Shown here in pieces: positions 1-50,539 of a stretch of 50,539 nt of DNA. The notes beneath the pieces are model-generated. The model worked only from the letters and a program-made list of their open reading frames with translations. It ran no database searches and had not been told where the DNA came from. Within the stretch, counting starts at the first letter, position 1. Each line of letters starts with the position of its first letter. Both the position numbers and the translations under genes were made by a program. Where the stretch lies: NCBI GenBank assembly GCA_024280855.1, contig JAJRPG010000064.1, positions 1 through 50,539 of the forward strand, read 5' to 3'. The stretch is from Planctomycetota bacterium (GTDB lineage Bacteria > Planctomycetota > Phycisphaerae > UBA1845).

Positions 1-170
1 AGACATGATAGCAGAGAGCTACGAATCAAGGTATTAGACAAACCTCTCGCGACGACGTGAGCGGATCAGAAAATGTGCAGGAAAATTCTGTCAGGAAAAC
101 ACTTGAAAGAAAAACTCTTTCAGGTATGGGCCACCCGGCATTCCCTCTTCGTCATGCGGTCATTTTTTTA

Positions 171-198
171 TTGATTCTAGGCAAATGTCCTGTAGAAT
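171..198 (+). promoter_or_regulatory. putative sigma-70-type promoter of the M64 peptidase gene
   Basis: TTGATT (171-176) and TAGAAT (193-198) are separated by 16 bases, which predicts a start near 205 and a leader of about 100 bases. The rest of 1-302 has no convincing gene. It holds a small hairpin with arms TGAAAGA/TCTTTCA near 103-122 and, at about 125-139, a fragment resembling the tail of the hairpin repeat found at 2266. This is a pattern match only. Confidence 0.35.
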
Positions 199-302
199 GA
201 TGTCCTGAACAAGAGTTTAATCTAGGTCAATATCTTTTCAACAGTCAGGGGTAGCCACAAGCAAATTGCAGTTGAACATCGTGGCTGAAATAGGAAACAA
301 TC

Positions 303-2255
303 ATGTACACAAACCATTCACATCGCACGCGGGCCTCATATGGATGCGTAGGTATCGTTTTTTTACTCAGCTGGGGCTTGTATGCACAGGCTCAGCAAGT
401 GCCGCTTTATTACGATTATATCGAAAATGGAAAACTAAGCGGCGGACGCATCCTCATTGACATGGCTGACCCCATACAGCGGGCGACGTTTGGTCTAGAC
501 GGACACGCCGCACGCGGGCAATGGCCTGTGACGACATTGGTCGATAGCGGCCCTCCAGCCAATCGGATCAATATTGTGATCGTGGGTGACGGCTACACCG
601 CTTCGGAGATGGGCCAATACACGGCAGACGTAGACAACCTCTTGGCATCCTTCTTTAGTGACGAGCCAATGGATGCCTACGCTAGCTTCTTCAACGTTTA
701 CCGCGTCGATGTGCCTTCTAACGAATCAGGGGTGGACGAACCAGTCTTAGGCATCTTCCGCGACACAGCCTTGGACATGGCCTACGATTGCGGCGGCATT
801 GCTCGCTTGTTATGCGTAAACGTTAGCAAGGCCTATGCAGCTGCAGCATCTGCACCAGCGATCGATCAAGTCCTCGTCCTCGCCAACTCTACGCGTTATG
901 GCGGTGCTGGGTATGGCTCACAAAATCTTGGTACACTTGCTGGCGGCAACTCATCAGCCGTGGAAATCGCCATCCATGAATTCGGACACTCATTCGCCGA
1001 TCTCGCAGACGAATATGATTATTCCGACGGCGCAACTTATACAGGCGGAGAATTCTCCACACCAAATGTTAGTATCTTCGACGAAACCACGCAGGTTTCA
1101 ACGCAGCAGAAATGGTGGCGATGGATGGATTTATCCAACGTCTCAACTTTCGAAGGCGGGGCATACAATCAGTTCGGCGTCTATCGCCCGACAACGAACT
1201 CGAAGATGCGGTCTCTCGGTCAACCGTTCGGGGAGGTAAACACCGAACAATTTGTACGGAAAATGTACCAGGAGGTGTCGCCCATCGACGACGCCACGCC
1301 ATCAAGCGGCTCACCAATATCGGCTTGTTCATCGTTTTTCGTAACGCCGACCAACCCAGTCGATCACCAACTAGATATTCAATGGACATTAGACGGCTCG
1401 GACCTTGTCGGGGAAACAGCCACAACCTACACACCCGACCTTGGTACTCTTACATCTGGTCTATACACCGTTGGTGTTGTGGTTATAGATTCCACCGCAC
1501 GTATCCGCGACGAATCGCTGCGCACTTCCCTGATGACAGCTGCGCGGCAATGGCAGATCGAAGTACTCGGTACATCAGGAGAGTGCAGCGCGCCATTCAC
1601 CTTGGCCGGCGAATCTGGTTTTGAAAAGGATCGCTATGTTTCCTTTGGCCCAAATCCGAATACGACTAACGAAGTAGCCACGCGAATCACTCGGGTCGGT
1701 AGTACCACAGATAAATTTGTAGATTGCACAAGTCTGGATGATTTGAGTGCAGACGGTGTTTACGCCGCGTTGATCGATGGCCCACTACCCGCTCCACCTG
1801 ACGGAACATACTACTGCGATTTAAGCGATATTACTACAGGATTACATGTCCGAGGATGTAGCGTAGTGCCTGGGAATATGTATGACGTATCGGTGACCCT
1901 AGATGGCAATTCTTATTCGCCTTCAATTACAATTTCTACAACGCCGCCTCAAATAGATGCTGGTCGTCATTTTGGCGATATAGTCGGCGGCCTTGTTGCA
2001 AACATTTGGACCGCGCCTGACGGGTTGGTTACAGCGAGCGACATCGTGGCTGTTGTTCAAAAGTTTCAACTTGTAGCTACCGCCCCCATCTTAGCCAGGG
2101 TGAATAATGTCGGCGAAGTGCCAAGTACAATCGTGACAGCAGGCGGTGACGTCTTACGCGCCGTACAGGCATTTGCGGCTGTCGAGTTTGGTTATGGTGT
2201 GACAAGTTGTTTAACAGGCACGTGCGTACCGCCCCAGGGAGGGATGTGTGAGTAA
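303..2255 (+). CDS. secreted zinc metallopeptidase, M64 (IgA peptidase)-like
   Basis: The 650-residue product starts with a signal peptide (hydrophobic stretch at about residues 17-28, likely cleaved after AQA). The peptidase core contains the M64-type phrase INIVIVGDGYTASEM near residue 87 and the zinc site HEFGHSFADLADEY near residue 225, where two His and a downstream acidic residue would bind zinc and the Glu is catalytic. M64 enzymes cut secreted proteins such as IgA, but the substrate here is unknown. The C-terminal half is beta-rich and Cys-containing, and near residue 575 has a dockerin-like PDGLVTASDIV motif followed by a weaker second copy. The start is chosen because AGGAAA lies about six bases before the ATG. 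The gene is monocistronic and converges on the nuclease gene. Family call is firm, substrate is inference. Confidence 0.8.
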   Translation: MYTNHSHRTRASYGCVGIVFLLSWGLYAQAQQVPLYYDYIENGKLSGGRILIDMADPIQRATFGLDGHAARGQWPVTTLVDSGPPANRINIVIVGDGYTASEMGQYTADVDNLLASFFSDEPMDAYASFFNVYRVDVPSNESGVDEPVLGIFRDTALDMAYDCGGIARLLCVNVSKAYAAAASAPAIDQVLVLANSTRYGGAGYGSQNLGTLAGGNSSAVEIAIHEFGHSFADLADEYDYSDGATYTGGEFSTPNVSIFDETTQVSTQQKWWRWMDLSNVSTFEGGAYNQFGVYRPTTNSKMRSLGQPFGEVNTEQFVRKMYQEVSPIDDATPSSGSPISACSSFFVTPTNPVDHQLDIQWTLDGSDLVGETATTYTPDLGTLTSGLYTVGVVVIDSTARIRDESLRTSLMTAARQWQIEVLGTSGECSAPFTLAGESGFEKDRYVSFGPNPNTTNEVATRITRVGSTTDKFVDCTSLDDLSADGVYAALIDGPLPAPPDGTYYCDLSDITTGLHVRGCSVVPGNMYDVSVTLDGNSYSPSITISTTPPQIDAGRHFGDIVGGLVANIWTAPDGLVTASDIVAVVQKFQLVATAPILARVNNVGEVPSTIVTAGGDVLRAVQAFAAVEFGYGVTSCLTGTCVPPQGGMCE

Positions 2256-2265
2256 TGATTGATGC

Positions 2266-2313
2266 ATCACCGACTCACCCATGTCCAAAAAGAAGGACAT
2301 GGGCAACCCGGCC
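2266..2313 (+). repeat. hairpin repeat family B, copy 1
   Basis: This 48-bp unit contains a perfect 9-bp stem, CCCATGTCC (2278-2286) and GGACATGGG (2295-2303), with loop AAAAAGAA, followed by an ACCCGGCC tail. Close copies lie at 24577 and 28118 and a truncated one at 50408. It occupies the gap between two convergent genes. No T-run follows the stem on either strand, so it is not a classical intrinsic terminator. Confidence 0.85.
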
Positions 2314-2338
2314 ATCTACCAGCAATTTAAGTAGAAAA

Positions 2339-3031
2339 TCAAATTGTATATCTGTGATTGTGTAATTGCTTGCGCCGACGTGTAGCCAAATCGTTAATGC
2401 TTCCGCCATTCTGTTCCACCGCGTATCGATAGAGACGTTGCCAGTGTTGTCCATTCACGAATTTTGGATTCTCTCGCATGAATCGTTCGATATAGATATG
2501 AAGGGGATTCATGTGGCTTTGAGACTCATCCAAGTAATATGCAGTATACGATAGGGGGTGTATTTCGAATGTCGTACTGATGTCACGTTTCACAACATGG
2601 CTTGCAAGCACACTCAAATTCAATAATCCTCTGCTGCCGAAAAAACTTGGCTCCCATTGAGAAAGAACAAAAAGACAGTCACTCAAGTGATACATCAAGT
2701 CACAGCCGCGCAGGCGATATATCCCGTCGACAGCTCCTTGCCCAAGAATCAATCCGGACCTGAATTCATCATATAGCCCACGTTCCCTGCCGTGAAACTC
2801 TTTGCCATCACATTCAATTGCAATACGACGGTCGCCTTTGCTTATAACAAAATCAATAAAAAAAGTTCCTGAAATAGTGTCAACTTGAACTTGTTTTTCA
2901 AACTCAGTTTGACAATCGAGATACTTAATTATATTCAGTGCAAAGAGGTCTTCTAGTGGACTATCGTAGGGTGGATCGTACAGAGGACCACTGAAGTTAA
3001 TGGCTGATTTTTCGCACATGTCCATGAACAC
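2339..3031 (-). CDS. DUF559/Vsr-like PD-(D/E)XK nuclease-fold protein
   Basis: The protein has 230 residues and no signal peptide. The middle carries FIDFVISKGDRRIAIECDG, then KEFH, near residues 58-80. This matches the strand-Asp ... hydrophobic-Glu-x-Asp-Gly-x-x-His pattern of the DUF559 and very-short-patch-repair endonuclease group, in which Asp and Glu bind the metal. A later stretch, YRLRGCDLMYHLSDCLFVL, fits the helix and strand that close this fold. No methylase or specificity gene lies beside it, so it is not a recognisable restriction system. The start is GTG at 3031 with an in-frame ATG at 3025, and neither has a clear ribosome binding site. Base composition is AT-richer than its neighbours, compatible with transfer. 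Exact function is unknown. Confidence 0.55.
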   Translation of the reverse strand: MFMDMCEKSAINFSGPLYDPPYDSPLEDLFALNIIKYLDCQTEFEKQVQVDTISGTFFIDFVISKGDRRIAIECDGKEFHGRERGLYDEFRSGLILGQGAVDGIYRLRGCDLMYHLSDCLFVLSQWEPSFFGSRGLLNLSVLASHVVKRDISTTFEIHPLSYTAYYLDESQSHMNPLHIYIERFMRENPKFVNGQHWQRLYRYAVEQNGGSINDLATRRRKQLHNHRYTI

Positions 3032-3084
3032 ATTTTATGGTACAGGATTCGTACGTCAATTTCACTGCGAGTGGCGTCCCCCTT

Positions 3085-4470
3085 CTACGCCACATCCGAC
3101 CTCGGCACATCCAACTGCCTAGCCGTTAAATCAACGGGCTGGATTTCTGCGATGTCGTCGCCACCAGCTGCGCCTAGCTCTTTGAAGCGCCTCGTGCTGG
3201 GCAATATGCGATGCTCTAACGAGCCGACGGCTCCGTTGTAGGCTTCTACCGACCGCGATAGGTTCTTACCAATCTTTTCAAAGTGGGTAACAAAAGCGCT
3301 CATCCGGTCGTACAACTCTCTACCCAATTGCGAAATTTTCTCCGCGCTCTGAGCCGCCTGCTCCTGACGCCAGCCATAGGAGATTGCCCGCAGCAGCGCG
3401 ATGAGCGTCGTCGGCGAAGCTAAGATCACTTTATTCTCAATGGCGTTTTCAATAAGGGTCGGGTCTACATCCACAGCTGCGCTGAAAAATGATTCGCCGG
3501 GCAAAAACAAAACCACGAACTCCGGCGTCTCTCCCAACTTGTCCCAATAGGATTTGCTAGACAGCTCCTTCACCCGGCTACGAACCTGCATCGCGTGACG
3601 TTCGAGACACTTCTTCCGAGCGGCTTCGTCTGGCGCTCCAACGGCATCGAGATAGGCCTGCAAGACAGCTTTCGCATCGACCACCACAGATCGCCCGCCC
3701 GGCAAACGCCCGACCATGTCCGGGCGAAATCGGCCATCCTCCGTGTTCACGCTGACCTGCTGATCGAAGTCGCAATGCTCGCTCATCCCAGCTAACTCCG
3801 CCGCTCGCTTGAGAGCTAACTCTCCCCACTGCCCACGAACTTTCGGATCGCGCAGCGCGGTGGCTAACTGCCCTGCTTGCTGCTGCAACTCCTTATTGCT
3901 GACAGCCATTGCTTTGACCTGCTCTTGCAGTGAGCCATAAGCCGTCTGGCGAGATTTCTCCATGCCCTGAATCTGCGTTTCATATCGCGTGAGGGCATCG
4001 GCTAATGGCTTCACCAAACCCTTGATAGCCTCCTCACGCTTTCCGAGGTCGCCCTTGGCATCACTCATGACAACTTCGAGAGACTTCTTCGCAATGACCA
4101 GGAATTGCTCGGTATTGACCTGCAGCGCCTTAGCTGACAAAGCCTCGAAGGAATCTTTGAGTTTCTTCTGAGCGTCATCAAGGAGCTTTTGCTGAGCCTC
4201 AAAACGCAGGGCTGATTCTTCGAGCTTGGTCTTAGCCTGAATGCATTGCTGACGCTCGTCGTCGAGCTGCTCACGCAACGCCTCAGCCGTCTGCTGTCGC
4301 TCGTCAGATTGAGTCCGCACCTCTTCCAGCGCACGCTCAGCCGAGGCGAGTTGCGACGATAAAGACGATTGTTGCTGCTGTGCAGTGAGTTTGTGTCGGC
4401 TGGAAGCTATTATCCAAGCGATGACGCTGCCGACAGCCAATCCGCCCAGGCCAAGGATGGTTTCTAACAT
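3085..4470 (-). CDS. rmuC: DNA recombination protein RmuC
   Basis: The 461-residue protein has one N-terminal membrane helix (LGGLAVGSVIAWIIASS), a long Gln/Glu/Ala-rich coiled coil to about residue 200, and a C-terminal RmuC domain with the conserved phrases RGQWGEL, RFRPDMVGRLPGGRSVVVDAK and FVVLFLPGESFFSAA. RmuC proteins are nuclease-like factors that limit DNA inversions at short inverted repeats in E. coli; the mechanism is not fully settled. The ATG at 4470 is preferred over an upstream TTG because GGAAAG lies seven bases before it and the membrane helix then sits at the N-terminus. Length fits the family. It is notable that this gene sits in a segment rich in short inverted repeats. 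Neighbours do not suggest an operon. Confidence 0.9.
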   Translation of the reverse strand: MLETILGLGGLAVGSVIAWIIASSRHKLTAQQQQSSLSSQLASAERALEEVRTQSDERQQTAEALREQLDDERQQCIQAKTKLEESALRFEAQQKLLDDAQKKLKDSFEALSAKALQVNTEQFLVIAKKSLEVVMSDAKGDLGKREEAIKGLVKPLADALTRYETQIQGMEKSRQTAYGSLQEQVKAMAVSNKELQQQAGQLATALRDPKVRGQWGELALKRAAELAGMSEHCDFDQQVSVNTEDGRFRPDMVGRLPGGRSVVVDAKAVLQAYLDAVGAPDEAARKKCLERHAMQVRSRVKELSSKSYWDKLGETPEFVVLFLPGESFFSAAVDVDPTLIENAIENKVILASPTTLIALLRAISYGWRQEQAAQSAEKISQLGRELYDRMSAFVTHFEKIGKNLSRSVEAYNGAVGSLEHRILPSTRRFKELGAAGGDDIAEIQPVDLTARQLDVPRSDVA

Positions 4471-4682
4471 GAGAATCTTTCCAGCATGATTTTGCGTCCG
4501 GTTCGAGCATGTCTGATGCAAAGCGACTTGCCAATCGGCTCGAAACCGCCGCAGGCAATGCAAGCTAATTATCCCGCTCTACCCCCAAACGAGCAACCCC
4601 GACCGGGCGAGGTGAAAGTCGCAAAAACCAGGAAAAAACCGCACCTGGAAAAATATCCTTGGCCAATATACCTGGCTTTGGG

Positions 4683-4710
4683 TTGACCAAAATGGTTCGC
4701 AGACTACTAT
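4683..4710 (+). promoter_or_regulatory. putative promoter of tRNA-Lys
   Basis: TTGACC (4683-4688) and TACTAT (4705-4710) are 16 bases apart and end about 66 bases before the tRNA. The tRNA-Pro gene at 37242 has the same TTGACC -35 hexamer, which supports both calls. No gene is seen in 4471-4776 apart from this. Confidence 0.4.
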
Positions 4711-4776
4711 CTCGACGCAATGTCATGCGTTTAATCAGACGTGGGCCATGATGGCTATCTGGTTAGAGCGTGATTC

Positions 4777-4849
4777 GAGGATGTAGCTCAGTTGGTAGAG
4801 CAACGGCCTTTTAAGCCGTGGGTCCTGGGTTCGAGTCCCAGCATCCTCA
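4777..4849 (+). tRNA. tRNA-Lys (anticodon TTT)
   Basis: A full cloverleaf can be drawn by eye. The acceptor arms are GAGGATG and CATCCTC, the D stem GCTC/GAGC, the anticodon stem ACGGC/GCCGT around loop CTTTTAA (anticodon TTT), and the T arm CTGGG-TTCGAGT-CCCAG. The discriminator base is A and the CCA end is not encoded. Length is 73 bases. Confidence 0.97.
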
Positions 4850-4899
4850 GTTACGATAAGCGCGGAATCCATCTAATTACTAACCGCCAGATATAACGT

Positions 4900-4953
4900 A
4901 GCGGTCAAACTACAGCTATGACCGCTTGGCTATCCCAATACAAAGCGACTGGG
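4900..4953. other. two hairpins downstream of tRNA-Lys
   Basis: A perfect 8-bp inverted repeat AGCGGTCA (4900-4907) and TGACCGCT (4919-4926) is followed by a second stem TCCCA...TGGGA (about 4932-4953). They sit between the tRNA and the end of the convergent beta-helix gene and could end either transcript. No T-run follows, so the role is inference. Confidence 0.4.
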
Positions 4954-5045
4954 ATGCCAAGACGGTCTTGCCGCAAGTCACGACGGCTTATCCAACAAGA
5001 CTTCAATTCAACAAATACCTCACACGCATCATCCGTGAACTGCGA

Positions 5046-8000
5046 CTATGGATTGAAGCTCAATTGCAACATCGCGAAGTCACGCAGGTCTACATGCTCA
5101 TTAGCGTCAAAATCAACACATACACAGCCAAAGTTCGCCACATCTGCGGGACCAAATAGGCACTCTACAAGATTGGCCGCATCACCCAGATCAATAATGC
5201 CGTCATCATGACACTCACCATTTTCGTAGGCCCCCATATCCAGATAGGTCAAAACGCCAACCCCCGTGTCCACGACGTCAATGTTGTCAATGTTGTCAAT
5301 GACACGGTCCTTACCGTCGAGATCGACAGGGCCGCCATCACTTTCTAAGTAAGCATCATAATCTGCCGCATCAATACAAGGCGAATCAGCCATGAGGCGC
5401 AGATCGTCGTCTTCGGTGCCAGCAACCCCGTCAGGCCCAAGCGGATCAACGAATAACGGATCAGCGTCGATGTTCCCGCCACCATCATCGCCAAGGATGA
5501 CATCCCAATTCGCACTTCCACCACTACCTTCGATGTCGCTATAAGCAATCAACATCGTACTATTGTCGCTGATTATCTCATCAGGACTATCGCCCCACAT
5601 GATACAGTTGGTTATTGTGGCGATGGAGGACAATTTGCTGTACATCCCACCGCCACGATTGGCCACGTTTCTGTTAAACGAACAATTAGCAAGTATGGGG
5701 TTGCCATCACTATTGGAAATCCCACCCCCCGAATCAATGGCGTGGTTTCCACTGAATTGGCAATTGGTTAGCGTCGATTTGCCACCCCAATTTATCATCC
5801 CGCCACCGTTTCGGGCTATATTCCCGCTAAGCGAACAGTTAATCAATGAAGCGGAGTTACGATTGCCAATGCCACCGCCACTGTCACCGGCCCTGTTTTC
5901 AAGGAAGGTGCAATTAGACAATGTCATTGTGCCCCTATTATTTATTCCGCCACCATTCTCATCAGCCATATTTCGACTGAACATGCAATTGTTCAACGTC
6001 AGTCCATCACCATAATTCAACACCCCGCCTCCTTCTCTTTCCACCTCGTTTCCAATAAAAGAACAGTTGGTTAACGTCGAGGTGGAGGAGCCACCGTTGT
6101 ACACTCCGCCTCCACCAACAGCATTGTTGCCATTGAACATACAGTTGATCAATAATGGGTCTGAGACACCGTTATACATCCCACCGCCAGCTCCGTCGGC
6201 GTAGTTGTCGCGGAATACACAGTTGGTTATCGCCGGGCTGCTGTCGCTATTAAACATACCGCCACCGAACCTCGCCGCGTTACCACTGAAGATGCAGTTA
6301 TTGACTGTCGGACTGCTCCCGTCATTATGCATACCTCCACCTCTCGATGGCCAATCAAAAAAGGGCCTGGTCCCAATCCCACCTGTAATCGTGAACCCCT
6401 CTAGCACCGTCGCCGCCGTCTCACCATTGACGCAGCTAACCACCGAATAACCCTTCCCTACATCCACCTCGTCAGCTGCGTCAATGACAGTTAACGCCGG
6501 GCCATCTTGACCGCGCACAGCTATCGCCTTGCCAAGAAAATCGATGGTCTCGAAATATCTACCCGGCGTTGCGAGACACTCTTGGAAATCCTCAGCCGCG
6601 TCTATACATGCCTGAATCGTGCAGTAAGACGTGCCCCTCGTTGTATTGTGAACCGGCAATGACGGAGATTGGTTTTCGTGCGCCCCCATGTCTACCCTGC
6701 AAACGATGCGAGACAAGCCACCTAAGTCCGTCGTAACGCCTGCCGGAATAGCCGCGTTATTGCCCGCGTTATTCGCTGGCGAATCTGACATTAGACGAAG
6801 GTCATCATCCGCCGAACCAGCTATACCATCAGCGCCAAGTGGACTAACAAATAACGGATCAACGTCAATGTTGCCGCCGCCGTCCAAGCCCATCCATGGG
6901 TTCCAAGCTAAACTACCGCCACTATGGCCAATGTCGCAATAGGAAACCGCTGGCATGCTGCCACTGATGTTGACCATATCGTTCGGACTATTGCCCCACA
7001 AAATACAGTTAGTCATCGTGGGACTACTGCCAAAGTTGTTAGACATTCCGCCGCCATCTTCGCTCGTGGTCGAATTACCACTGAACGTACAGTTGGTCAT
7101 CATGGGGCTGGAAGAGTTAAAGTTATACATCCCCCCGCCACCGAACTCAGCCGTGTTCCCACTGAACGCGCAATTCGTCACTGTCGGACTAGCGAAGCTG
7201 TTAAACATCCCCCCGCCAAAAGCAGATGTATTGCCTCTGAATATACAGTTAGCCACGGTCGGGCTGCTGCCATCGTTAATCATCCCTCCACCAACAGAAT
7301 CCACGAAGGCGACCGCGTCTCCAACGCCTCCTGTAATGGTGAATCCATCTAACACCGTCGCCTCCGTCTCACCACTAACACAACGAACAACCGAGACACC
7401 ATCCCCAAAATTCAGGACACGCGACGCATCAATTGTGGTCGTCGCCGGGCCATCCAAGCTACGCACGGTAATTGCCTTACCTAAGAAATCGATTGACTCA
7501 TAATAAGTCCCAGGCTCAGCTACGCACTCGTCCGAATCCGCTGCGGCGTCTATGCATTCCTGAATGGTGCAATAGAAAACATCCAACGTCGTATTGTGGA
7601 CCCGCAACGGTGGAGAATGATTTTCATAGGCACCCAAATCTACCCGCTGACAAACGAAACGCGGCAATCCATCCAGGTCCGTGGTTACACCAGCCGGAAC
7701 AGCTAGGTCATTACCTATGTTAATGACAGGCGAGCCGGTTAGAAGTCGCAGGTCGTCGTCATCGCTACCAGCGACGCCATCAGGCCCAAGCGGATTAACG
7801 AATTGCGGATCAACATCTATATTGTGACCTCCGTCCAAGCCCAACATTGAATTCCACGCAGCACTGCCACCGCTTCCGCCAATGTCGCAATAGGCGAATG
7901 TCGGCAAACTAGGAAACACGAAGTCGACTTGGTTGGACATCTCATCTGGGCTGTTGCTCCACAGTATGCAATTTGTCAGTTTAGGACTTGAAAATTGGTT

Positions 8001-8999
8001 ATACATCCCTCCACCAATATCATCAGCTGTGTTTCCGCTGAAAGTGCAGTTGATTAATGTGGGGTCGCCAGACCTATTGAACATACCACCACCTTGGATA
8101 TAAGCCAAATTTCCGCTGAGCAGACAGTTAGTAAACGTTACGCCAGACCCACTTCGGTTGTATATACCGCCACCATAGCTTGAAATATTGCCAGTGAACA
8201 CGCAGGCAGTTATCGTGGAACTATCTCTAGAATTGAGCATACCACCACCAAAACCATCGGCCTTATTCCTACTGAACAGGCAGTTGATTAATGTTATGTT
8301 CGAACTTAGACTGAGCATACCTCCACCTCCCGACTCAGCCGTATTTTCATTAAAACTGCAATTCGTAAAAGTCGGGTTACTCCGGTGGTTGCTTATTCCG
8401 CCGCCACTATTGGAAATGTTATTGTCAAAAATGCAATTCATCACCGTCGGGCTAGCTTGTCTATTATACATCCCACCGCCGCTGCTTGCCCTATTACCAC
8501 TAAACATACAATTGATAACGGTCGGGCTACTGCCATCATTATACATACCTCCTCCAGTTGGATTTACTGTGACGGAAGTGTCCCCAGTCCCACCCGTAAT
8601 CGTGAATCCATCCAACACCGTCGCAACTGTCTCACCACTAACGCAACGAACCACTGACACACCGTCGCCCAAATCCGGCACATTCGACGCATCAATAATC
8701 GTCGTCGCCGCACCATCAGAGCTACGCAACTCAATCGCCTTGCCGTTGAAATTGATCGACTCGAAATATGTTCCAGGCGAAACCTCAACGGTGTCACCAT
8801 CAATGGAGGCGGCTATAGCTACCTGAATTCCGCAATAGGGATCAACCAAGCTCCCCGCTCCGGAATTTGGACAAGTATCGTCGTCAACGTATCGAGTCGT
8901 CTGCCCAAACGCAGTGCAAGACAATCCCAGCATGATGGCCATCGCTGAAAGCCCTGGCCTAAGTAACCGTTCACCGCTCGTGTTTCGTGTAGTCCTCAT
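5046..8999 (-). CDS. large secreted right-handed beta-helix protein with three Pmp-like modules and a dockerin-like C-terminus
   Basis: The 1317-residue product has a signal peptide ending at TAFG/Q. Three homologous modules follow. Each opens with a capping segment (SPGTYFESINF, EPGTYYESIDF, TPGRYFETIDF), then a run of roughly 24-residue coils of the GGGMYN...SPTVTNCxFSGN type, then a closing segment with DxxPLGxDGxxGxxDDDLRL and DLGAYEN. This is the choice-of-anchor Q/polymorphic-outer-membrane-protein pattern of extracellular parallel beta-helices. The C-terminus holds two calcium-loop-like motifs (CHDDGIIDLGDAANL and VDFDANEHVDLRDFAML). The ATG at 8999 is preferred because AGAGGG lies six bases upstream. 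It is a paralogue of the genes at 20372 and 24857. Ligand or enzymatic activity cannot be told; a surface adhesin or polysaccharide-binding role is inference. Confidence 0.85.
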   Translation of the reverse strand: MRTTRNTSGERLLRPGLSAMAIMLGLSCTAFGQTTRYVDDDTCPNSGAGSLVDPYCGIQVAIAASIDGDTVEVSPGTYFESINFNGKAIELRSSDGAATTIIDASNVPDLGDGVSVVRCVSGETVATVLDGFTITGGTGDTSVTVNPTGGGMYNDGSSPTVINCMFSGNRASSGGGMYNRQASPTVMNCIFDNNISNSGGGISNHRSNPTFTNCSFNENTAESGGGGMLSLSSNITLINCLFSRNKADGFGGGMLNSRDSSTITACVFTGNISSYGGGIYNRSGSGVTFTNCLLSGNLAYIQGGGMFNRSGDPTLINCTFSGNTADDIGGGMYNQFSSPKLTNCILWSNSPDEMSNQVDFVFPSLPTFAYCDIGGSGGSAAWNSMLGLDGGHNIDVDPQFVNPLGPDGVAGSDDDDLRLLTGSPVINIGNDLAVPAGVTTDLDGLPRFVCQRVDLGAYENHSPPLRVHNTTLDVFYCTIQECIDAAADSDECVAEPGTYYESIDFLGKAITVRSLDGPATTTIDASRVLNFGDGVSVVRCVSGETEATVLDGFTITGGVGDAVAFVDSVGGGMINDGSSPTVANCIFRGNTSAFGGGMFNSFASPTVTNCAFSGNTAEFGGGGMYNFNSSSPMMTNCTFSGNSTTSEDGGGMSNNFGSSPTMTNCILWGNSPNDMVNISGSMPAVSYCDIGHSGGSLAWNPWMGLDGGGNIDVDPLFVSPLGADGIAGSADDDLRLMSDSPANNAGNNAAIPAGVTTDLGGLSRIVCRVDMGAHENQSPSLPVHNTTRGTSYCTIQACIDAAEDFQECLATPGRYFETIDFLGKAIAVRGQDGPALTVIDAADEVDVGKGYSVVSCVNGETAATVLEGFTITGGIGTRPFFDWPSRGGGMHNDGSSPTVNNCIFSGNAARFGGGMFNSDSSPAITNCVFRDNYADGAGGGMYNGVSDPLLINCMFNGNNAVGGGGVYNGGSSTSTLTNCSFIGNEVEREGGGVLNYGDGLTLNNCMFSRNMADENGGGINNRGTMTLSNCTFLENRAGDSGGGIGNRNSASLINCSLSGNIARNGGGMINWGGKSTLTNCQFSGNHAIDSGGGISNSDGNPILANCSFNRNVANRGGGMYSKLSSIATITNCIMWGDSPDEIISDNSTMLIAYSDIEGSGGSANWDVILGDDGGGNIDADPLFVDPLGPDGVAGTEDDDLRLMADSPCIDAADYDAYLESDGGPVDLDGKDRVIDNIDNIDVVDTGVGVLTYLDMGAYENGECHDDGIIDLGDAANLVECLFGPADVANFGCVCVDFDANEHVDLRDFAMLQLSFNP

Positions 9000-9447
9000 A
9001 ACATGCCCTCTAAAAATATGCACACCGATCAATAGATCACACCTGTCACAAAACAAAACCACGCAATCACATAGAGAAAGCGTTTAATCTATTTGTGACT
9101 TACAAGGGCAGCGCGCACCTCACCCAAATGCTCGATAGCGCATGCGCCACAAACCATGAGAGATATCACTATGCGTGCGCAACCATAGCGCACACACCAG
9201 GAGGGGATTCGATTTTCTTGGCTGGCTTAGTTAATCAAGGAAGGAACGAAAAAAAATAAACTGAAAATGACGAATAATCGCATTGCGATTTATTGCTTAC
9301 AAAATCTTGCAAGCAAAGATATATATTGTCTTCCCTCAACAAACTTACACTACCCAAGTCCTCCGATAACACTCTCCTTGTACCCATAACATCTATAGGC
9401 CTGCAAAATCTGAAAGTCAATGACGGCTTTGGAAACTTCACAATCGC

Positions 9448-9500
9448 GTAGGGCACGGTCGTTCTTTCGTCTACTGGCGAAAGATTGACCTACCTGAACT
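9448..9500 (+). repeat. GTAGGGCA-family repeat, copy F1
   Basis: The unit starts GTAGGGCACGGTCGTT, contains the hairpin CTTTCG-TCTACTGG-CGAAAG, and ends near GACCTACCTGAACT. A near-identical copy lies at 9667 and an inverted one at 22591. The gap 9000-9995 has no believable gene. It holds this repeat, a compact hairpin TCAGGC-TATT-GCCTGA at 9527-9542, a related CTTTGC...GCAAAG hairpin near 9590-9608, copies at 9667 and 9805, and GC-rich palindromes near 9137-9200. Confidence 0.8.
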
Positions 9501-9526
9501 AATGACCAATTGCAACAGTAAGTAGG

Positions 9527-9542
9527 TCAGGCTATTGCCTGA
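9527..9542. repeat. compact hairpin TCAGGC-TATT-GCCTGA, copy 1
   Basis: A perfect 6-bp stem with a TATT loop. The identical 16-mer recurs at 20274-20289 and a variant, GCAGGC-TATTT-GCCTGC, at 49876-49892. In each place it is next to GTAGGGCA-family sequence, so it is probably part of the same repeat family. Confidence 0.75.
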
Positions 9543-9666
9543 CGCGAGCGCCAACCAAACATCAAATTGTAATGAGTTTCGGGTGCCCCATTCTTTGCCT
9601 ACTGGCAAAGGGTGGGGGAAGGATTCTTTTCGCCAACTCACCCCACACAACTCCAAACACCGCCCT

Positions 9667-9720
9667 GTAGGGCACGGTCGTTCTTTCGCTTACTGGCGAA
9701 AGGTTGACCTGCCTGAACTA
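9667..9720 (+). repeat. GTAGGGCA-family repeat, copy F2
   Basis: Same layout as the copy at 9448, with hairpin CTTTCG-CTTACTGG-CGAAAG and the same GACCTGCCTGAACT end. The two copies are in the same orientation, about 220 bp apart. Confidence 0.8.
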
Positions 9721-9804
9721 TCTAGACACATATGACCACCGAAGAGCCAAACTATACCAACCGACGCGGGCATCAAACACGGCTCACGCATAACTGTTGA
9801 CACG

Positions 9805-9840
9805 CAATGGTCAAGGCAGGTCTACGACCGTGCCCTACAA
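9805..9840 (-). repeat. GTAGGGCA-family repeat, short copy H1
   Basis: Read on the minus strand this is GTAGGGCACGGTCGTAGACC followed by TGCCTTGACCATTG. A 36-bp near-identical copy lies at 20329-20364. It looks like the F units without their central CTTTCG hairpin. Confidence 0.75.
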
Positions 9841-9907
9841 AACGCGCAACATGCTATAAATTTTCTCGGCGGCTTACGTTAATTGACCTAGCTAATCCGT
9901 GCGTCAC

Positions 9908-9955
9908 ACAAAAAAACGAAGCCGCCCACGATAGATAACTTCGTGAGCGGCTTCG
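9908..9955 (-). terminator. rho-independent terminator after the ParA-CBM48 gene
   Basis: Read on the minus strand, the stem CGAAGCCGCTCACGA (9955-9941) pairs with TCGTGGGCGGCTTCG (9931-9917) with one mismatch, and a run of seven T follows directly. It lies 41 bases after the stop codon. This is the clearest intrinsic terminator in the window. Confidence 0.85.
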
Positions 9956-9995
9956 CTGATAGTTCTGTCTTTTATTGAACCGAATCTCGGCAGAG

Positions 9996-11681
9996 TTATT
10001 TCTTAACCTCAGCCACCGAATTCAATTCGCCATACTCATTCGTTTCGATATTAGAATTATTAATATCGTGCGTCCATCGGCCATCCACCACCAGACGATA
10101 ACGATAACGACCCTGAGGAAGCTTTAACCGAGCCACGAAATCGCCGGCGTCCCGCCGCTCCATCGGTGTCGTGTGCGGCATCCAATCGTTAAAGTCACCA
10201 GCTAACTGCACCTCTGTCGCGTCTGGCTGATTGCTTTGGAAAATCGTAACTTCACCTTCCTGCCTGACGCCATAAATAGCTTCAATCTTCGCATCAACTT
10301 GCTCCGGCGTACTCTCATAAGCAGGCGTCGTTTCACGCGCAATTGGTTTAACATCAACCGACTCCAGGCGAGACGCTTGCGAGAATGTAGACGGTATTAC
10401 AGATGGCGTTACAACTGTCGGTTTCACATCAACGACCGTTGGCTTTATCTCAGCAGGTACCAATTTTTCCGGGCTGGCGAACTGGGGCAACTGAGGCTTC
10501 GGTAACGCCTTAGGCATTTCCGTTGTCGTGAAAGTCACCGGCGTCTTTATCTCGGCATTCTGAGAAACAGGCGCGACCAATGCTTGTGGAGCAACCGGCG
10601 CGGGCTTGGGAGCCATACTAACCGGAGCAGAAGGAGTAGCCGAAGTAGACTGCGTAGCCGTTGGCGCAACAGGTGTAATTGTTGCAACCGCAGGCGCAAC
10701 TACAGGCGAGCTAGCCACGACAACTGAATGTGCTGGTGAAGTCTCAAGTCGCGCTGGCACACTTGGCGTGACAGACTCTCGAACCTCATCTCGCGTAGGC
10801 AACGCCACAGGGTCACGAGGCCCAACCAGCGTCGTCGTAGTCGCAAGAAGCCGTTCAGCGTCAGCCGCCAGTCTTTCAACATGCTCCAATATGTCGGCCG
10901 TAGCTACATCCACAACCTCACCCGCAAGAATCTCTCTCGCTAGCTTCTGGAAATCCTTTGCACCCATACTCGTCGGGGCAAATTCCGTGATTGGCTGGCC
11001 ATAACTAACGCTTTCTTTTAGCTTCGTATTAAAATTGATGATCGTCTCAAACACAATGCCCTTATACCGACTACGCAACTCAGCCAAAACTTCACGAGCC
11101 AGCTTAGTGCGCACATCATATTGATTCGGCAACACCCGAGCGTTTGGATTTTTACCGCGCTTCTGACACAAATTTTCAACCGTAGCGAGCTGTTGCGTCA
11201 GACCATGTAGTGAGAAATAACCCGTATCCACAGGAATAATAATGTCATCAGCCGAACATAAACCATTACGCATCAATGCGCCGTAATGAGGCGGGCAATC
11301 AATAATACAATAGTCATATCGATTGTTCGTAGCTGAGAGCAACTCGCGCAGGAGCGTATCAGCATCCTCACGATCACCGACTTTTGGCTCAAAGCCCGCA
11401 AGATTCCCGCGCGACGGCGCTAAATCAAGATTAGGCGTGATCTGCCAGGTCACCCGCGCAAGCTCCATAGGCTCACCTTCGACCTGAGCAACCAAACAGT
11501 CCCGAATCGATAAATCAATCTGCTCGTCGGGGACAGCCATGCCCAATGCGCAGTGCCCCTGTGGATCAAGGTCCACCAGCAACACGCGACGACTCTCCCT
11601 CGCTAGGGACGCAGCTAAGTTAATGGCTACTGTGGTCTTGCCACAGCCACCTTTTTGATTGGCAATTGTAATTGTACGCAC
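9996..11681 (-). CDS. ParA/MinD-type ATPase fused to a C-terminal CBM48/AMPK-type glycogen-binding-like domain
   Basis: Residues 1 to about 260 are a ParA-family ATPase: deviant Walker A NQKGGCGKTT at 8-17, Walker A-prime VLLVDLDPQGHC near 34, and the CIIDCPPHYGAL and IIPVDTGYFSLHGL switch regions. ParA proteins dimerise on ATP and position DNA or other cargo. A Pro/Ala/Val/Thr-rich linker of about 200 residues follows. The last 90 residues (TIFQSNQPDATEVQLAGDF, NDW, GRYRYRLVVDGRW) have the E-set fold signature of CBM48 and AMPK-beta glycogen-binding domains. No parB gene or obvious parS site is adjacent. The start is GTG with TGAGGG seven bases upstream, inside a hairpin. The domain calls are strong; the idea that the ATPase positions a glucan or glycogen-associated cargo is inference. 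Confidence 0.85.
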   Translation of the reverse strand: MRTITIANQKGGCGKTTVAINLAASLARESRRVLLVDLDPQGHCALGMAVPDEQIDLSIRDCLVAQVEGEPMELARVTWQITPNLDLAPSRGNLAGFEPKVGDREDADTLLRELLSATNNRYDYCIIDCPPHYGALMRNGLCSADDIIIPVDTGYFSLHGLTQQLATVENLCQKRGKNPNARVLPNQYDVRTKLAREVLAELRSRYKGIVFETIINFNTKLKESVSYGQPITEFAPTSMGAKDFQKLAREILAGEVVDVATADILEHVERLAADAERLLATTTTLVGPRDPVALPTRDEVRESVTPSVPARLETSPAHSVVVASSPVVAPAVATITPVAPTATQSTSATPSAPVSMAPKPAPVAPQALVAPVSQNAEIKTPVTFTTTEMPKALPKPQLPQFASPEKLVPAEIKPTVVDVKPTVVTPSVIPSTFSQASRLESVDVKPIARETTPAYESTPEQVDAKIEAIYGVRQEGEVTIFQSNQPDATEVQLAGDFNDWMPHTTPMERRDAGDFVARLKLPQGRYRYRLVVDGRWTHDINNSNIETNEYGELNSVAEVKK

Positions 11682-11688
11682 AGGAATA

Positions 11689-11708
11689 CCCTCACGTTTT
11701 CATGAGGG
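11689..11708 (-). promoter_or_regulatory. hairpin that buries the ribosome binding site of the ParA-CBM48 gene
   Basis: On the minus strand, CCCTCA pairs with TGAGGG around an 8-base loop. The 3-prime arm is the Shine-Dalgarno sequence for the GTG at 11681. Translation of the leader ORF at 11692-11730 would end inside this stem and could open it. Structure is read directly; regulation is inference. Confidence 0.5.
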
Positions 11709-11730
11709 AGGCGAATAGGGAACCCCGCAT
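11692..11730 (-). CDS. putative 12-residue leader peptide upstream of the ParA-CBM48 gene
   Basis: The frame reads MRGSLFASLMKT and stops with TGA. AGGAGG lies ten bases before its ATG, a better site than that of the main gene. Its stop overlaps the TGAGGG Shine-Dalgarno of the next gene, ten bases before the GTG. Its own AGGAGG sits in the loop of an 8-bp inverted repeat, CGATATGC (11731-11738) and GCATATCG (11750-11757). Such a layout fits translational coupling, but a frame this short could arise by chance. Confidence 0.35.
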   Translation of the reverse strand: MRGSLFASLMKT

Positions 11731-11757
11731 CGATATGCCGCCTCCTGCTGCATATCG
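11731..11757 (-). promoter_or_regulatory. inverted repeat enclosing the leader ORF's ribosome binding site
   Basis: CGATATGC and GCATATCG form a perfect 8-bp stem with an 11-base loop that contains AGGAGG. It could be an RNA hairpin or a dimeric-regulator operator. The remaining upstream stretch 11760-12060 shows no gene and no promoter I would defend; it has two copies of CTGTGAAATT about 40 bases apart on the minus strand. Confidence 0.4.
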
Positions 11758-12060
11758 AACGGCTATAACGGTAGAGACGTCCGGTTTTACGGCATCCTGC
11801 CGACCAGGTTGACCGCGCCATATCGCGACACACCACAAATGGAGATCACGACCTACATCCCGAAGTATCGGTTTTCAGTACTGGAATCCTTCAACGGTTT
11901 TTCGCATAGACCGAAAAAAACATTCACTACGATACTGATATAGCCCGACGACGCTCTTTTTACCCTGAGATGCACATCTGTAAACTACACGCACAAAATT
12001 TCACAGATAATTTAATATGAAAACTGACACCGTAACAATTTCACAGGCACGACCATAAAG

Positions 12061-13134
12061 CTACTTTTCCCAACAAGCGACCCAATGGTTTTTACTTATC
12101 TCTTGCAAATGTGGCGCATCGGAAGACGTGCTTGGATTTGAGAGAGCGCAGTCGGCTAAAATCAAGCCGATCTCGCCGTTTTGGCTCTCAATTGTTTTTC
12201 GTCCCCCCTTGGAAGCCATTTGTGAGGAGAGTGTACACCTCGGATGAAACGGACAGCCTGCTGGCTTATGTACTCTTGTCGGCGGCGAACCTGCTATCAC
12301 CGGCAGGCGGTCAACTTTTGTATGTAACTGCGGGGCACAAGCTAATAACGCTTTCGTATATGGATGCCCCGGCGTCGAAAGAACCTTCTGCGATTGGCCA
12401 TGCTCCACTATTTTGCCTGCGTACATCACATAAGTATACGCCGCTCGCTGGGCGACCAAACCCAAGTCGTGCGTAATGAATAATACGCTCATCCCTGTTT
12501 CAGATTGCAAATTCCCGATCAAATCAAGGATTTCCTTTTGCGTGGTCACGTCCAGCGCCGTCGTCGGCTCATCCGCAATCAATAGCGCAGGCTCACAGGC
12601 CAGCGCCATAGCTATCATGACGCGCTGCTTCATCCCGCCTGACAATTGGTGCGGATAATGATCCACCTTTTGCCCCGCATCTGCAATGCCAACCCGTGTC
12701 AGTAACGCCATCGCCTCTTGCTTAGCCTCGCGTGGGTTCATGTCCCGATGCAACAAGATAGCCTCGATAATTTGCGATCCAACGGTAAACACCGGGTTCA
12801 ATGAGGTCATAGGTTCCTGAAAAATCATCGCGATACGAGAGCCTCGCACTTCACGCATTTGCTTGTCAGATAGCGTTAGCAAATCGATAGCCCCCGCCCC
12901 ATCGCCGACATTCAAATGTATATACGATCCACGCACACATGCCGGCGGCTGAGGCAGCAATCTCATGAGTGCCAGCGCGGTTGCACTTTTACCGCTCCCA
13001 CTCTCACCCACCAAAGCCACCGCCTGCCCGAATGGAATACCAAGCGAGACGTCATCGACAGCCAAGTGATCTAGACTATCAACTGCGAAGGTCACAGATA
13101 ATCCATCAATAGTGAGTAAGTTAGTTTGCGACAT
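12061..13134 (-). CDS. oppD: oligopeptide/dipeptide ABC transporter ATP-binding protein (OppD/DppD family)
   Basis: This 357-residue cytoplasmic ATPase powers peptide import with the permeases encoded at 14018-15960. The sequence shows Walker A GESGSGKS near residue 43, Q-loop MIFQEPMTSLNP, signature LSGGMKQR, Walker B LLIADEPT and the switch His in ITHDLG. The C-terminal oligopeptide-transporter domain is complete, with PGHPYTKAL, GSPP, the CPFHPRC cysteine cluster and the usual ...VACWEK ending. The gene is the last of the opp set but is separated from oppC by 0.9 kb that holds two direct repeats and an unrelated membrane-protein gene. A partner ATPase (oppF) is not present, so OppD may work as a homodimer or pair with a distant gene product. 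Confidence 0.92.
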   Translation of the reverse strand: MSQTNLLTIDGLSVTFAVDSLDHLAVDDVSLGIPFGQAVALVGESGSGKSATALALMRLLPQPPACVRGSYIHLNVGDGAGAIDLLTLSDKQMREVRGSRIAMIFQEPMTSLNPVFTVGSQIIEAILLHRDMNPREAKQEAMALLTRVGIADAGQKVDHYPHQLSGGMKQRVMIAMALACEPALLIADEPTTALDVTTQKEILDLIGNLQSETGMSVLFITHDLGLVAQRAAYTYVMYAGKIVEHGQSQKVLSTPGHPYTKALLACAPQLHTKVDRLPVIAGSPPTRVHKPAGCPFHPRCTLSSQMASKGGRKTIESQNGEIGLILADCALSNPSTSSDAPHLQEISKNHWVACWEK

Positions 13135-13154
13135 CGTCCGTGGTTCTTACCTCT

Positions 13155-13214
13155 TTTGTAGGTCGGGTCATCGACCCGACGTTTCTTGGCGTGCCGGGTC
13201 GATCACCCGGCCTA
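13155..13214 (+). repeat. direct repeat family A, copy 1
   Basis: The unit begins TTTTGTAGGTCGGGTCATCG. It has an inner stem CGGGTC-ATC-GACCCG, the spacer TTTCTTGGCGTG, and a second stem CCGGG...CCCGG. The first 50 or so bases are essentially identical to the copy at 13877-13936 in the same orientation. The two copies bracket the gene at 13279-13827. Confidence 0.9.
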
Positions 13215-13278
13215 AATTGCTCCGTTGCGACTATTTGTATTGGCGGGCAGCAGCCCATCATGCCTCACCTCAACCATG

Positions 13279-13827
13279 TCAAAACAAATCTTCCTGACAT
13301 TTTTTCTTCTTTGAGATGAAGAATGCACTTTTGAAGCATAGAAACCCTGCCATTAGGCAAAGAAGCGTAATAAAAACTGTAACGACGACGCCGCAAACTA
13401 TAATTGGCATTAAGTGGGAAAATCTTGAGGGTGGTTTACCTGCACAAATCGCAGCACAAATTAATGCACCACTCACCGAGAAAAAGAAGATCCCCATAAT
13501 CATCTGGCGAACAATATCTCCAAACGAATATCTCTTGCTAGGGTTTTCATCAACATGAACGTTTTTATACATCCTAATAAGACTGAATAATAATCCTAAT
13601 AAATATGAATCATTACGATTAGGCGTATTCGTAACACAACTCCAAATGCACTCGGCCATAATGCATGCGTTCGGGAGAATCCATAGGAAAGCTAATGCCA
13701 GGTAATAGCTCCAGCCAGTAACGTCCAATTGCAATATCAGAGTAGCAAAGCAATTGAATAAAGTCGCTATTAGCACAGTAATCGTTATCTTATACGTCCA
13801 AAATGCTCTAGCCGACATCTTTACCAT
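13279..13827 (-). CDS. four-helix membrane protein of unknown function between direct repeats
   Basis: I do not recognise this 182-residue protein. It has four hydrophobic segments at about residues 12-33, 41-63, 112-130 and 140-165, a polar loop with VDENPSKRYSFGDIVRQM between the second and third, and a Lys-rich tail SKKKKC. Cys residues are frequent inside the helices. The gene is AT-richer than the surrounding opp genes and interrupts the interval between oppC and oppD. It is flanked on both sides by copies of the same repeat in direct orientation, which suggests it arrived as a unit. The ATG at 13827 and the in-frame ATG at 13818 are both possible. No ribosome binding site is obvious. 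Function is unknown. Confidence 0.6.
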   Translation of the reverse strand: MVKMSARAFWTYKITITVLIATLFNCFATLILQLDVTGWSYYLALAFLWILPNACIMAECIWSCVTNTPNRNDSYLLGLLFSLIRMYKNVHVDENPSKRYSFGDIVRQMIMGIFFFSVSGALICAAICAGKPPSRFSHLMPIIVCGVVVTVFITLLCLMAGFLCFKSAFFISKKKKCQEDLF

Positions 13828-13876
13828 AATACTACACTCACAGAATTTAATTGGCTTAACAATAATGATCTTTAAG

Positions 13877-13936
13877 TTTTGTAGGTCGGGTCATCGACCC
13901 GACGTTTCTTGGCGTGCCGGGTCGATGCCCAACCTA
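13877..13936 (+). repeat. direct repeat family A, copy 2
   Basis: Same sequence and orientation as the copy at 13155 over the first 50 bases, diverging only near the right end, where GATGCCCAACCTAC can pair back to GTAGGTCGGGTC. It lies about 50 bases upstream of the start of the bracketed membrane-protein gene. Confidence 0.9.
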
Positions 13937-13980
13937 CTTCAATAACCAATCTGCGGCTGACAACATATAACTCACCACGT

Positions 13981-14012
13981 CCGCGCGGGTTGAAACCCGC
14001 GGCTCTTTTTTT
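13981..14012 (+). repeat. GAGCCGC-type hairpin repeat (family D) with a T-run
   Basis: CGCGGGTT-GAA-ACCCGCG is followed by GCTC and seven T on the plus strand. It has the shape of an intrinsic terminator, but all nearby genes read the other way. On the minus strand it reads GAGCCGCGGGTTT..., the same opening as the hairpins at 19314, 22370, 45807, 48166 and 48823. Confidence 0.6.
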
Positions 14013-14017
14013 AACAC

Positions 14018-15040
14018 TCATATCAAAGTCGCCTGCGACGATTTCGGATCTATGGCGTCACGCACACCATCACCGATAAAGTTCAACGCAATTAGTGTCA
14101 CAACTAAAGCACCACAAGGAAAGGCAATTAACCACCAAAACCCTACAAACGCATTCACCGATTCCACACCGTCCGCGGCTAACCTCCCCAGCGACGGAAT
14201 GGGCTGCTGCACACCAATCCCCAAAAAGCTCAGGAATGATTCTTGCAAAATCGCTTGCGGAATAACCAGCGTCGCATAAATTACGATAGGCCCCGCGACG
14301 TTAGGCAATATGTGACGACGCAGCAAGTAGAATACACCCGCACCATTCGCCCGCGCGGCTTCTACAAAAGGCTGCGTACGAAGTGACAACACTTGCCCAC
14401 GCACCACACGGGCCAGCGTCAGCCAACTCACGCCGCCAATAGCTACGACCAGAATAATTAACTGCGCCAACATGGCATGACCATCCAACAAACTCGTAAG
14501 CGGGCGCGTGATAGCTACCTTCATTAAAATCACCATAAGAATATACGGAAGCGAATATAGCACGTCTACCATGCGCATCATCATCGCATCAACTCGGCCA
14601 CCCATCAAAGCCGCCGTCGCGCCCCAGGTGGAACCGACGACCACAGCTACGAATGCCGCGCACCCACCGATGATTAAACTCAACAACGTCGCGGGAAGAA
14701 TACGACACAGTAAACTTCTACCCAAATCGTCATGTCCCATCCATGACGTCGCCCGCCAGGCAAACCGATCAAGCCTAGGCCAGTCGCTACGCACACCATG
14801 ATTTAATGCTTTCCCGTAGGCATCAAACGCAACGGCGGGCAAAGTCATCGGGGCAGCCCGCACCGCGCTATCCAGCGACTGAACATTGTACCACCGCGTA
14901 GTCCACGGCAGTGAAGCCAACGCGATGAGTAACACCGTAGCAAAAACAACCAGACCAACCACGGCGAATCGGTTCGCGCAAAACCTTAGCCAACAGCTTT
15001 TTCTTCCGGAAACCAAACTATCTGCTGCGCCGTTTGTCAT
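14018..15040 (-). CDS. oppC: oligopeptide ABC transporter permease OppC/DppC
   Basis: The 340-residue inner-membrane protein has an N-terminal helix (FAVVGLVVFATVLLIALASL), a periplasmic stretch of about 70 residues, and five further helices. The binding-protein-dependent permease motif that contacts the ATPase is visible as EAARANGAGVFYLLRRHILPNVAGP. This is one of two permease subunits for peptide import. Its ATG overlaps the TGA of oppB by one base (TGATG), which implies translational coupling. The family and subunit assignment are secure; the peptide specificity is not visible. Confidence 0.92.
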   Translation of the reverse strand: MTNGAADSLVSGRKSCWLRFCANRFAVVGLVVFATVLLIALASLPWTTRWYNVQSLDSAVRAAPMTLPAVAFDAYGKALNHGVRSDWPRLDRFAWRATSWMGHDDLGRSLLCRILPATLLSLIIGGCAAFVAVVVGSTWGATAALMGGRVDAMMMRMVDVLYSLPYILMVILMKVAITRPLTSLLDGHAMLAQLIILVVAIGGVSWLTLARVVRGQVLSLRTQPFVEAARANGAGVFYLLRRHILPNVAGPIVIYATLVIPQAILQESFLSFLGIGVQQPIPSLGRLAADGVESVNAFVGFWWLIAFPCGALVVTLIALNFIGDGVRDAIDPKSSQATLI

Positions 15041-15960
15041 CAGTAAGCCATCGTGATTCTTGGGTCAAGCCAAGCGTATAGAATATCAATTGCAAAGTTC
15101 AGCGAAATGAGCAATACGGAAAACACCAGTACCGTACTCATGATTAAACCTGCGTCGGCATTGAGTGCGGCGTTCACAAAATGCTGCCCCATTCCGGGTA
15201 CGCCGAAAACTTTTTCTACCACAAATGAACCGGTAACAGCCTGGGCAGTAGCAGGCCCGACATAACTCAGCACAGGTAAAAACGCGACTTTCAAAGCATG
15301 CGTCCACAACACATCGCGCGGCTCAACCCCCTTCGCAATTGCGGTACGAATGTAGTCACTGCTAAGCGCATCGAGCATAGCCATGCGTGTCAGTCGGCAA
15401 ATATAAGCAATAAAAGGTAGCGATAAGGTTATCACCGGAAGCGGCAGATGCCAAAGCGTGCCCCAACCGCCAATCGGAAGGATGGGCCAAGCTACGGCAA
15501 ATAATGCCATCAAGGCGGCACCGGAAACAAACGTCGGCAGCGAAATGCCGATCAGCACCCCGGAAACAATAGACACATCCACCCACGAATTACGCCGCGA
15601 AGCGCTAATCACACCAAGCGGCACACCGATCAGCACCGCAACAAGTATAGCTAAGATGCCAATGGTCGCGGAGATGGGAAGCGCCTGTGCGACGATTTGC
15701 GTGCAGGTCCAATCGTTATAAGTAAACGATGGGCCAAAATCCAACCTAACTGCGCCACCTAGAAATTCCCAAAAGTATAGCCAATTGTTATCCATGCTAT
15801 ACTGTGCCCGCAGCGCACGCTCGACTTCGATGGGCATATTGCGATCGGATTGTTGAAACGGTTTTCCGGGAATCATCACGACCATAAAAAACGTGATGAC
15901 ATAAACGGCTATCAACGTAACAATCGCCCAGGATAGTCGTCTTGCGAGGTGTCGAATCAT
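15040..15960 (-). CDS. oppB: oligopeptide ABC transporter permease OppB/DppB
   Basis: The 306-residue protein opens with a membrane helix (SWAIVTLIAVYVITFFMVVMIPG), as in all DppB-type permeases, and contains the coupling motif DYIRTAIAKGVEPRDVLWTH, the typical R-x-A-x-A-K-G-x pattern. Residues near 65-85 carry LDFGPSF, conserved in this subunit. It pairs with OppC to form the channel. Its start codon overlaps the stop of oppA by four bases (ATGA), and its stop overlaps the oppC start, so the three genes are a tight operon. Length is normal for the family. Confidence 0.93.
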   Translation of the reverse strand: MIRHLARRLSWAIVTLIAVYVITFFMVVMIPGKPFQQSDRNMPIEVERALRAQYSMDNNWLYFWEFLGGAVRLDFGPSFTYNDWTCTQIVAQALPISATIGILAILVAVLIGVPLGVISASRRNSWVDVSIVSGVLIGISLPTFVSGAALMALFAVAWPILPIGGWGTLWHLPLPVITLSLPFIAYICRLTRMAMLDALSSDYIRTAIAKGVEPRDVLWTHALKVAFLPVLSYVGPATAQAVTGSFVVEKVFGVPGMGQHFVNAALNADAGLIMSTVLVFSVLLISLNFAIDILYAWLDPRITMAY

Positions 15961-17894
15961 CGCTCAACACTCACATATTGAAAAGGAAACCACAATCGAG
16001 GATTCGGAAATAGTCCCGACACACTCGGCTTAATCGCGATCGGCGAGGCATAATGCAGCAGCGGGATGATCGGGAAATCTTCCTCGACGATCATGCGCTC
16101 TGCATCAGCGAGCAGTTTTAACCGCTGGGTTTCGTTCGTCGTATTTCGTGCGCGATCAAGCAAGGCATCGTAGACCTTGTTGCTATAACCACTGTCGTTA
16201 TTGCCATTACCTGTATCGAAGCAACCTAGAAAAGTTGTCGGATCGTAGTAATCACCGTACCAATTTCCACGAGCGATCATAAACTGATGATTAGCCTTGC
16301 TCTGGGCAAATGATTTTGTCTCCTGACAACGTAGTTCCACCTTCGCGCCGAGGTTCGTTTCCCACATATGAGCTAGCGCCTGACACACCCGTTCATCAGA
16401 TGGCACATATAACAACGTCACGGCTGGCAAACCTTCTCCATCAGGATAGCCGGACTTTTCAAGAAGATTTTTGGCTTGGGCTATGTCCATCTGCAAGCCC
16501 GCCGGCGAATGATAACCCGCCAACGCACCGGGCGGGACGAACGTATGCGCGACGTGATCGCCGCGCTGTAAAACCGCATTCACAATCGCGTTTTTGTCTA
16601 CCGCTAAAGCAAAGGCACGGCGCACACGAGCATCAATAAACGGATTGGGGCGATCTTCAATTCGCTTATCAACACAGTTGAAACTCATGAAATAGGTAGC
16701 GAAAGTTTTGCAAATATGAAAATCTGGGCGCTGACCAGTCTTCGCTAGCCTGGCGATTTCGTGATCGTAAGGCACGTCCATGCCAGGTAGAAAATCCACA
16801 TCGCCCGCTTCATAAGCCATGAGGGCGGCGCTGATATTTTCATAAACCAGCATATCAATCGTTTGGCTAGCCATCATCTCAAACGCGCGATGAAAGGGGT
16901 TCGCTGACATGCGGAGTCGCCGCTTAAATTTCCAATCGCTCACCGAATAAGGGCCGTTCGTGATAAGCCCAGGATAACCATTTTTACCACGCCCCGGCTT
17001 GGTCCATTGCGGATCGTATACGACAAGACCTTCAGGCGTTAGACCAGCCGCACCACCTTCTCGCAGCAACTCGACACTAGCATGACAGGGTAGAAACAAC
17101 GGAAAAGATGTCAGGTCTAAAAAGTAGGGACACGGACGCAGTAACTTTACAACCAGCGTTTTATCATCAACTGCTTCCAGGCCAACCTTCGCAAATCTTC
17201 GCTTCATATCCGCAACGTGCAGATCGAAAACCCGTTCATACAAAACTTCCCAATCAATATCCGCAGCCGCTAACCGCCCAGCCAACGCTTCCCCTTCCTC
17301 ACGATCATCATTGACATCCACGTCCGAAGAAAGTTGTGATTGAATTGCTTCAAATATATCGTGCCGCGACAATGACATCGCAGCTTGCGCATCAATTCCC
17401 CACCCATGTCGCAGTCGGTCCATAGCTGTCAATGCGCCCGTGGCTTGCTGCCGCCACTGCACATACTCATTTGCGCCAACGATGTTATCCGTAAAAAGAA
17501 AAGTGTAATCCGTACCCGTGCCAGGCTCCATACCCCGCCGCCAACCACGAATAAAATCGCCCGCGAGAACCGGGTCGCCGTTAGACCAACGTGCATCGTC
17601 GCGGATTTCAAATGTATAGGTAAGTTTATCCGGTGAAACTTCTGGCGGGAAAACCGCAGCCCCAGCTTGAGGCTGATTCGTACGTGGGTCGCTGGTCGTA
17701 AGCCCTTCCCAGATATTAAGCGCAACGCGAAAATCCTGCGTCCAGCTCATCCTCGCCGGGTCTAATGTATGTATGCCTGAAGAATTAACGTATCGAAAAT
17801 CAGCCGGGGGTTCGTGTGTCGAGTTGAAATATACAAACACCAGGACGATCGCCAGCGCCGAACCTACCCAGGTGAAGGGGCGAAACGCTGTCAT
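15957..17894 (-). CDS. oppA: oligopeptide-binding protein OppA (family 5 solute-binding protein)
   Basis: This 645-residue protein captures peptides outside the inner membrane and delivers them to OppB-OppC. It begins with a hydrophobic anchor (VGSALAIVLVFVYFN) without a lipobox Cys, so it may be membrane-tethered by an uncleaved segment. The SBP-5 features include HTLDPARMSWTQDFRVALNIWEGL near the start, YTFEIRDDARWSNGDPVLAGDFIRGWRR, and late RGNWYGDYYDPTTFLGCF and ANPFHRAFEMM. It is about 100 residues longer than many homologues; the extra material lies around residues 150-230. It is the first gene of the overlapping oppA-B-C unit, 42 bases after the HEAT-like gene. Confidence 0.9.
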   Translation of the reverse strand: MTAFRPFTWVGSALAIVLVFVYFNSTHEPPADFRYVNSSGIHTLDPARMSWTQDFRVALNIWEGLTTSDPRTNQPQAGAAVFPPEVSPDKLTYTFEIRDDARWSNGDPVLAGDFIRGWRRGMEPGTGTDYTFLFTDNIVGANEYVQWRQQATGALTAMDRLRHGWGIDAQAAMSLSRHDIFEAIQSQLSSDVDVNDDREEGEALAGRLAAADIDWEVLYERVFDLHVADMKRRFAKVGLEAVDDKTLVVKLLRPCPYFLDLTSFPLFLPCHASVELLREGGAAGLTPEGLVVYDPQWTKPGRGKNGYPGLITNGPYSVSDWKFKRRLRMSANPFHRAFEMMASQTIDMLVYENISAALMAYEAGDVDFLPGMDVPYDHEIARLAKTGQRPDFHICKTFATYFMSFNCVDKRIEDRPNPFIDARVRRAFALAVDKNAIVNAVLQRGDHVAHTFVPPGALAGYHSPAGLQMDIAQAKNLLEKSGYPDGEGLPAVTLLYVPSDERVCQALAHMWETNLGAKVELRCQETKSFAQSKANHQFMIARGNWYGDYYDPTTFLGCFDTGNGNNDSGYSNKVYDALLDRARNTTNETQRLKLLADAERMIVEEDFPIIPLLHYASPIAIKPSVSGLFPNPRLWFPFQYVSVER

Positions 17895-17936
17895 GTATTT
17901 GTCACCCTATCGTGTTACGTCCATGCAACCAGTAAC

Positions 17937-19016
17937 TTATGGCGCGCCAACAGGAACATTCCACGGCGCAGCATTGAGAGCGCCAGCCGTTTGGCTGCTC
18001 GCATCACCCACCCACAAATGAGTCTGTTGCATCACTTCGTTTCGGCGAATATGGCAGCCCTCGTCAATCTCTTTGGTAACATGGCCCACGCCCGCCAGGT
18101 TGCCAACTATCGCGACAAGCACTTCTTCTTCATGAACCAAACTTCGATATAAATGGTCCAATTCGTCGGGCACGACGTTTGCCTTACTGAACTGATCAGC
18201 GTCCATGCGTAGCAACGTAGCCGTCACAATCGCGAGCTTGCTCTTTTGAGATTGAGACAAGGCCCCAACCACTCCTGCTGTCAGAAAATATCGCATCGCA
18301 TCAACTTCGGCATGATCGATACCAACTCGCCCAGCCCGCCGAGCGACCACCCGACTTTCCATAATCGCAATCATCGCATCAGCCGCAGAAGGAACCTGCG
18401 CTGCGGTCGTGTAATAAAGGGCCATGTAGATACGGCTCAGAACCACTGGATTGGTTTCACTTTGGCCAGCTTTGAGCAAACTAGCCACAACCGTGGCGAA
18501 CTTTCCCTGATCCGCACCTATCGCCGACGTTAATCGAGAAAGCGCTTGAGCGCATAGCATACGCGTCGGCTGATCAGCCGAAGACAGCCCAGCTATTAGC
18601 CCTGGAACTGTTTCAACGGCACCAAAATCAAACATCACACGAGCCAGCGTTTGCGAGATGATTTTATCTGCACCAGATTGAAACTCGCTAGTAGCCACCA
18701 TGGCCATCTGACCAGCTAGCACTAACCGAAACGCATTGACGTTTTTCGTGTTGCGATATTGCTTATTGAAATAAGCTCGATAGTCACGCAACGCAGCCAG
18801 GCCATCTGCCCGCACTGCTATTTTAAGCTTATCAACTTTCCCCTGCACCCATTCGTGGATACGCCGCTGGTCGCCCTGACTGGGATTCGTACCACGAATG
18901 GTATCAAGGAAGTCATCCTCAGGCCCCGCCTGACCAAATGCCTGCGTCGTGACCAGCGCGCTCAGCACGCAAATCGCCAAAGTAGCTATATTCCGATTTC
19001 GCATCATCATGCCCAA
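17937..19016 (-). CDS. secreted helical-repeat (HEAT-like) protein of unknown function
   Basis: The 359-residue protein has a signal peptide (ATLAICVLSALVTTQAFG, then QA). The rest is predicted helical, with repeats such as VPGLIAGLSSADQPTRMLCAQALSRL and ATVVASLLKAGQSETNPVVLSRIYMALYY that look like HEAT repeats. No catalytic motif is seen. A TTG at 19016 has GGAGG five bases upstream, while the first ATG (19010) is eleven bases from it, so the TTG may be the real start. It precedes oppA by 42 bases on the same strand and may be cotranscribed. A periplasmic scaffold is a guess; the function is unknown. Confidence 0.65.
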   Translation of the reverse strand: MGMMMRNRNIATLAICVLSALVTTQAFGQAGPEDDFLDTIRGTNPSQGDQRRIHEWVQGKVDKLKIAVRADGLAALRDYRAYFNKQYRNTKNVNAFRLVLAGQMAMVATSEFQSGADKIISQTLARVMFDFGAVETVPGLIAGLSSADQPTRMLCAQALSRLTSAIGADQGKFATVVASLLKAGQSETNPVVLSRIYMALYYTTAAQVPSAADAMIAIMESRVVARRAGRVGIDHAEVDAMRYFLTAGVVGALSQSQKSKLAIVTATLLRMDADQFSKANVVPDELDHLYRSLVHEEEVLVAIVGNLAGVGHVTKEIDEGCHIRRNEVMQQTHLWVGDASSQTAGALNAAPWNVPVGAP

Positions 19017-19270
19017 GTGCGCCTCCGACTCGCGGCTTTAATCTTTGTTGCAATCCCCATTCGTCCCCGAAACTCCACCCATCGCAATCCCACCCAGTCG
19101 GGCAGTCCGTCATACCTACGGCCAAAACCGTAGATAATAATAGAAACGTATCGACGAAAGTGGGTTTGTGTCAAGCTATCGCGGATATTCACCGTCGATA
19201 CCAGCCTTAATTCCATCCAATTCGCCATTCCGGGTGCAGGCGATGCCTCTTCTGAGAAACGGCATAACTA

Positions 19271-19431
19271 GGTGCAAGACAGATTAGGCGGGATGGGCAC
19301 ACCGAGCCGGGGTCAGAGCCGCACGGCGCAAGCCTGCGGGCAAGTCTTGTGAATCTATGGCTGGTGAAAACATGCCACCAGGCTCGCGCCAGGTGCTCTG
19401 ATATGAATCGCCGCCAGTTTTGTCTTGCACC
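19271..19431. mobile_element. 161-bp MITE-like element with 11-bp terminal inverted repeats and 11-bp target duplication
   Basis: The ends are GGTGCAAGACA (19271-19281) and TGTCTTGCACC (19421-19431), a perfect 11-bp inverted repeat. Directly outside, CGGCATAACTA occurs at 19260-19270 and again at 19432-19442, a perfect 11-bp direct repeat as expected of a target duplication. There is no transposase. The interior carries a family D hairpin (19314-19342). It sits in the divergent gap between the HEAT/opp genes and rex, 18 bases from the putative rex -35 box. Duplications of about 10-12 bp are known in the IS4 superfamily, so an IS4-type helper is possible but unproven. Confidence 0.75.
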
Positions 19432-19460
19432 CGGCATAACTAGAACACTTACACAATCAC

Positions 19461-19490
19461 TTGACGCATGAATTTCACCCCGGCTATATT
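19461..19490 (+). promoter_or_regulatory. putative rex promoter
   Basis: TTGACG (19461-19466) and TATATT (19485-19490) are 18 bases apart, which would start transcription near 19497, about 45 bases before the rex ATG. No clear Rex operator (TTGTGAA-N4-TTCACAA type) is seen next to it. Confidence 0.45.
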
Positions 19491-19543
19491 CAGTCTTCGC
19501 AGAGGGCCACTACCCTTCCATGAGAAGGCAAGGACTGACTAGC

Positions 19544-20212
19544 ATGGCTAAGGCAGAAAACTCCGTTCCCGCACCCGCAGTTCGTCGGCTGAGCTTATAC
19601 CTACGCCAACTGGAAGCCTTCCAATCGAACAACCTTCAGACCGTCTCCAGCAAACAGCTTGGACAAGCCCTCTCGCTATCCGACGCCCAGGTTCGCAAAG
19701 ACCTAGCCTACTTCGGACAGTTTGGCCATCCCGGCGTTGGCTATCGCGTATCGGAGCTAATCGAACGACTCAGGCAAATCCTCGGCACCGACCGCAAGAC
19801 GACAGCCATGCTCGTCGGGCTGGGAAATCTGGGCCATGCACTCATGCAGTATCGCGGGTTCAATAAAAAGAATTTTGAAATCGTAGCCGCCTTCGACAAA
19901 GACCCAACCAAATTGGGGCAAGCTATCCCCGACAGGCCCGCCATGACCATCCAGCCCATGACCGAAATGCTTGAGACGGTAAACCACCTGAACATCAAAC
20001 TAGGCCTCATCTGCGTACCCGCTGAAGTCGCTCAGGACGTAGCTGACATGATGATAACCGCCGGCGTGCGCGGCATCCTAAACTTCGCACCCATCTCCCT
20101 AAAAGTAGGCCCGAATGTTGTCATGTCATCCGTAGACCTCGCCGTTCAATTAGAACAATTAGCCTTCCAACTAAGCGCCATGCAAAACCGAGCGACAGAA
20201 CCGCGCCAGTAA
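19544..20212 (+). CDS. rex: redox-sensing transcriptional repressor Rex
   Basis: Rex senses the NADH/NAD ratio and represses fermentation and respiration genes when NADH is low. The 222-residue protein has the N-terminal winged helix (SSKQLGQALSLSDAQVRKDL, then AYFGQFGHPGVGY) and the Rossmann nucleotide site AMLVGLGNLGHAL, followed by AAFDKDP and LGLICVPAEVAQDVADMM. The ATG at 19544 is preferred over 19520, because the latter has no ribosome binding site and the family starts close to this point. The last codons (EPRQ, stop) and the TAA itself lie inside the left arm of a 66-bp palindromic repeat, so the tail has been replaced or extended by the repeat. The core is complete. Confidence 0.92.
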   Translation: MAKAENSVPAPAVRRLSLYLRQLEAFQSNNLQTVSSKQLGQALSLSDAQVRKDLAYFGQFGHPGVGYRVSELIERLRQILGTDRKTTAMLVGLGNLGHALMQYRGFNKKNFEIVAAFDKDPTKLGQAIPDRPAMTIQPMTEMLETVNHLNIKLGLICVPAEVAQDVADMMITAGVRGILNFAPISLKVGPNVVMSSVDLAVQLEQLAFQLSAMQNRATEPRQ

Positions 20213-20263
20213 GGAAGCGGCTACGAGCGCCAACCAAAGGCCGCTTCCTCACGGGCGCGGTTC
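20198..20263. repeat. large palindromic repeat family C, copy 1, overlapping the end of rex
   Basis: The left arm (20198-20221), starting GAACCGCGCCAGTAAGG, pairs with the right arm (20239-20263), ending CACGGGCGCGGTTC, over about 24 bp with few mismatches. The rex stop TAA is at 20210-20212 in the left arm. A second copy lies at 49991-50066, identical across most of the right arm. It could form a strong terminator-like hairpin on both strands. Confidence 0.85.
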
Positions 20264-20273
20264 TGAAAGCAGA

Positions 20274-20364
20274 TCAGGCTATTGCCTGACACGGACGCCT
20301 ACAATACTTCAACCAGCGTTAGACGTCCCAATGGTAAAGGCAGGTCTACGACCATGCCCTACAA
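20274..20364. repeat. GTAGGGCA-family composite: TCAGGC hairpin (20274-20289) and unit H2 (20329-20364)
   Basis: The first part is identical to 9527-9542 and the second is a near copy of 9805-9840, both on the same strand as there. Together with the palindrome at 20198 they fill almost all of the 160 bp between the convergent genes rex and the beta-helix gene. Confidence 0.8.
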
Positions 20365-20371
20365 GATGTCA

Positions 20372-22297
20372 TCATGGTGACATAATTATTGATTGCAGTG
20401 CTGCATAGTCAGCCAGGTCCACTGCTTTGTCGGCGTTGAAGTCGAATGCGTTGCAGGGGGCGGTTGTTGAAGTCTCACCGGGGTTGGTCATGCAGGCTGG
20501 TAAGTCGGCTAGATCGCTAAGATCGACGAGGCCATTGCAGTCGAAGTCGCCGATGCCTAATTCGTATGGGCCAAAGTCAACCCTCCCGCAGAGGATGCGT
20601 GTGTGGCCATCCAGGTCGCGATCAACGAATAGTGTCGCATCAGGATCACCGGCGTCTATGAGCGGAGAGTCGGGGCGCAGGCGCAGGTTATCGTCTTCGT
20701 TGCCGGGTATGTCGTCCGGGCCATCTTCATCTACGAACATGGGGGCAGCGCCGGTGTTGCCTGGGCCTGGGAACTTTCCATCCGGGCCGTCGTAGCCTTG
20801 AAGGACGGTGTAGGATGCGCGGGCGATGCCTTGGTTTCTTGTTGCGCGAAATTGGGCAGGCAAGGATGTTTCGCCAAAATAGTTACGGTTATTCCAAAGA
20901 ATGCAGTGTTTTAATTCAACTATGCCATGATGAGCGTCTACACCACCTATTTCGTTATCAACGAACGTGCAGTGTTCCAGGTATGCCGAGCCAAAGCCGT
21001 TAAAAAACACTGCTCCGCCTCCGCGATTGCCCGTGAAGAGGCAATTATAAGCTTCTGCAATCCCACTGTTTCTTATAGCCGCACCGGAGCTTATGGACTC
21101 ATTACCGATGAATTCGCAGTTTGTTATTGTGGTCTGACTGTTGACGTTAGTATTAATGCCCGCACCTGAAATCGAGCCTTGAACGGAGTTACGAATGAAG
21201 CGGCTATCGTCGATCGTTGCTCTGGTTCGGAATCCTACCGTAACAGCCGTACCATTATTTTCGATGAATGTGGTTCGTCGGACAGTTCCGCGATCCGCTA
21301 CGAGCCACAAACCGCCACCAGCATTAAAAGAAAAGACTGTGTCCTCAACAATAGCGGAGCCGCTGGTTTGCGAGCCAAATGCTGGAGAATTGCCAAAGGC
21401 TAGATTGTCAGTTATCAGGCAGTTTTTGACAATGACATCGCTACTTCTTGCGTAAATGGTCGTAATGGCGGCAGCTACATTATTACGCAAAGTACAGTTT
21501 CGGAGGGTTGCCCCGCCATCTTCAATGCGAATTCCTGCACCGATAGCACTAGGAAAAGAATCTGCTCGTCCTGATGTGACGATAAAGCCATCGACGATAG
21601 CCGAGGTATCGGTATCAAAAGCCGTCATAACATTCAATGCATTATCGCAGTCGTTACGTGTACTGCATAAGTTGCAACAAATCACAGATGCGCTGAATGC
21701 ACAAACACTACTCCATAGTCTTGTACAACATTCACTTTCACGCGGGGAATCTTTGGGACATATTATCGCTTCGCATACGGGGTCGTCACAGCCGGGCGTA
21801 TCGCGGGCAGTACAACAGTCGCTCGTTCCCCCATCAAAGCTGCCATCCGGATTATCGTCCTCGTTAAGATCGCCACTGAGAATGGTTTCGTTGATTACGA
21901 AGTCGCGTTGATCGCGGTAGGTTTCCCAGCCTGCGAAGCCGCCGTAAAGTTCGACGTTCTTATGGAGTGAATAAGACATGGTCCTGTCACCCGTGCCTCG
22001 GTCTGGATGATAGGTTCCGGCTGCTACCCAGACTTCTACTAGATTACCTTGGTCGGCCAGGGTAGCGGCTTCGTCGAGTGCGTCTTGTAAATCTATGTAA
22101 GCGTTTTCCCAACAGGTATTGCCGGAGATTGATTCGGGCGCGGCTTCTGCGCAGCGAATGATTCGCCCATCAGGAAGCGTGATGTCGCGACAGACCCTCG
22201 GAGGCGGGGCACTGCCGTTAACGCAAATGACTTCCTGGGCGCTGGCGGATGACGTGGCCACACCTATAAAAAGTAAGAGTGTAACTAAACTTCGCAT
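20372..22297 (-). CDS. secreted right-handed beta-helix protein with dockerin-like C-terminus
   Basis: The 641-residue protein has a signal peptide (MRSLVTLLLFIGVATSSASA, then QE). The opening segment WENAYIDLQDALDEA...VWVAAGTYHPDRG, VELYGGFAGWE and ETILSGDL is the standard choice-of-anchor Q start. A Cys-rich insert (CCTARDTPGCDDPVC ... CCNLC) interrupts it near residues 165-220, then come beta-helix coils (NCTLRNN, NCLITDN, NCEFIGN) and the closing DEDGPDDIPGNEDDNLRLRPDSPLIDAGD. The C-terminus has two calcium-loop-like motifs, DFDCNGLVDLSDLADL and DFNADKAVDLADYAAL. The ATG at 22297 is used; GAGGGG lies 13 bases upstream, and a TTG at 22318 is less likely. It is paralogous to the genes at 5046 and 24857. 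Function beyond an extracellular surface role is unknown. Confidence 0.83.
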   Translation of the reverse strand: MRSLVTLLLFIGVATSSASAQEVICVNGSAPPPRVCRDITLPDGRIIRCAEAAPESISGNTCWENAYIDLQDALDEAATLADQGNLVEVWVAAGTYHPDRGTGDRTMSYSLHKNVELYGGFAGWETYRDQRDFVINETILSGDLNEDDNPDGSFDGGTSDCCTARDTPGCDDPVCEAIICPKDSPRESECCTRLWSSVCAFSASVICCNLCSTRNDCDNALNVMTAFDTDTSAIVDGFIVTSGRADSFPSAIGAGIRIEDGGATLRNCTLRNNVAAAITTIYARSSDVIVKNCLITDNLAFGNSPAFGSQTSGSAIVEDTVFSFNAGGGLWLVADRGTVRRTTFIENNGTAVTVGFRTRATIDDSRFIRNSVQGSISGAGINTNVNSQTTITNCEFIGNESISSGAAIRNSGIAEAYNCLFTGNRGGGAVFFNGFGSAYLEHCTFVDNEIGGVDAHHGIVELKHCILWNNRNYFGETSLPAQFRATRNQGIARASYTVLQGYDGPDGKFPGPGNTGAAPMFVDEDGPDDIPGNEDDNLRLRPDSPLIDAGDPDATLFVDRDLDGHTRILCGRVDFGPYELGIGDFDCNGLVDLSDLADLPACMTNPGETSTTAPCNAFDFNADKAVDLADYAALQSIIMSP

Positions 22298-22369
22298 AGC
22301 GTTAGCATGGCCCCTCAAGGATTCTTGTTCATCAATGGCGGTACGGCTGTTTGAACGAAAGTCGCACCA

Positions 22370-22415
22370 CCGCGCGGGCTCCCGACGAGTCGGGATTTCA
22401 TTTCGCCCGCGGCTC
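22370..22415. repeat. GAGCCGC-type hairpin repeat (family D), long form
   Basis: CCGCGCGGGC pairs with GCCCGCGG across an inner hairpin CCCGAC-GA-GTCGGG, giving a two-tier palindrome. It lies in the 374-bp gap 22298-22671, which otherwise has only the repeat at 22591 and no believable gene. Confidence 0.65.
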
Positions 22416-22590
22416 GTTTTTGGGATACCACGTCCCCCCTACACCATCTTAGACACCAAACAGACGCCGGCGACGGGAAGAAAATGAAAATTATTTTATA
22501 TATCGGGAATAGGGCCATAGCAGCGTCTAATCCGGAGATATTCGTGAGCAAGGCGCTCGAGATACTACGCCACTCGTGTGTACCATAGTG

Positions 22591-22638
22591 AAGGCAGGTC
22601 AACCTTTCGCCAGTAGACGAAAGAACGACCTGCCCTAC
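22591..22638 (-). repeat. GTAGGGCA-family repeat, inverted copy F3
   Basis: On the minus strand it reads GTAGGGCAGGTCGTT, then CTTTCG-TCTACTGG-CGAAAG, then GTTGACCTGCCTT, the same layout as at 9448 and 9667. It lies 33 bases beyond the stop codon of the M2 peptidase gene and upstream of the beta-helix gene. Confidence 0.8.
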
Positions 22639-22671
22639 AATATGGTGCCATTCAAACGGCACTTTCTGCTA

Positions 22672-24504
22672 CTACCAGCCGCAGACGGCGTCTTTGTTTT
22701 GTTCTTCCAGCCAATCCAATAACGGCTGGAAGTAATCAATGATAGCTGTGGCGTCCATTTTTCTTTGACCAGTTAGAGCCTCGATGGCGTCGGGCCAGGG
22801 TTTCTCCATGCCCATTTCCATCATGTCGTTTAGAAGCTTGCCAGCCTTCTTATTGTCGTAAATCGAACAGGTATGCAGCGGACCTTCATGGCCTGCTACT
22901 TCACAGAGCGCACGATGGAACTGGAACTGCAAAATCGTGGCTAAAAAGTACCGCGTATAAGGCACATTAGCTGCGACGTGATACTTCGCGCCTGGATCAA
23001 AATCTTTTTCCGAACGCGATACAGGCGGCGCAATGCCTTGATACTTGGTTCGCAGCTTCCACCAATGGGCGTTGTATTGGTCTGGGCTTACCCGACCTGA
23101 AAAAACGTCAAAGCGCCATTGATCGACCAACAAACCAAACGGTAAGAAAGCGATTTTATCCAACGCCCGCCGCATGAGCGGGTTCAAACTGTCAGGCGGC
23201 AACTTATCGAGATAACCAATTTTTACGAAATAAGCCGGCGTGACCGAAAGCGCGATCGTATCGCCGAGGGCTTCATGGAATCCGTCGTTGGCGCTATCGG
23301 CAAACAGGGCAGACAGACGTTTATACGCACGCTGGTAATAGTTATGGCCTAGCTCGTGATGAACGGTTGTAAAATCTTCCGCGTTAATCTCAATGCACAT
23401 TTTGATGCGTAAATCGTCCAGCCAATCAATGTCCCAGGCGCTGGCGTGACAAACGACTTCCCGGTCGCGTGGCTTGGTGAACATGGACCGCTCCCAGAAA
23501 GTTTCGGGCAATGGGTCTAAACCTAGTGAAACAAAAAACGCCTCCGCTTGTCGCACGACACCTCTTTCGTCTATCTTTTTTTCCTGAAGAATACCTGTCA
23601 CGTCAAAGGCGCTATCTTTTTCCGGGGCGAGTAGATCGAAAATGTTGGCGAAATCCTGGCTCCACATATTGCCTAGCAGGTGTGCGGGGATCGGTTTTCC
23701 GCTCGGCACTTTATCGGCTCCGTACTTCTTGGCTAATTGGGTGCGGGCGTAACAATGTAGCTGCTGATATAACGGCTGAACCTGCTCCCAGAGTCTATTA
23801 ATCTCCTTCTCGAACTCGTCGGGCGGCATGTCGTAGCGTGATTTCCATAGGTCGCCGAGGTCGCCGAAGCCAAATTCGCGTGCGCCCTCATTGGCTAACT
23901 CTACAAAACGCACGAATTTCTCGCGCATGGGCTTTGTCGTGCTGCGCCATCCGACCCAGGCCTCTTTTAATTCATCGAAGTCGCGCGACGACGCGAGTGT
24001 CTTGGACAAGTCACCGAGCGTTAGGCAATCGCCGGATTGGCCATCTGGGCAGTATTTCCCTTTGCCGTACATGCTGCTCATTTCGGTGGCAAGGATGGCT
24101 AACTCCGATCGTTTGGCACTATCAGATGGGGCAGGTAGCGATAATCTTAGTTTGAGAAGATTGAATTTTCGCCGCAGGGAAGCGTCCAATTTTAGTCCGT
24201 CAAATCGGCGGGCCTGGTCTGCTTTGATGGAGACGTAGGCCATGACTGCTTCGCTGGCGCGGGCGGCGAGCATGTCCGTATCGTAAGTGATATTCGTGGA
24301 CTTGACCCATTCGCTGCGCTCGGACGCGATGAGCAAATCGAGCAATTCCGTTTCGAGGGAATCCATGAATGCTTTGGCTTCGCCTGCCGTGGGCTTGGCA
24401 CTATCTGTATCGGCGCAGGCGCGGTGTAACCCAAGTGGCGGCGACATCAAGACGCCAGCTACGATGGCAACTAACGTCAGTCTGGTTCGAGTTATAAGAT
24501 TCAT
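22672..24504 (-). CDS. peptidyl-dipeptidase A / angiotensin-converting-enzyme family (M2) zinc metallopeptidase, exported
   Basis: M2 enzymes remove dipeptides from peptide C-termini. The 610-residue product has a signal peptide (LTLVAIVAGVLMSPPLGLHRACA). The zinc site HHELGH has His at 383 and 387 with catalytic Glu 384, and a third ligand, Glu in FHEALGDT, at 411, the spacing expected for ACE. FGDLGDLWKSRYDM and LPFGLLVDQWRFDVFSG are further family signatures. The ATG at 24504 is preferred because AAGGGG lies seven bases upstream; the longer frame would run through a family B hairpin repeat. Length matches a single-domain ACE. It may supply dipeptides in the periplasm, which would fit with the peptide importer at 12-18 kb, but the link is inference. 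Confidence 0.92.
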   Translation of the reverse strand: MNLITRTRLTLVAIVAGVLMSPPLGLHRACADTDSAKPTAGEAKAFMDSLETELLDLLIASERSEWVKSTNITYDTDMLAARASEAVMAYVSIKADQARRFDGLKLDASLRRKFNLLKLRLSLPAPSDSAKRSELAILATEMSSMYGKGKYCPDGQSGDCLTLGDLSKTLASSRDFDELKEAWVGWRSTTKPMREKFVRFVELANEGAREFGFGDLGDLWKSRYDMPPDEFEKEINRLWEQVQPLYQQLHCYARTQLAKKYGADKVPSGKPIPAHLLGNMWSQDFANIFDLLAPEKDSAFDVTGILQEKKIDERGVVRQAEAFFVSLGLDPLPETFWERSMFTKPRDREVVCHASAWDIDWLDDLRIKMCIEINAEDFTTVHHELGHNYYQRAYKRLSALFADSANDGFHEALGDTIALSVTPAYFVKIGYLDKLPPDSLNPLMRRALDKIAFLPFGLLVDQWRFDVFSGRVSPDQYNAHWWKLRTKYQGIAPPVSRSEKDFDPGAKYHVAANVPYTRYFLATILQFQFHRALCEVAGHEGPLHTCSIYDNKKAGKLLNDMMEMGMEKPWPDAIEALTGQRKMDATAIIDYFQPLLDWLEEQNKDAVCGW

Positions 24505-24576
24505 AAGCTTCCCCTTCAGTAATTTTTCGTAAAGCCATTCGAGGCGGACTTTATCCGCGTTACGTATTGACCGTAC

Positions 24577-24624
24577 ATCATCGACTCCCCCATGTCCAAA
24601 AAGAAGGACATGGGACACCCGGCC
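24577..24624 (+). repeat. hairpin repeat family B, copy 2
   Basis: ATCATCGACTCCC, then the stem CCCATGTCC/GGACATGGG with loop AAAAAGAA, then ACACCCGGCC. It is the most canonical copy and differs from the one at 2266 by a few bases. It lies in the divergent gap between the M2 peptidase and the beta-helix gene. Confidence 0.85.
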
Positions 24625-24661
24625 CGTTGTAGAAATTATTTGCGCCGTGTCGTCCGTCTAC

Positions 24662-24684
24662 ATAAAGAACAACACCGGTGATCT
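24662..24684 (+). repeat. short repeat family E, copy 1
   Basis: ATAAAGAACAACACCGG followed by TGATCT recurs at 50275-50297 with two changes in 23 bases. In both places a family B hairpin lies within about 130 bases. CCGGTG and GATCACC nearby can pair, so this part of the leader may be structured. Confidence 0.5.
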
Positions 24685-24771
24685 CTAGCCATGCGTCGCC
24701 GGTGCGATCACCTTGGTTTTTGATGCGGCTAGAGGGATAACGGCACACGATTTACGACGTAACTTTTTTTC

Positions 24772-24800
24772 TTGTAATCTACCAGGCATAAGGCTAGAAT
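24772..24800 (+). promoter_or_regulatory. putative promoter of the beta-helix gene at 24857
   Basis: TTGTAA (24772-24777) and TAGAAT (24795-24800) with a 17-base spacer. The predicted start is near 24807, about 50 bases before the ATG. Confidence 0.4.
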
Positions 24801-24856
24801 GTGTAGTAACAGATTCTTAGAGTACTCTGTACTTCATATTTAGGGGGATGTTTTTG

Positions 24857-27241
24857 ATGAAAACAAATAATAATATTCATGGGCAGCATCCAAGGCCAAT
24901 TTTGTCGACTATTATGATGACGCTGATCTTTGCATGCACTGCGTTCGGTCAGGCGACACTATACGTCGATGACGATAACTGCCCGGCTGTAGGAGTCGGG
25001 AGTCTTGTCGATCCTTATTGCGCTATTCAAGTTGCCATCGATGCGTCAGCCAATGGCGACTCGATCGAGGTTTCGCCGGGTACATACTTCGAGACCATCG
25101 ATCTTCTTGGTAAGGCGATCACCTTGCGCAGTGCAAATGGATCAGCCACGACAACCATTGACGCAACGGGGATACCTAACGCATCAGTAGTTCGCTGCGT
25201 CAGTGGTGAAACGGCTGCGACCGTGCTTGATGGATTCACCATAACAGGTGGAACTGGAGACATATCATTATTCGGATTTCCAGCTGGTGGGGGAATGCTC
25301 GTTGACGGAAGCAGCCCAACTGTAACAAACTGCAACTTCGTTGAGAATATAGTCCCAGGCGGTGCCGGAGGTGGAATGTACAACTCGGGCGGATCTAGCC
25401 CAACCATTACGAACTGCATTTTCATAGGTAATTCAACGTCAATTGGAGGCGGGATGTACAATCACACCAGCAGCCCGACAATTTCCAATTGCTCGTTCAA
25501 TGACAATTTAGCTATCAACCGATTAGGTGGAGGGATGCGAAATTACAAATCTAATCCAACTATAACCAATTGCACCTTTAGCAGAAATTCTGCTGTCGAT
25601 GGTGGCGGAATAGCCAATCTTGAGTCCACCACGATAATAAGCGGTAGTAAATTTCTCGAAAACTCGGCCAGCTTTCTTGGTGGCGGGATGAACGACTACG
25701 ATTCCAACGTGACTATCACCGATTGCGAGTTCAGCAGAAACTCGGCGCCCCTCGGCGGTGGGATGAATAATGACTCCAGCGTTCTGGAGATATCAAACTG
25801 CACATTCAGAGGAAACACCGCTGATTTCGGCGGCGGTATGTTCGCATCCTTATCAAGCGTAACTGTAGCCAATTGCAATTTCACCACAAATTTTTCCAGT
25901 ATCATAGGCGGAGGAATGTGCAACGAATACTGCAGCCCAACAGTGATAGATAGCAGATTTTATTGGAACACCTCCAGCTCCGGCGGTGGAATGTTCAATC
26001 ACGAAGCCAGCCCTACTGTGATTAATTGCACATTCAACTCAAACATGGCTAATAGTCGTGGTGGTGGCATTTACAACCAAGTGAGCGGAAAGCCGACTAT
26101 AACCAACTGCACGTTTTACCTAAACTCTGGTAGATTTGGAGGAGGGGGCATATACAATGATAGAGTCGGTCCGATTGTGACCAACTGTATACTATGGAAT
26201 AATAGCCCCAACGAGTTAGCTAACAATAACAGCGTTCCTACAATCGCGTACAGCCTTATAGAAGGTAGTGGTGGCAGTACCGCTTGGAACTCCAGGTTAG
26301 GTACGAATGGCGGTGGCAATATCGACGCCGACCCGTTATTTGTCGACCCGCTTGGCGATGACGACGATTTACGACTTATGCCCGGCTCGCCCGCTATAGA
26401 TGCAGGTGACAACACCGCCCTGCCTAACAGCGTTAATGCTGATCTGGATGGCAATCAACGATTTGCAAATGATCCGGCTACCGCCGATACCGGAAACGGA
26501 ACGCCCCCCATTGTCGATATGGGAGCGTATGAATTTCAGCCTACTTGTGGAAACGGCATGACTGATCCGGATGAAGAGTGCGACGACGGAAATACTGATT
26601 CGGGCGACGGGTGTGACGAAAATTGCCATATTGAGTTGGGTGCTTGCTGCTTGGAGACCGCATGCAGCTACGTCACACAGATTGACTGTGAAGGTGATGG
26701 GGGAAGTTTCCTTGGCTTAGATATCAATTGCCCTGGCAACCAGAGCATTAGCATAAATCCATGCGCGATGCCTATTATAATTGACATCAAGCCAGGTAGC
26801 TGCCCCAACCCAATTAATCGTAAAAGCAAGGGCATGTTCCCCATTGCGATTATTGGTAGCTTGGGCTTTGACGTGTCGGAGATTGATGTAGACTCCCTTT
26901 CTTTAGCGCGGTCAGATGGCATCGGCCATGCGGCAAAGCCACTCAACGGCAAAAAAGGGCCCGGCATTGTAATTGAAGATGTCGCTACAGCCATAGAGGC
27001 AGAGCCATGCTCATGTCACGAACTAGGCGGAGATGGAACAGATGATTTATTGCTGAAGTTCTCTACGCCAGAATTAGCTAATGCGCTAGTGTTGGACAGC
27101 TTGGCGCGAGGCGCGACGATCGAACTTATGCTACAAGGCTCACTCCTGGATGGTACGAGTTTCGTGGGGAGTGACTGTATCTTGGTCCAAGGGAAAACTC
27201 GCAATTTGACTATTATACGGCCTACAAAAAGAACCAGATAG
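24857..27241 (+). CDS. secreted right-handed beta-helix protein with Cys-rich repeat and C-terminal beta domain
   Basis: The 794-residue product begins with a signal peptide ending CTAFG/QA and a first module almost the same as that of the gene at 5046 (YVDDDNCP, SLVDPYCAIQVAI, EVSPGTYFETID). About 14 coils of the GGGMYN...SPTITNCxFxxN type follow, then the DADPLFVDPLG closing segment. Next comes a DUF4215-type Cys motif (CGNGMTDPDEECDDGN, CDENC), then a second Cys segment (GACCLETACS). The last 160 residues (IDIKPGSCPNPINRKSKG, MFPIAIIGS, DVDSLSLAR) form a domain that recurs in many environmental secreted proteins. There is no dockerin-like pair here. The second ATG (24857) is preferred because AGGGGG lies nine bases before it and abuts the first ATG. 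Function is unknown beyond an extracellular location. Confidence 0.82.
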   Translation: MKTNNNIHGQHPRPILSTIMMTLIFACTAFGQATLYVDDDNCPAVGVGSLVDPYCAIQVAIDASANGDSIEVSPGTYFETIDLLGKAITLRSANGSATTTIDATGIPNASVVRCVSGETAATVLDGFTITGGTGDISLFGFPAGGGMLVDGSSPTVTNCNFVENIVPGGAGGGMYNSGGSSPTITNCIFIGNSTSIGGGMYNHTSSPTISNCSFNDNLAINRLGGGMRNYKSNPTITNCTFSRNSAVDGGGIANLESTTIISGSKFLENSASFLGGGMNDYDSNVTITDCEFSRNSAPLGGGMNNDSSVLEISNCTFRGNTADFGGGMFASLSSVTVANCNFTTNFSSIIGGGMCNEYCSPTVIDSRFYWNTSSSGGGMFNHEASPTVINCTFNSNMANSRGGGIYNQVSGKPTITNCTFYLNSGRFGGGGIYNDRVGPIVTNCILWNNSPNELANNNSVPTIAYSLIEGSGGSTAWNSRLGTNGGGNIDADPLFVDPLGDDDDLRLMPGSPAIDAGDNTALPNSVNADLDGNQRFANDPATADTGNGTPPIVDMGAYEFQPTCGNGMTDPDEECDDGNTDSGDGCDENCHIELGACCLETACSYVTQIDCEGDGGSFLGLDINCPGNQSISINPCAMPIIIDIKPGSCPNPINRKSKGMFPIAIIGSLGFDVSEIDVDSLSLARSDGIGHAAKPLNGKKGPGIVIEDVATAIEAEPCSCHELGGDGTDDLLLKFSTPELANALVLDSLARGATIELMLQGSLLDGTSFVGSDCILVQGKTRNLTIIRPTKRTR

Positions 27242-27377
27242 CCATTCAGCGACGGGCATGGGAGGCTTGCACTCATGCAATGAAAAACGCCATCGCGCCT
27301 CTATGTCCAAAAAGATGAGTAAGGAGCATTCGACCAATTTGCAGCGATAGTCAATAGTTATCCATAAATACTGGATC

Positions 27378-27412
27378 CTTCCACCATCCTTCGCCAGTAG
27401 GCAAAGAATTGA
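27378..27412 (-). repeat. degenerate GTAGGGCA-family fragment
   Basis: CCTTCGCCAGTAGGCAAAG matches the inner hairpin of the F repeats on the minus strand, without the flanks. The gap 27242-27571 also holds CTATGTCCAAAAAG near 27300, which resembles half of a family B hairpin, and GCCTGCACGGGCATGGCGG. No gene is seen there. Confidence 0.45.
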
Positions 27413-27514
27413 ACATCCGATTTGACACTCGAACTGGATACCCGCCTGCACGGGCATGGCGGATAGGTTACGGTTTCCCCAAGCTCAATATACCATAATG
27501 CACTATTATAGCCG

Positions 27515-27543
27515 TTGGACGATTGCTGCTCATGCGCTACAAT
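27515..27543 (+). promoter_or_regulatory. putative coaD promoter
   Basis: TTGGAC (27515-27520) and TACAAT (27538-27543) are 17 bases apart. The implied start near 27550 rules out the upstream in-frame start at 27515 and supports the ATG at 27572. Confidence 0.55.
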
Positions 27544-27571
27544 AGTGGCGGTTCATTTGGAGCTTTCGGTT

Positions 27572-28081
27572 ATGGAAAAGTCTCACGATATTGTCATCTT
27601 CCCCGGTTCGTTTGATCCGGTTACGCATGGTCATCTGGATATCATTCGCCGGGCGGCTTCATTATATAATAAGCTCATTGTCGCGGTTGGTGATAATCCA
27701 ACCAAAAAGGCTGCGTTCACAGCTGCTGAACGATGCCAGATGGTGAAAGACCACACGGCTGATCTTTCTAATATCGAAGTGCAAACCTACGATGGCTTGA
27801 CGGTTGAGTTCGCGCGGAAAATTGGGGCGGGGGTGATACTTCGCGGCATTCGTGATACGGTCGATTTACATGCCGAGCTTGAAATAGCCACGACTAACCG
27901 CATCATTGGCGAAATCGAGACAGTGTTTCTATTGACCAGCGGCCAACATATTCTCACCTCCAGCACGCTTATCCGGCAAATTGTTGAAATTGGCCATTAT
28001 GATCCGCAGCATTTGTCCAAACTCGTGCCACTCGACATCGCGGAAAAGCTTCGCCAGCGACTCGGCGGCAAGCCTAAATGA
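27572..28081 (+). CDS. coaD: phosphopantetheine adenylyltransferase
   Basis: CoaD adds AMP to 4-phosphopantetheine to make dephospho-CoA, the fourth step of CoA synthesis in the cytoplasm. The 169-residue protein shows the nucleotidyltransferase site PGSFDPVTHGHLDII near residue 11, VGDNPTKKAAF, LRGIRDTVDLHAELEIATTNR, and the C-terminal SSTLIRQI motif. All key residues of the family are present and the length is typical. The ATG is chosen because GGAG lies nine bases upstream and the promoter lies between it and the longer frame start. The gene stands alone and converges on the methyltransferase pair. Confidence 0.96.
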   Translation: MEKSHDIVIFPGSFDPVTHGHLDIIRRAASLYNKLIVAVGDNPTKKAAFTAAERCQMVKDHTADLSNIEVQTYDGLTVEFARKIGAGVILRGIRDTVDLHAELEIATTNRIIGEIETVFLLTSGQHILTSSTLIRQIVEIGHYDPQHLSKLVPLDIAEKLRQRLGGKPK

Positions 28082-28117
28082 TCTGTGCGAACTAATTTTA
28101 GCAAGGCGATAACCGCG

Positions 28118-28165
28118 ATCATCGACTCCCCCATGTCCCAAAAGAAGGATATGTGCCACCAAGCC
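28118..28165 (+). repeat. hairpin repeat family B, copy 3
   Basis: Same 48-bp layout as at 2266 and 24577, but the stem has decayed (CATGTCC against GGATATG) and the tail reads CCACCAAGCC. It sits between the convergent genes coaD and the methyltransferase. Confidence 0.75.
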
Positions 28166-28191
28166 TAACAGGAATGAACGTCTTAACTATG

Positions 28192-29214
28192 CTAACGGCT
28201 ACGCTTGATGAAAGCTAATTGAGTTTGGGCTAGCAGTAACGGTTGTAAACTATGGTCAGTCATTACATGCTGCTCCACAACCTTGCGGACGTCTGGGTTC
28301 GCTTCTGGAAGATTGTTGTGGTTACCATAGCCATGATCGTGAAAAATAAGACAGCCGCCCGGCGCGAGAATCTCCTTGTAATTCCGAAAATCGCTGAGGA
28401 CTTGATCGAAGCTGTGATCGCCATCTATGAAAATTAATGAGGCTGATTTTGGTTTGAGTAATCGACAAGCCCGGTCAGAGGGATACGGCATCTGCACAAG
28501 TCGTCGCGGTTGGCCAAGCTGCGACAATGCGAGGCGCACCTGCTGCGCATTGAAAGGCTGATCGGTGTGTGGGTCGATGGAAAAAATTGGCGCATCACTG
28601 CCCACATTTTGCAAAGCCAAGGCGAGCATGGAAGCGGATCGCCCGCGAAAAGAACCGATTTCCACGACGATCTCACCTGTACGATGTACCGACTGCAATA
28701 AGGCGTGTAACAGGCATCCTTCTAGCGGCTCGGGCCAGGGCATGAACTTGGCGAGCTGGCTGATTTCTTCTGTTGTCAAACCATTCCAACTGATCTTGGC
28801 TGCGTCACATAGTCGTTGGGCCACACGTTGCCAAACAAGCCATCGAGTTGGACAGACAATATGATCGTCCTGTGGCGATGAGAAAAACGGTAGAAAAAGC
28901 TCTCGCAACTGTCGCTGCGCGTCATGCGTAAACGGGCGGTATGTTTGCGGAGATGTTGATCGGGCAGGGAAAACTAGCCGCCCCATCACGGTGTTTACAT
29001 CTGGATAACCTTGCTGATGAAATAACGCTGCCGGGCGCAACGTGCAACGGCGCGGCAAAGGCTCTCGTGGCTGAATACATATCGACTCATCCTCTCTAGT
29101 CACTTCAAACCAGCTTGCCTCCTCGCCAAGAACGGTTACAGGCCAACGTTGATGACACGATGAGTGTGAGCCATTGTCAACGGAAACGAGGGAAGTAGTT
29201 GATAAGCTTGTCAC
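28192..29214 (-). CDS. class I SAM-dependent methyltransferase (Methyltransf_24-like), paralogue 1
   Basis: The C-terminal half of this 340-residue protein is a Rossmann methyltransferase: motif I EIVVEIGSFRGRSASMLALAL near residue 195, SIDPHTDQ for the acidic loop, SLIFIDGDHSFDQVLSDF, and APGGCLIFHDHGYG. This arrangement is seen in class I enzymes acting on sugars or small metabolites. The first 180 residues form a separate region (CIQPREPLPRRCTLRPAALF, MGRLVFP, YRPFTHDAQRQLRELFLP) that I do not recognise but that is shared with the next gene. The start is GTG with GAGG five bases upstream. It lies 73 bases after the upstream paralogue in the same direction. Substrate is unknown. Confidence 0.75.
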   Translation of the reverse strand: MTSLSTTSLVSVDNGSHSSCHQRWPVTVLGEEASWFEVTREDESICIQPREPLPRRCTLRPAALFHQQGYPDVNTVMGRLVFPARSTSPQTYRPFTHDAQRQLRELFLPFFSSPQDDHIVCPTRWLVWQRVAQRLCDAAKISWNGLTTEEISQLAKFMPWPEPLEGCLLHALLQSVHRTGEIVVEIGSFRGRSASMLALALQNVGSDAPIFSIDPHTDQPFNAQQVRLALSQLGQPRRLVQMPYPSDRACRLLKPKSASLIFIDGDHSFDQVLSDFRNYKEILAPGGCLIFHDHGYGNHNNLPEANPDVRKVVEQHVMTDHSLQPLLLAQTQLAFIKRSR

Positions 29215-29287
29215 GATTGCCTCATAAACCCCTGGTTAGTCGTGTTAATGTTGAATAGCTGACACGACGCTGACATAGTAACATCAA

Positions 29288-30337
29288 CTATCTCCCCTCT
29301 TTCACGAACACCATCAATACATGCGATAACAGTAACGGTCTAAATTTATCACTGCCGAACATCAATTCATCCACCGCTCGCCGCACATCGGGGTGAGGGT
29401 CAGGTTGCCCGTTGTGTTTTCCAAACCCATAATCGTGAAACGCGATGCATCCGCCGGGGGCTAATAAGTCGCAATAAATTTCGATATCCGACACGACGGG
29501 GCTATAGGTGTGATCGCCGTCGATATAAATCAACGAAGCAGATTCCGGTCGTATCCACTGACCAGCCTGGTCCGATGTATACGGCATCTGAATTAAACGG
29601 CGCTGCTGACCAATCTGGGATAGCGACACGCGAACATGGTCAAGATTACATGGCTGATCGCTATGCGGATCGATGGAAATTATCGGCGCGTCACTACCAA
29701 CGCCTTGCAGCGCCATCGCAAATATCGAAGCTGACCGACCCTGCAGGGAGCCAACCTCAATCACACACTCACCACGATCATGAAAAGTCTGGGCCAGGGC
29801 GTGATGCACGCAAGGCTCGATTGGCTCTGTCCAACTTTGAAACTGAAGTAGCTGATCTATGTCATCGTCGCACAGCCCTGCCCAATCGATATTGGTTCGA
29901 TGAAGCAGGTGCTTGGTGACAGTTTCCCAATTTCGCCAGCGTTGAACACTGGGCATCCAATCATCATCATAGGGCGAGGCTTCTGCCGGGAAGAAAAGTT
30001 CCTTCAGACATCGCTCCGAGTCATGGGTGAAGGCCCGGTATTCTAATGGCTCAGTCATGCCGCTAGAAAAATGCAGACGCCCCATAGCGGTACATGCTTC
30101 GGGATAGCCTCGACTGTTCTGGAATATGCCCATCGGGCGAATCGAACAGCGCTGCGGCAAGGCATTTCGCGGCTGAATGTGTATCGCATCCTCGTCCCGG
30201 TTAAAACCAAAATACTGAGCATGCTGGCCCAGCGGATGAATAGCCACCTGCGATAACGGACAGCTAGTAGCTGAGGCAACTGAATCGTGAATCTTCTTTT
30301 GGGGTGTAGCTACGGACATATATCCGTAATTCGGCAT
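29288..30337 (-). CDS. class I SAM-dependent methyltransferase (Methyltransf_24-like), paralogue 2
   Basis: This 349-residue protein matches the next gene along its full length. Shared phrases are IHPLGQHAQYFGF/IHIQPRNALPQRCSIRP in the unrecognised N-terminal region and CVIEVGSLQGRSASIFAMAL, SIDPHSDQPCN, SLIYIDGDHTYSPVVSDI and APGGCIAFHDYGFG in the methyltransferase domain. The pair clearly arose by tandem duplication and has since diverged at many positions. The ATG at 30337 has only a weak AGG upstream. The pair diverges from serS. Both domains are intact, so both copies are probably active; the substrate is unknown. Confidence 0.75.
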   Translation of the reverse strand: MPNYGYMSVATPQKKIHDSVASATSCPLSQVAIHPLGQHAQYFGFNRDEDAIHIQPRNALPQRCSIRPMGIFQNSRGYPEACTAMGRLHFSSGMTEPLEYRAFTHDSERCLKELFFPAEASPYDDDWMPSVQRWRNWETVTKHLLHRTNIDWAGLCDDDIDQLLQFQSWTEPIEPCVHHALAQTFHDRGECVIEVGSLQGRSASIFAMALQGVGSDAPIISIDPHSDQPCNLDHVRVSLSQIGQQRRLIQMPYTSDQAGQWIRPESASLIYIDGDHTYSPVVSDIEIYCDLLAPGGCIAFHDYGFGKHNGQPDPHPDVRRAVDELMFGSDKFRPLLLSHVLMVFVKEGR

Positions 30338-30407
30338 TTTTTAAGCCTTCGCATGAGCGATTCATAGGGCAGAGACGTGCCCTGACAAGCAGATCATCTG
30401 CGTCTAC

Positions 30408-30438
30408 TTGACACTATCATGCGTATGCGCGAAATACT
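30408..30438 (+). promoter_or_regulatory. putative serS promoter
   Basis: A perfect TTGACA (30408-30413) is followed after 19 bases by AATACT (30433-30438), or by less likely boxes at 17-18 bases. It overlaps the first in-frame ATG (30419) and so supports the start at 30476. Confidence 0.4.
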
Positions 30439-30475
30439 TGTAAGCTTTTGCGTATTTTTAAGGAAAAAACCAGCT

Positions 30476-31807
30476 ATGCTTGATATGAAGTTTATTCGTG
30501 AGAATGTGGAACTCGTCAAAAAATCGGCTATCGACAAGCGCATTAAGTGTGATGTGGACCGCTTAATCGAAGTGGACAAGAAACGGCGAGACCTGCAACA
30601 GAAGCTTGACGCTTTTCGTACCCAAGTTCGTGAGGATGGGCAGCGGGTTGGGCTGTTGCGGAATCCAAAATCGGATTGGTATAAGCGGGCAATTGCGGAT
30701 GGGAAATCTGAGGAGGACATCAAAGCGCTTGCTACCGAGGTGCAGGCCGGGTTGACGGAAATCAAACCGAAGGTCAAAAAGCTTGAGGACGAAGTTAGCC
30801 CGATTCTGGAAGAGTTCGAGATGCTCATGCTCACTATTCCTCAGCCTGCGGACGAGGGTGCGCCGGTCGGTAAGGACGACACCGAAAATATCGAAATTAG
30901 AAAAGTTGGCGAGATTCGCACGTTTGATTTTGAACCTAAAGACCATGTTCAACTAGCTACTGATTTAGGAATTCTCGACATCGAGCGTGGTGTCAAACTA
31001 GCTGGCTCGCGTAATTATGTGCTCAAAGGACTTGGCTGTTTGCTACACCAAGCCGTACTTCGCATGTCGCAAGATATGATGGTGCAGCGAGGGTTTACGC
31101 CCATGACAGTTCCCGTGTTGGTGCGTGAGCAAGTCATGGCTGGGACTGGTTACTTCCCGGCTGGGCGCGACCAAGCGTATCTTTGCGAGCGCGACGAACT
31201 ATCGCTGGTGGGAACAGCTGAGGTTCCGCTGACGGCGTACTACTCCGACGAGGTTTTGAGCGAAGCAGATTTGCCGATCAAACTATGTGCGATGAGTACC
31301 TGCTTTCGGCGCGAAGCTGGGGCTGCGGGCAAGGACACCTATGGCTTATATCGCATTCATCTTTTTGATAAAGTTGAACAGGTGATAATTGCTCCGAATG
31401 ATATTGAGCATAGCAAAAAATACCACGATGAGATTCTGCAAAATTCTGAAGACGTGTTGCAAGCGCTGGGTCTCCCCTACCGTGTCGTTAATGTTTGTAC
31501 CGGCGATTTGGGCATGGGGCAGGCTATGAAGTATGACATCGAGGCTTGGATGCCGTCGCGAGAAAGTTATGGCGAGACGCATTCGGCATCTAGGTTCTAT
31601 GAATTTCAGGCACGCAGGCTGAAGTTACGCTATCGTGACGGGGCTAAGAAAATTCGTTTTTGCCACACGCTAAATAACACGGTCATCGCTTCGCCGAGGA
31701 TTTTGATACCATTATTGGAGCTTTATCAAAACAAGGATGGCTCCGTCACAGTGCCTGAGGCGCTTAGGCCGTATATGAGCGGCTGTGAGAAGATTGGCCC
31801 GGTTTAG
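30476..31807 (+). CDS. serS: seryl-tRNA synthetase
   Basis: SerS charges tRNA-Ser with serine in the cytoplasm. The 443-residue protein has the N-terminal antiparallel coiled-coil arm (about residues 25-110, rich in K, E and Q), then the class II core. Motif 2 is visible as CFRREAGAAGKDTYGLYR near 280, and the end shows SASRFYEFQARRLKLRYR followed by motif 3, LNNTVIASPRILIPLLELYQ. Motif 3 departs from the common LNGSGLAVGR form, a variant of the LNNTxxAxPR type. The ATG at 30476 follows TAAGGAA by about ten bases and lies after the putative promoter. The gene is single and complete. Confidence 0.96.
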   Translation: MLDMKFIRENVELVKKSAIDKRIKCDVDRLIEVDKKRRDLQQKLDAFRTQVREDGQRVGLLRNPKSDWYKRAIADGKSEEDIKALATEVQAGLTEIKPKVKKLEDEVSPILEEFEMLMLTIPQPADEGAPVGKDDTENIEIRKVGEIRTFDFEPKDHVQLATDLGILDIERGVKLAGSRNYVLKGLGCLLHQAVLRMSQDMMVQRGFTPMTVPVLVREQVMAGTGYFPAGRDQAYLCERDELSLVGTAEVPLTAYYSDEVLSEADLPIKLCAMSTCFRREAGAAGKDTYGLYRIHLFDKVEQVIIAPNDIEHSKKYHDEILQNSEDVLQALGLPYRVVNVCTGDLGMGQAMKYDIEAWMPSRESYGETHSASRFYEFQARRLKLRYRDGAKKIRFCHTLNNTVIASPRILIPLLELYQNKDGSVTVPEALRPYMSGCEKIGPV

Positions 31808-31937
31808 GCGAGGGGGATTTCGCTAAATAATTGGTGGAACCTTTTGCTGAGTGACGTGTCAAATAGATTGTATTGGGGGAAACGTGGCGACAATAGCCGT
31901 CCGCTCCATGCGGCTGACATTTGCAAGGAGTCTTAAA

Positions 31938-33524
31938 ATGGTAGATCAATCAACAGTCATTCGTCGTGCAAACTTTTGCAGTCTGGGACTCACCCTGCTG
32001 GGATGCGTCGCATTTAGTTTAGCGGCAGCTCCCACTTTTGCTGAAGAGGATTCTACCGCTATCACTATTTATAGCAGCGCGAAACCTGGCGCTGTTCCGC
32101 CGGAGATTTATCAGCCTGGCAGACGTGCGGCTTATGCCAACGCTGCGAACCTGATTCAAATGATTCCTGGGTATGCTATCATCAAACAAGAAAGAGATGT
32201 TACGCTCGCTCAAGGTCGAAGTGCGATTCGCTTTTCTGATGTGGCTTCACAAATTGACCCGACGACCGTCACGTTTTTATCATTGACCGATGGACCTGGG
32301 ACCAGTGTTCTCGAACAGAATTTTGAATTCGATCTGGTCAGCACGGCTAAGCTGATGCAGCGATTTATCGATAAGCAAGTTACTATTGAACAGGCTCAGG
32401 GCGATTCAATTTCTACTTATACGGGTAAGCTTCTAAGCACGGCTGGGGGCGTGGTGTTGCAGCGTGATGATGGCGGTGTGCAGGTGATTAACGGATACTC
32501 GAATGTGTTGTTCCCCGAATTGCCCGGCGGACTTATCACCAAGCCAACGCTGGTCTGGGATGTTGCTGCAACGCGCGGTGGTAATCATCGCACACGAGTT
32601 ACTTATGAAACCAAAGGCATCGCATGGTGGACTGATTATAATATCATTTTTTCACCTGGGGCGAACGCCAATAGCGGCGTACTCGATATTGGCGCGTGGG
32701 TTAGCATCATAAATCAAACAGGCGCGACGTATGAAGATGCGAAATTAAAACTCATTGCTGGCGATGTGAATCGTGCGCCACAGCCTCAACAAAGAGTTTA
32801 TGCGGCTGAAATGAGCTTGTCTCGGTCAAGAGGAAAAAGGATGAACGCCACTGGCTTTGAGGAGAAAACTTTTTTTGAATACCATCTTTACACGCTGGGC
32901 CGTGCGACGACTTTGCCGAATAATTCTACCAAACAAATCGAACTATTCCCAACGGCTCGCAATGTACCGTGCGAGAAAGTACTTGTTTATTACGGTCAAC
33001 CGCGCGGCATGTTCGGGCACTATGGCCAAGCGATGACAGATCGCAATTTCGGTTTACAGTCTAATAAAAAAGTTGACATTTACCTGCGATTTAAGAACGA
33101 AAAAGAAATCGGGATGGGTATGCCACTTCCCGCTGGTCGCATCCGCGTTTCGCAACAAGACAAAGCCGATGGCTCATTGGAATTCATCGGTGAAGACATC
33201 ATTGGCCATACGCCCAAGAACGAGGAAGTGCTGATCCGAATGGGTAGTGCGTTCGACGTAGTTGGCGAGCGGCGGCAAGTAGATTTCAAAGTTGATAGCC
33301 GACGTAACACGATGGAGGAGACCATCGAAATAAAAATCCGCAACCATAAAGACGAGCCAGTGAAAGTGCTGGCTAAGGAAAACCTATACCGCTGGACGAA
33401 CTGGCAGATTTTGGATTCGTCACATAAATACGAAAAACAAGACGCCCGAACGATTCACTTTCCTGTCACGATTAAGCCTGACGGCGAGGTTACGATAGAG
33501 TATAAGGTGAAATATACCTGGTAG
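31938..33524 (+). CDS. secreted DUF4139-type protein
   Basis: The 528-residue protein has a signal peptide (SLGLTLLGCVAFSLAAAPTFA, then EE). The body matches the DUF4139/mucoidy-inhibitor MuiA-like architecture: N-terminal strands with AVIRFSDVASQIDPTTVTFLS-type sequence, TGKLLSTAGGVVLQRDDGG, then a C-terminal half with YEDAKLKLIAGDVNR, KQIELFPTA, YLRFKNEKEIGMGMPLPAGRIRV and EIKIRNHKDEPVKV. These families are conserved and poorly understood; a surface or periplasmic structural role is guessed. The ATG at 31938 is chosen for its AAGGAG seven bases upstream. The stop codon lies only five bases from that of the convergent tonB gene, so transcripts must overlap or end within coding sequence. Confidence 0.8.
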   Translation: MVDQSTVIRRANFCSLGLTLLGCVAFSLAAAPTFAEEDSTAITIYSSAKPGAVPPEIYQPGRRAAYANAANLIQMIPGYAIIKQERDVTLAQGRSAIRFSDVASQIDPTTVTFLSLTDGPGTSVLEQNFEFDLVSTAKLMQRFIDKQVTIEQAQGDSISTYTGKLLSTAGGVVLQRDDGGVQVINGYSNVLFPELPGGLITKPTLVWDVAATRGGNHRTRVTYETKGIAWWTDYNIIFSPGANANSGVLDIGAWVSIINQTGATYEDAKLKLIAGDVNRAPQPQQRVYAAEMSLSRSRGKRMNATGFEEKTFFEYHLYTLGRATTLPNNSTKQIELFPTARNVPCEKVLVYYGQPRGMFGHYGQAMTDRNFGLQSNKKVDIYLRFKNEKEIGMGMPLPAGRIRVSQQDKADGSLEFIGEDIIGHTPKNEEVLIRMGSAFDVVGERRQVDFKVDSRRNTMEETIEIKIRNHKDEPVKVLAKENLYRWTNWQILDSSHKYEKQDARTIHFPVTIKPDGEVTIEYKVKYTW

Positions 33525-33529
33525 GTTTT

Positions 33530-34498
33530 CTAATTTAGGACAAAGCGAAACGGAATGCGCACCGTATCTTTGACCGCGTGACCATCGCGGGTAGCCGGTT
33601 TGAAATGGCCCTTGCGAACGGCGTCTATGGCCGCTTGGGCTAGCCTGCGAAAACCGGCGTCTTGTAAAACGACAACCTCACCGACGCTACCATCGGGCAA
33701 TACTTCCACTAAAAGCCACACCACTCCTTGTTCGCCTTGTCTGCGAGATAACGATGGATATCTTGGCTTTGGGAGATTGAGCGTTTCTACACCGGTTTCG
33801 ACACCTGACGATTGCGGCGTGGATTCTTCGGTCGATGTCGGTTGAGATTTCTTCTTTGCAACAACATCGTCTGGTGCCATCGCCTCGTGCAGCGGCGATT
33901 GGTCGATTTGTTCTTTCGTCCGGGGCGTTGAAATTATGCGGTCGGTTTGCTTCACCGGAGAAATTATAACTTCTAAAACAGGCTGAGGTTGGTTCTTCAT
34001 ATCGTGCAAGTTTGCCGCAGGCGGTGTATCGGGTGTCAGCGCTGGAGCCTCTTGTGTAACAAGGATTTTACTAGAAGTCGGTACATCTGAATCTTGATCG
34101 TGAGATCTTGAAGGTACTACTTCTTGTGTGATTGGCGGGTCGGGAAGTGCATCTGGCGAAGGCATGTCAGGCGGCGGCAATTGTTCAACTTCTCGCGGGT
34201 CTGAAATTATCTCATATTCGTGATGCGAAAATTGCTCCTCCTCCGGTTCTTCAAGGGCTTCCTGCTGAGACTTTTCTTCCGGCGCAGGTATTGGCCAAGG
34301 TGTCAAACGTACCAAAACACGACTGGCTTGTTCTCCCTTGGCGAAACTAATTTCGGGGTTGGCGGTTGAATCGGAACGCCACGTTGCATAATAAGATGCG
34401 GTGAGCAGACCGCCATGCAGGATCACAGATAATCCCCAGGCAAGCGTCGTTACCGAAACTTTCCACGAGCCTACCGACATAGCCAATTGAGATTTCAT
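33530..34498 (-). CDS. tonB: energy transducer TonB
   Basis: TonB carries proton-motive energy from the inner membrane to outer-membrane receptors. The 322-residue protein has one N-terminal membrane helix (TTLAWGLSVILHGGLLTASYY), a long Pro/Glu/Gln-rich periplasmic spacer with many acidic residues, and a C-terminal TonB domain (PRYPSLSRRQGEQGVVWLLV, VLPDGSVGEVVVLQDAGF, AAIDAVRKGHFKPATRDG). The gene lies 42 bases after the receptor gene on the same strand, so the pair is probably one transcript and functionally dedicated. No exbB or exbD is in the window. The family call is firm. Confidence 0.92.
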   Translation of the reverse strand: MKSQLAMSVGSWKVSVTTLAWGLSVILHGGLLTASYYATWRSDSTANPEISFAKGEQASRVLVRLTPWPIPAPEEKSQQEALEEPEEEQFSHHEYEIISDPREVEQLPPPDMPSPDALPDPPITQEVVPSRSHDQDSDVPTSSKILVTQEAPALTPDTPPAANLHDMKNQPQPVLEVIISPVKQTDRIISTPRTKEQIDQSPLHEAMAPDDVVAKKKSQPTSTEESTPQSSGVETGVETLNLPKPRYPSLSRRQGEQGVVWLLVEVLPDGSVGEVVVLQDAGFRRLAQAAIDAVRKGHFKPATRDGHAVKDTVRIPFRFVLN

Positions 34499-34540
34499 GA
34501 TGCCATCAGCGATGCCTTACTTAACTGCGAGAAGACCAGT

Positions 34541-36736
34541 CTAAAACGAGATACTTACTCCCACGTTTAGACTTCGACCTAATTCATTTAGGCCTGAACC
34601 ATGAATCCGGTAGTCCTCATCAGTCAAATTCTCCAACGAAACAGATAGGCGAACATTTTCCTTAATCTGCCAGCCACTACGAAGCGAAAATACTGTATAG
34701 CTCGGCGTGCCACCTTTCGGAATTCGGCTGGTATCCGCCTTGTCTCTGGACGAGAGATTGTTCTGCCTATCAGCTATCGTCGCGAGGCCCTCTACCCAAT
34801 AGTTTCCGGAGGGATGCTCCCAGCGTAACCCGGCGAGACCAGTCATAGGCATAAGCCGGGAAATTGGTTCCCGAACACGTCTGGGGCGCGACGACGGAAA
34901 GGTATCAACTTCGCCATCAATCCACGTCAGATTTCCGAACGCCGTCCATTGTGGGTGAAAACGATAACTCGTGGCTAGTTCAATACCTTGCACGAATCCG
35001 TCCCCGCCATTGAGTTTTGTCACCTCGGAATCACCATCAATGGTTCGTCCTGTCGGCACGCGGACAATGCTTTCGTCGATGAGTGTGTGGAAATAAGCGG
35101 CTTGCATAGACCAATTGTCGTATTGCGTCTTAACCCCAACTTCAAACGAGAGAAAGTTCTCTGGGTTCAAGCCGGGGGCGGGTGTTTCAATCTCATCACT
35201 TCTAGCCGAGTCAAAGCGCGTCAGGTCTGACAAGTTGGGCGCGCGAAATCCTTGCGACACCGCCCCGAAGAAATTGATATGTTCCGGCACGACGTGGTAT
35301 ACCAGCCGGACATTTCCAGCGAAAGACCACCACTCGTCTGCAATAGACGTGCGCCGTCCGAGCAATGGGTCTCGTACACGATTGGCGTCTACGCGAGCGA
35401 AGTTTACACGACCGCCAAGGACAAGGTCTAAGCGATCAGTCAAGCTGATTTCATCCTGCAAAAAGACGCCCAGTAAATCATAACTGGCATTATTAGCCAC
35501 GGGCCCTTGTATGCTGTTGCGCGTGGAAAAAGAATTGATTCGATCACGGTAATACTCAACCCCATACGTCAGATAGCCAATGCTGCTTGAACTCTCAAAC
35601 TGCGCGCTCACGCCCAATGTACCCACGTCAAAGCCTTGTAAATCACGCCGGCCACTACCTCGAATACGGTCCCTGGTTTCATGCTGCTCCTGCCAGGAAA
35701 GACTTAGCCTCATCGTTTCGACGAATGAGTCCATATTCTCCGCGTGCAACTGAATGTATGTGAGCCTGCGCTCCTGGTCGAGATCGCGTCGTCGGTCGGT
35801 TCCTCTTGTTGTCCCCTTAAAACTCTTACCATATATAGTCCGGTGGGTACGCGGGACATTGTTTTGATCCACCTCCTGATGCGCGATGATCAGCCGAGTG
35901 TCAGGATTAAAGAAATATTCGAGTTTGAATTCTGCATCCCATTCCTCATATCCCGTGTTGGACTGCTTCCCGGTCCCTCGTCCGGCATGTAGCGAACCGT
36001 AATCTTTGAACGTGCCGCCTAGCCATAGGCCTAATTTGTCGCCCCAGGTTGCATTCAATTCATAACGAGAAGTGTGAGACCGTTCACCGCTGGAGAAGCG
36101 ATAAAAGATTCGTTGGCTGGCTTGAAAGCCCTCGCCATAGCCGGATGGCCCTTTGGTAATGGCGTTCACTGTTCCGCCGATAGCATCCGAACCATACAAC
36201 ACCGACGAAGGCCCTTTCACGACTTCAATACGATCGAGTGAAAAGGCATCGACCGTATTCCAGTATTGGTTCGGGCCGGAACGAAAAACCGAATTGTTTA
36301 AGCGAATGCCATCGATCAGCAGGAGATTTCGGAAACCCGTGAAGCCACGAATGAACGGCGAACCCTGGCCATGAGATGTTTTTTGCACCATGATGCCGGG
36401 CAACTCACGCAGTGCCTCTGGAGTCGAACGATATGATGAATCGCTGATATCCTTTGATGTCACGGAGTTCGTCGAGAATGATAGGTCGAAAGGTCGCTCC
36501 GAACGGCGCGTGGCTGTAATGACAACTTCCTTGAGCGTGGGCGTACTCAACTCTTCCTGCAATATCTCCTGACGTGAAAGCGATTTTGATTCATGCTTAT
36601 CATCACCGCCATCCTTCGCCTGTGCATGAAGCTTCGCTGGCGTTATCGCTATGAGCCATAAAAAACAAACAACGCATGTTCGTAAGCCTGGATAATTAGC
36701 AAGCTCACAACGGCGAAATATACTGCCAATGCTCAT
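34541..36736 (-). CDS. TonB-dependent outer-membrane receptor (CirA/BtuB-like)
   Basis: The 731-residue product has a signal peptide (TCVVCFLWLIAITPAKLHAQA). A TonB-box-like LKEVVITATRR is followed by the plug domain (YRSTPEALRELPGIMVQ, GQGSPFIRGFTGFRNLLLIDG, VVKGPSSVLYGSDAIGGTVNAI) and a 22-strand barrel region ending in SLNVGVSISF with the terminal Phe typical of outer-membrane proteins. The family imports siderophores, haem, cobalamin or oligosaccharides; the ligand here is unknown. The ATG at 36736 is chosen because AGGAG lies about ten bases upstream. It is followed by its own tonB and preceded by a small lipoprotein gene in the same direction. I found no convincing Fur box. Confidence 0.92.
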   Translation of the reverse strand: MSIGSIFRRCELANYPGLRTCVVCFLWLIAITPAKLHAQAKDGGDDKHESKSLSRQEILQEELSTPTLKEVVITATRRSERPFDLSFSTNSVTSKDISDSSYRSTPEALRELPGIMVQKTSHGQGSPFIRGFTGFRNLLLIDGIRLNNSVFRSGPNQYWNTVDAFSLDRIEVVKGPSSVLYGSDAIGGTVNAITKGPSGYGEGFQASQRIFYRFSSGERSHTSRYELNATWGDKLGLWLGGTFKDYGSLHAGRGTGKQSNTGYEEWDAEFKLEYFFNPDTRLIIAHQEVDQNNVPRTHRTIYGKSFKGTTRGTDRRRDLDQERRLTYIQLHAENMDSFVETMRLSLSWQEQHETRDRIRGSGRRDLQGFDVGTLGVSAQFESSSSIGYLTYGVEYYRDRINSFSTRNSIQGPVANNASYDLLGVFLQDEISLTDRLDLVLGGRVNFARVDANRVRDPLLGRRTSIADEWWSFAGNVRLVYHVVPEHINFFGAVSQGFRAPNLSDLTRFDSARSDEIETPAPGLNPENFLSFEVGVKTQYDNWSMQAAYFHTLIDESIVRVPTGRTIDGDSEVTKLNGGDGFVQGIELATSYRFHPQWTAFGNLTWIDGEVDTFPSSRPRRVREPISRLMPMTGLAGLRWEHPSGNYWVEGLATIADRQNNLSSRDKADTSRIPKGGTPSYTVFSLRSGWQIKENVRLSVSLENLTDEDYRIHGSGLNELGRSLNVGVSISF

Positions 36737-36875
36737 GTCTGAATGTCTCCTATAATAGATCGCAATAGTAAACTTAAGTTGGCCGCCGAGCGCAAACATA
36801 AACCAATGACCATCGAATTCTCGACAGTTGGAAATATACAAACGCGGAAAATGAACCTGTGTTCAGAAGGGGATG

Positions 36876-37055
36876 TTATCCTGCGCCTCCACTCGCAGAT
36901 TCGATCAAGTTTGCTACGAATGAAGAAATGCCATCGCTCAATCCGTCAGTCACGCCAATGGATACCCCGTCGCTCAATGCCCTTGAACATCCCGCCGTCG
37001 CAATGACACAAAGCAGAACAGCCCCTGTAGCCATTGACATTTTGTTAAACTTCAT
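36876..37055 (-). CDS. small predicted lipoprotein (59 residues)
   Basis: The frame reads from ATG at 37055 to TAA at 36876-36878. It starts MKFNKMSMATGAVLLCVIAT, then AGC, which gives a hydrophobic signal segment and a lipobox-like TAGC with the Cys at position 23. The mature part would be about 37 residues, with two near repeats (LSDGVSIGVTDG, LSDGISSFVANL) that look like one short amphipathic helix or coil. AAGGA lies about nine bases before the start. It sits upstream of the TonB-dependent receptor, 139 bases away on the same strand. I do not know a function; similar tiny Gly/Ser lipoproteins are common in planctomycetes from memory. It would be missed by length cut-offs. Confidence 0.6.
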   Translation of the reverse strand: MKFNKMSMATGAVLLCVIATAGCSRALSDGVSIGVTDGLSDGISSFVANLIESASGGAG

Positions 37056-37200
37056 AATCTCGTTTCCTTAAAATAAATATCGACTAATAACTTGAAAATC
37101 AATTATGTGCCAAATTCAGCGATTTTGTCAATACTGGAAGTATGACTTAATTTTGAACAAGGCATGATCGATTGATCCATGCGTAAAAATCAACGGTCAG

Positions 37201-37229
37201 TTGACCGACTAAACAAACAATACTAATGT
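37201..37229 (+). promoter_or_regulatory. putative promoter of tRNA-Pro
   Basis: TTGACC (37201-37206) and TAATGT (37224-37229) are separated by 17 bases and end 12 bases before the tRNA. GGTCA and TGACC make a small inverted repeat over the -35 box. Confidence 0.55.
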
Positions 37230-37241
37230 TAATCGCAATCG

Positions 37242-37315
37242 CGGGGCGTAGCTCAGCCCGGTAGAGCGCGGCGTTCGGGACGCCGAGGTCGCAGGTTCAA
37301 ATCCTGTCGCCCCGA
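37242..37315 (+). tRNA. tRNA-Pro (anticodon CGG)
   Basis: The acceptor arms are CGGGGCG and CGCCCCG, the D stem GCTC/GAGC, the anticodon stem CGGCG/CGCCG around loop TTCGGGA (anticodon CGG), and the T arm GCAGG-TTCAAAT-CCTGT. The discriminator is A and CCA is not encoded. Length is 74 bases. Confidence 0.96.
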
Positions 37316-37418
37316 TTCGTGAACCACTAAAAATCAGCACTCGCTATGCTTTTTTATTGCAGCCAGTGGCTTATGAAAAGAAACCACCTTCATCTAAAAA
37401 GGCGAGCTACGAAATACT

Positions 37419-37964
37419 ATGACATCATCAAAATACATTTTGCCCGCGCTTGCAATCGTTTGCTTAGCTACAATCTCCTATGGCGTTACTCATGACGTGC
37501 CCCATCAACAGCTGGGATTTACCACAGTATACATCGTTCGCCATGCTGAAAAAACAAGTGAACGATCTAATGCAAATTTAACAAAGGAAGGAAAATCGCG
37601 GGCCGAGGTGTTGAAGTGGATGCTGAGAGACGTTTCTTTGGATGCCATTTATACCACCGACACAACCAGAACACGGCAAACAGTCCAACCGACTGCGACG
37701 GCGAAGGAACTCAAGCTTACTCTGTATACGCCCAAGCCAGGCAAACTAGCCGAGACTATTATTCAGCAGCATGTAAGCCAAACACTGCTGGTCTGTGGCC
37801 ATTCCAATACCGTTCCCGAATTACTGCGGTCACTCGGCGTGAGTATCAAGGAAAATATTCTAAAGGGATATGACGATTTGTTTATTGTAACGATTGACAA
37901 CCACTCAGACGGGCCTACTCCTCGTACTCACCTGCAGCGATTGCATTATCCAGATTCTCGCTAG
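37419..37964 (+). CDS. histidine phosphatase family protein (SixA/phosphoglycerate-mutase-like), membrane-anchored or exported
   Basis: The 181-residue protein has an N-terminal hydrophobic segment (YILPALAIVCLATISYG). The catalytic RH motif is TVYIVRHAEKTS near residue 37, a conserved Arg follows in YTTDTTRTRQTVQPTA, and the second catalytic His is in LLVCGHSNTVPELL near residue 125. Members remove phosphate from small molecules or phosphohistidine through a phosphohistidine intermediate. Its export signal argues for an extracytoplasmic small-molecule phosphatase rather than a signalling role. The ribosome binding site is weak. Its TAG stop overlaps the stop of the opposing giant gene in a shared CTAG. 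Family is firm, substrate unknown. Confidence 0.85.
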   Translation: MTSSKYILPALAIVCLATISYGVTHDVPHQQLGFTTVYIVRHAEKTSERSNANLTKEGKSRAEVLKWMLRDVSLDAIYTTDTTRTRQTVQPTATAKELKLTLYTPKPGKLAETIIQQHVSQTLLVCGHSNTVPELLRSLGVSIKENILKGYDDLFIVTIDNHSDGPTPRTHLQRLHYPDSR

Positions 37965-40900
37965 GGTAAAAACATACGCTGAAAAACGGCGAAGTCTTGT
38001 AAATCTATATCGGTGTCAAAATCAAAATCAAAGACCTCTGCTTGCTGAATCGCCATCGTAGATGGGCCTACGAGGTTGGTACTCAGTTGAGAATAATCGA
38101 CCAGGTCTATGTCGGCATCTAAATCCTGATCGCCGGTTGGTTTCTTTAGCGAACGCAACACGCGAAAGCCAATACTATGATTCAGCGTGCTTGGCGATAG
38201 CGGAAGTCGCGTCGTCAGGTTCATGCCTGAGCTTGGGTAGACGTTTTGCCAACTCCCACCTCGCGCCGCGTGAGTCCCTGTTGAGTTGAATCGCCCCTGC
38301 ACCCATTCATACACATTGCCCGTCATGTCGAACAAACCAAAAGTGTTACTGGTCGTAACCGTAATTGTTCCACTACCAAGCAAATTGATACCATCATAAA
38401 AACCAACCGGCGATGTGGCGGGGATATTATCTTCAAACGGGTCATCGCTCAGCGAATAATTGGCGTCGGCTGATATAATCGCATCTCTACCGAATCCAAA
38501 ATCTCTATTCACACCAGCCGTTAAATCCCACGCTGCAGCGGCATACCATTCGTTGTAATCATCCGCAGAGTCGATAGATGCAGTGCTGTTGTTAACACCA
38601 TCATCCATCGGCAAGCGATACCCTAGATAATTCGTCACAAAATCGGCCCGTTCGACATCATTCAAATCTCTAAATGCCCAGAACGTATCACTGATAACCG
38701 TCGGTCGCCAGCCAAAAAGATTTGTCGAAACATCCTCTGCGTAACATCTGTAAGACGGAGGCAAGCCTTGGTCGAGCGTTAGCCAATTGCAGTATTTTAC
38801 CGCACCGTACCAACTGACACCGGTGACAGGATGCGACGTATAATCGACAAAAGCGCTGGCGATTGAGTATGTATTTGTGGCTGAGTTATATGAAATATGA
38901 TTGGCTACACCGGGCGAAAACATTTTCGTCGTCAGCAACCCTGGCCCCATCCCGACGGCCCCGTTGACGCTACTGTTGATATAAACATCACCATTAGTCT
39001 GATCTATAAAGACATACTGGCCTCGCTCGTTGGTGAGGTTAGCTAAGGCATTATTGAGGAAGCTAATATACTCCTCGTTTGTGGTTTCATAAGCATTCAT
39101 CAGGAAAGGATAAGTCGGGCCATTGGGCTGAGCGCTGCCGCTGGTATTTGACGCCAACATCGGCGACGCGACAAAACTCGGCGATGTAACTTGCAGCGTA
39201 ACCATTCGTGTAATTGGCGTTGAGCCAATGTTGTCCGTGATGGTCAACACCGTAGTATACAAACCAATGGCTAACGATGCCGCACTCGCAGGGTCTACGG
39301 ATAAAATTATCTCCACATTTTCACCAGCAGGCAGCGACTGCAACAAGGTCGATGTGGCACCGTTGATGCGCAGCCAGGATACGGGCGGATTACTCTGCGC
39401 ATTCCAGGAAACACTGCCGGACGTGGAGCCATTAACCAAGGTGAAAGTTTTAATCCGCGGTGTAAAGGGTCCGCCAACCGGCGCGAAGATGTCGTAATCT
39501 TCTAATGGCGTGAGGGCTAGGTCGCCGGGGACCACCAGCGTAATCGTGCGCGTCTGAACATTGGTGGCTGTGATGTCATTAAACGAAATCGTAGCTGTAT
39601 GCACACCGCCGCCGAGGTTGTCCGCGAGATTATTTATCGTCAAATCGATCGACTGGAAAAATCCTGACAAAATCGTATCAGCAACGCTGGTCGCCCCGTT
39701 CAAATCCAGCCAATCGACATCTGAAGTGACGTTATAATCCACCGAAATCTCAGCAGGAAACGCGACGGCTACCACATAAGTACCGTTGCCTGCGCTGAGC
39801 ACATAATTTCCCGCAGCTTGCTTGGTCCAGGTATAGTTCGGATCATCGTCCACCGCGAGCGGGGCAATATCAAGCGGGTCTCGAACATTTATTTCGAGTG
39901 GCAAGTCAATGGCACTGGACGCAGTAACATTATTAAAGGTGATCGACAAATCTTCCACGAACCCGATAGGCTCATCTTCTAAAGCGTCGTTGGTTGATAT
40001 GATAATCTCAATCATATCTTCGCCATTGGCATCGCCTGCAGCCGCCAACGTCCCCGTCATCTGCGTCGAGTCATCAAGCTCAAGCCAAGCGGGTAATGTC
40101 GCTATAGTATAATCAAGCGTAGCTGCTGACAGATTCGACAAGGCGAAAGTGCGTGACTGAACGATAGCTGTCGAAGACCAAACGGTGGATACCGAAAATA
40201 TTTCATTGGTGCAGTCGTCCATCGGCGTCGGAACGCAAACAACTTCAAGAGTTTCGTCTATCACCAACTCGAAATCGCGGGTCTCGCTATACCCCGTCGT
40301 CATATTCATGAACGTAACCGTAGCGGTATAAGTCCCCGGCGAAAGCGTGTCCGCCGAGCGGTTGAGCGTTACATCCACAAACTCAGGCACCTGATTGCTT
40401 AACGTTCCAGAATCACTCACCGCCCCATTAACATCTAACCATCGCGTGCCAGTTGTGCTAACGACCGCCTCCCAATCCATATCCGTCGCGGACTCACTGG
40501 TGAGCGTATATTGCTTATCGTTAATCGAGAAAGGCCCGCCAAAAACACCTTGCGATGAAAAGCCATCTTCCGGTGAAACTGCGAACGGCTCGCGCAAAAT
40601 CAATAGAATACCCTGCCGAAAGCTCACCTCAGCTGTCACGTCTGTAATCGTCAACGTCGCAACTTGATCGAGCTTTGATTGTACAATTCGAAAGCCAACA
40701 TTTGATAATGTACTTCCTGGTAAGGCTGAGCTTTGAGCTGTGGTAAGATGCGCACCACTAGCTGTGTCATCATCAAAACTTCCGCCGCGAAAACTATGCA
40801 ACTGCGGATCGTTAATCCCGCCACGGTCCTGCATCCATTCAGCAACGTTTCCACTTAAATCAAAAAGCTCATATGCATTCGTCTCAGCAACAGTTGCAAA

Positions 40901-43900
40901 CTCCGCGCCATCCCCAACCATGCCTCCGCCGCCAGGATTGTATATCGTGCCATCATAAAACCCGACCGGCGTAGAATCTGGTTCGAAAGAGTCGCCGCTG
41001 GTAAGAAAATTAGCATCAGCCGAATTTAGTCCAGCCGCAATATCTCGGCCAAAGCCATAATCGTGATTGACGCCCAAGCTCTCATCCCACGCCGCAGCTT
41101 TGTACCATTCATTATAAGCACTAGCTGAAGGCGTGAACTCGTCCATTGGCAAACGATAACCTGCGAAGTTGTTTATCAAATCTTCCCGCTCATTGGCGTT
41201 GAGGTCTCGCGCACCAGCCTGCGGACCGGGTTGCCCAAGCGTATCGACAACGCCCCACCATGCACAAGTTGAAATCGTAACCGGATGCCAATCACCAGGG
41301 CTAACGCCTTCGCTATAAGCCCGCTGAGCCGAACCCAACTCATCCTCAACGGTTAGCCAATTGCAATACTTCACCGCGCCAAACCAACTCACGCCGGTGA
41401 CAGGATGCGTCTCGAAACCCATCTCCACTATATACTTAGTCGTAAGAAGATCATACGAAACGCGCGCATTCGCAGCCGGACTAAAAAGAAGCGTCGTTCG
41501 CGCATTTACCCCATTACCAACCTCGCCCATCACATCCGTGTTTATATAAACATCGCCCGTAGCTGAGTTGAAATACATGTACTGACCGCGTTCGTTACTC
41601 AAACTTAGCAACGCGTTATTTAGAAACTTAACAAACGATTCATTCGTCGTTTCCAAAGTCGCTATCCGGTACGAATATCGCGGCCCATTTGGCTGAGCGT
41701 CTGTTGCGGGAATAACTGTCATGGGAAAAGCTGGCGTCGCTGGCGCGGGCAACACATCCGCCATTTCATTGAAAGCTAACGTAAAGTCAGCCGTGACGCC
41801 GGGCATACCTGCTGACACAGGCTCGACCAGGCCTTCAATACAAGACTCCGTTTCATTTATGGATAGCCAATCGGCATCAATACACACGCGATACTCAGTT
41901 GCAACTGACGCAGAATTATTGCTAAGCGAATAATCAAACGACGCCGGCGCGAACGCACCACCGATGGGCGCAGATGACAAACATTCATTAGCGTCCACGC
42001 TACCGCACGCAGATAAGATATCCAAGCCAGTATTAAATTCGCTTTGAACAACCCGCAATCCAGTAAACGCCCGAGTAGCACTAGCCAAATCTATTTCGCG
42101 TTCCGTATTTGTTAGCAGCAAGGAGACGATATTATTTTGCCAGTTACCGCCGCGCGTCGTCCGCTCTTCAGGCTGCGACCCCACATCCTGCATCCACTCG
42201 CTTACATTCCCGCAAATATCATACAACCCATTAGCATTAGCCGTGTCACTGGTCGAGATCGATCCGCTATCAATTTTATTGACGCCATCAAACCATCCTA
42301 CCGGCGTAACGTCCACGAACGGGTCATCGCTAAAAAGAAAATTCGCATCAGCCTCGCTAACTACATCTTGGCCAAACCCATACAACACATGCACGCCGCC
42401 ATTCGTAGGGCAAATCGCCGGGGCACTACCACAGTTATCATGCGCGTTACCATTATTCGCTACGCAAGGCGGGCCGGTTAAAATCAAGGAGAATTTTGTC
42501 GACTGGCCCTCATCAACAGCCACCCGAATCCAATACTCCGTGTCAGCTATGACGCTTGCAAACAGTCCAGTCGAATTGCTGCATGAAATTTCGTCGCACA
42601 AACTTCCCGGACAGTCATCATGAATAGATAACGCCGGCGTAATGCCAGATTCCGTTTCAACAGTCAGCGTCACCTGCCCGTCACTTGTCGGCGTGTATCT
42701 CCACCACACGTCCGCCATCGCCGCCCCGCCATCGCACAACGACACACCATCCTGGCTAGCCAAATCCGTAGTACCAAAGCCTATATCATTGATCCACGAA
42801 GCTGCTTTATACCACTCGTTATATAACGACGTAGTCGACTGACCGTCATCCATAGGCAAACGATAACCCGTGTAGTCAACCAAGTCGCTCCGCTCCGCAT
42901 TATTCAAATCTCGCGAGCCAACCACCGGCGACGGATTGTTCGCCGTATCAATAGTCCCCCACCAATCCAACGTAGAAATCGTAGCCGGATGCCACTCGCC
43001 CGCGTTAGGCCCTTCACTATACGCACGCTCACTCGCTGGCATCCCTTGACGAAGCGTAAGCCAATTACAAAATTTCAGGGCCCCATACCAGCTCACCCCG
43101 GAAACTGGCTCATCCTCGGTATCTGGAACTACACGATACTGCACAGTGTCATAAGTAATGCGGCCACCGTCCGACGCATCAAACATGATAATCCCACTAC
43201 CGATTGATCCAATCTGCCCTGTAGGCCCCGTGTTAATATATACGTCACCCAGCGTGGTATCATGAGCCATGTACTCGCCGCGAGCGTTCATCGTGTTAAA
43301 CAAAGCATCATTCAAAAATGCCACGAACTCGGCATTGCTGACTTCAAATTTTCCAACGCGATAATCATGCAACGGACCACCAAGCTCAACATCAATCGCC
43401 GGCACACTAGCCATATCTATCGTCAGGGGGGCTAAGCCAACACTCACCGCGACAGCACGCGTCGCTGCGGCACCACTCACCTGATCCGTAAAAGACACCA
43501 CAGCCGACTGTATCTCGCCCGGTGGAAACAGGATCGCGTCTTCAATTTTAATTGAAACCGTAAAATTAGATGACAAACTCGGAGCCACGCTACTGCACAC
43601 CGTAGCCACATCATCAATCAACACCCAAGGCTGCGTCGAAGTAACACAAAGCGAGAGCAACTCTGTTGAACCATTCGTAACTGTATAAATCTGTTCACCC
43701 GGAAAAAAAGGACCACCCGTAGGCCCCGAAGCCATAATCCCGGTCACAGGATCAACGTCCAACTCTTCCGAAACGCTTAGCATCACATCGCGGGTCGTAA
43801 AACTTTGCAAATCAACATCAAACGTCACCACAGCCGCGAAGTCTCCCACCAGCTTGGTCAAAGCGTCGTCGTTGGTCGTAAGCAAAATCTCGATACTGGC

Positions 43901-45217
43901 AAACGGTGCGAGCGTACCCGAAGCCGTCAAATCTCCGTTAATATCCAGCCAATTCACATTAGACGTGACCTGCCAATCGATGGGATCGTGCGATTGACTC
44001 GTGAGCGTATACGCTAGCGGGTCAGGCTCAGGTGCAAACGGACCGCCGATCGGACCAGTAAATGTCCCTGGCTCATCTGGGTCAACGAGCGGGTCAATGC
44101 CCGGATCAGCGTGAACGATTCTAAGCCCCACCCAATCGCGTGAACCCGCAGCAATATCATTCGTCGGAGACGTATCATTGCTTACAAAAATATCAGTTAC
44201 GTTATGCCCGCCGCCGCGATACCTTCGCAACGTCGCAGCCGCGGCATTCCCCTGCATCCATTCCCACACGTTGCCCGACATATCGAACAAGCCATACGCA
44301 TTGGTATCAGCTACACTAACAAACTCAACGCCGTCGCCAACCGTGCCACCGCCGCCAGGGTTGTACGTCGTGCCATCATAAAACCCAACCGGCGTTGTAC
44401 CTGGCTCAAAAGGATCACCGCTGGCATTAAAATTTGCATCCCCAGCGTTAACCGAATCTCGGCCAAAGCCATACATATAATTTACAACAGAAAGGTCATC
44501 CCACGCTGCCGCTTTGTACCACTCGTTATACATCGAAGCTATCGACGCACCATCGTCCATAGGCAGGCGAAAACCTAGATACGTGGTGACAAGAAGTTGT
44601 CGCTCCGCATCATCCAAATCACGCGCGGCCCATAGCACATCAGAAATTGTCGCGGGATGCCAACCATTCAGATTCGTACTTGGCGCTTCGGTATAGCACC
44701 GCTGACTAGCAGGTATGCCAGCGTCAATTGTAAGCCAGTTGCAATACTTCAGCGCACCATACCAACTCACACCAGTTGCAGGATGAGATTCAAAACCAAC
44801 CTCAACTTCATACACGCTCGTCGCAGCATTAAACGTAATATGAGAGTTACCCGCGAGACTAAACATCAAGCTTCCACTACCCGCACTGACCAACTGGCCG
44901 ACTTGCTGAGAATGAATATATATATCACCCGTAACCGAATCGAACAGCATATAATCGCTACGCGGGCCAGGCGTCGCCGTCTGAGCATCCACTATCGCGT
45001 CATTGAGAAAAACAGCGAATTGGTCGTTCCGCACTTCGTACCTCGAAATGCGAAAATTGTAATCAGGCCCACCAGGCTGAGCGTCCGTTGAGGGCACTGG
45101 CACAAAGTCCAGTGCCGGAGTCACCTGAGCAACGGCGTTTGAAAGCCCCCCAGCCGCAATGAATACGCTCATGGCAGTAATTTGATAAAATCTGGAAATC
45201 AGTCGCAAATCAATCAT
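37961..45217 (-). CDS. giant secreted protein with four SUMF1/FGE-like modules, BACON-like domains and a dockerin-like C-terminus
   Basis: The 2418-residue protein has a signal peptide (MSVFIAAGGLSNAVA). Four SUMF1-type modules follow, each with an opening such as PGGPDYNFRISRYEVRNDQF, then HPATGVSWYGALKYCNWLT, GYRLPMD, YNEWYKAAAWD, YGFGRD, GLFDMSGNVWEWMQ and a late RGGS. They map at about 45115-44103, 43435-42040, 41735-40670 and 39190-38130. About seven Ig-like BACON-type domains lie between them (GGPF start, then WLDINGA). Module 2 contains a PPC-like insertion. The C-terminus has the paired motif DQDLDADIDLVDYSQL and DFDFDTDIDLQDFAVF. No Cys sits where the copper-binding pair of true FGE is expected, so these modules are likely structural or ligand-binding. 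The ATG at 45217 follows GGAGG by eleven bases; upstream GTG or ATG are possible. Confidence 0.82.
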   Translation of the reverse strand: MIDLRLISRFYQITAMSVFIAAGGLSNAVAQVTPALDFVPVPSTDAQPGGPDYNFRISRYEVRNDQFAVFLNDAIVDAQTATPGPRSDYMLFDSVTGDIYIHSQQVGQLVSAGSGSLMFSLAGNSHITFNAATSVYEVEVGFESHPATGVSWYGALKYCNWLTIDAGIPASQRCYTEAPSTNLNGWHPATISDVLWAARDLDDAERQLLVTTYLGFRLPMDDGASIASMYNEWYKAAAWDDLSVVNYMYGFGRDSVNAGDANFNASGDPFEPGTTPVGFYDGTTYNPGGGGTVGDGVEFVSVADTNAYGLFDMSGNVWEWMQGNAAAATLRRYRGGGHNVTDIFVSNDTSPTNDIAAGSRDWVGLRIVHADPGIDPLVDPDEPGTFTGPIGGPFAPEPDPLAYTLTSQSHDPIDWQVTSNVNWLDINGDLTASGTLAPFASIEILLTTNDDALTKLVGDFAAVVTFDVDLQSFTTRDVMLSVSEELDVDPVTGIMASGPTGGPFFPGEQIYTVTNGSTELLSLCVTSTQPWVLIDDVATVCSSVAPSLSSNFTVSIKIEDAILFPPGEIQSAVVSFTDQVSGAAATRAVAVSVGLAPLTIDMASVPAIDVELGGPLHDYRVGKFEVSNAEFVAFLNDALFNTMNARGEYMAHDTTLGDVYINTGPTGQIGSIGSGIIMFDASDGGRITYDTVQYRVVPDTEDEPVSGVSWYGALKFCNWLTLRQGMPASERAYSEGPNAGEWHPATISTLDWWGTIDTANNPSPVVGSRDLNNAERSDLVDYTGYRLPMDDGQSTTSLYNEWYKAASWINDIGFGTTDLASQDGVSLCDGGAAMADVWWRYTPTSDGQVTLTVETESGITPALSIHDDCPGSLCDEISCSNSTGLFASVIADTEYWIRVAVDEGQSTKFSLILTGPPCVANNGNAHDNCGSAPAICPTNGGVHVLYGFGQDVVSEADANFLFSDDPFVDVTPVGWFDGVNKIDSGSISTSDTANANGLYDICGNVSEWMQDVGSQPEERTTRGGNWQNNIVSLLLTNTEREIDLASATRAFTGLRVVQSEFNTGLDILSACGSVDANECLSSAPIGGAFAPASFDYSLSNNSASVATEYRVCIDADWLSINETESCIEGLVEPVSAGMPGVTADFTLAFNEMADVLPAPATPAFPMTVIPATDAQPNGPRYSYRIATLETTNESFVKFLNNALLSLSNERGQYMYFNSATGDVYINTDVMGEVGNGVNARTTLLFSPAANARVSYDLLTTKYIVEMGFETHPVTGVSWFGAVKYCNWLTVEDELGSAQRAYSEGVSPGDWHPVTISTCAWWGVVDTLGQPGPQAGARDLNANEREDLINNFAGYRLPMDEFTPSASAYNEWYKAAAWDESLGVNHDYGFGRDIAAGLNSADANFLTSGDSFEPDSTPVGFYDGTIYNPGGGGMVGDGAEFATVAETNAYELFDLSGNVAEWMQDRGGINDPQLHSFRGGSFDDDTASGAHLTTAQSSALPGSTLSNVGFRIVQSKLDQVATLTITDVTAEVSFRQGILLILREPFAVSPEDGFSSQGVFGGPFSINDKQYTLTSESATDMDWEAVVSTTGTRWLDVNGAVSDSGTLSNQVPEFVDVTLNRSADTLSPGTYTATVTFMNMTTGYSETRDFELVIDETLEVVCVPTPMDDCTNEIFSVSTVWSSTAIVQSRTFALSNLSAATLDYTIATLPAWLELDDSTQMTGTLAAAGDANGEDMIEIIISTNDALEDEPIGFVEDLSITFNNVTASSAIDLPLEINVRDPLDIAPLAVDDDPNYTWTKQAAGNYVLSAGNGTYVVAVAFPAEISVDYNVTSDVDWLDLNGATSVADTILSGFFQSIDLTINNLADNLGGGVHTATISFNDITATNVQTRTITLVVPGDLALTPLEDYDIFAPVGGPFTPRIKTFTLVNGSTSGSVSWNAQSNPPVSWLRINGATSTLLQSLPAGENVEIILSVDPASAASLAIGLYTTVLTITDNIGSTPITRMVTLQVTSPSFVASPMLASNTSGSAQPNGPTYPFLMNAYETTNEEYISFLNNALANLTNERGQYVFIDQTNGDVYINSSVNGAVGMGPGLLTTKMFSPGVANHISYNSATNTYSIASAFVDYTSHPVTGVSWYGAVKYCNWLTLDQGLPPSYRCYAEDVSTNLFGWRPTVISDTFWAFRDLNDVERADFVTNYLGYRLPMDDGVNNSTASIDSADDYNEWYAAAAWDLTAGVNRDFGFGRDAIISADANYSLSDDPFEDNIPATSPVGFYDGINLLGSGTITVTTSNTFGLFDMTGNVYEWVQGRFNSTGTHAARGGSWQNVYPSSGMNLTTRLPLSPSTLNHSIGFRVLRSLKKPTGDQDLDADIDLVDYSQLSTNLVGPSTMAIQQAEVFDFDFDTDIDLQDFAVFQRMFLP

Positions 45218-45469
45218 TGATGCTTGAGCCTCCATGCTCACTCACGCTGCGTCAAAACACCAATAATCGCCTGACGCGCGAAATATCCTGTTTTCAGCCC
45301 GCTCACCCCATCCCCGGCACTGAATAATAAACTATCGGCGTTTTCCCCCCGCACCGAACACATAACCAGCGGTAAGCCTGCCTTAAGCCTGTACTACGCC
45401 CTGCCGACAGACTTTTATAGAAATCGACGCCAGAAATTCAGCGCAAAGCTTTGTTAAGGTATCTTAGAC

Positions 45470-45796
45470 ATGAGAAAAATGATTATCGCAGCCATCGCCG
45501 TTTCAGGCTTTTGTAACTGCAACGCTACACAACTAACACCTACCGACACCCCGACGACAACCACGTCCTCAGCCGACGTGACATGTCGCACCGCAGGCTC
45601 CTCTGACGATCAAATCGCTGGCTTACGAACCCTCATCGAAAACGCCCGCAACGCCGGAGCCGTCGCTGAGGATGTCCTCACAGACGCCAGCACGTCGTGC
45701 GATGTCTGCCTCGACCCCGATGTAGATTGCGACGCAGACCTTTGCGAGTCATGCTTCACCGCCATCGTAAACGAAGTTTTTGCCCAACAAAATTAA
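45470..45796 (+). CDS. small secreted Cys-rich protein of unknown function
   Basis: The 108-residue protein has an N-terminal export signal (MIIAAIAVSGFCNCNA), a Thr/Ser/Pro-rich stretch, then a helical part and a Cys cluster CDVCLDPDVDCDADLCESC that could bind a metal or form disulfides. The signal does not contain a strict lipobox, although FCNC is suggestive. AAGG lies about eleven bases before the ATG. It is alone, divergent from the giant gene, and separated from it by 252 bases in which I see no other gene. A family D hairpin starts ten bases after its stop. I do not recognise a family. Confidence 0.5.
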   Translation: MRKMIIAAIAVSGFCNCNATQLTPTDTPTTTTSSADVTCRTAGSSDDQIAGLRTLIENARNAGAVAEDVLTDASTSCDVCLDPDVDCDADLCESCFTAIVNEVFAQQN

Positions 45797-45806
45797 GCAA
45801 TCACAA

Positions 45807-45832
45807 TCGAGCCGCATGCTTCAGCGTGCGCG
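45807..45832 (+). repeat. GAGCCGC-type hairpin repeat (family D), left bracket of the YbjQ cluster
   Basis: TCGAGCCGCATGCTTCAGC followed by GTGCGCG. The stem is CGCATGC-TTCA-GCGTGCG with one G-T pair. The same sequence with one change lies at 48166-48192 in the same orientation. The stretch after it, ATGGGACACCCACG near 45874-45887, resembles the tail of a family B repeat. Confidence 0.75.
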
Positions 45833-45885
45833 AATGCGAGTTGTAAATTTGCGTTCAAAGGTACTCGAAGAATGGGACACCCACG

Positions 45886-46365
45886 CTAGTTTTTTACTAT
45901 CAAACTTTCAACTTCAACAACAGCATTTCGGCCCAAGCCAGCTCGAAGATATCGTTCGATGTAACCTCTCTCGTCATTAAATCGAACCCGCATCAAAGCG
46001 CCACCACCGCCAGCAAATGGACCTATCCCCTCCTCTTGATTATCAATCTCCAGCAACAGGATATCGAATAACCCGTCCATAGAATAAGAGCGCCAGTCAC
46101 TGCTCGAAGGCTGCCTATCATCAACTTGCACGACAGTCACGATGCTGCCGCGAACCTCGACGACATACGCACTGCCATTCATCTTGTATTGTAAATCGTA
46201 ATCCACGATGCCAGCCCGCCGCCATTTTTCTCGAGCGACGTCGAACACAGACCGCGTCATCGTAGACATAGGCTCACGGGCAATAAACAGCGCGACACCT
46301 ACGCCAATCGAAAAGGCGATAGAAGCTATTAACACCTTCCACTTAAATGAGCGACTGATTGGCAT
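45886..46365 (-). CDS. membrane-anchored DUF6174-like protein
   Basis: The 159-residue protein has one N-terminal membrane helix (WKVLIASIAFSIGVGVALFIA). After it, VFDVAREKWRRAGIVDYDLQY, VEVRGSIVTVVQVD, SYSMDGLFDILLLEI, and VRFNDERGYIERYLR give the order of strands seen in the DUF6174 group, whose role is unknown. It is the last gene of the cluster 48071-45886, 31 bases after the stop of the PrsW-like gene. The ATG at 46365 is preferred; the longer frame starts inside the neighbour without a binding site. A periplasmic or extracellular lipid or peptide-binding role is only a guess. A hairpin of family D follows 50 bases downstream. Confidence 0.55.
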   Translation of the reverse strand: MPISRSFKWKVLIASIAFSIGVGVALFIAREPMSTMTRSVFDVAREKWRRAGIVDYDLQYKMNGSAYVVEVRGSIVTVVQVDDRQPSSSDWRSYSMDGLFDILLLEIDNQEEGIGPFAGGGGALMRVRFNDERGYIERYLRAGLGRNAVVEVESLIVKN

Positions 46366-46396
46366 ACAAAAATCAAGACCTACAAAATTATTGTTG

Positions 46397-47266
46397 CTAG
46401 AACCCGCACCCAAACAGCCCCATAGACATCACCGAGGCATTCAACGCAGCATGAACAACAAAGGCCACAATCATATAAACATAAGCTGGCGACAGCGAAG
46501 GCATACGCTCTTCCTGCTGACCGCGCCGCCAAACACGAACCAACCCAGCCGCCGCAATCCCCGAACACAACATATGCAGCGCCACACACCCCGTCCATCG
46601 CCAAGCGATCATAGACCTTGGCGAAACGCTATATATATAGTTCAAACATATCCAGTTCTGCACCAACGCAAACAGCAGCGCTGTCCCAATACACATAAAA
46701 TAAATCTGAGCAGGACGCTTAACATATGGACTCTTCAATTCGATGAGCGTAGCACAAAGCATCACCTTGGATATTTCCGCCAGCGCCGGGCCAGTCATCC
46801 CGAAAAATAATAGCGTCAAATACTCCGTCATCAAAAACGAAAACAACATCGCCAGCGGCAACCCCATGAGTGTAACGCATACGGCTACCAGCCAAGCTTT
46901 AGTCGATGATACTTCACGGTAACGATTTGCCATGAGCTTCGCATAAGAAACTTCACCCTCACGCGGAGGCTCATACCTTTCAACGCTTCCGCACTCCGGA
47001 CATGGATGCCCCGTCATCAAACCCCGCAGGTTATAATGGCATTTTCGACAGTGCCAATCTTGCGAAATTTCTACCGCATCACGATGCGGAAATGATATAG
47101 GCTCATCAAAAACAGAATGCTTAGCCCGCTCCAAAATCGGGTCCGCCTGTTGCTTCTCAGCCGCCAGTCTTTCTTCCGCCAGTTGTTCCGCAGCATCAGC
47201 CGAAAAACCTTCCTTATGCAAGTAAGGCTCTTGATCAATCGAATGTTTATCTTCAGCGTGACTCAT
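46397..47266 (-). CDS. zinc-ribbon, PrsW/CPBP-like multi-pass membrane protein
   Basis: The 289-residue protein begins with a charged, Glu/Ala-rich stretch, then a zinc ribbon CRKCHYNLRGLMTGHPCPEC near residue 75, then about six membrane segments. The segments contain EISKVM, HMLCSG and, near the end, HAALNASVM. PrsW-type glutamic intramembrane proteases have Glu-x-x-Lys, His and His-x-x-x-Asn at similar places, so this is a plausible distant member, although only one Glu of the usual pair is present. The ATG at 47266 overlaps the end of the YbjQ-type gene by 14 bases, which suggests coupling. No substrate is evident. Protease activity is an inference from three spaced motifs. Confidence 0.6.
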   Translation of the reverse strand: MSHAEDKHSIDQEPYLHKEGFSADAAEQLAEERLAAEKQQADPILERAKHSVFDEPISFPHRDAVEISQDWHCRKCHYNLRGLMTGHPCPECGSVERYEPPREGEVSYAKLMANRYREVSSTKAWLVAVCVTLMGLPLAMLFSFLMTEYLTLLFFGMTGPALAEISKVMLCATLIELKSPYVKRPAQIYFMCIGTALLFALVQNWICLNYIYSVSPRSMIAWRWTGCVALHMLCSGIAAAGLVRVWRRGQQEERMPSLSPAYVYMIVAFVVHAALNASVMSMGLFGCGF

Positions 47267-47747
47267 TGCTGTCACTATCATTTCCGGGAATAGACACAGC
47301 CGTTCCGTATGCACACATTTCCACCATCGCCGCTCGATTGCGACCTCGGCCCGAGCTTATCGAACTGCTACCAAAGCGAACATTGAGTACCGCGTTAGCG
47401 CCAAGTAGCCGCGCCTGCTCCAACATGCGCACCAACGATTCACGACGCGCCCGCTCCATCAGCGTCTCATAGGTCCGAAGTTCTCCGCCGACCAACTTAC
47501 GAATCCCTGCAACAAACGTCTTAAAATAATCTGAAGCGATCGTCACATCACCCATCACAAGATGACATTGATGTGGCACACACCCTTTGGGGATAGCTTT
47601 CAAATTCGTGACAACGATATCAGCCAGCAATGCCTCTTTCTCTGCCAGCCTTTTGAAATGACGACGTTCGACAAACCCGCCAACAAAAATGCCGAATAGC
47701 ATAAGTACGCCGAAGGAAATTATCTGTATCCAAAACTCCCAACCCAT
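47253..47747 (-). CDS. YbjQ (UPF0145) family protein with an N-terminal membrane helix
   Basis: The 164-residue protein has a membrane helix (IQIISFGVLMLFGIFVGGFV) followed by a YbjQ domain: GVVHG-like start replaced by IVVTNLKAIPKGCVPHQCHLV, then FKTFVAGIRKLVGGELRTYETLM, RARRESLVRMLEQARLLGANAVLNVRF, and MVEMCAYGTAVSI. YbjQ proteins form pentamers and have been linked to heavy-metal binding, but function is unsettled. It follows the soluble paralogue by three bases, with its ribosome binding site (GAGGAGG) inside that gene's terminal Glu codons. The tether to the membrane is unusual for the family and points to a role at the membrane with the next gene. Confidence 0.8.
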   Translation of the reverse strand: MGWEFWIQIISFGVLMLFGIFVGGFVERRHFKRLAEKEALLADIVVTNLKAIPKGCVPHQCHLVMGDVTIASDYFKTFVAGIRKLVGGELRTYETLMERARRESLVRMLEQARLLGANAVLNVRFGSSSISSGRGRNRAAMVEMCAYGTAVSIPGNDSDSNESR

Positions 47748-47750
47748 CGC

Positions 47751-48071
47751 CTATTCCTCCTCAACGACAACAGCTGTCCCATAGGCATAAAGCTCCGCAG
47801 CACCTTGCGTCACCGCACTCGTGGTAAACCGCACATTCACAACAGCGTTCGCACCAAGCTGCTCAGCCTGGGCAAGCATCCGCTCCAACGCCTGCCTTCG
47901 GGCTTCGACAAGTAGTTCCGTATATCCTTTTAGCTCGCCACCCACAAGATTTTTAAGCCCGGCCATCATATCTCGGCCAACGTGCTTAGCGCGAATGGTA
48001 TTGCCCTGCACCAAGCCTTTGACTTCGTTAATACGATAGCCCGGCAACGTTTCAGTATTCACCACAATCAT
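47751..48071 (-). CDS. YbjQ (UPF0145) family protein, soluble
   Basis: This 106-residue protein is a normal-length YbjQ: TLPGYRINEVKGLVQGNTI, then MMAGLKNLVGGELKGYTELL, ARRQALERMLAQAEQLGANAVVNVRF and AELYAYGTAVVV. All the family hallmarks (LVGGE, GANAVVNVRF, YGTAV) are seen. It is the first gene of the four-gene unit, with GGAGG eight bases before the ATG. The next gene encodes a membrane-anchored paralogue. Family certain; biochemical function not established. Confidence 0.93.
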   Translation of the reverse strand: MIVVNTETLPGYRINEVKGLVQGNTIRAKHVGRDMMAGLKNLVGGELKGYTELLVEARRQALERMLAQAEQLGANAVVNVRFTTSAVTQGAAELYAYGTAVVVEEE

Positions 48072-48165
48072 AGACGAAGCCTCCCAAGCTAGGCGCGATT
48101 AATCAGATACAGATGCGTAAACTCTGCGGCAGTAAGGTTCAAACGTCAAGACAGGACACCAAAAT

Positions 48166-48192
48166 TCGAGCCGCATGCTTCAGCTTGCGCGG
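48166..48192 (+). repeat. GAGCCGC-type hairpin repeat (family D), right bracket of the YbjQ cluster
   Basis: TCGAGCCGCATGCTTCAGC followed by TTGCGCGG. It differs from 45807-45832 by one base across the core and lies 95 bases upstream of the first gene in the cluster. The gap 48072-48319 shows nothing else I can name. Confidence 0.75.
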
Positions 48193-48319
48193 AGTTGCAA
48201 ACGCTATTAAGCTTGAATTTGAAAAAACACGCCAAATGTAAGCGCGCAAATTACACCAAGAAGCAAATAGTTGGTTTCTTATTTAGAATGGAAAAAAGCG
48301 TTGCCTATCCGACTTACCG

Positions 48320-48601
48320 CTAAGATGCAGCAGCCGTATCAGCCTGTGCCTGGTCTGGCTTCCACGTTCGCTTTGGTGGCTTCACAACCAATCCCATGCG
48401 AATCGCCTTAGCCGAAACTTTGATGCGACAGACCGTACCATCAATAACGGCACGTACGCGTTGGATATTAGGTTTGAATTTACGTTTGGTGCTGCCAGTA
48501 ATCTTACGACCAGCCCCGCCGAGGTATCTAGCTTTACCCTTACGCGCGATAGAACGACCAGAGCGAGTCTTTTTTCCAGTGAAGTAACATACGCGTGACA
48601 T
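48320..48601 (-). CDS. rpmB: 50S ribosomal protein L28
   Basis: The 93-residue basic protein carries CYFTGKKTRSGRSIARKG near the start, then STKRKFKPNIQRVRAVIDG and CRIKVSAKAIRMGLV, the L28 signatures. L28 binds 23S rRNA near the exit of the large subunit. The usual CxxC...C zinc ligands are not all present, a C-minus form. An acidic Ala-rich tail (QAQADTAAAS) extends the family length slightly. AGAGG lies seven bases before the ATG. It is not next to rpmG here, unlike in many bacteria. Confidence 0.95.
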   Translation of the reverse strand: MSRVCYFTGKKTRSGRSIARKGKARYLGGAGRKITGSTKRKFKPNIQRVRAVIDGTVCRIKVSAKAIRMGLVVKPPKRTWKPDQAQADTAAAS

Positions 48602-48672
48602 AAAACACCTCTAAGGCAAAAATCCGAAACAACACCAAACGAAAATCACACCCAACCAAGTTGAGTTCAGCC

Positions 48673-48700
48673 AGTATAAGTACCCCGCGCCAGCTTGCAA
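48673..48700 (-). promoter_or_regulatory. putative rpmB promoter
   Basis: On the minus strand TTGCAA (48700-48695) and TATACT (48678-48673) are 16 bases apart, giving a leader of about 65 bases before the rpmB ATG. Confidence 0.4.
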
Positions 48701-48822
48701 GTAGCTACGAAATCAATTCGCCCCGCCACTTCGACTCAACCCCACACCACATCACACCATCACCACATAAACCATTACCCCGCAACAACTTACGAGCAAT
48801 CTAACGAAATCCCCGTCCCAAT

Positions 48823-48851
48823 CAGAGCCGCACGGAGTAAGCCTGCGGGCA
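48823..48851 (+). repeat. GAGCCGC-type hairpin repeat (family D) after galE
   Basis: CAGAGCCGCACGGAGTAAGC followed by CTGCGGGCA. It matches 19314-19342 inside the MITE at all but two or three positions. The arms CCGCAC-GG and CC-TGCGG pair. It begins eight bases after the galE stop codon. Confidence 0.7.
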
Positions 48852-48858
48852 TCTCTCT

Positions 48859-49851
48859 TTATTTAACACGATACCCCTTCGGATGCTGCTTATGCCAATT
48901 CCAAGCCGTCTCCACAATCGGCAGAATCGTCGGGTACACAGGCTTCCAACCCAGCTCTCTCACAATCTTACTCGGATCAGCATAAAGCTCAGCCGGGTCT
49001 CCTTCCCGACGCGGCGTTTCGATCGCAGGGATTTCATGCCCCGTAACCTGACGCGCAGCCTCAATCACTTCGCGTACACTCGCCCCGTGCCCCGTGCCCA
49101 CATTATAAAACCGAAACTCACCCGCCTGCTGAGATTCAATAGCAAGCCGATGCACAGAGCCTAAATCTTCCACATGAATGTAATCGCGCACGCAAGTGCC
49201 GTCCGGCGTGGGATAGTCTGTCCCGAAAATTTTAATGTCAGCTCGCTGGCCAAGCGGAACCTGCAAGATCAAAGGAATAAGGTGATACTCCGGAGTACGA
49301 TCCTCCCCCAGCGTCCCATCAGCCGAAGCGCCAGACGCATTAAAATATCTCAGCGCGGTAGCTCCCAATCCCCAAGCAGCTGCACTATCACGAAGCATCC
49401 ACTCCACAGCTAACTTAGATCGGCCATAAGGCGTAATAGGATGTTGCGGCATGTCCTCAGTGATTGGCGCGACCGTCACATCACCATAAGTCGCACACGT
49501 CGAACTGAAAACAATTTTCCCTACACCGCAGGCCTGCATACTTTGCAAGAGCGAAACCGTGTTCGACACATTGTTTTGATAATACCGCAACGGCTGACTA
49601 ACAGATTCGTTCACATCAAGCATAGCTGCGAAGTGCATGACCGCGTCGAAACGACCTTCGCTTAGCGTGCCGCGAACCAACTCCGCATCAGCTAAGTCAC
49701 CCACCACCAACATAGCCCGCTCATCCACAGCTTCGCGATGTCCACCGCTAGTAAGATTATCAAACACCAACACATCATGCCCCGCATTACACATCTCGCG
49801 CACACAATGGCTACCGACATAACCCGCCCCGCCAGTAATAAATATCCTCAT
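48859..49851 (-). CDS. galE: UDP-glucose 4-epimerase
   Basis: GalE interconverts UDP-glucose and UDP-galactose in the cytoplasm with bound NAD. The 330-residue protein has the NAD-binding GGAGYVGSH near residue 7, DNLTSGG, the Ser/Thr catalytic region VFSSTCATYG, and the catalytic Tyr-x-x-x-Lys in TPYGRSKLAVEWML. Later ALRYFNASGA, GTCVRDYIHVEDL and YNVGTGHGASVREVI are typical GalE phrases. GGGAG lies six bases before the ATG. Length is normal. It stands alone between rpmB and a repeat-rich gap. Confidence 0.95.
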   Translation of the reverse strand: MRIFITGGAGYVGSHCVREMCNAGHDVLVFDNLTSGGHREAVDERAMLVVGDLADAELVRGTLSEGRFDAVMHFAAMLDVNESVSQPLRYYQNNVSNTVSLLQSMQACGVGKIVFSSTCATYGDVTVAPITEDMPQHPITPYGRSKLAVEWMLRDSAAAWGLGATALRYFNASGASADGTLGEDRTPEYHLIPLILQVPLGQRADIKIFGTDYPTPDGTCVRDYIHVEDLGSVHRLAIESQQAGEFRFYNVGTGHGASVREVIEAARQVTGHEIPAIETPRREGDPAELYADPSKIVRELGWKPVYPTILPIVETAWNWHKQHPKGYRVK

Positions 49852-49870
49852 CTATAACTCCCAACCCGAA

Positions 49871-49892
49871 GTAGGGCAGGCTATTTGCCTGC
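49871..49892. repeat. GTAGGGCA-family repeat, short copy G3
   Basis: GTAGGGCAGGC, TATTT, GCCTGC form a 6-bp hairpin directly after the GTAGGGCA motif. It lies 20 bases upstream of galE. The following 90 bases hold no gene. Confidence 0.65.
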
Positions 49893-49990
49893 CGTTCTTT
49901 CTCTTTCGTAGTGCAGTCCCGCGCTTAACAGGCAATCCTACGCCAAACCATATCTGATTGCGAGAACACCAACGACAACCGTCTTCAAAT

Positions 49991-50066
49991 CAGAACCGCG
50001 CCCGTCAGGAAGCGGCCTCCTAATTCGCCCCCAAACAAGGGCCGCTTCCTCACGGGCGCGGTTCTG
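49991..50066. repeat. large palindromic repeat family C, copy 2
   Basis: The left arm (49991-50017) and right arm (50039-50066) pair over about 27 bp (CAGAACCGCGCCCGT ... ACGGGCGCGGTTCTG) with one or two mismatches and a 21-base loop. It is the intact version of the palindrome overlapping the end of rex at 20198. Confidence 0.88.
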
Positions 50067-50135
50067 AAAGAGGGCGTCCTGTTTGGATGCATCCGAAAGC
50101 TATCAACCCGGGCTGCTATTTAGTTGTCAAAGAAC

Positions 50136-50297
50136 GAGCGAACCCGTTCGGGACGAAGTCCGGGGGTAAGGTTCGCTCATTTCAGAGCAAGCTCGATTTT
50201 CATGTCGCACGGGAAGCTGACTTCTTCCTTGGAAAATACTTTGATTTGCACGACACAAAAAAGCGTTGCTCCATATAAAGGACAACGCCGGTGATCT
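50136..50297. other. structured gap: 9-bp inverted repeat and short repeat family E, copy 2
   Basis: GAGCGAACC (50136-50144) and GGTTCGCTC (50170-50178) are perfect complements, with a GC-rich interior. At 50275-50297 lies ATAAAGGACAACGCCGG plus TGATCT, the second copy of the short repeat seen at 24662. The 600 bases 49852-50448 contain repeats and structure but no gene that I would support. Confidence 0.5.
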
Positions 50298-50407
50298 ATC
50301 GAAGCCTATTCTTGGAGAGATCAGAGAGCGTGAAATGCCGGCTGGCTGGGTTAGGAATGAGGATTAAATTATTCGTTAGCGCGCAGGGGGAATGGCACTG
50401 CGGGATG

Positions 50408-50444
50408 ATCATCGACTCCCCCATGTCCAGAAAAAAGGACATGA
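50408..50444 (+). repeat. hairpin repeat family B, truncated copy 4
   Basis: ATCATCGACTCCC and the hairpin CATGTCC-AGAAAAAA-GGACATG match the copy at 24577, but the ACCCGGCC tail is missing and the sequence changes to an open reading frame beginning at 50449. Confidence 0.75.
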
Positions 50445-50448
50445 TTCC

Positions 50449-50539
50449 ATGAAAGAGAGTTCTCCTGCAGAATTCATTGGACGGCGTATCCTCGTGGGAC
50501 CGCCAAAAACAGAATTCTTTTACGCAGGAGAACTCAGCT
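50449..50539 (+). CDS. possible 5-prime end of a gene running off the window
   Basis: From the ATG at 50449 a frame stays open to the window edge for 30 codons (MKESSPAEFIGRRILVGPPK, then TEFFYAGELS). AAGGAC about ten bases upstream, in the 3-prime arm of the family B hairpin, could be its ribosome binding site. The same DNA also carries a perfect 12-bp inverted repeat, GAGTTCTCCTGC (50457-50468) and GCAGGAGAACTC (50524-50535), so it may instead be a non-coding structured element. No family recognised. Confidence 0.3.
   Translation, partial: MKESSPAEFIGRRILVGPPKTEFFYAGELS

Follow-up and report, generated by a model that had tools for sequence, protein, structure and literature searches.

The window, the whole 50,539-nucleotide stretch of contig JAJRPG010000064.1 analysed here, belongs to a planctomycete of the class Phycisphaerae. 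At 9996..11681, on the minus strand, it carries a gene with a GTG start encoding a 561-aa fusion of a ParA-type ATPase and a C-terminal CBM48/AMPK-type domain, hereafter ParA-CBM. All the features of this locus lie on the minus strand. The ParA/Soj-type ATPase domain (10908..11681, residues 1-258) was delimited with Pfam, an AF2 model and VIA-align. It is followed by a predicted helix of the model that is kept in the family consensus (10836..10898, residues 262-282), a disordered linker rich in Pro, Ala, Thr and Val (10317..10835, residues about 283-455), a short modelled helix adjoining the CBM and conserved in Phycisphaerae (10275..10307, residues 459-469) and finally the AMPK-beta/CBM48-type domain (10002..10274, residues 470-560), placed by profiles, alignment to 1z0n and the model. 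With an input alignment of 36 family members, AF2 modelled the ParA fold with confidence, the linker as disordered (pLDDT mostly below 50) and, again with confidence, a beta-sandwich over residues 470-560. This architecture agrees with the full ParA-type ATPase, the long disordered Pro/Ala linker and the terminal E-set domain that an earlier note had read from the same DNA. Linker length differs widely among ParA-CBM proteins, from almost none in Omnitrophota up to about 170 aa. Shortly 3' of the stop codon, a strong hairpin followed by a U-run (9908..9957, -33.9 kcal/mol, z -7.4), which a simple scan had missed, is a probable intrinsic terminator, so that the gene probably terminates its own transcript.

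The ATPase domain is that of a ParA protein by sequence and by fold. Residues 1-174 match the Pfam family AAA_31/ParA with an E-value of 5.4e-46, and the model superimposes on Soj/ParA with a Z of 36.9 (1.5 A, 248 aa). Among the matches listed, fold searches with the full model returned ParA chains only, and the Soj/ParA structures (T. thermophilus 2bej, H. pylori 6iub/8jmj, 8ray, 9a6n) share the fold over residues 1-257 with Z from 33 to 37. The protein possesses the KGGxGKT motif with its signature lysine, the switch aspartate, the Walker B aspartate and the ParA fold that define ParA/MinD ATPases. Its signature residues are Lys10, Lys15, Thr16, Asp37, Asp39 and Asp128, and across 121 ParA-CBM sequences the lysines and aspartates are conserved in every one, a single T16S being the sole exception among the ATPase residues. 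ParA-CBM would accordingly be expected to pass through a cycle of ATP dimerisation and hydrolysis.

Binding to nucleoid DNA is likewise predicted. Two putative contacts align with Soj positions: Arg191, kept in 116/121 sequences, and Lys220, which is Lys or Arg in 113/121. They are 29 residues apart, the same spacing as R195 and R224 of CcParA, two residues reported to bind DNA and to be shared by several ParA-like ATPases (PMC7229837). Another classical Arg/Lys contact position is occupied by the non-basic Phe217. BcsQ and FleN belong to the same fold family, and the window protein reaches 98.3 bits against the BcsQ profile NCBIfam TIGR03371, below the cut-off of 157.85; sequence and fold scores both place its ATPase domain nearest Soj/ParA, not FleN or BcsQ.

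At the other end of the protein, the assignment of the CBM is based on sequence profiles and on the beta-sandwich of the AF2 model. PF16561 (AMPK1_CBM) is matched with an E-value of 6.9e-14 by the whole protein and 1.9e-15 by the C-terminal 96 aa, at 57.2 bits for a curated cut-off of 26.8, and PF02922 (CBM_48) with 3.1e-8. Among PDB sequences, the C-terminus is closest to the glycogen-binding domain of AMPK beta-1 (1z0n, E 8.9e-14), and ParA-CBM is the only PF16561 protein of the window genome. The contact-site equivalents are Trp500, Arg529, Trp536, Tyr550, Gly551 and Asn554. The two tryptophans are the aromatic glucan-contact residues on whose presence the earlier note had made its reading depend. 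Asn554 corresponds to N150 of AMPK and position 550 to L146, two residues that we take to have a role in the glucan site. Trp500, Arg529, Trp536 and Gly551 align with W100, K126, W133 and G147, and mutation of any of these four in AMPK impairs glycogen binding (PMC6274970).

The contact site is retained across phyla. Trp536 is invariant (121/121) and position 550 is aromatic, Tyr or Phe, in 119 of the 121 sequences; Trp500 also appears invariant, but unlike Trp536 it was partly used to choose the extra loci. Position 529 is Arg in 58/58 Phycisphaerae and Gln in 16/62 Omnitrophota, while position 554 is Asn in 55/58 Phycisphaerae and Asp in 35/62 Omnitrophota. Compared with the AMPK beta CBM, ParA-CBM thus keeps the sequence family (PF16561/CBM48), the two tryptophans, the basic residue, the glycine and mostly the asparagine, and differs by the Tyr/Phe in place of Leu146 and by its fusion to a ParA ATPase outside any AMPK. 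A carbohydrate ligand is suggested by these residues.

The fusion recurs in more than 200 genomes and is thus no artefact of assembly or chance. The presence of the same fusion in other Planctomycetota, which the earlier note had proposed to look for, is borne out in 49/60 related genomes, where a genome was counted if its ParA and CBM parts matched within one gene or one contig; G016 is included on the strength of its ORF length, from which its CBM part is assumed, and in G009 and G018 the CBM part is a fragment at a contig end. Among the matches listed from 392 Planctomycetota genomes, the full-length ones all belong to Phycisphaerae, a class in which the fusion is the rule, and the other classes gave ParA-only matches. 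A first scan had found further matches in loci titled Omnitrophota and Poribacteria. In Omnitrophota the fusion is present in at least 148/237 genomes, a lower bound counted by hand among the matches listed and demanding at least 340 of 366 profile positions; all three Poribacteria-phylum genomes carry it (3/3).

In a maximum-likelihood tree of ParA domains, all 45 fusion proteins form one clade with a support of 98/99, and plain ParAs of the same phyla fall outside. The topology tracks taxonomy, with Omnitrophota on one side and Poribacteria and Phycisphaerae on the other. Since all the fusion ParA domains in the tree group together, a single old fusion is indicated, and one ancient event followed by mostly vertical descent over the three phyla is the simplest reading. 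The literature searched contained no paper describing a ParA-CBM fusion.

The surroundings of the gene vary between lineages. As the earlier note had remarked, no parB lies nearby: none of the annotated genes beside the window gene encodes ParB, and neither do the recurrent neighbours identified at related loci. A plain ParA paralogue of the window genome, 36% identical (G000:C87:10737-12065, L002), likewise shows no obvious parB in its 1.5-kb flanks, so the missing parB discriminates little. This paralogue bears a long Pro/Ala-rich C-terminal tail. Within the window gene's own family of loci there is no conserved neighbour, and neither flagellar nor cellulose genes were seen beside the window gene. 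Two candidates were rejected: the divergent neighbour cluster c1, present at eight loci of the window family, encodes secreted repeat lipoproteins with no link seen, and the genes for an oligopeptide ABC transporter that lie upstream, across a 380-bp gap from the window gene, are kept as a full set only within the genus, a Dpp-type set near L084 being taken as coincidence.

In several other Phycisphaerae families, a gene directly downstream of ParA-CBM encodes a DN protein of 420-577 aa devoid of a P-loop (L190:9517-11217, L064:3413-5143, L057:6666-7928 and relatives). Its middle part resembles FlhG/FleN, with an E-value of 2.9e-9 to FlhG 4rz3, and DN can be described as a degenerate FlhG/FleN-like protein. 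A DN partner elsewhere in the window genome was considered and set aside: the single hit, G000:C11 (E 7.9e-10), is confined to the part that DN has in common with true FlhG, and the gene itself resembles an ordinary member of the FlhG/MinD type.

Omnitrophota show a well-preserved operon, with genes for a porin-like Alginate_exp protein, a GH57 protein, a single-TM protein and ParA-CBM. The TM protein gene lies directly upstream of ParA-CBM at 52/62 loci (L137:7764-8333 and 51 others), and a GH57 amylase gene lies at most four genes away at 28/62. The AF2 model of the TM protein (mean pLDDT 89) shows a helix at the N-terminus, a single TM helix and a beta-sandwich whose best match is CBM11 (VIA Z 13.8, 2.3 A over 119 aa). 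Its outer domain may therefore be called CBM11-like, a placement by fold alone, and the basic N-terminus suggests an N-in topology. Neither the DN nor the TM family matched an accepted family in a Pfam scan. At the three Poribacteria-phylum loci, another gene occurs downstream (L068:8959-9711, L164:2776-3471, L165:2544-3278), whose product includes a Cys-containing segment, CASCAHLIARAGQPFQCRIYS, along with the N-terminal motif described below.

The neighbour proteins of several lineages have in common an N-terminal pattern close to [LI][AS]xx[YF][LF][GTSD], LAxxYLG-like. It is found in the N-termini of the Omnitrophota TM proteins (EIYDHLAQVYLGKR) and of DN proteins (IDELADLYLTD, ISNIAHFFLSD), in the protein encoded downstream at each of the three Poribacteria-phylum loci (FEDISHYFLSAAEAD) and in neighbours at Omnitrophota loci without the TM gene (DVSHVFLSS, IDLELSRTYFGN). 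Among non-adjacent ORFs, 9/834 (1.1%) contain it in their first 60 residues, a background rate that flatters the motif because it was first spotted by eye. Profile-profile comparison aligned DN and TM over the motif only, with weak support (P 0.067), the proteins being otherwise unrelated in that comparison, and a motif scan returned it as the best site in only 6/11 DN proteins. No motif-bearing partner was found beside the window gene or inside the 50-kb window. The pre-CBM helix EEIDRKIEAIYGVRQ was also considered as a docking motif in cis and rejected, being the best scan site in some sequences only and not above shuffles. Since N-terminal peptides are reported to mediate the docking of partner proteins to ParA/MinD ATPases (PMC10241942), the shared motif is probably the docking peptide for ParA-CBM.

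Beyond the observed domain make-up, single origin, residue conservation, partner linkage and shared motif, we tentatively propose, with a confidence that stops somewhat short of probable, that ParA-CBM is an ancient and undescribed ParA subfamily in which a ParA/partner cycle is tuned or aimed by carbohydrate binding. ATP would bring about a sandwich dimer on nucleoid DNA, and docking of a partner by its short N-terminal peptide would trigger hydrolysis and release. The ATPase would carry, on a flexible tether, a recognition module of the CBM48/AMPK-beta type; binding of a cytosolic glucan or oligosaccharide to it would make carbohydrate a determinant of where the ATPase and its partner are located or how active they are. 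The Omnitrophota partner would reside in the inner membrane and carry a CBM11-like domain on the extracytoplasmic side, and in the window's Phycisphaerae family the partner would be encoded away from ParA-CBM. A more specific version, possible although on the unlikely side, holds that the CBM48 domain reads a cytosolic glycan and makes the positioning of an assembly in the envelope or the cytosol respond to sugar status, through the CBM11-like membrane protein in Omnitrophota or through other partners with the common docking motif.

The nature of the ligand was approached through the co-occurrence of the fusion with four enzyme families, GT5 glycogen synthase, GH13, GH57 and GT35 glycogen phosphorylase. 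At an E-value of 1e-10, none of PF08323, PF00128, PF03065 and PF00343 is matched in the 96%-complete window genome, which makes an ordinary CBM48 ligand hard to name. At the thresholds used, all four families are missing from 17/49 fusion-bearing relatives, the window genome included, and eleven of these 17 genomes are at least 90% complete. GH57 and/or GH13 genes are present in 9/11 fusion-lacking relatives, and GH57 is commoner without the fusion (9/11 vs 20/49; Fisher P 0.02, a rough value as the genomes are related). Besides the GT5 synthase family covered here, a GT3 synthase is known in PVC bacteria (PMC11046441). Glycogen is an unlikely ligand in the window organism.

Retention of the fusion in such genomes would also be expected if the E-set domain were a derived protein-interaction module that binds no sugar and recruits a partner or cargo, positioning a protein complex like McdA or ParC. 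The variability of contact residues 529 and 554 in Omnitrophota points the same way, and the AMPK CBM region also binds the GDE protein independently of glycogen (PMC6274970). Against this stand the two tryptophans and the aromatic 550, the sugar-stacking site of AMPK beta, fixed over three phyla, and the carbohydrate proteins (GH57, CBM11-like) encoded beside ParA-CBM in Omnitrophota; we regard such a module as fairly unlikely.

More doubtful is a carbohydrate-responsive regulator that positions nothing, in which sugar on the CBM would set the ATP state and, through it, act on a target. BcsQ serves cellulose secretion, a polysaccharide machine, and FleN/FlhG control FleQ; both ATPases have the fold of ParA-CBM, and the Phycisphaerae DN neighbour is itself a degenerate FlhG/FleN-like protein. 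Glycogen also inhibits AMPK activity via its CBM (PMC6274970). However, the ATPase domain is nearest Soj/ParA, with DNA-contact residues kept, and not FleN or BcsQ.

The lead idea of the earlier note, that the protein positions a glycogen granule, which we took to include partitioning of granules at cell division, is now very unlikely and was dropped after the co-occurrence test: despite an AMPK-type CBM with an intact contact site, the GH57 gene of the Omnitrophota operon and the glycogen synthesis reported for Omnitrophota MAGs (PMC8542988), GT5, GH13, GH57 and GT35 are all missing from the window genome and from 16 further relatives with the fusion, so that families for branching and phosphorolysis are absent along with the GT5 synthase, and no positive co-occurrence was seen. 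Carbohydrate sensing or another glucan-associated body, which the note had also named, fits better with the Omnitrophota neighbourhood of GH57 and the CBM11-like membrane partner.

The subfamily proposed here, with its partner cycle tuned or aimed by carbohydrate, resembles several known systems in part. It shares with Soj/ParA the Walker motifs, the conserved Arg191 and the basic residue 220, and differs by its separate clade, its linker and CBM, the lack of an adjacent parB and the other partners encoded beside it. FlhG/FleN and BcsQ are members of the same superfamily, from which the window protein is set apart by its scores with Soj/ParA and by its neighbourhood, free of flagellar and cellulose genes. 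To our knowledge, the ATPases McdA, PpfA, ParC and PomZ lack a domain of their own for binding cargo or ligand, and no other ParA/MinD ATPase carries its own carbohydrate-recognition domain. In the McdA/McdB, PpfA, ParC and PomZ systems, a ParA-type ATPase is likewise combined with a partner bearing an N-terminal docking peptide (PMC10241942). Unlike these ATPases, ParA-CBM has the CBM built in.

A family of single origin that is widespread across one phylum and standard in a class of a second phylum must serve a basic function, and ParA-CBM presumably plays such a role in the mostly uncultured cells of Omnitrophota and Phycisphaerae. ParA/MinD ATPases organise DNA and protein cargos; if the carbohydrate-gated reading is true, ParA-CBM would be the first class of them to contain a carbohydrate receptor of its own, and would represent a core trait of both groups. 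Knowing the ligand would also tell whether bacteria possess an older counterpart of AMPK-type glucan sensing. Direct handles on ParA-CBM function are offered by the docking motif, by the CBM11-like membrane protein and by the ligand of the CBM.

On other aspects, the window holds several further genes of note. A Peptidase_M2 protein, of the angiotensin-converting-enzyme family, is encoded in this planctomycete at 22672-24618 (E 6e-222), and a 2426-aa protein at 37961-45241 has a C-terminal FGE-sulfatase-type domain and a galactose-binding-like domain. Additionally, three large right-handed beta-helix proteins are encoded at 5046-9062, 20372-22318 and 24848-27241, the first of them with Chlamydia PMP-like repeats.
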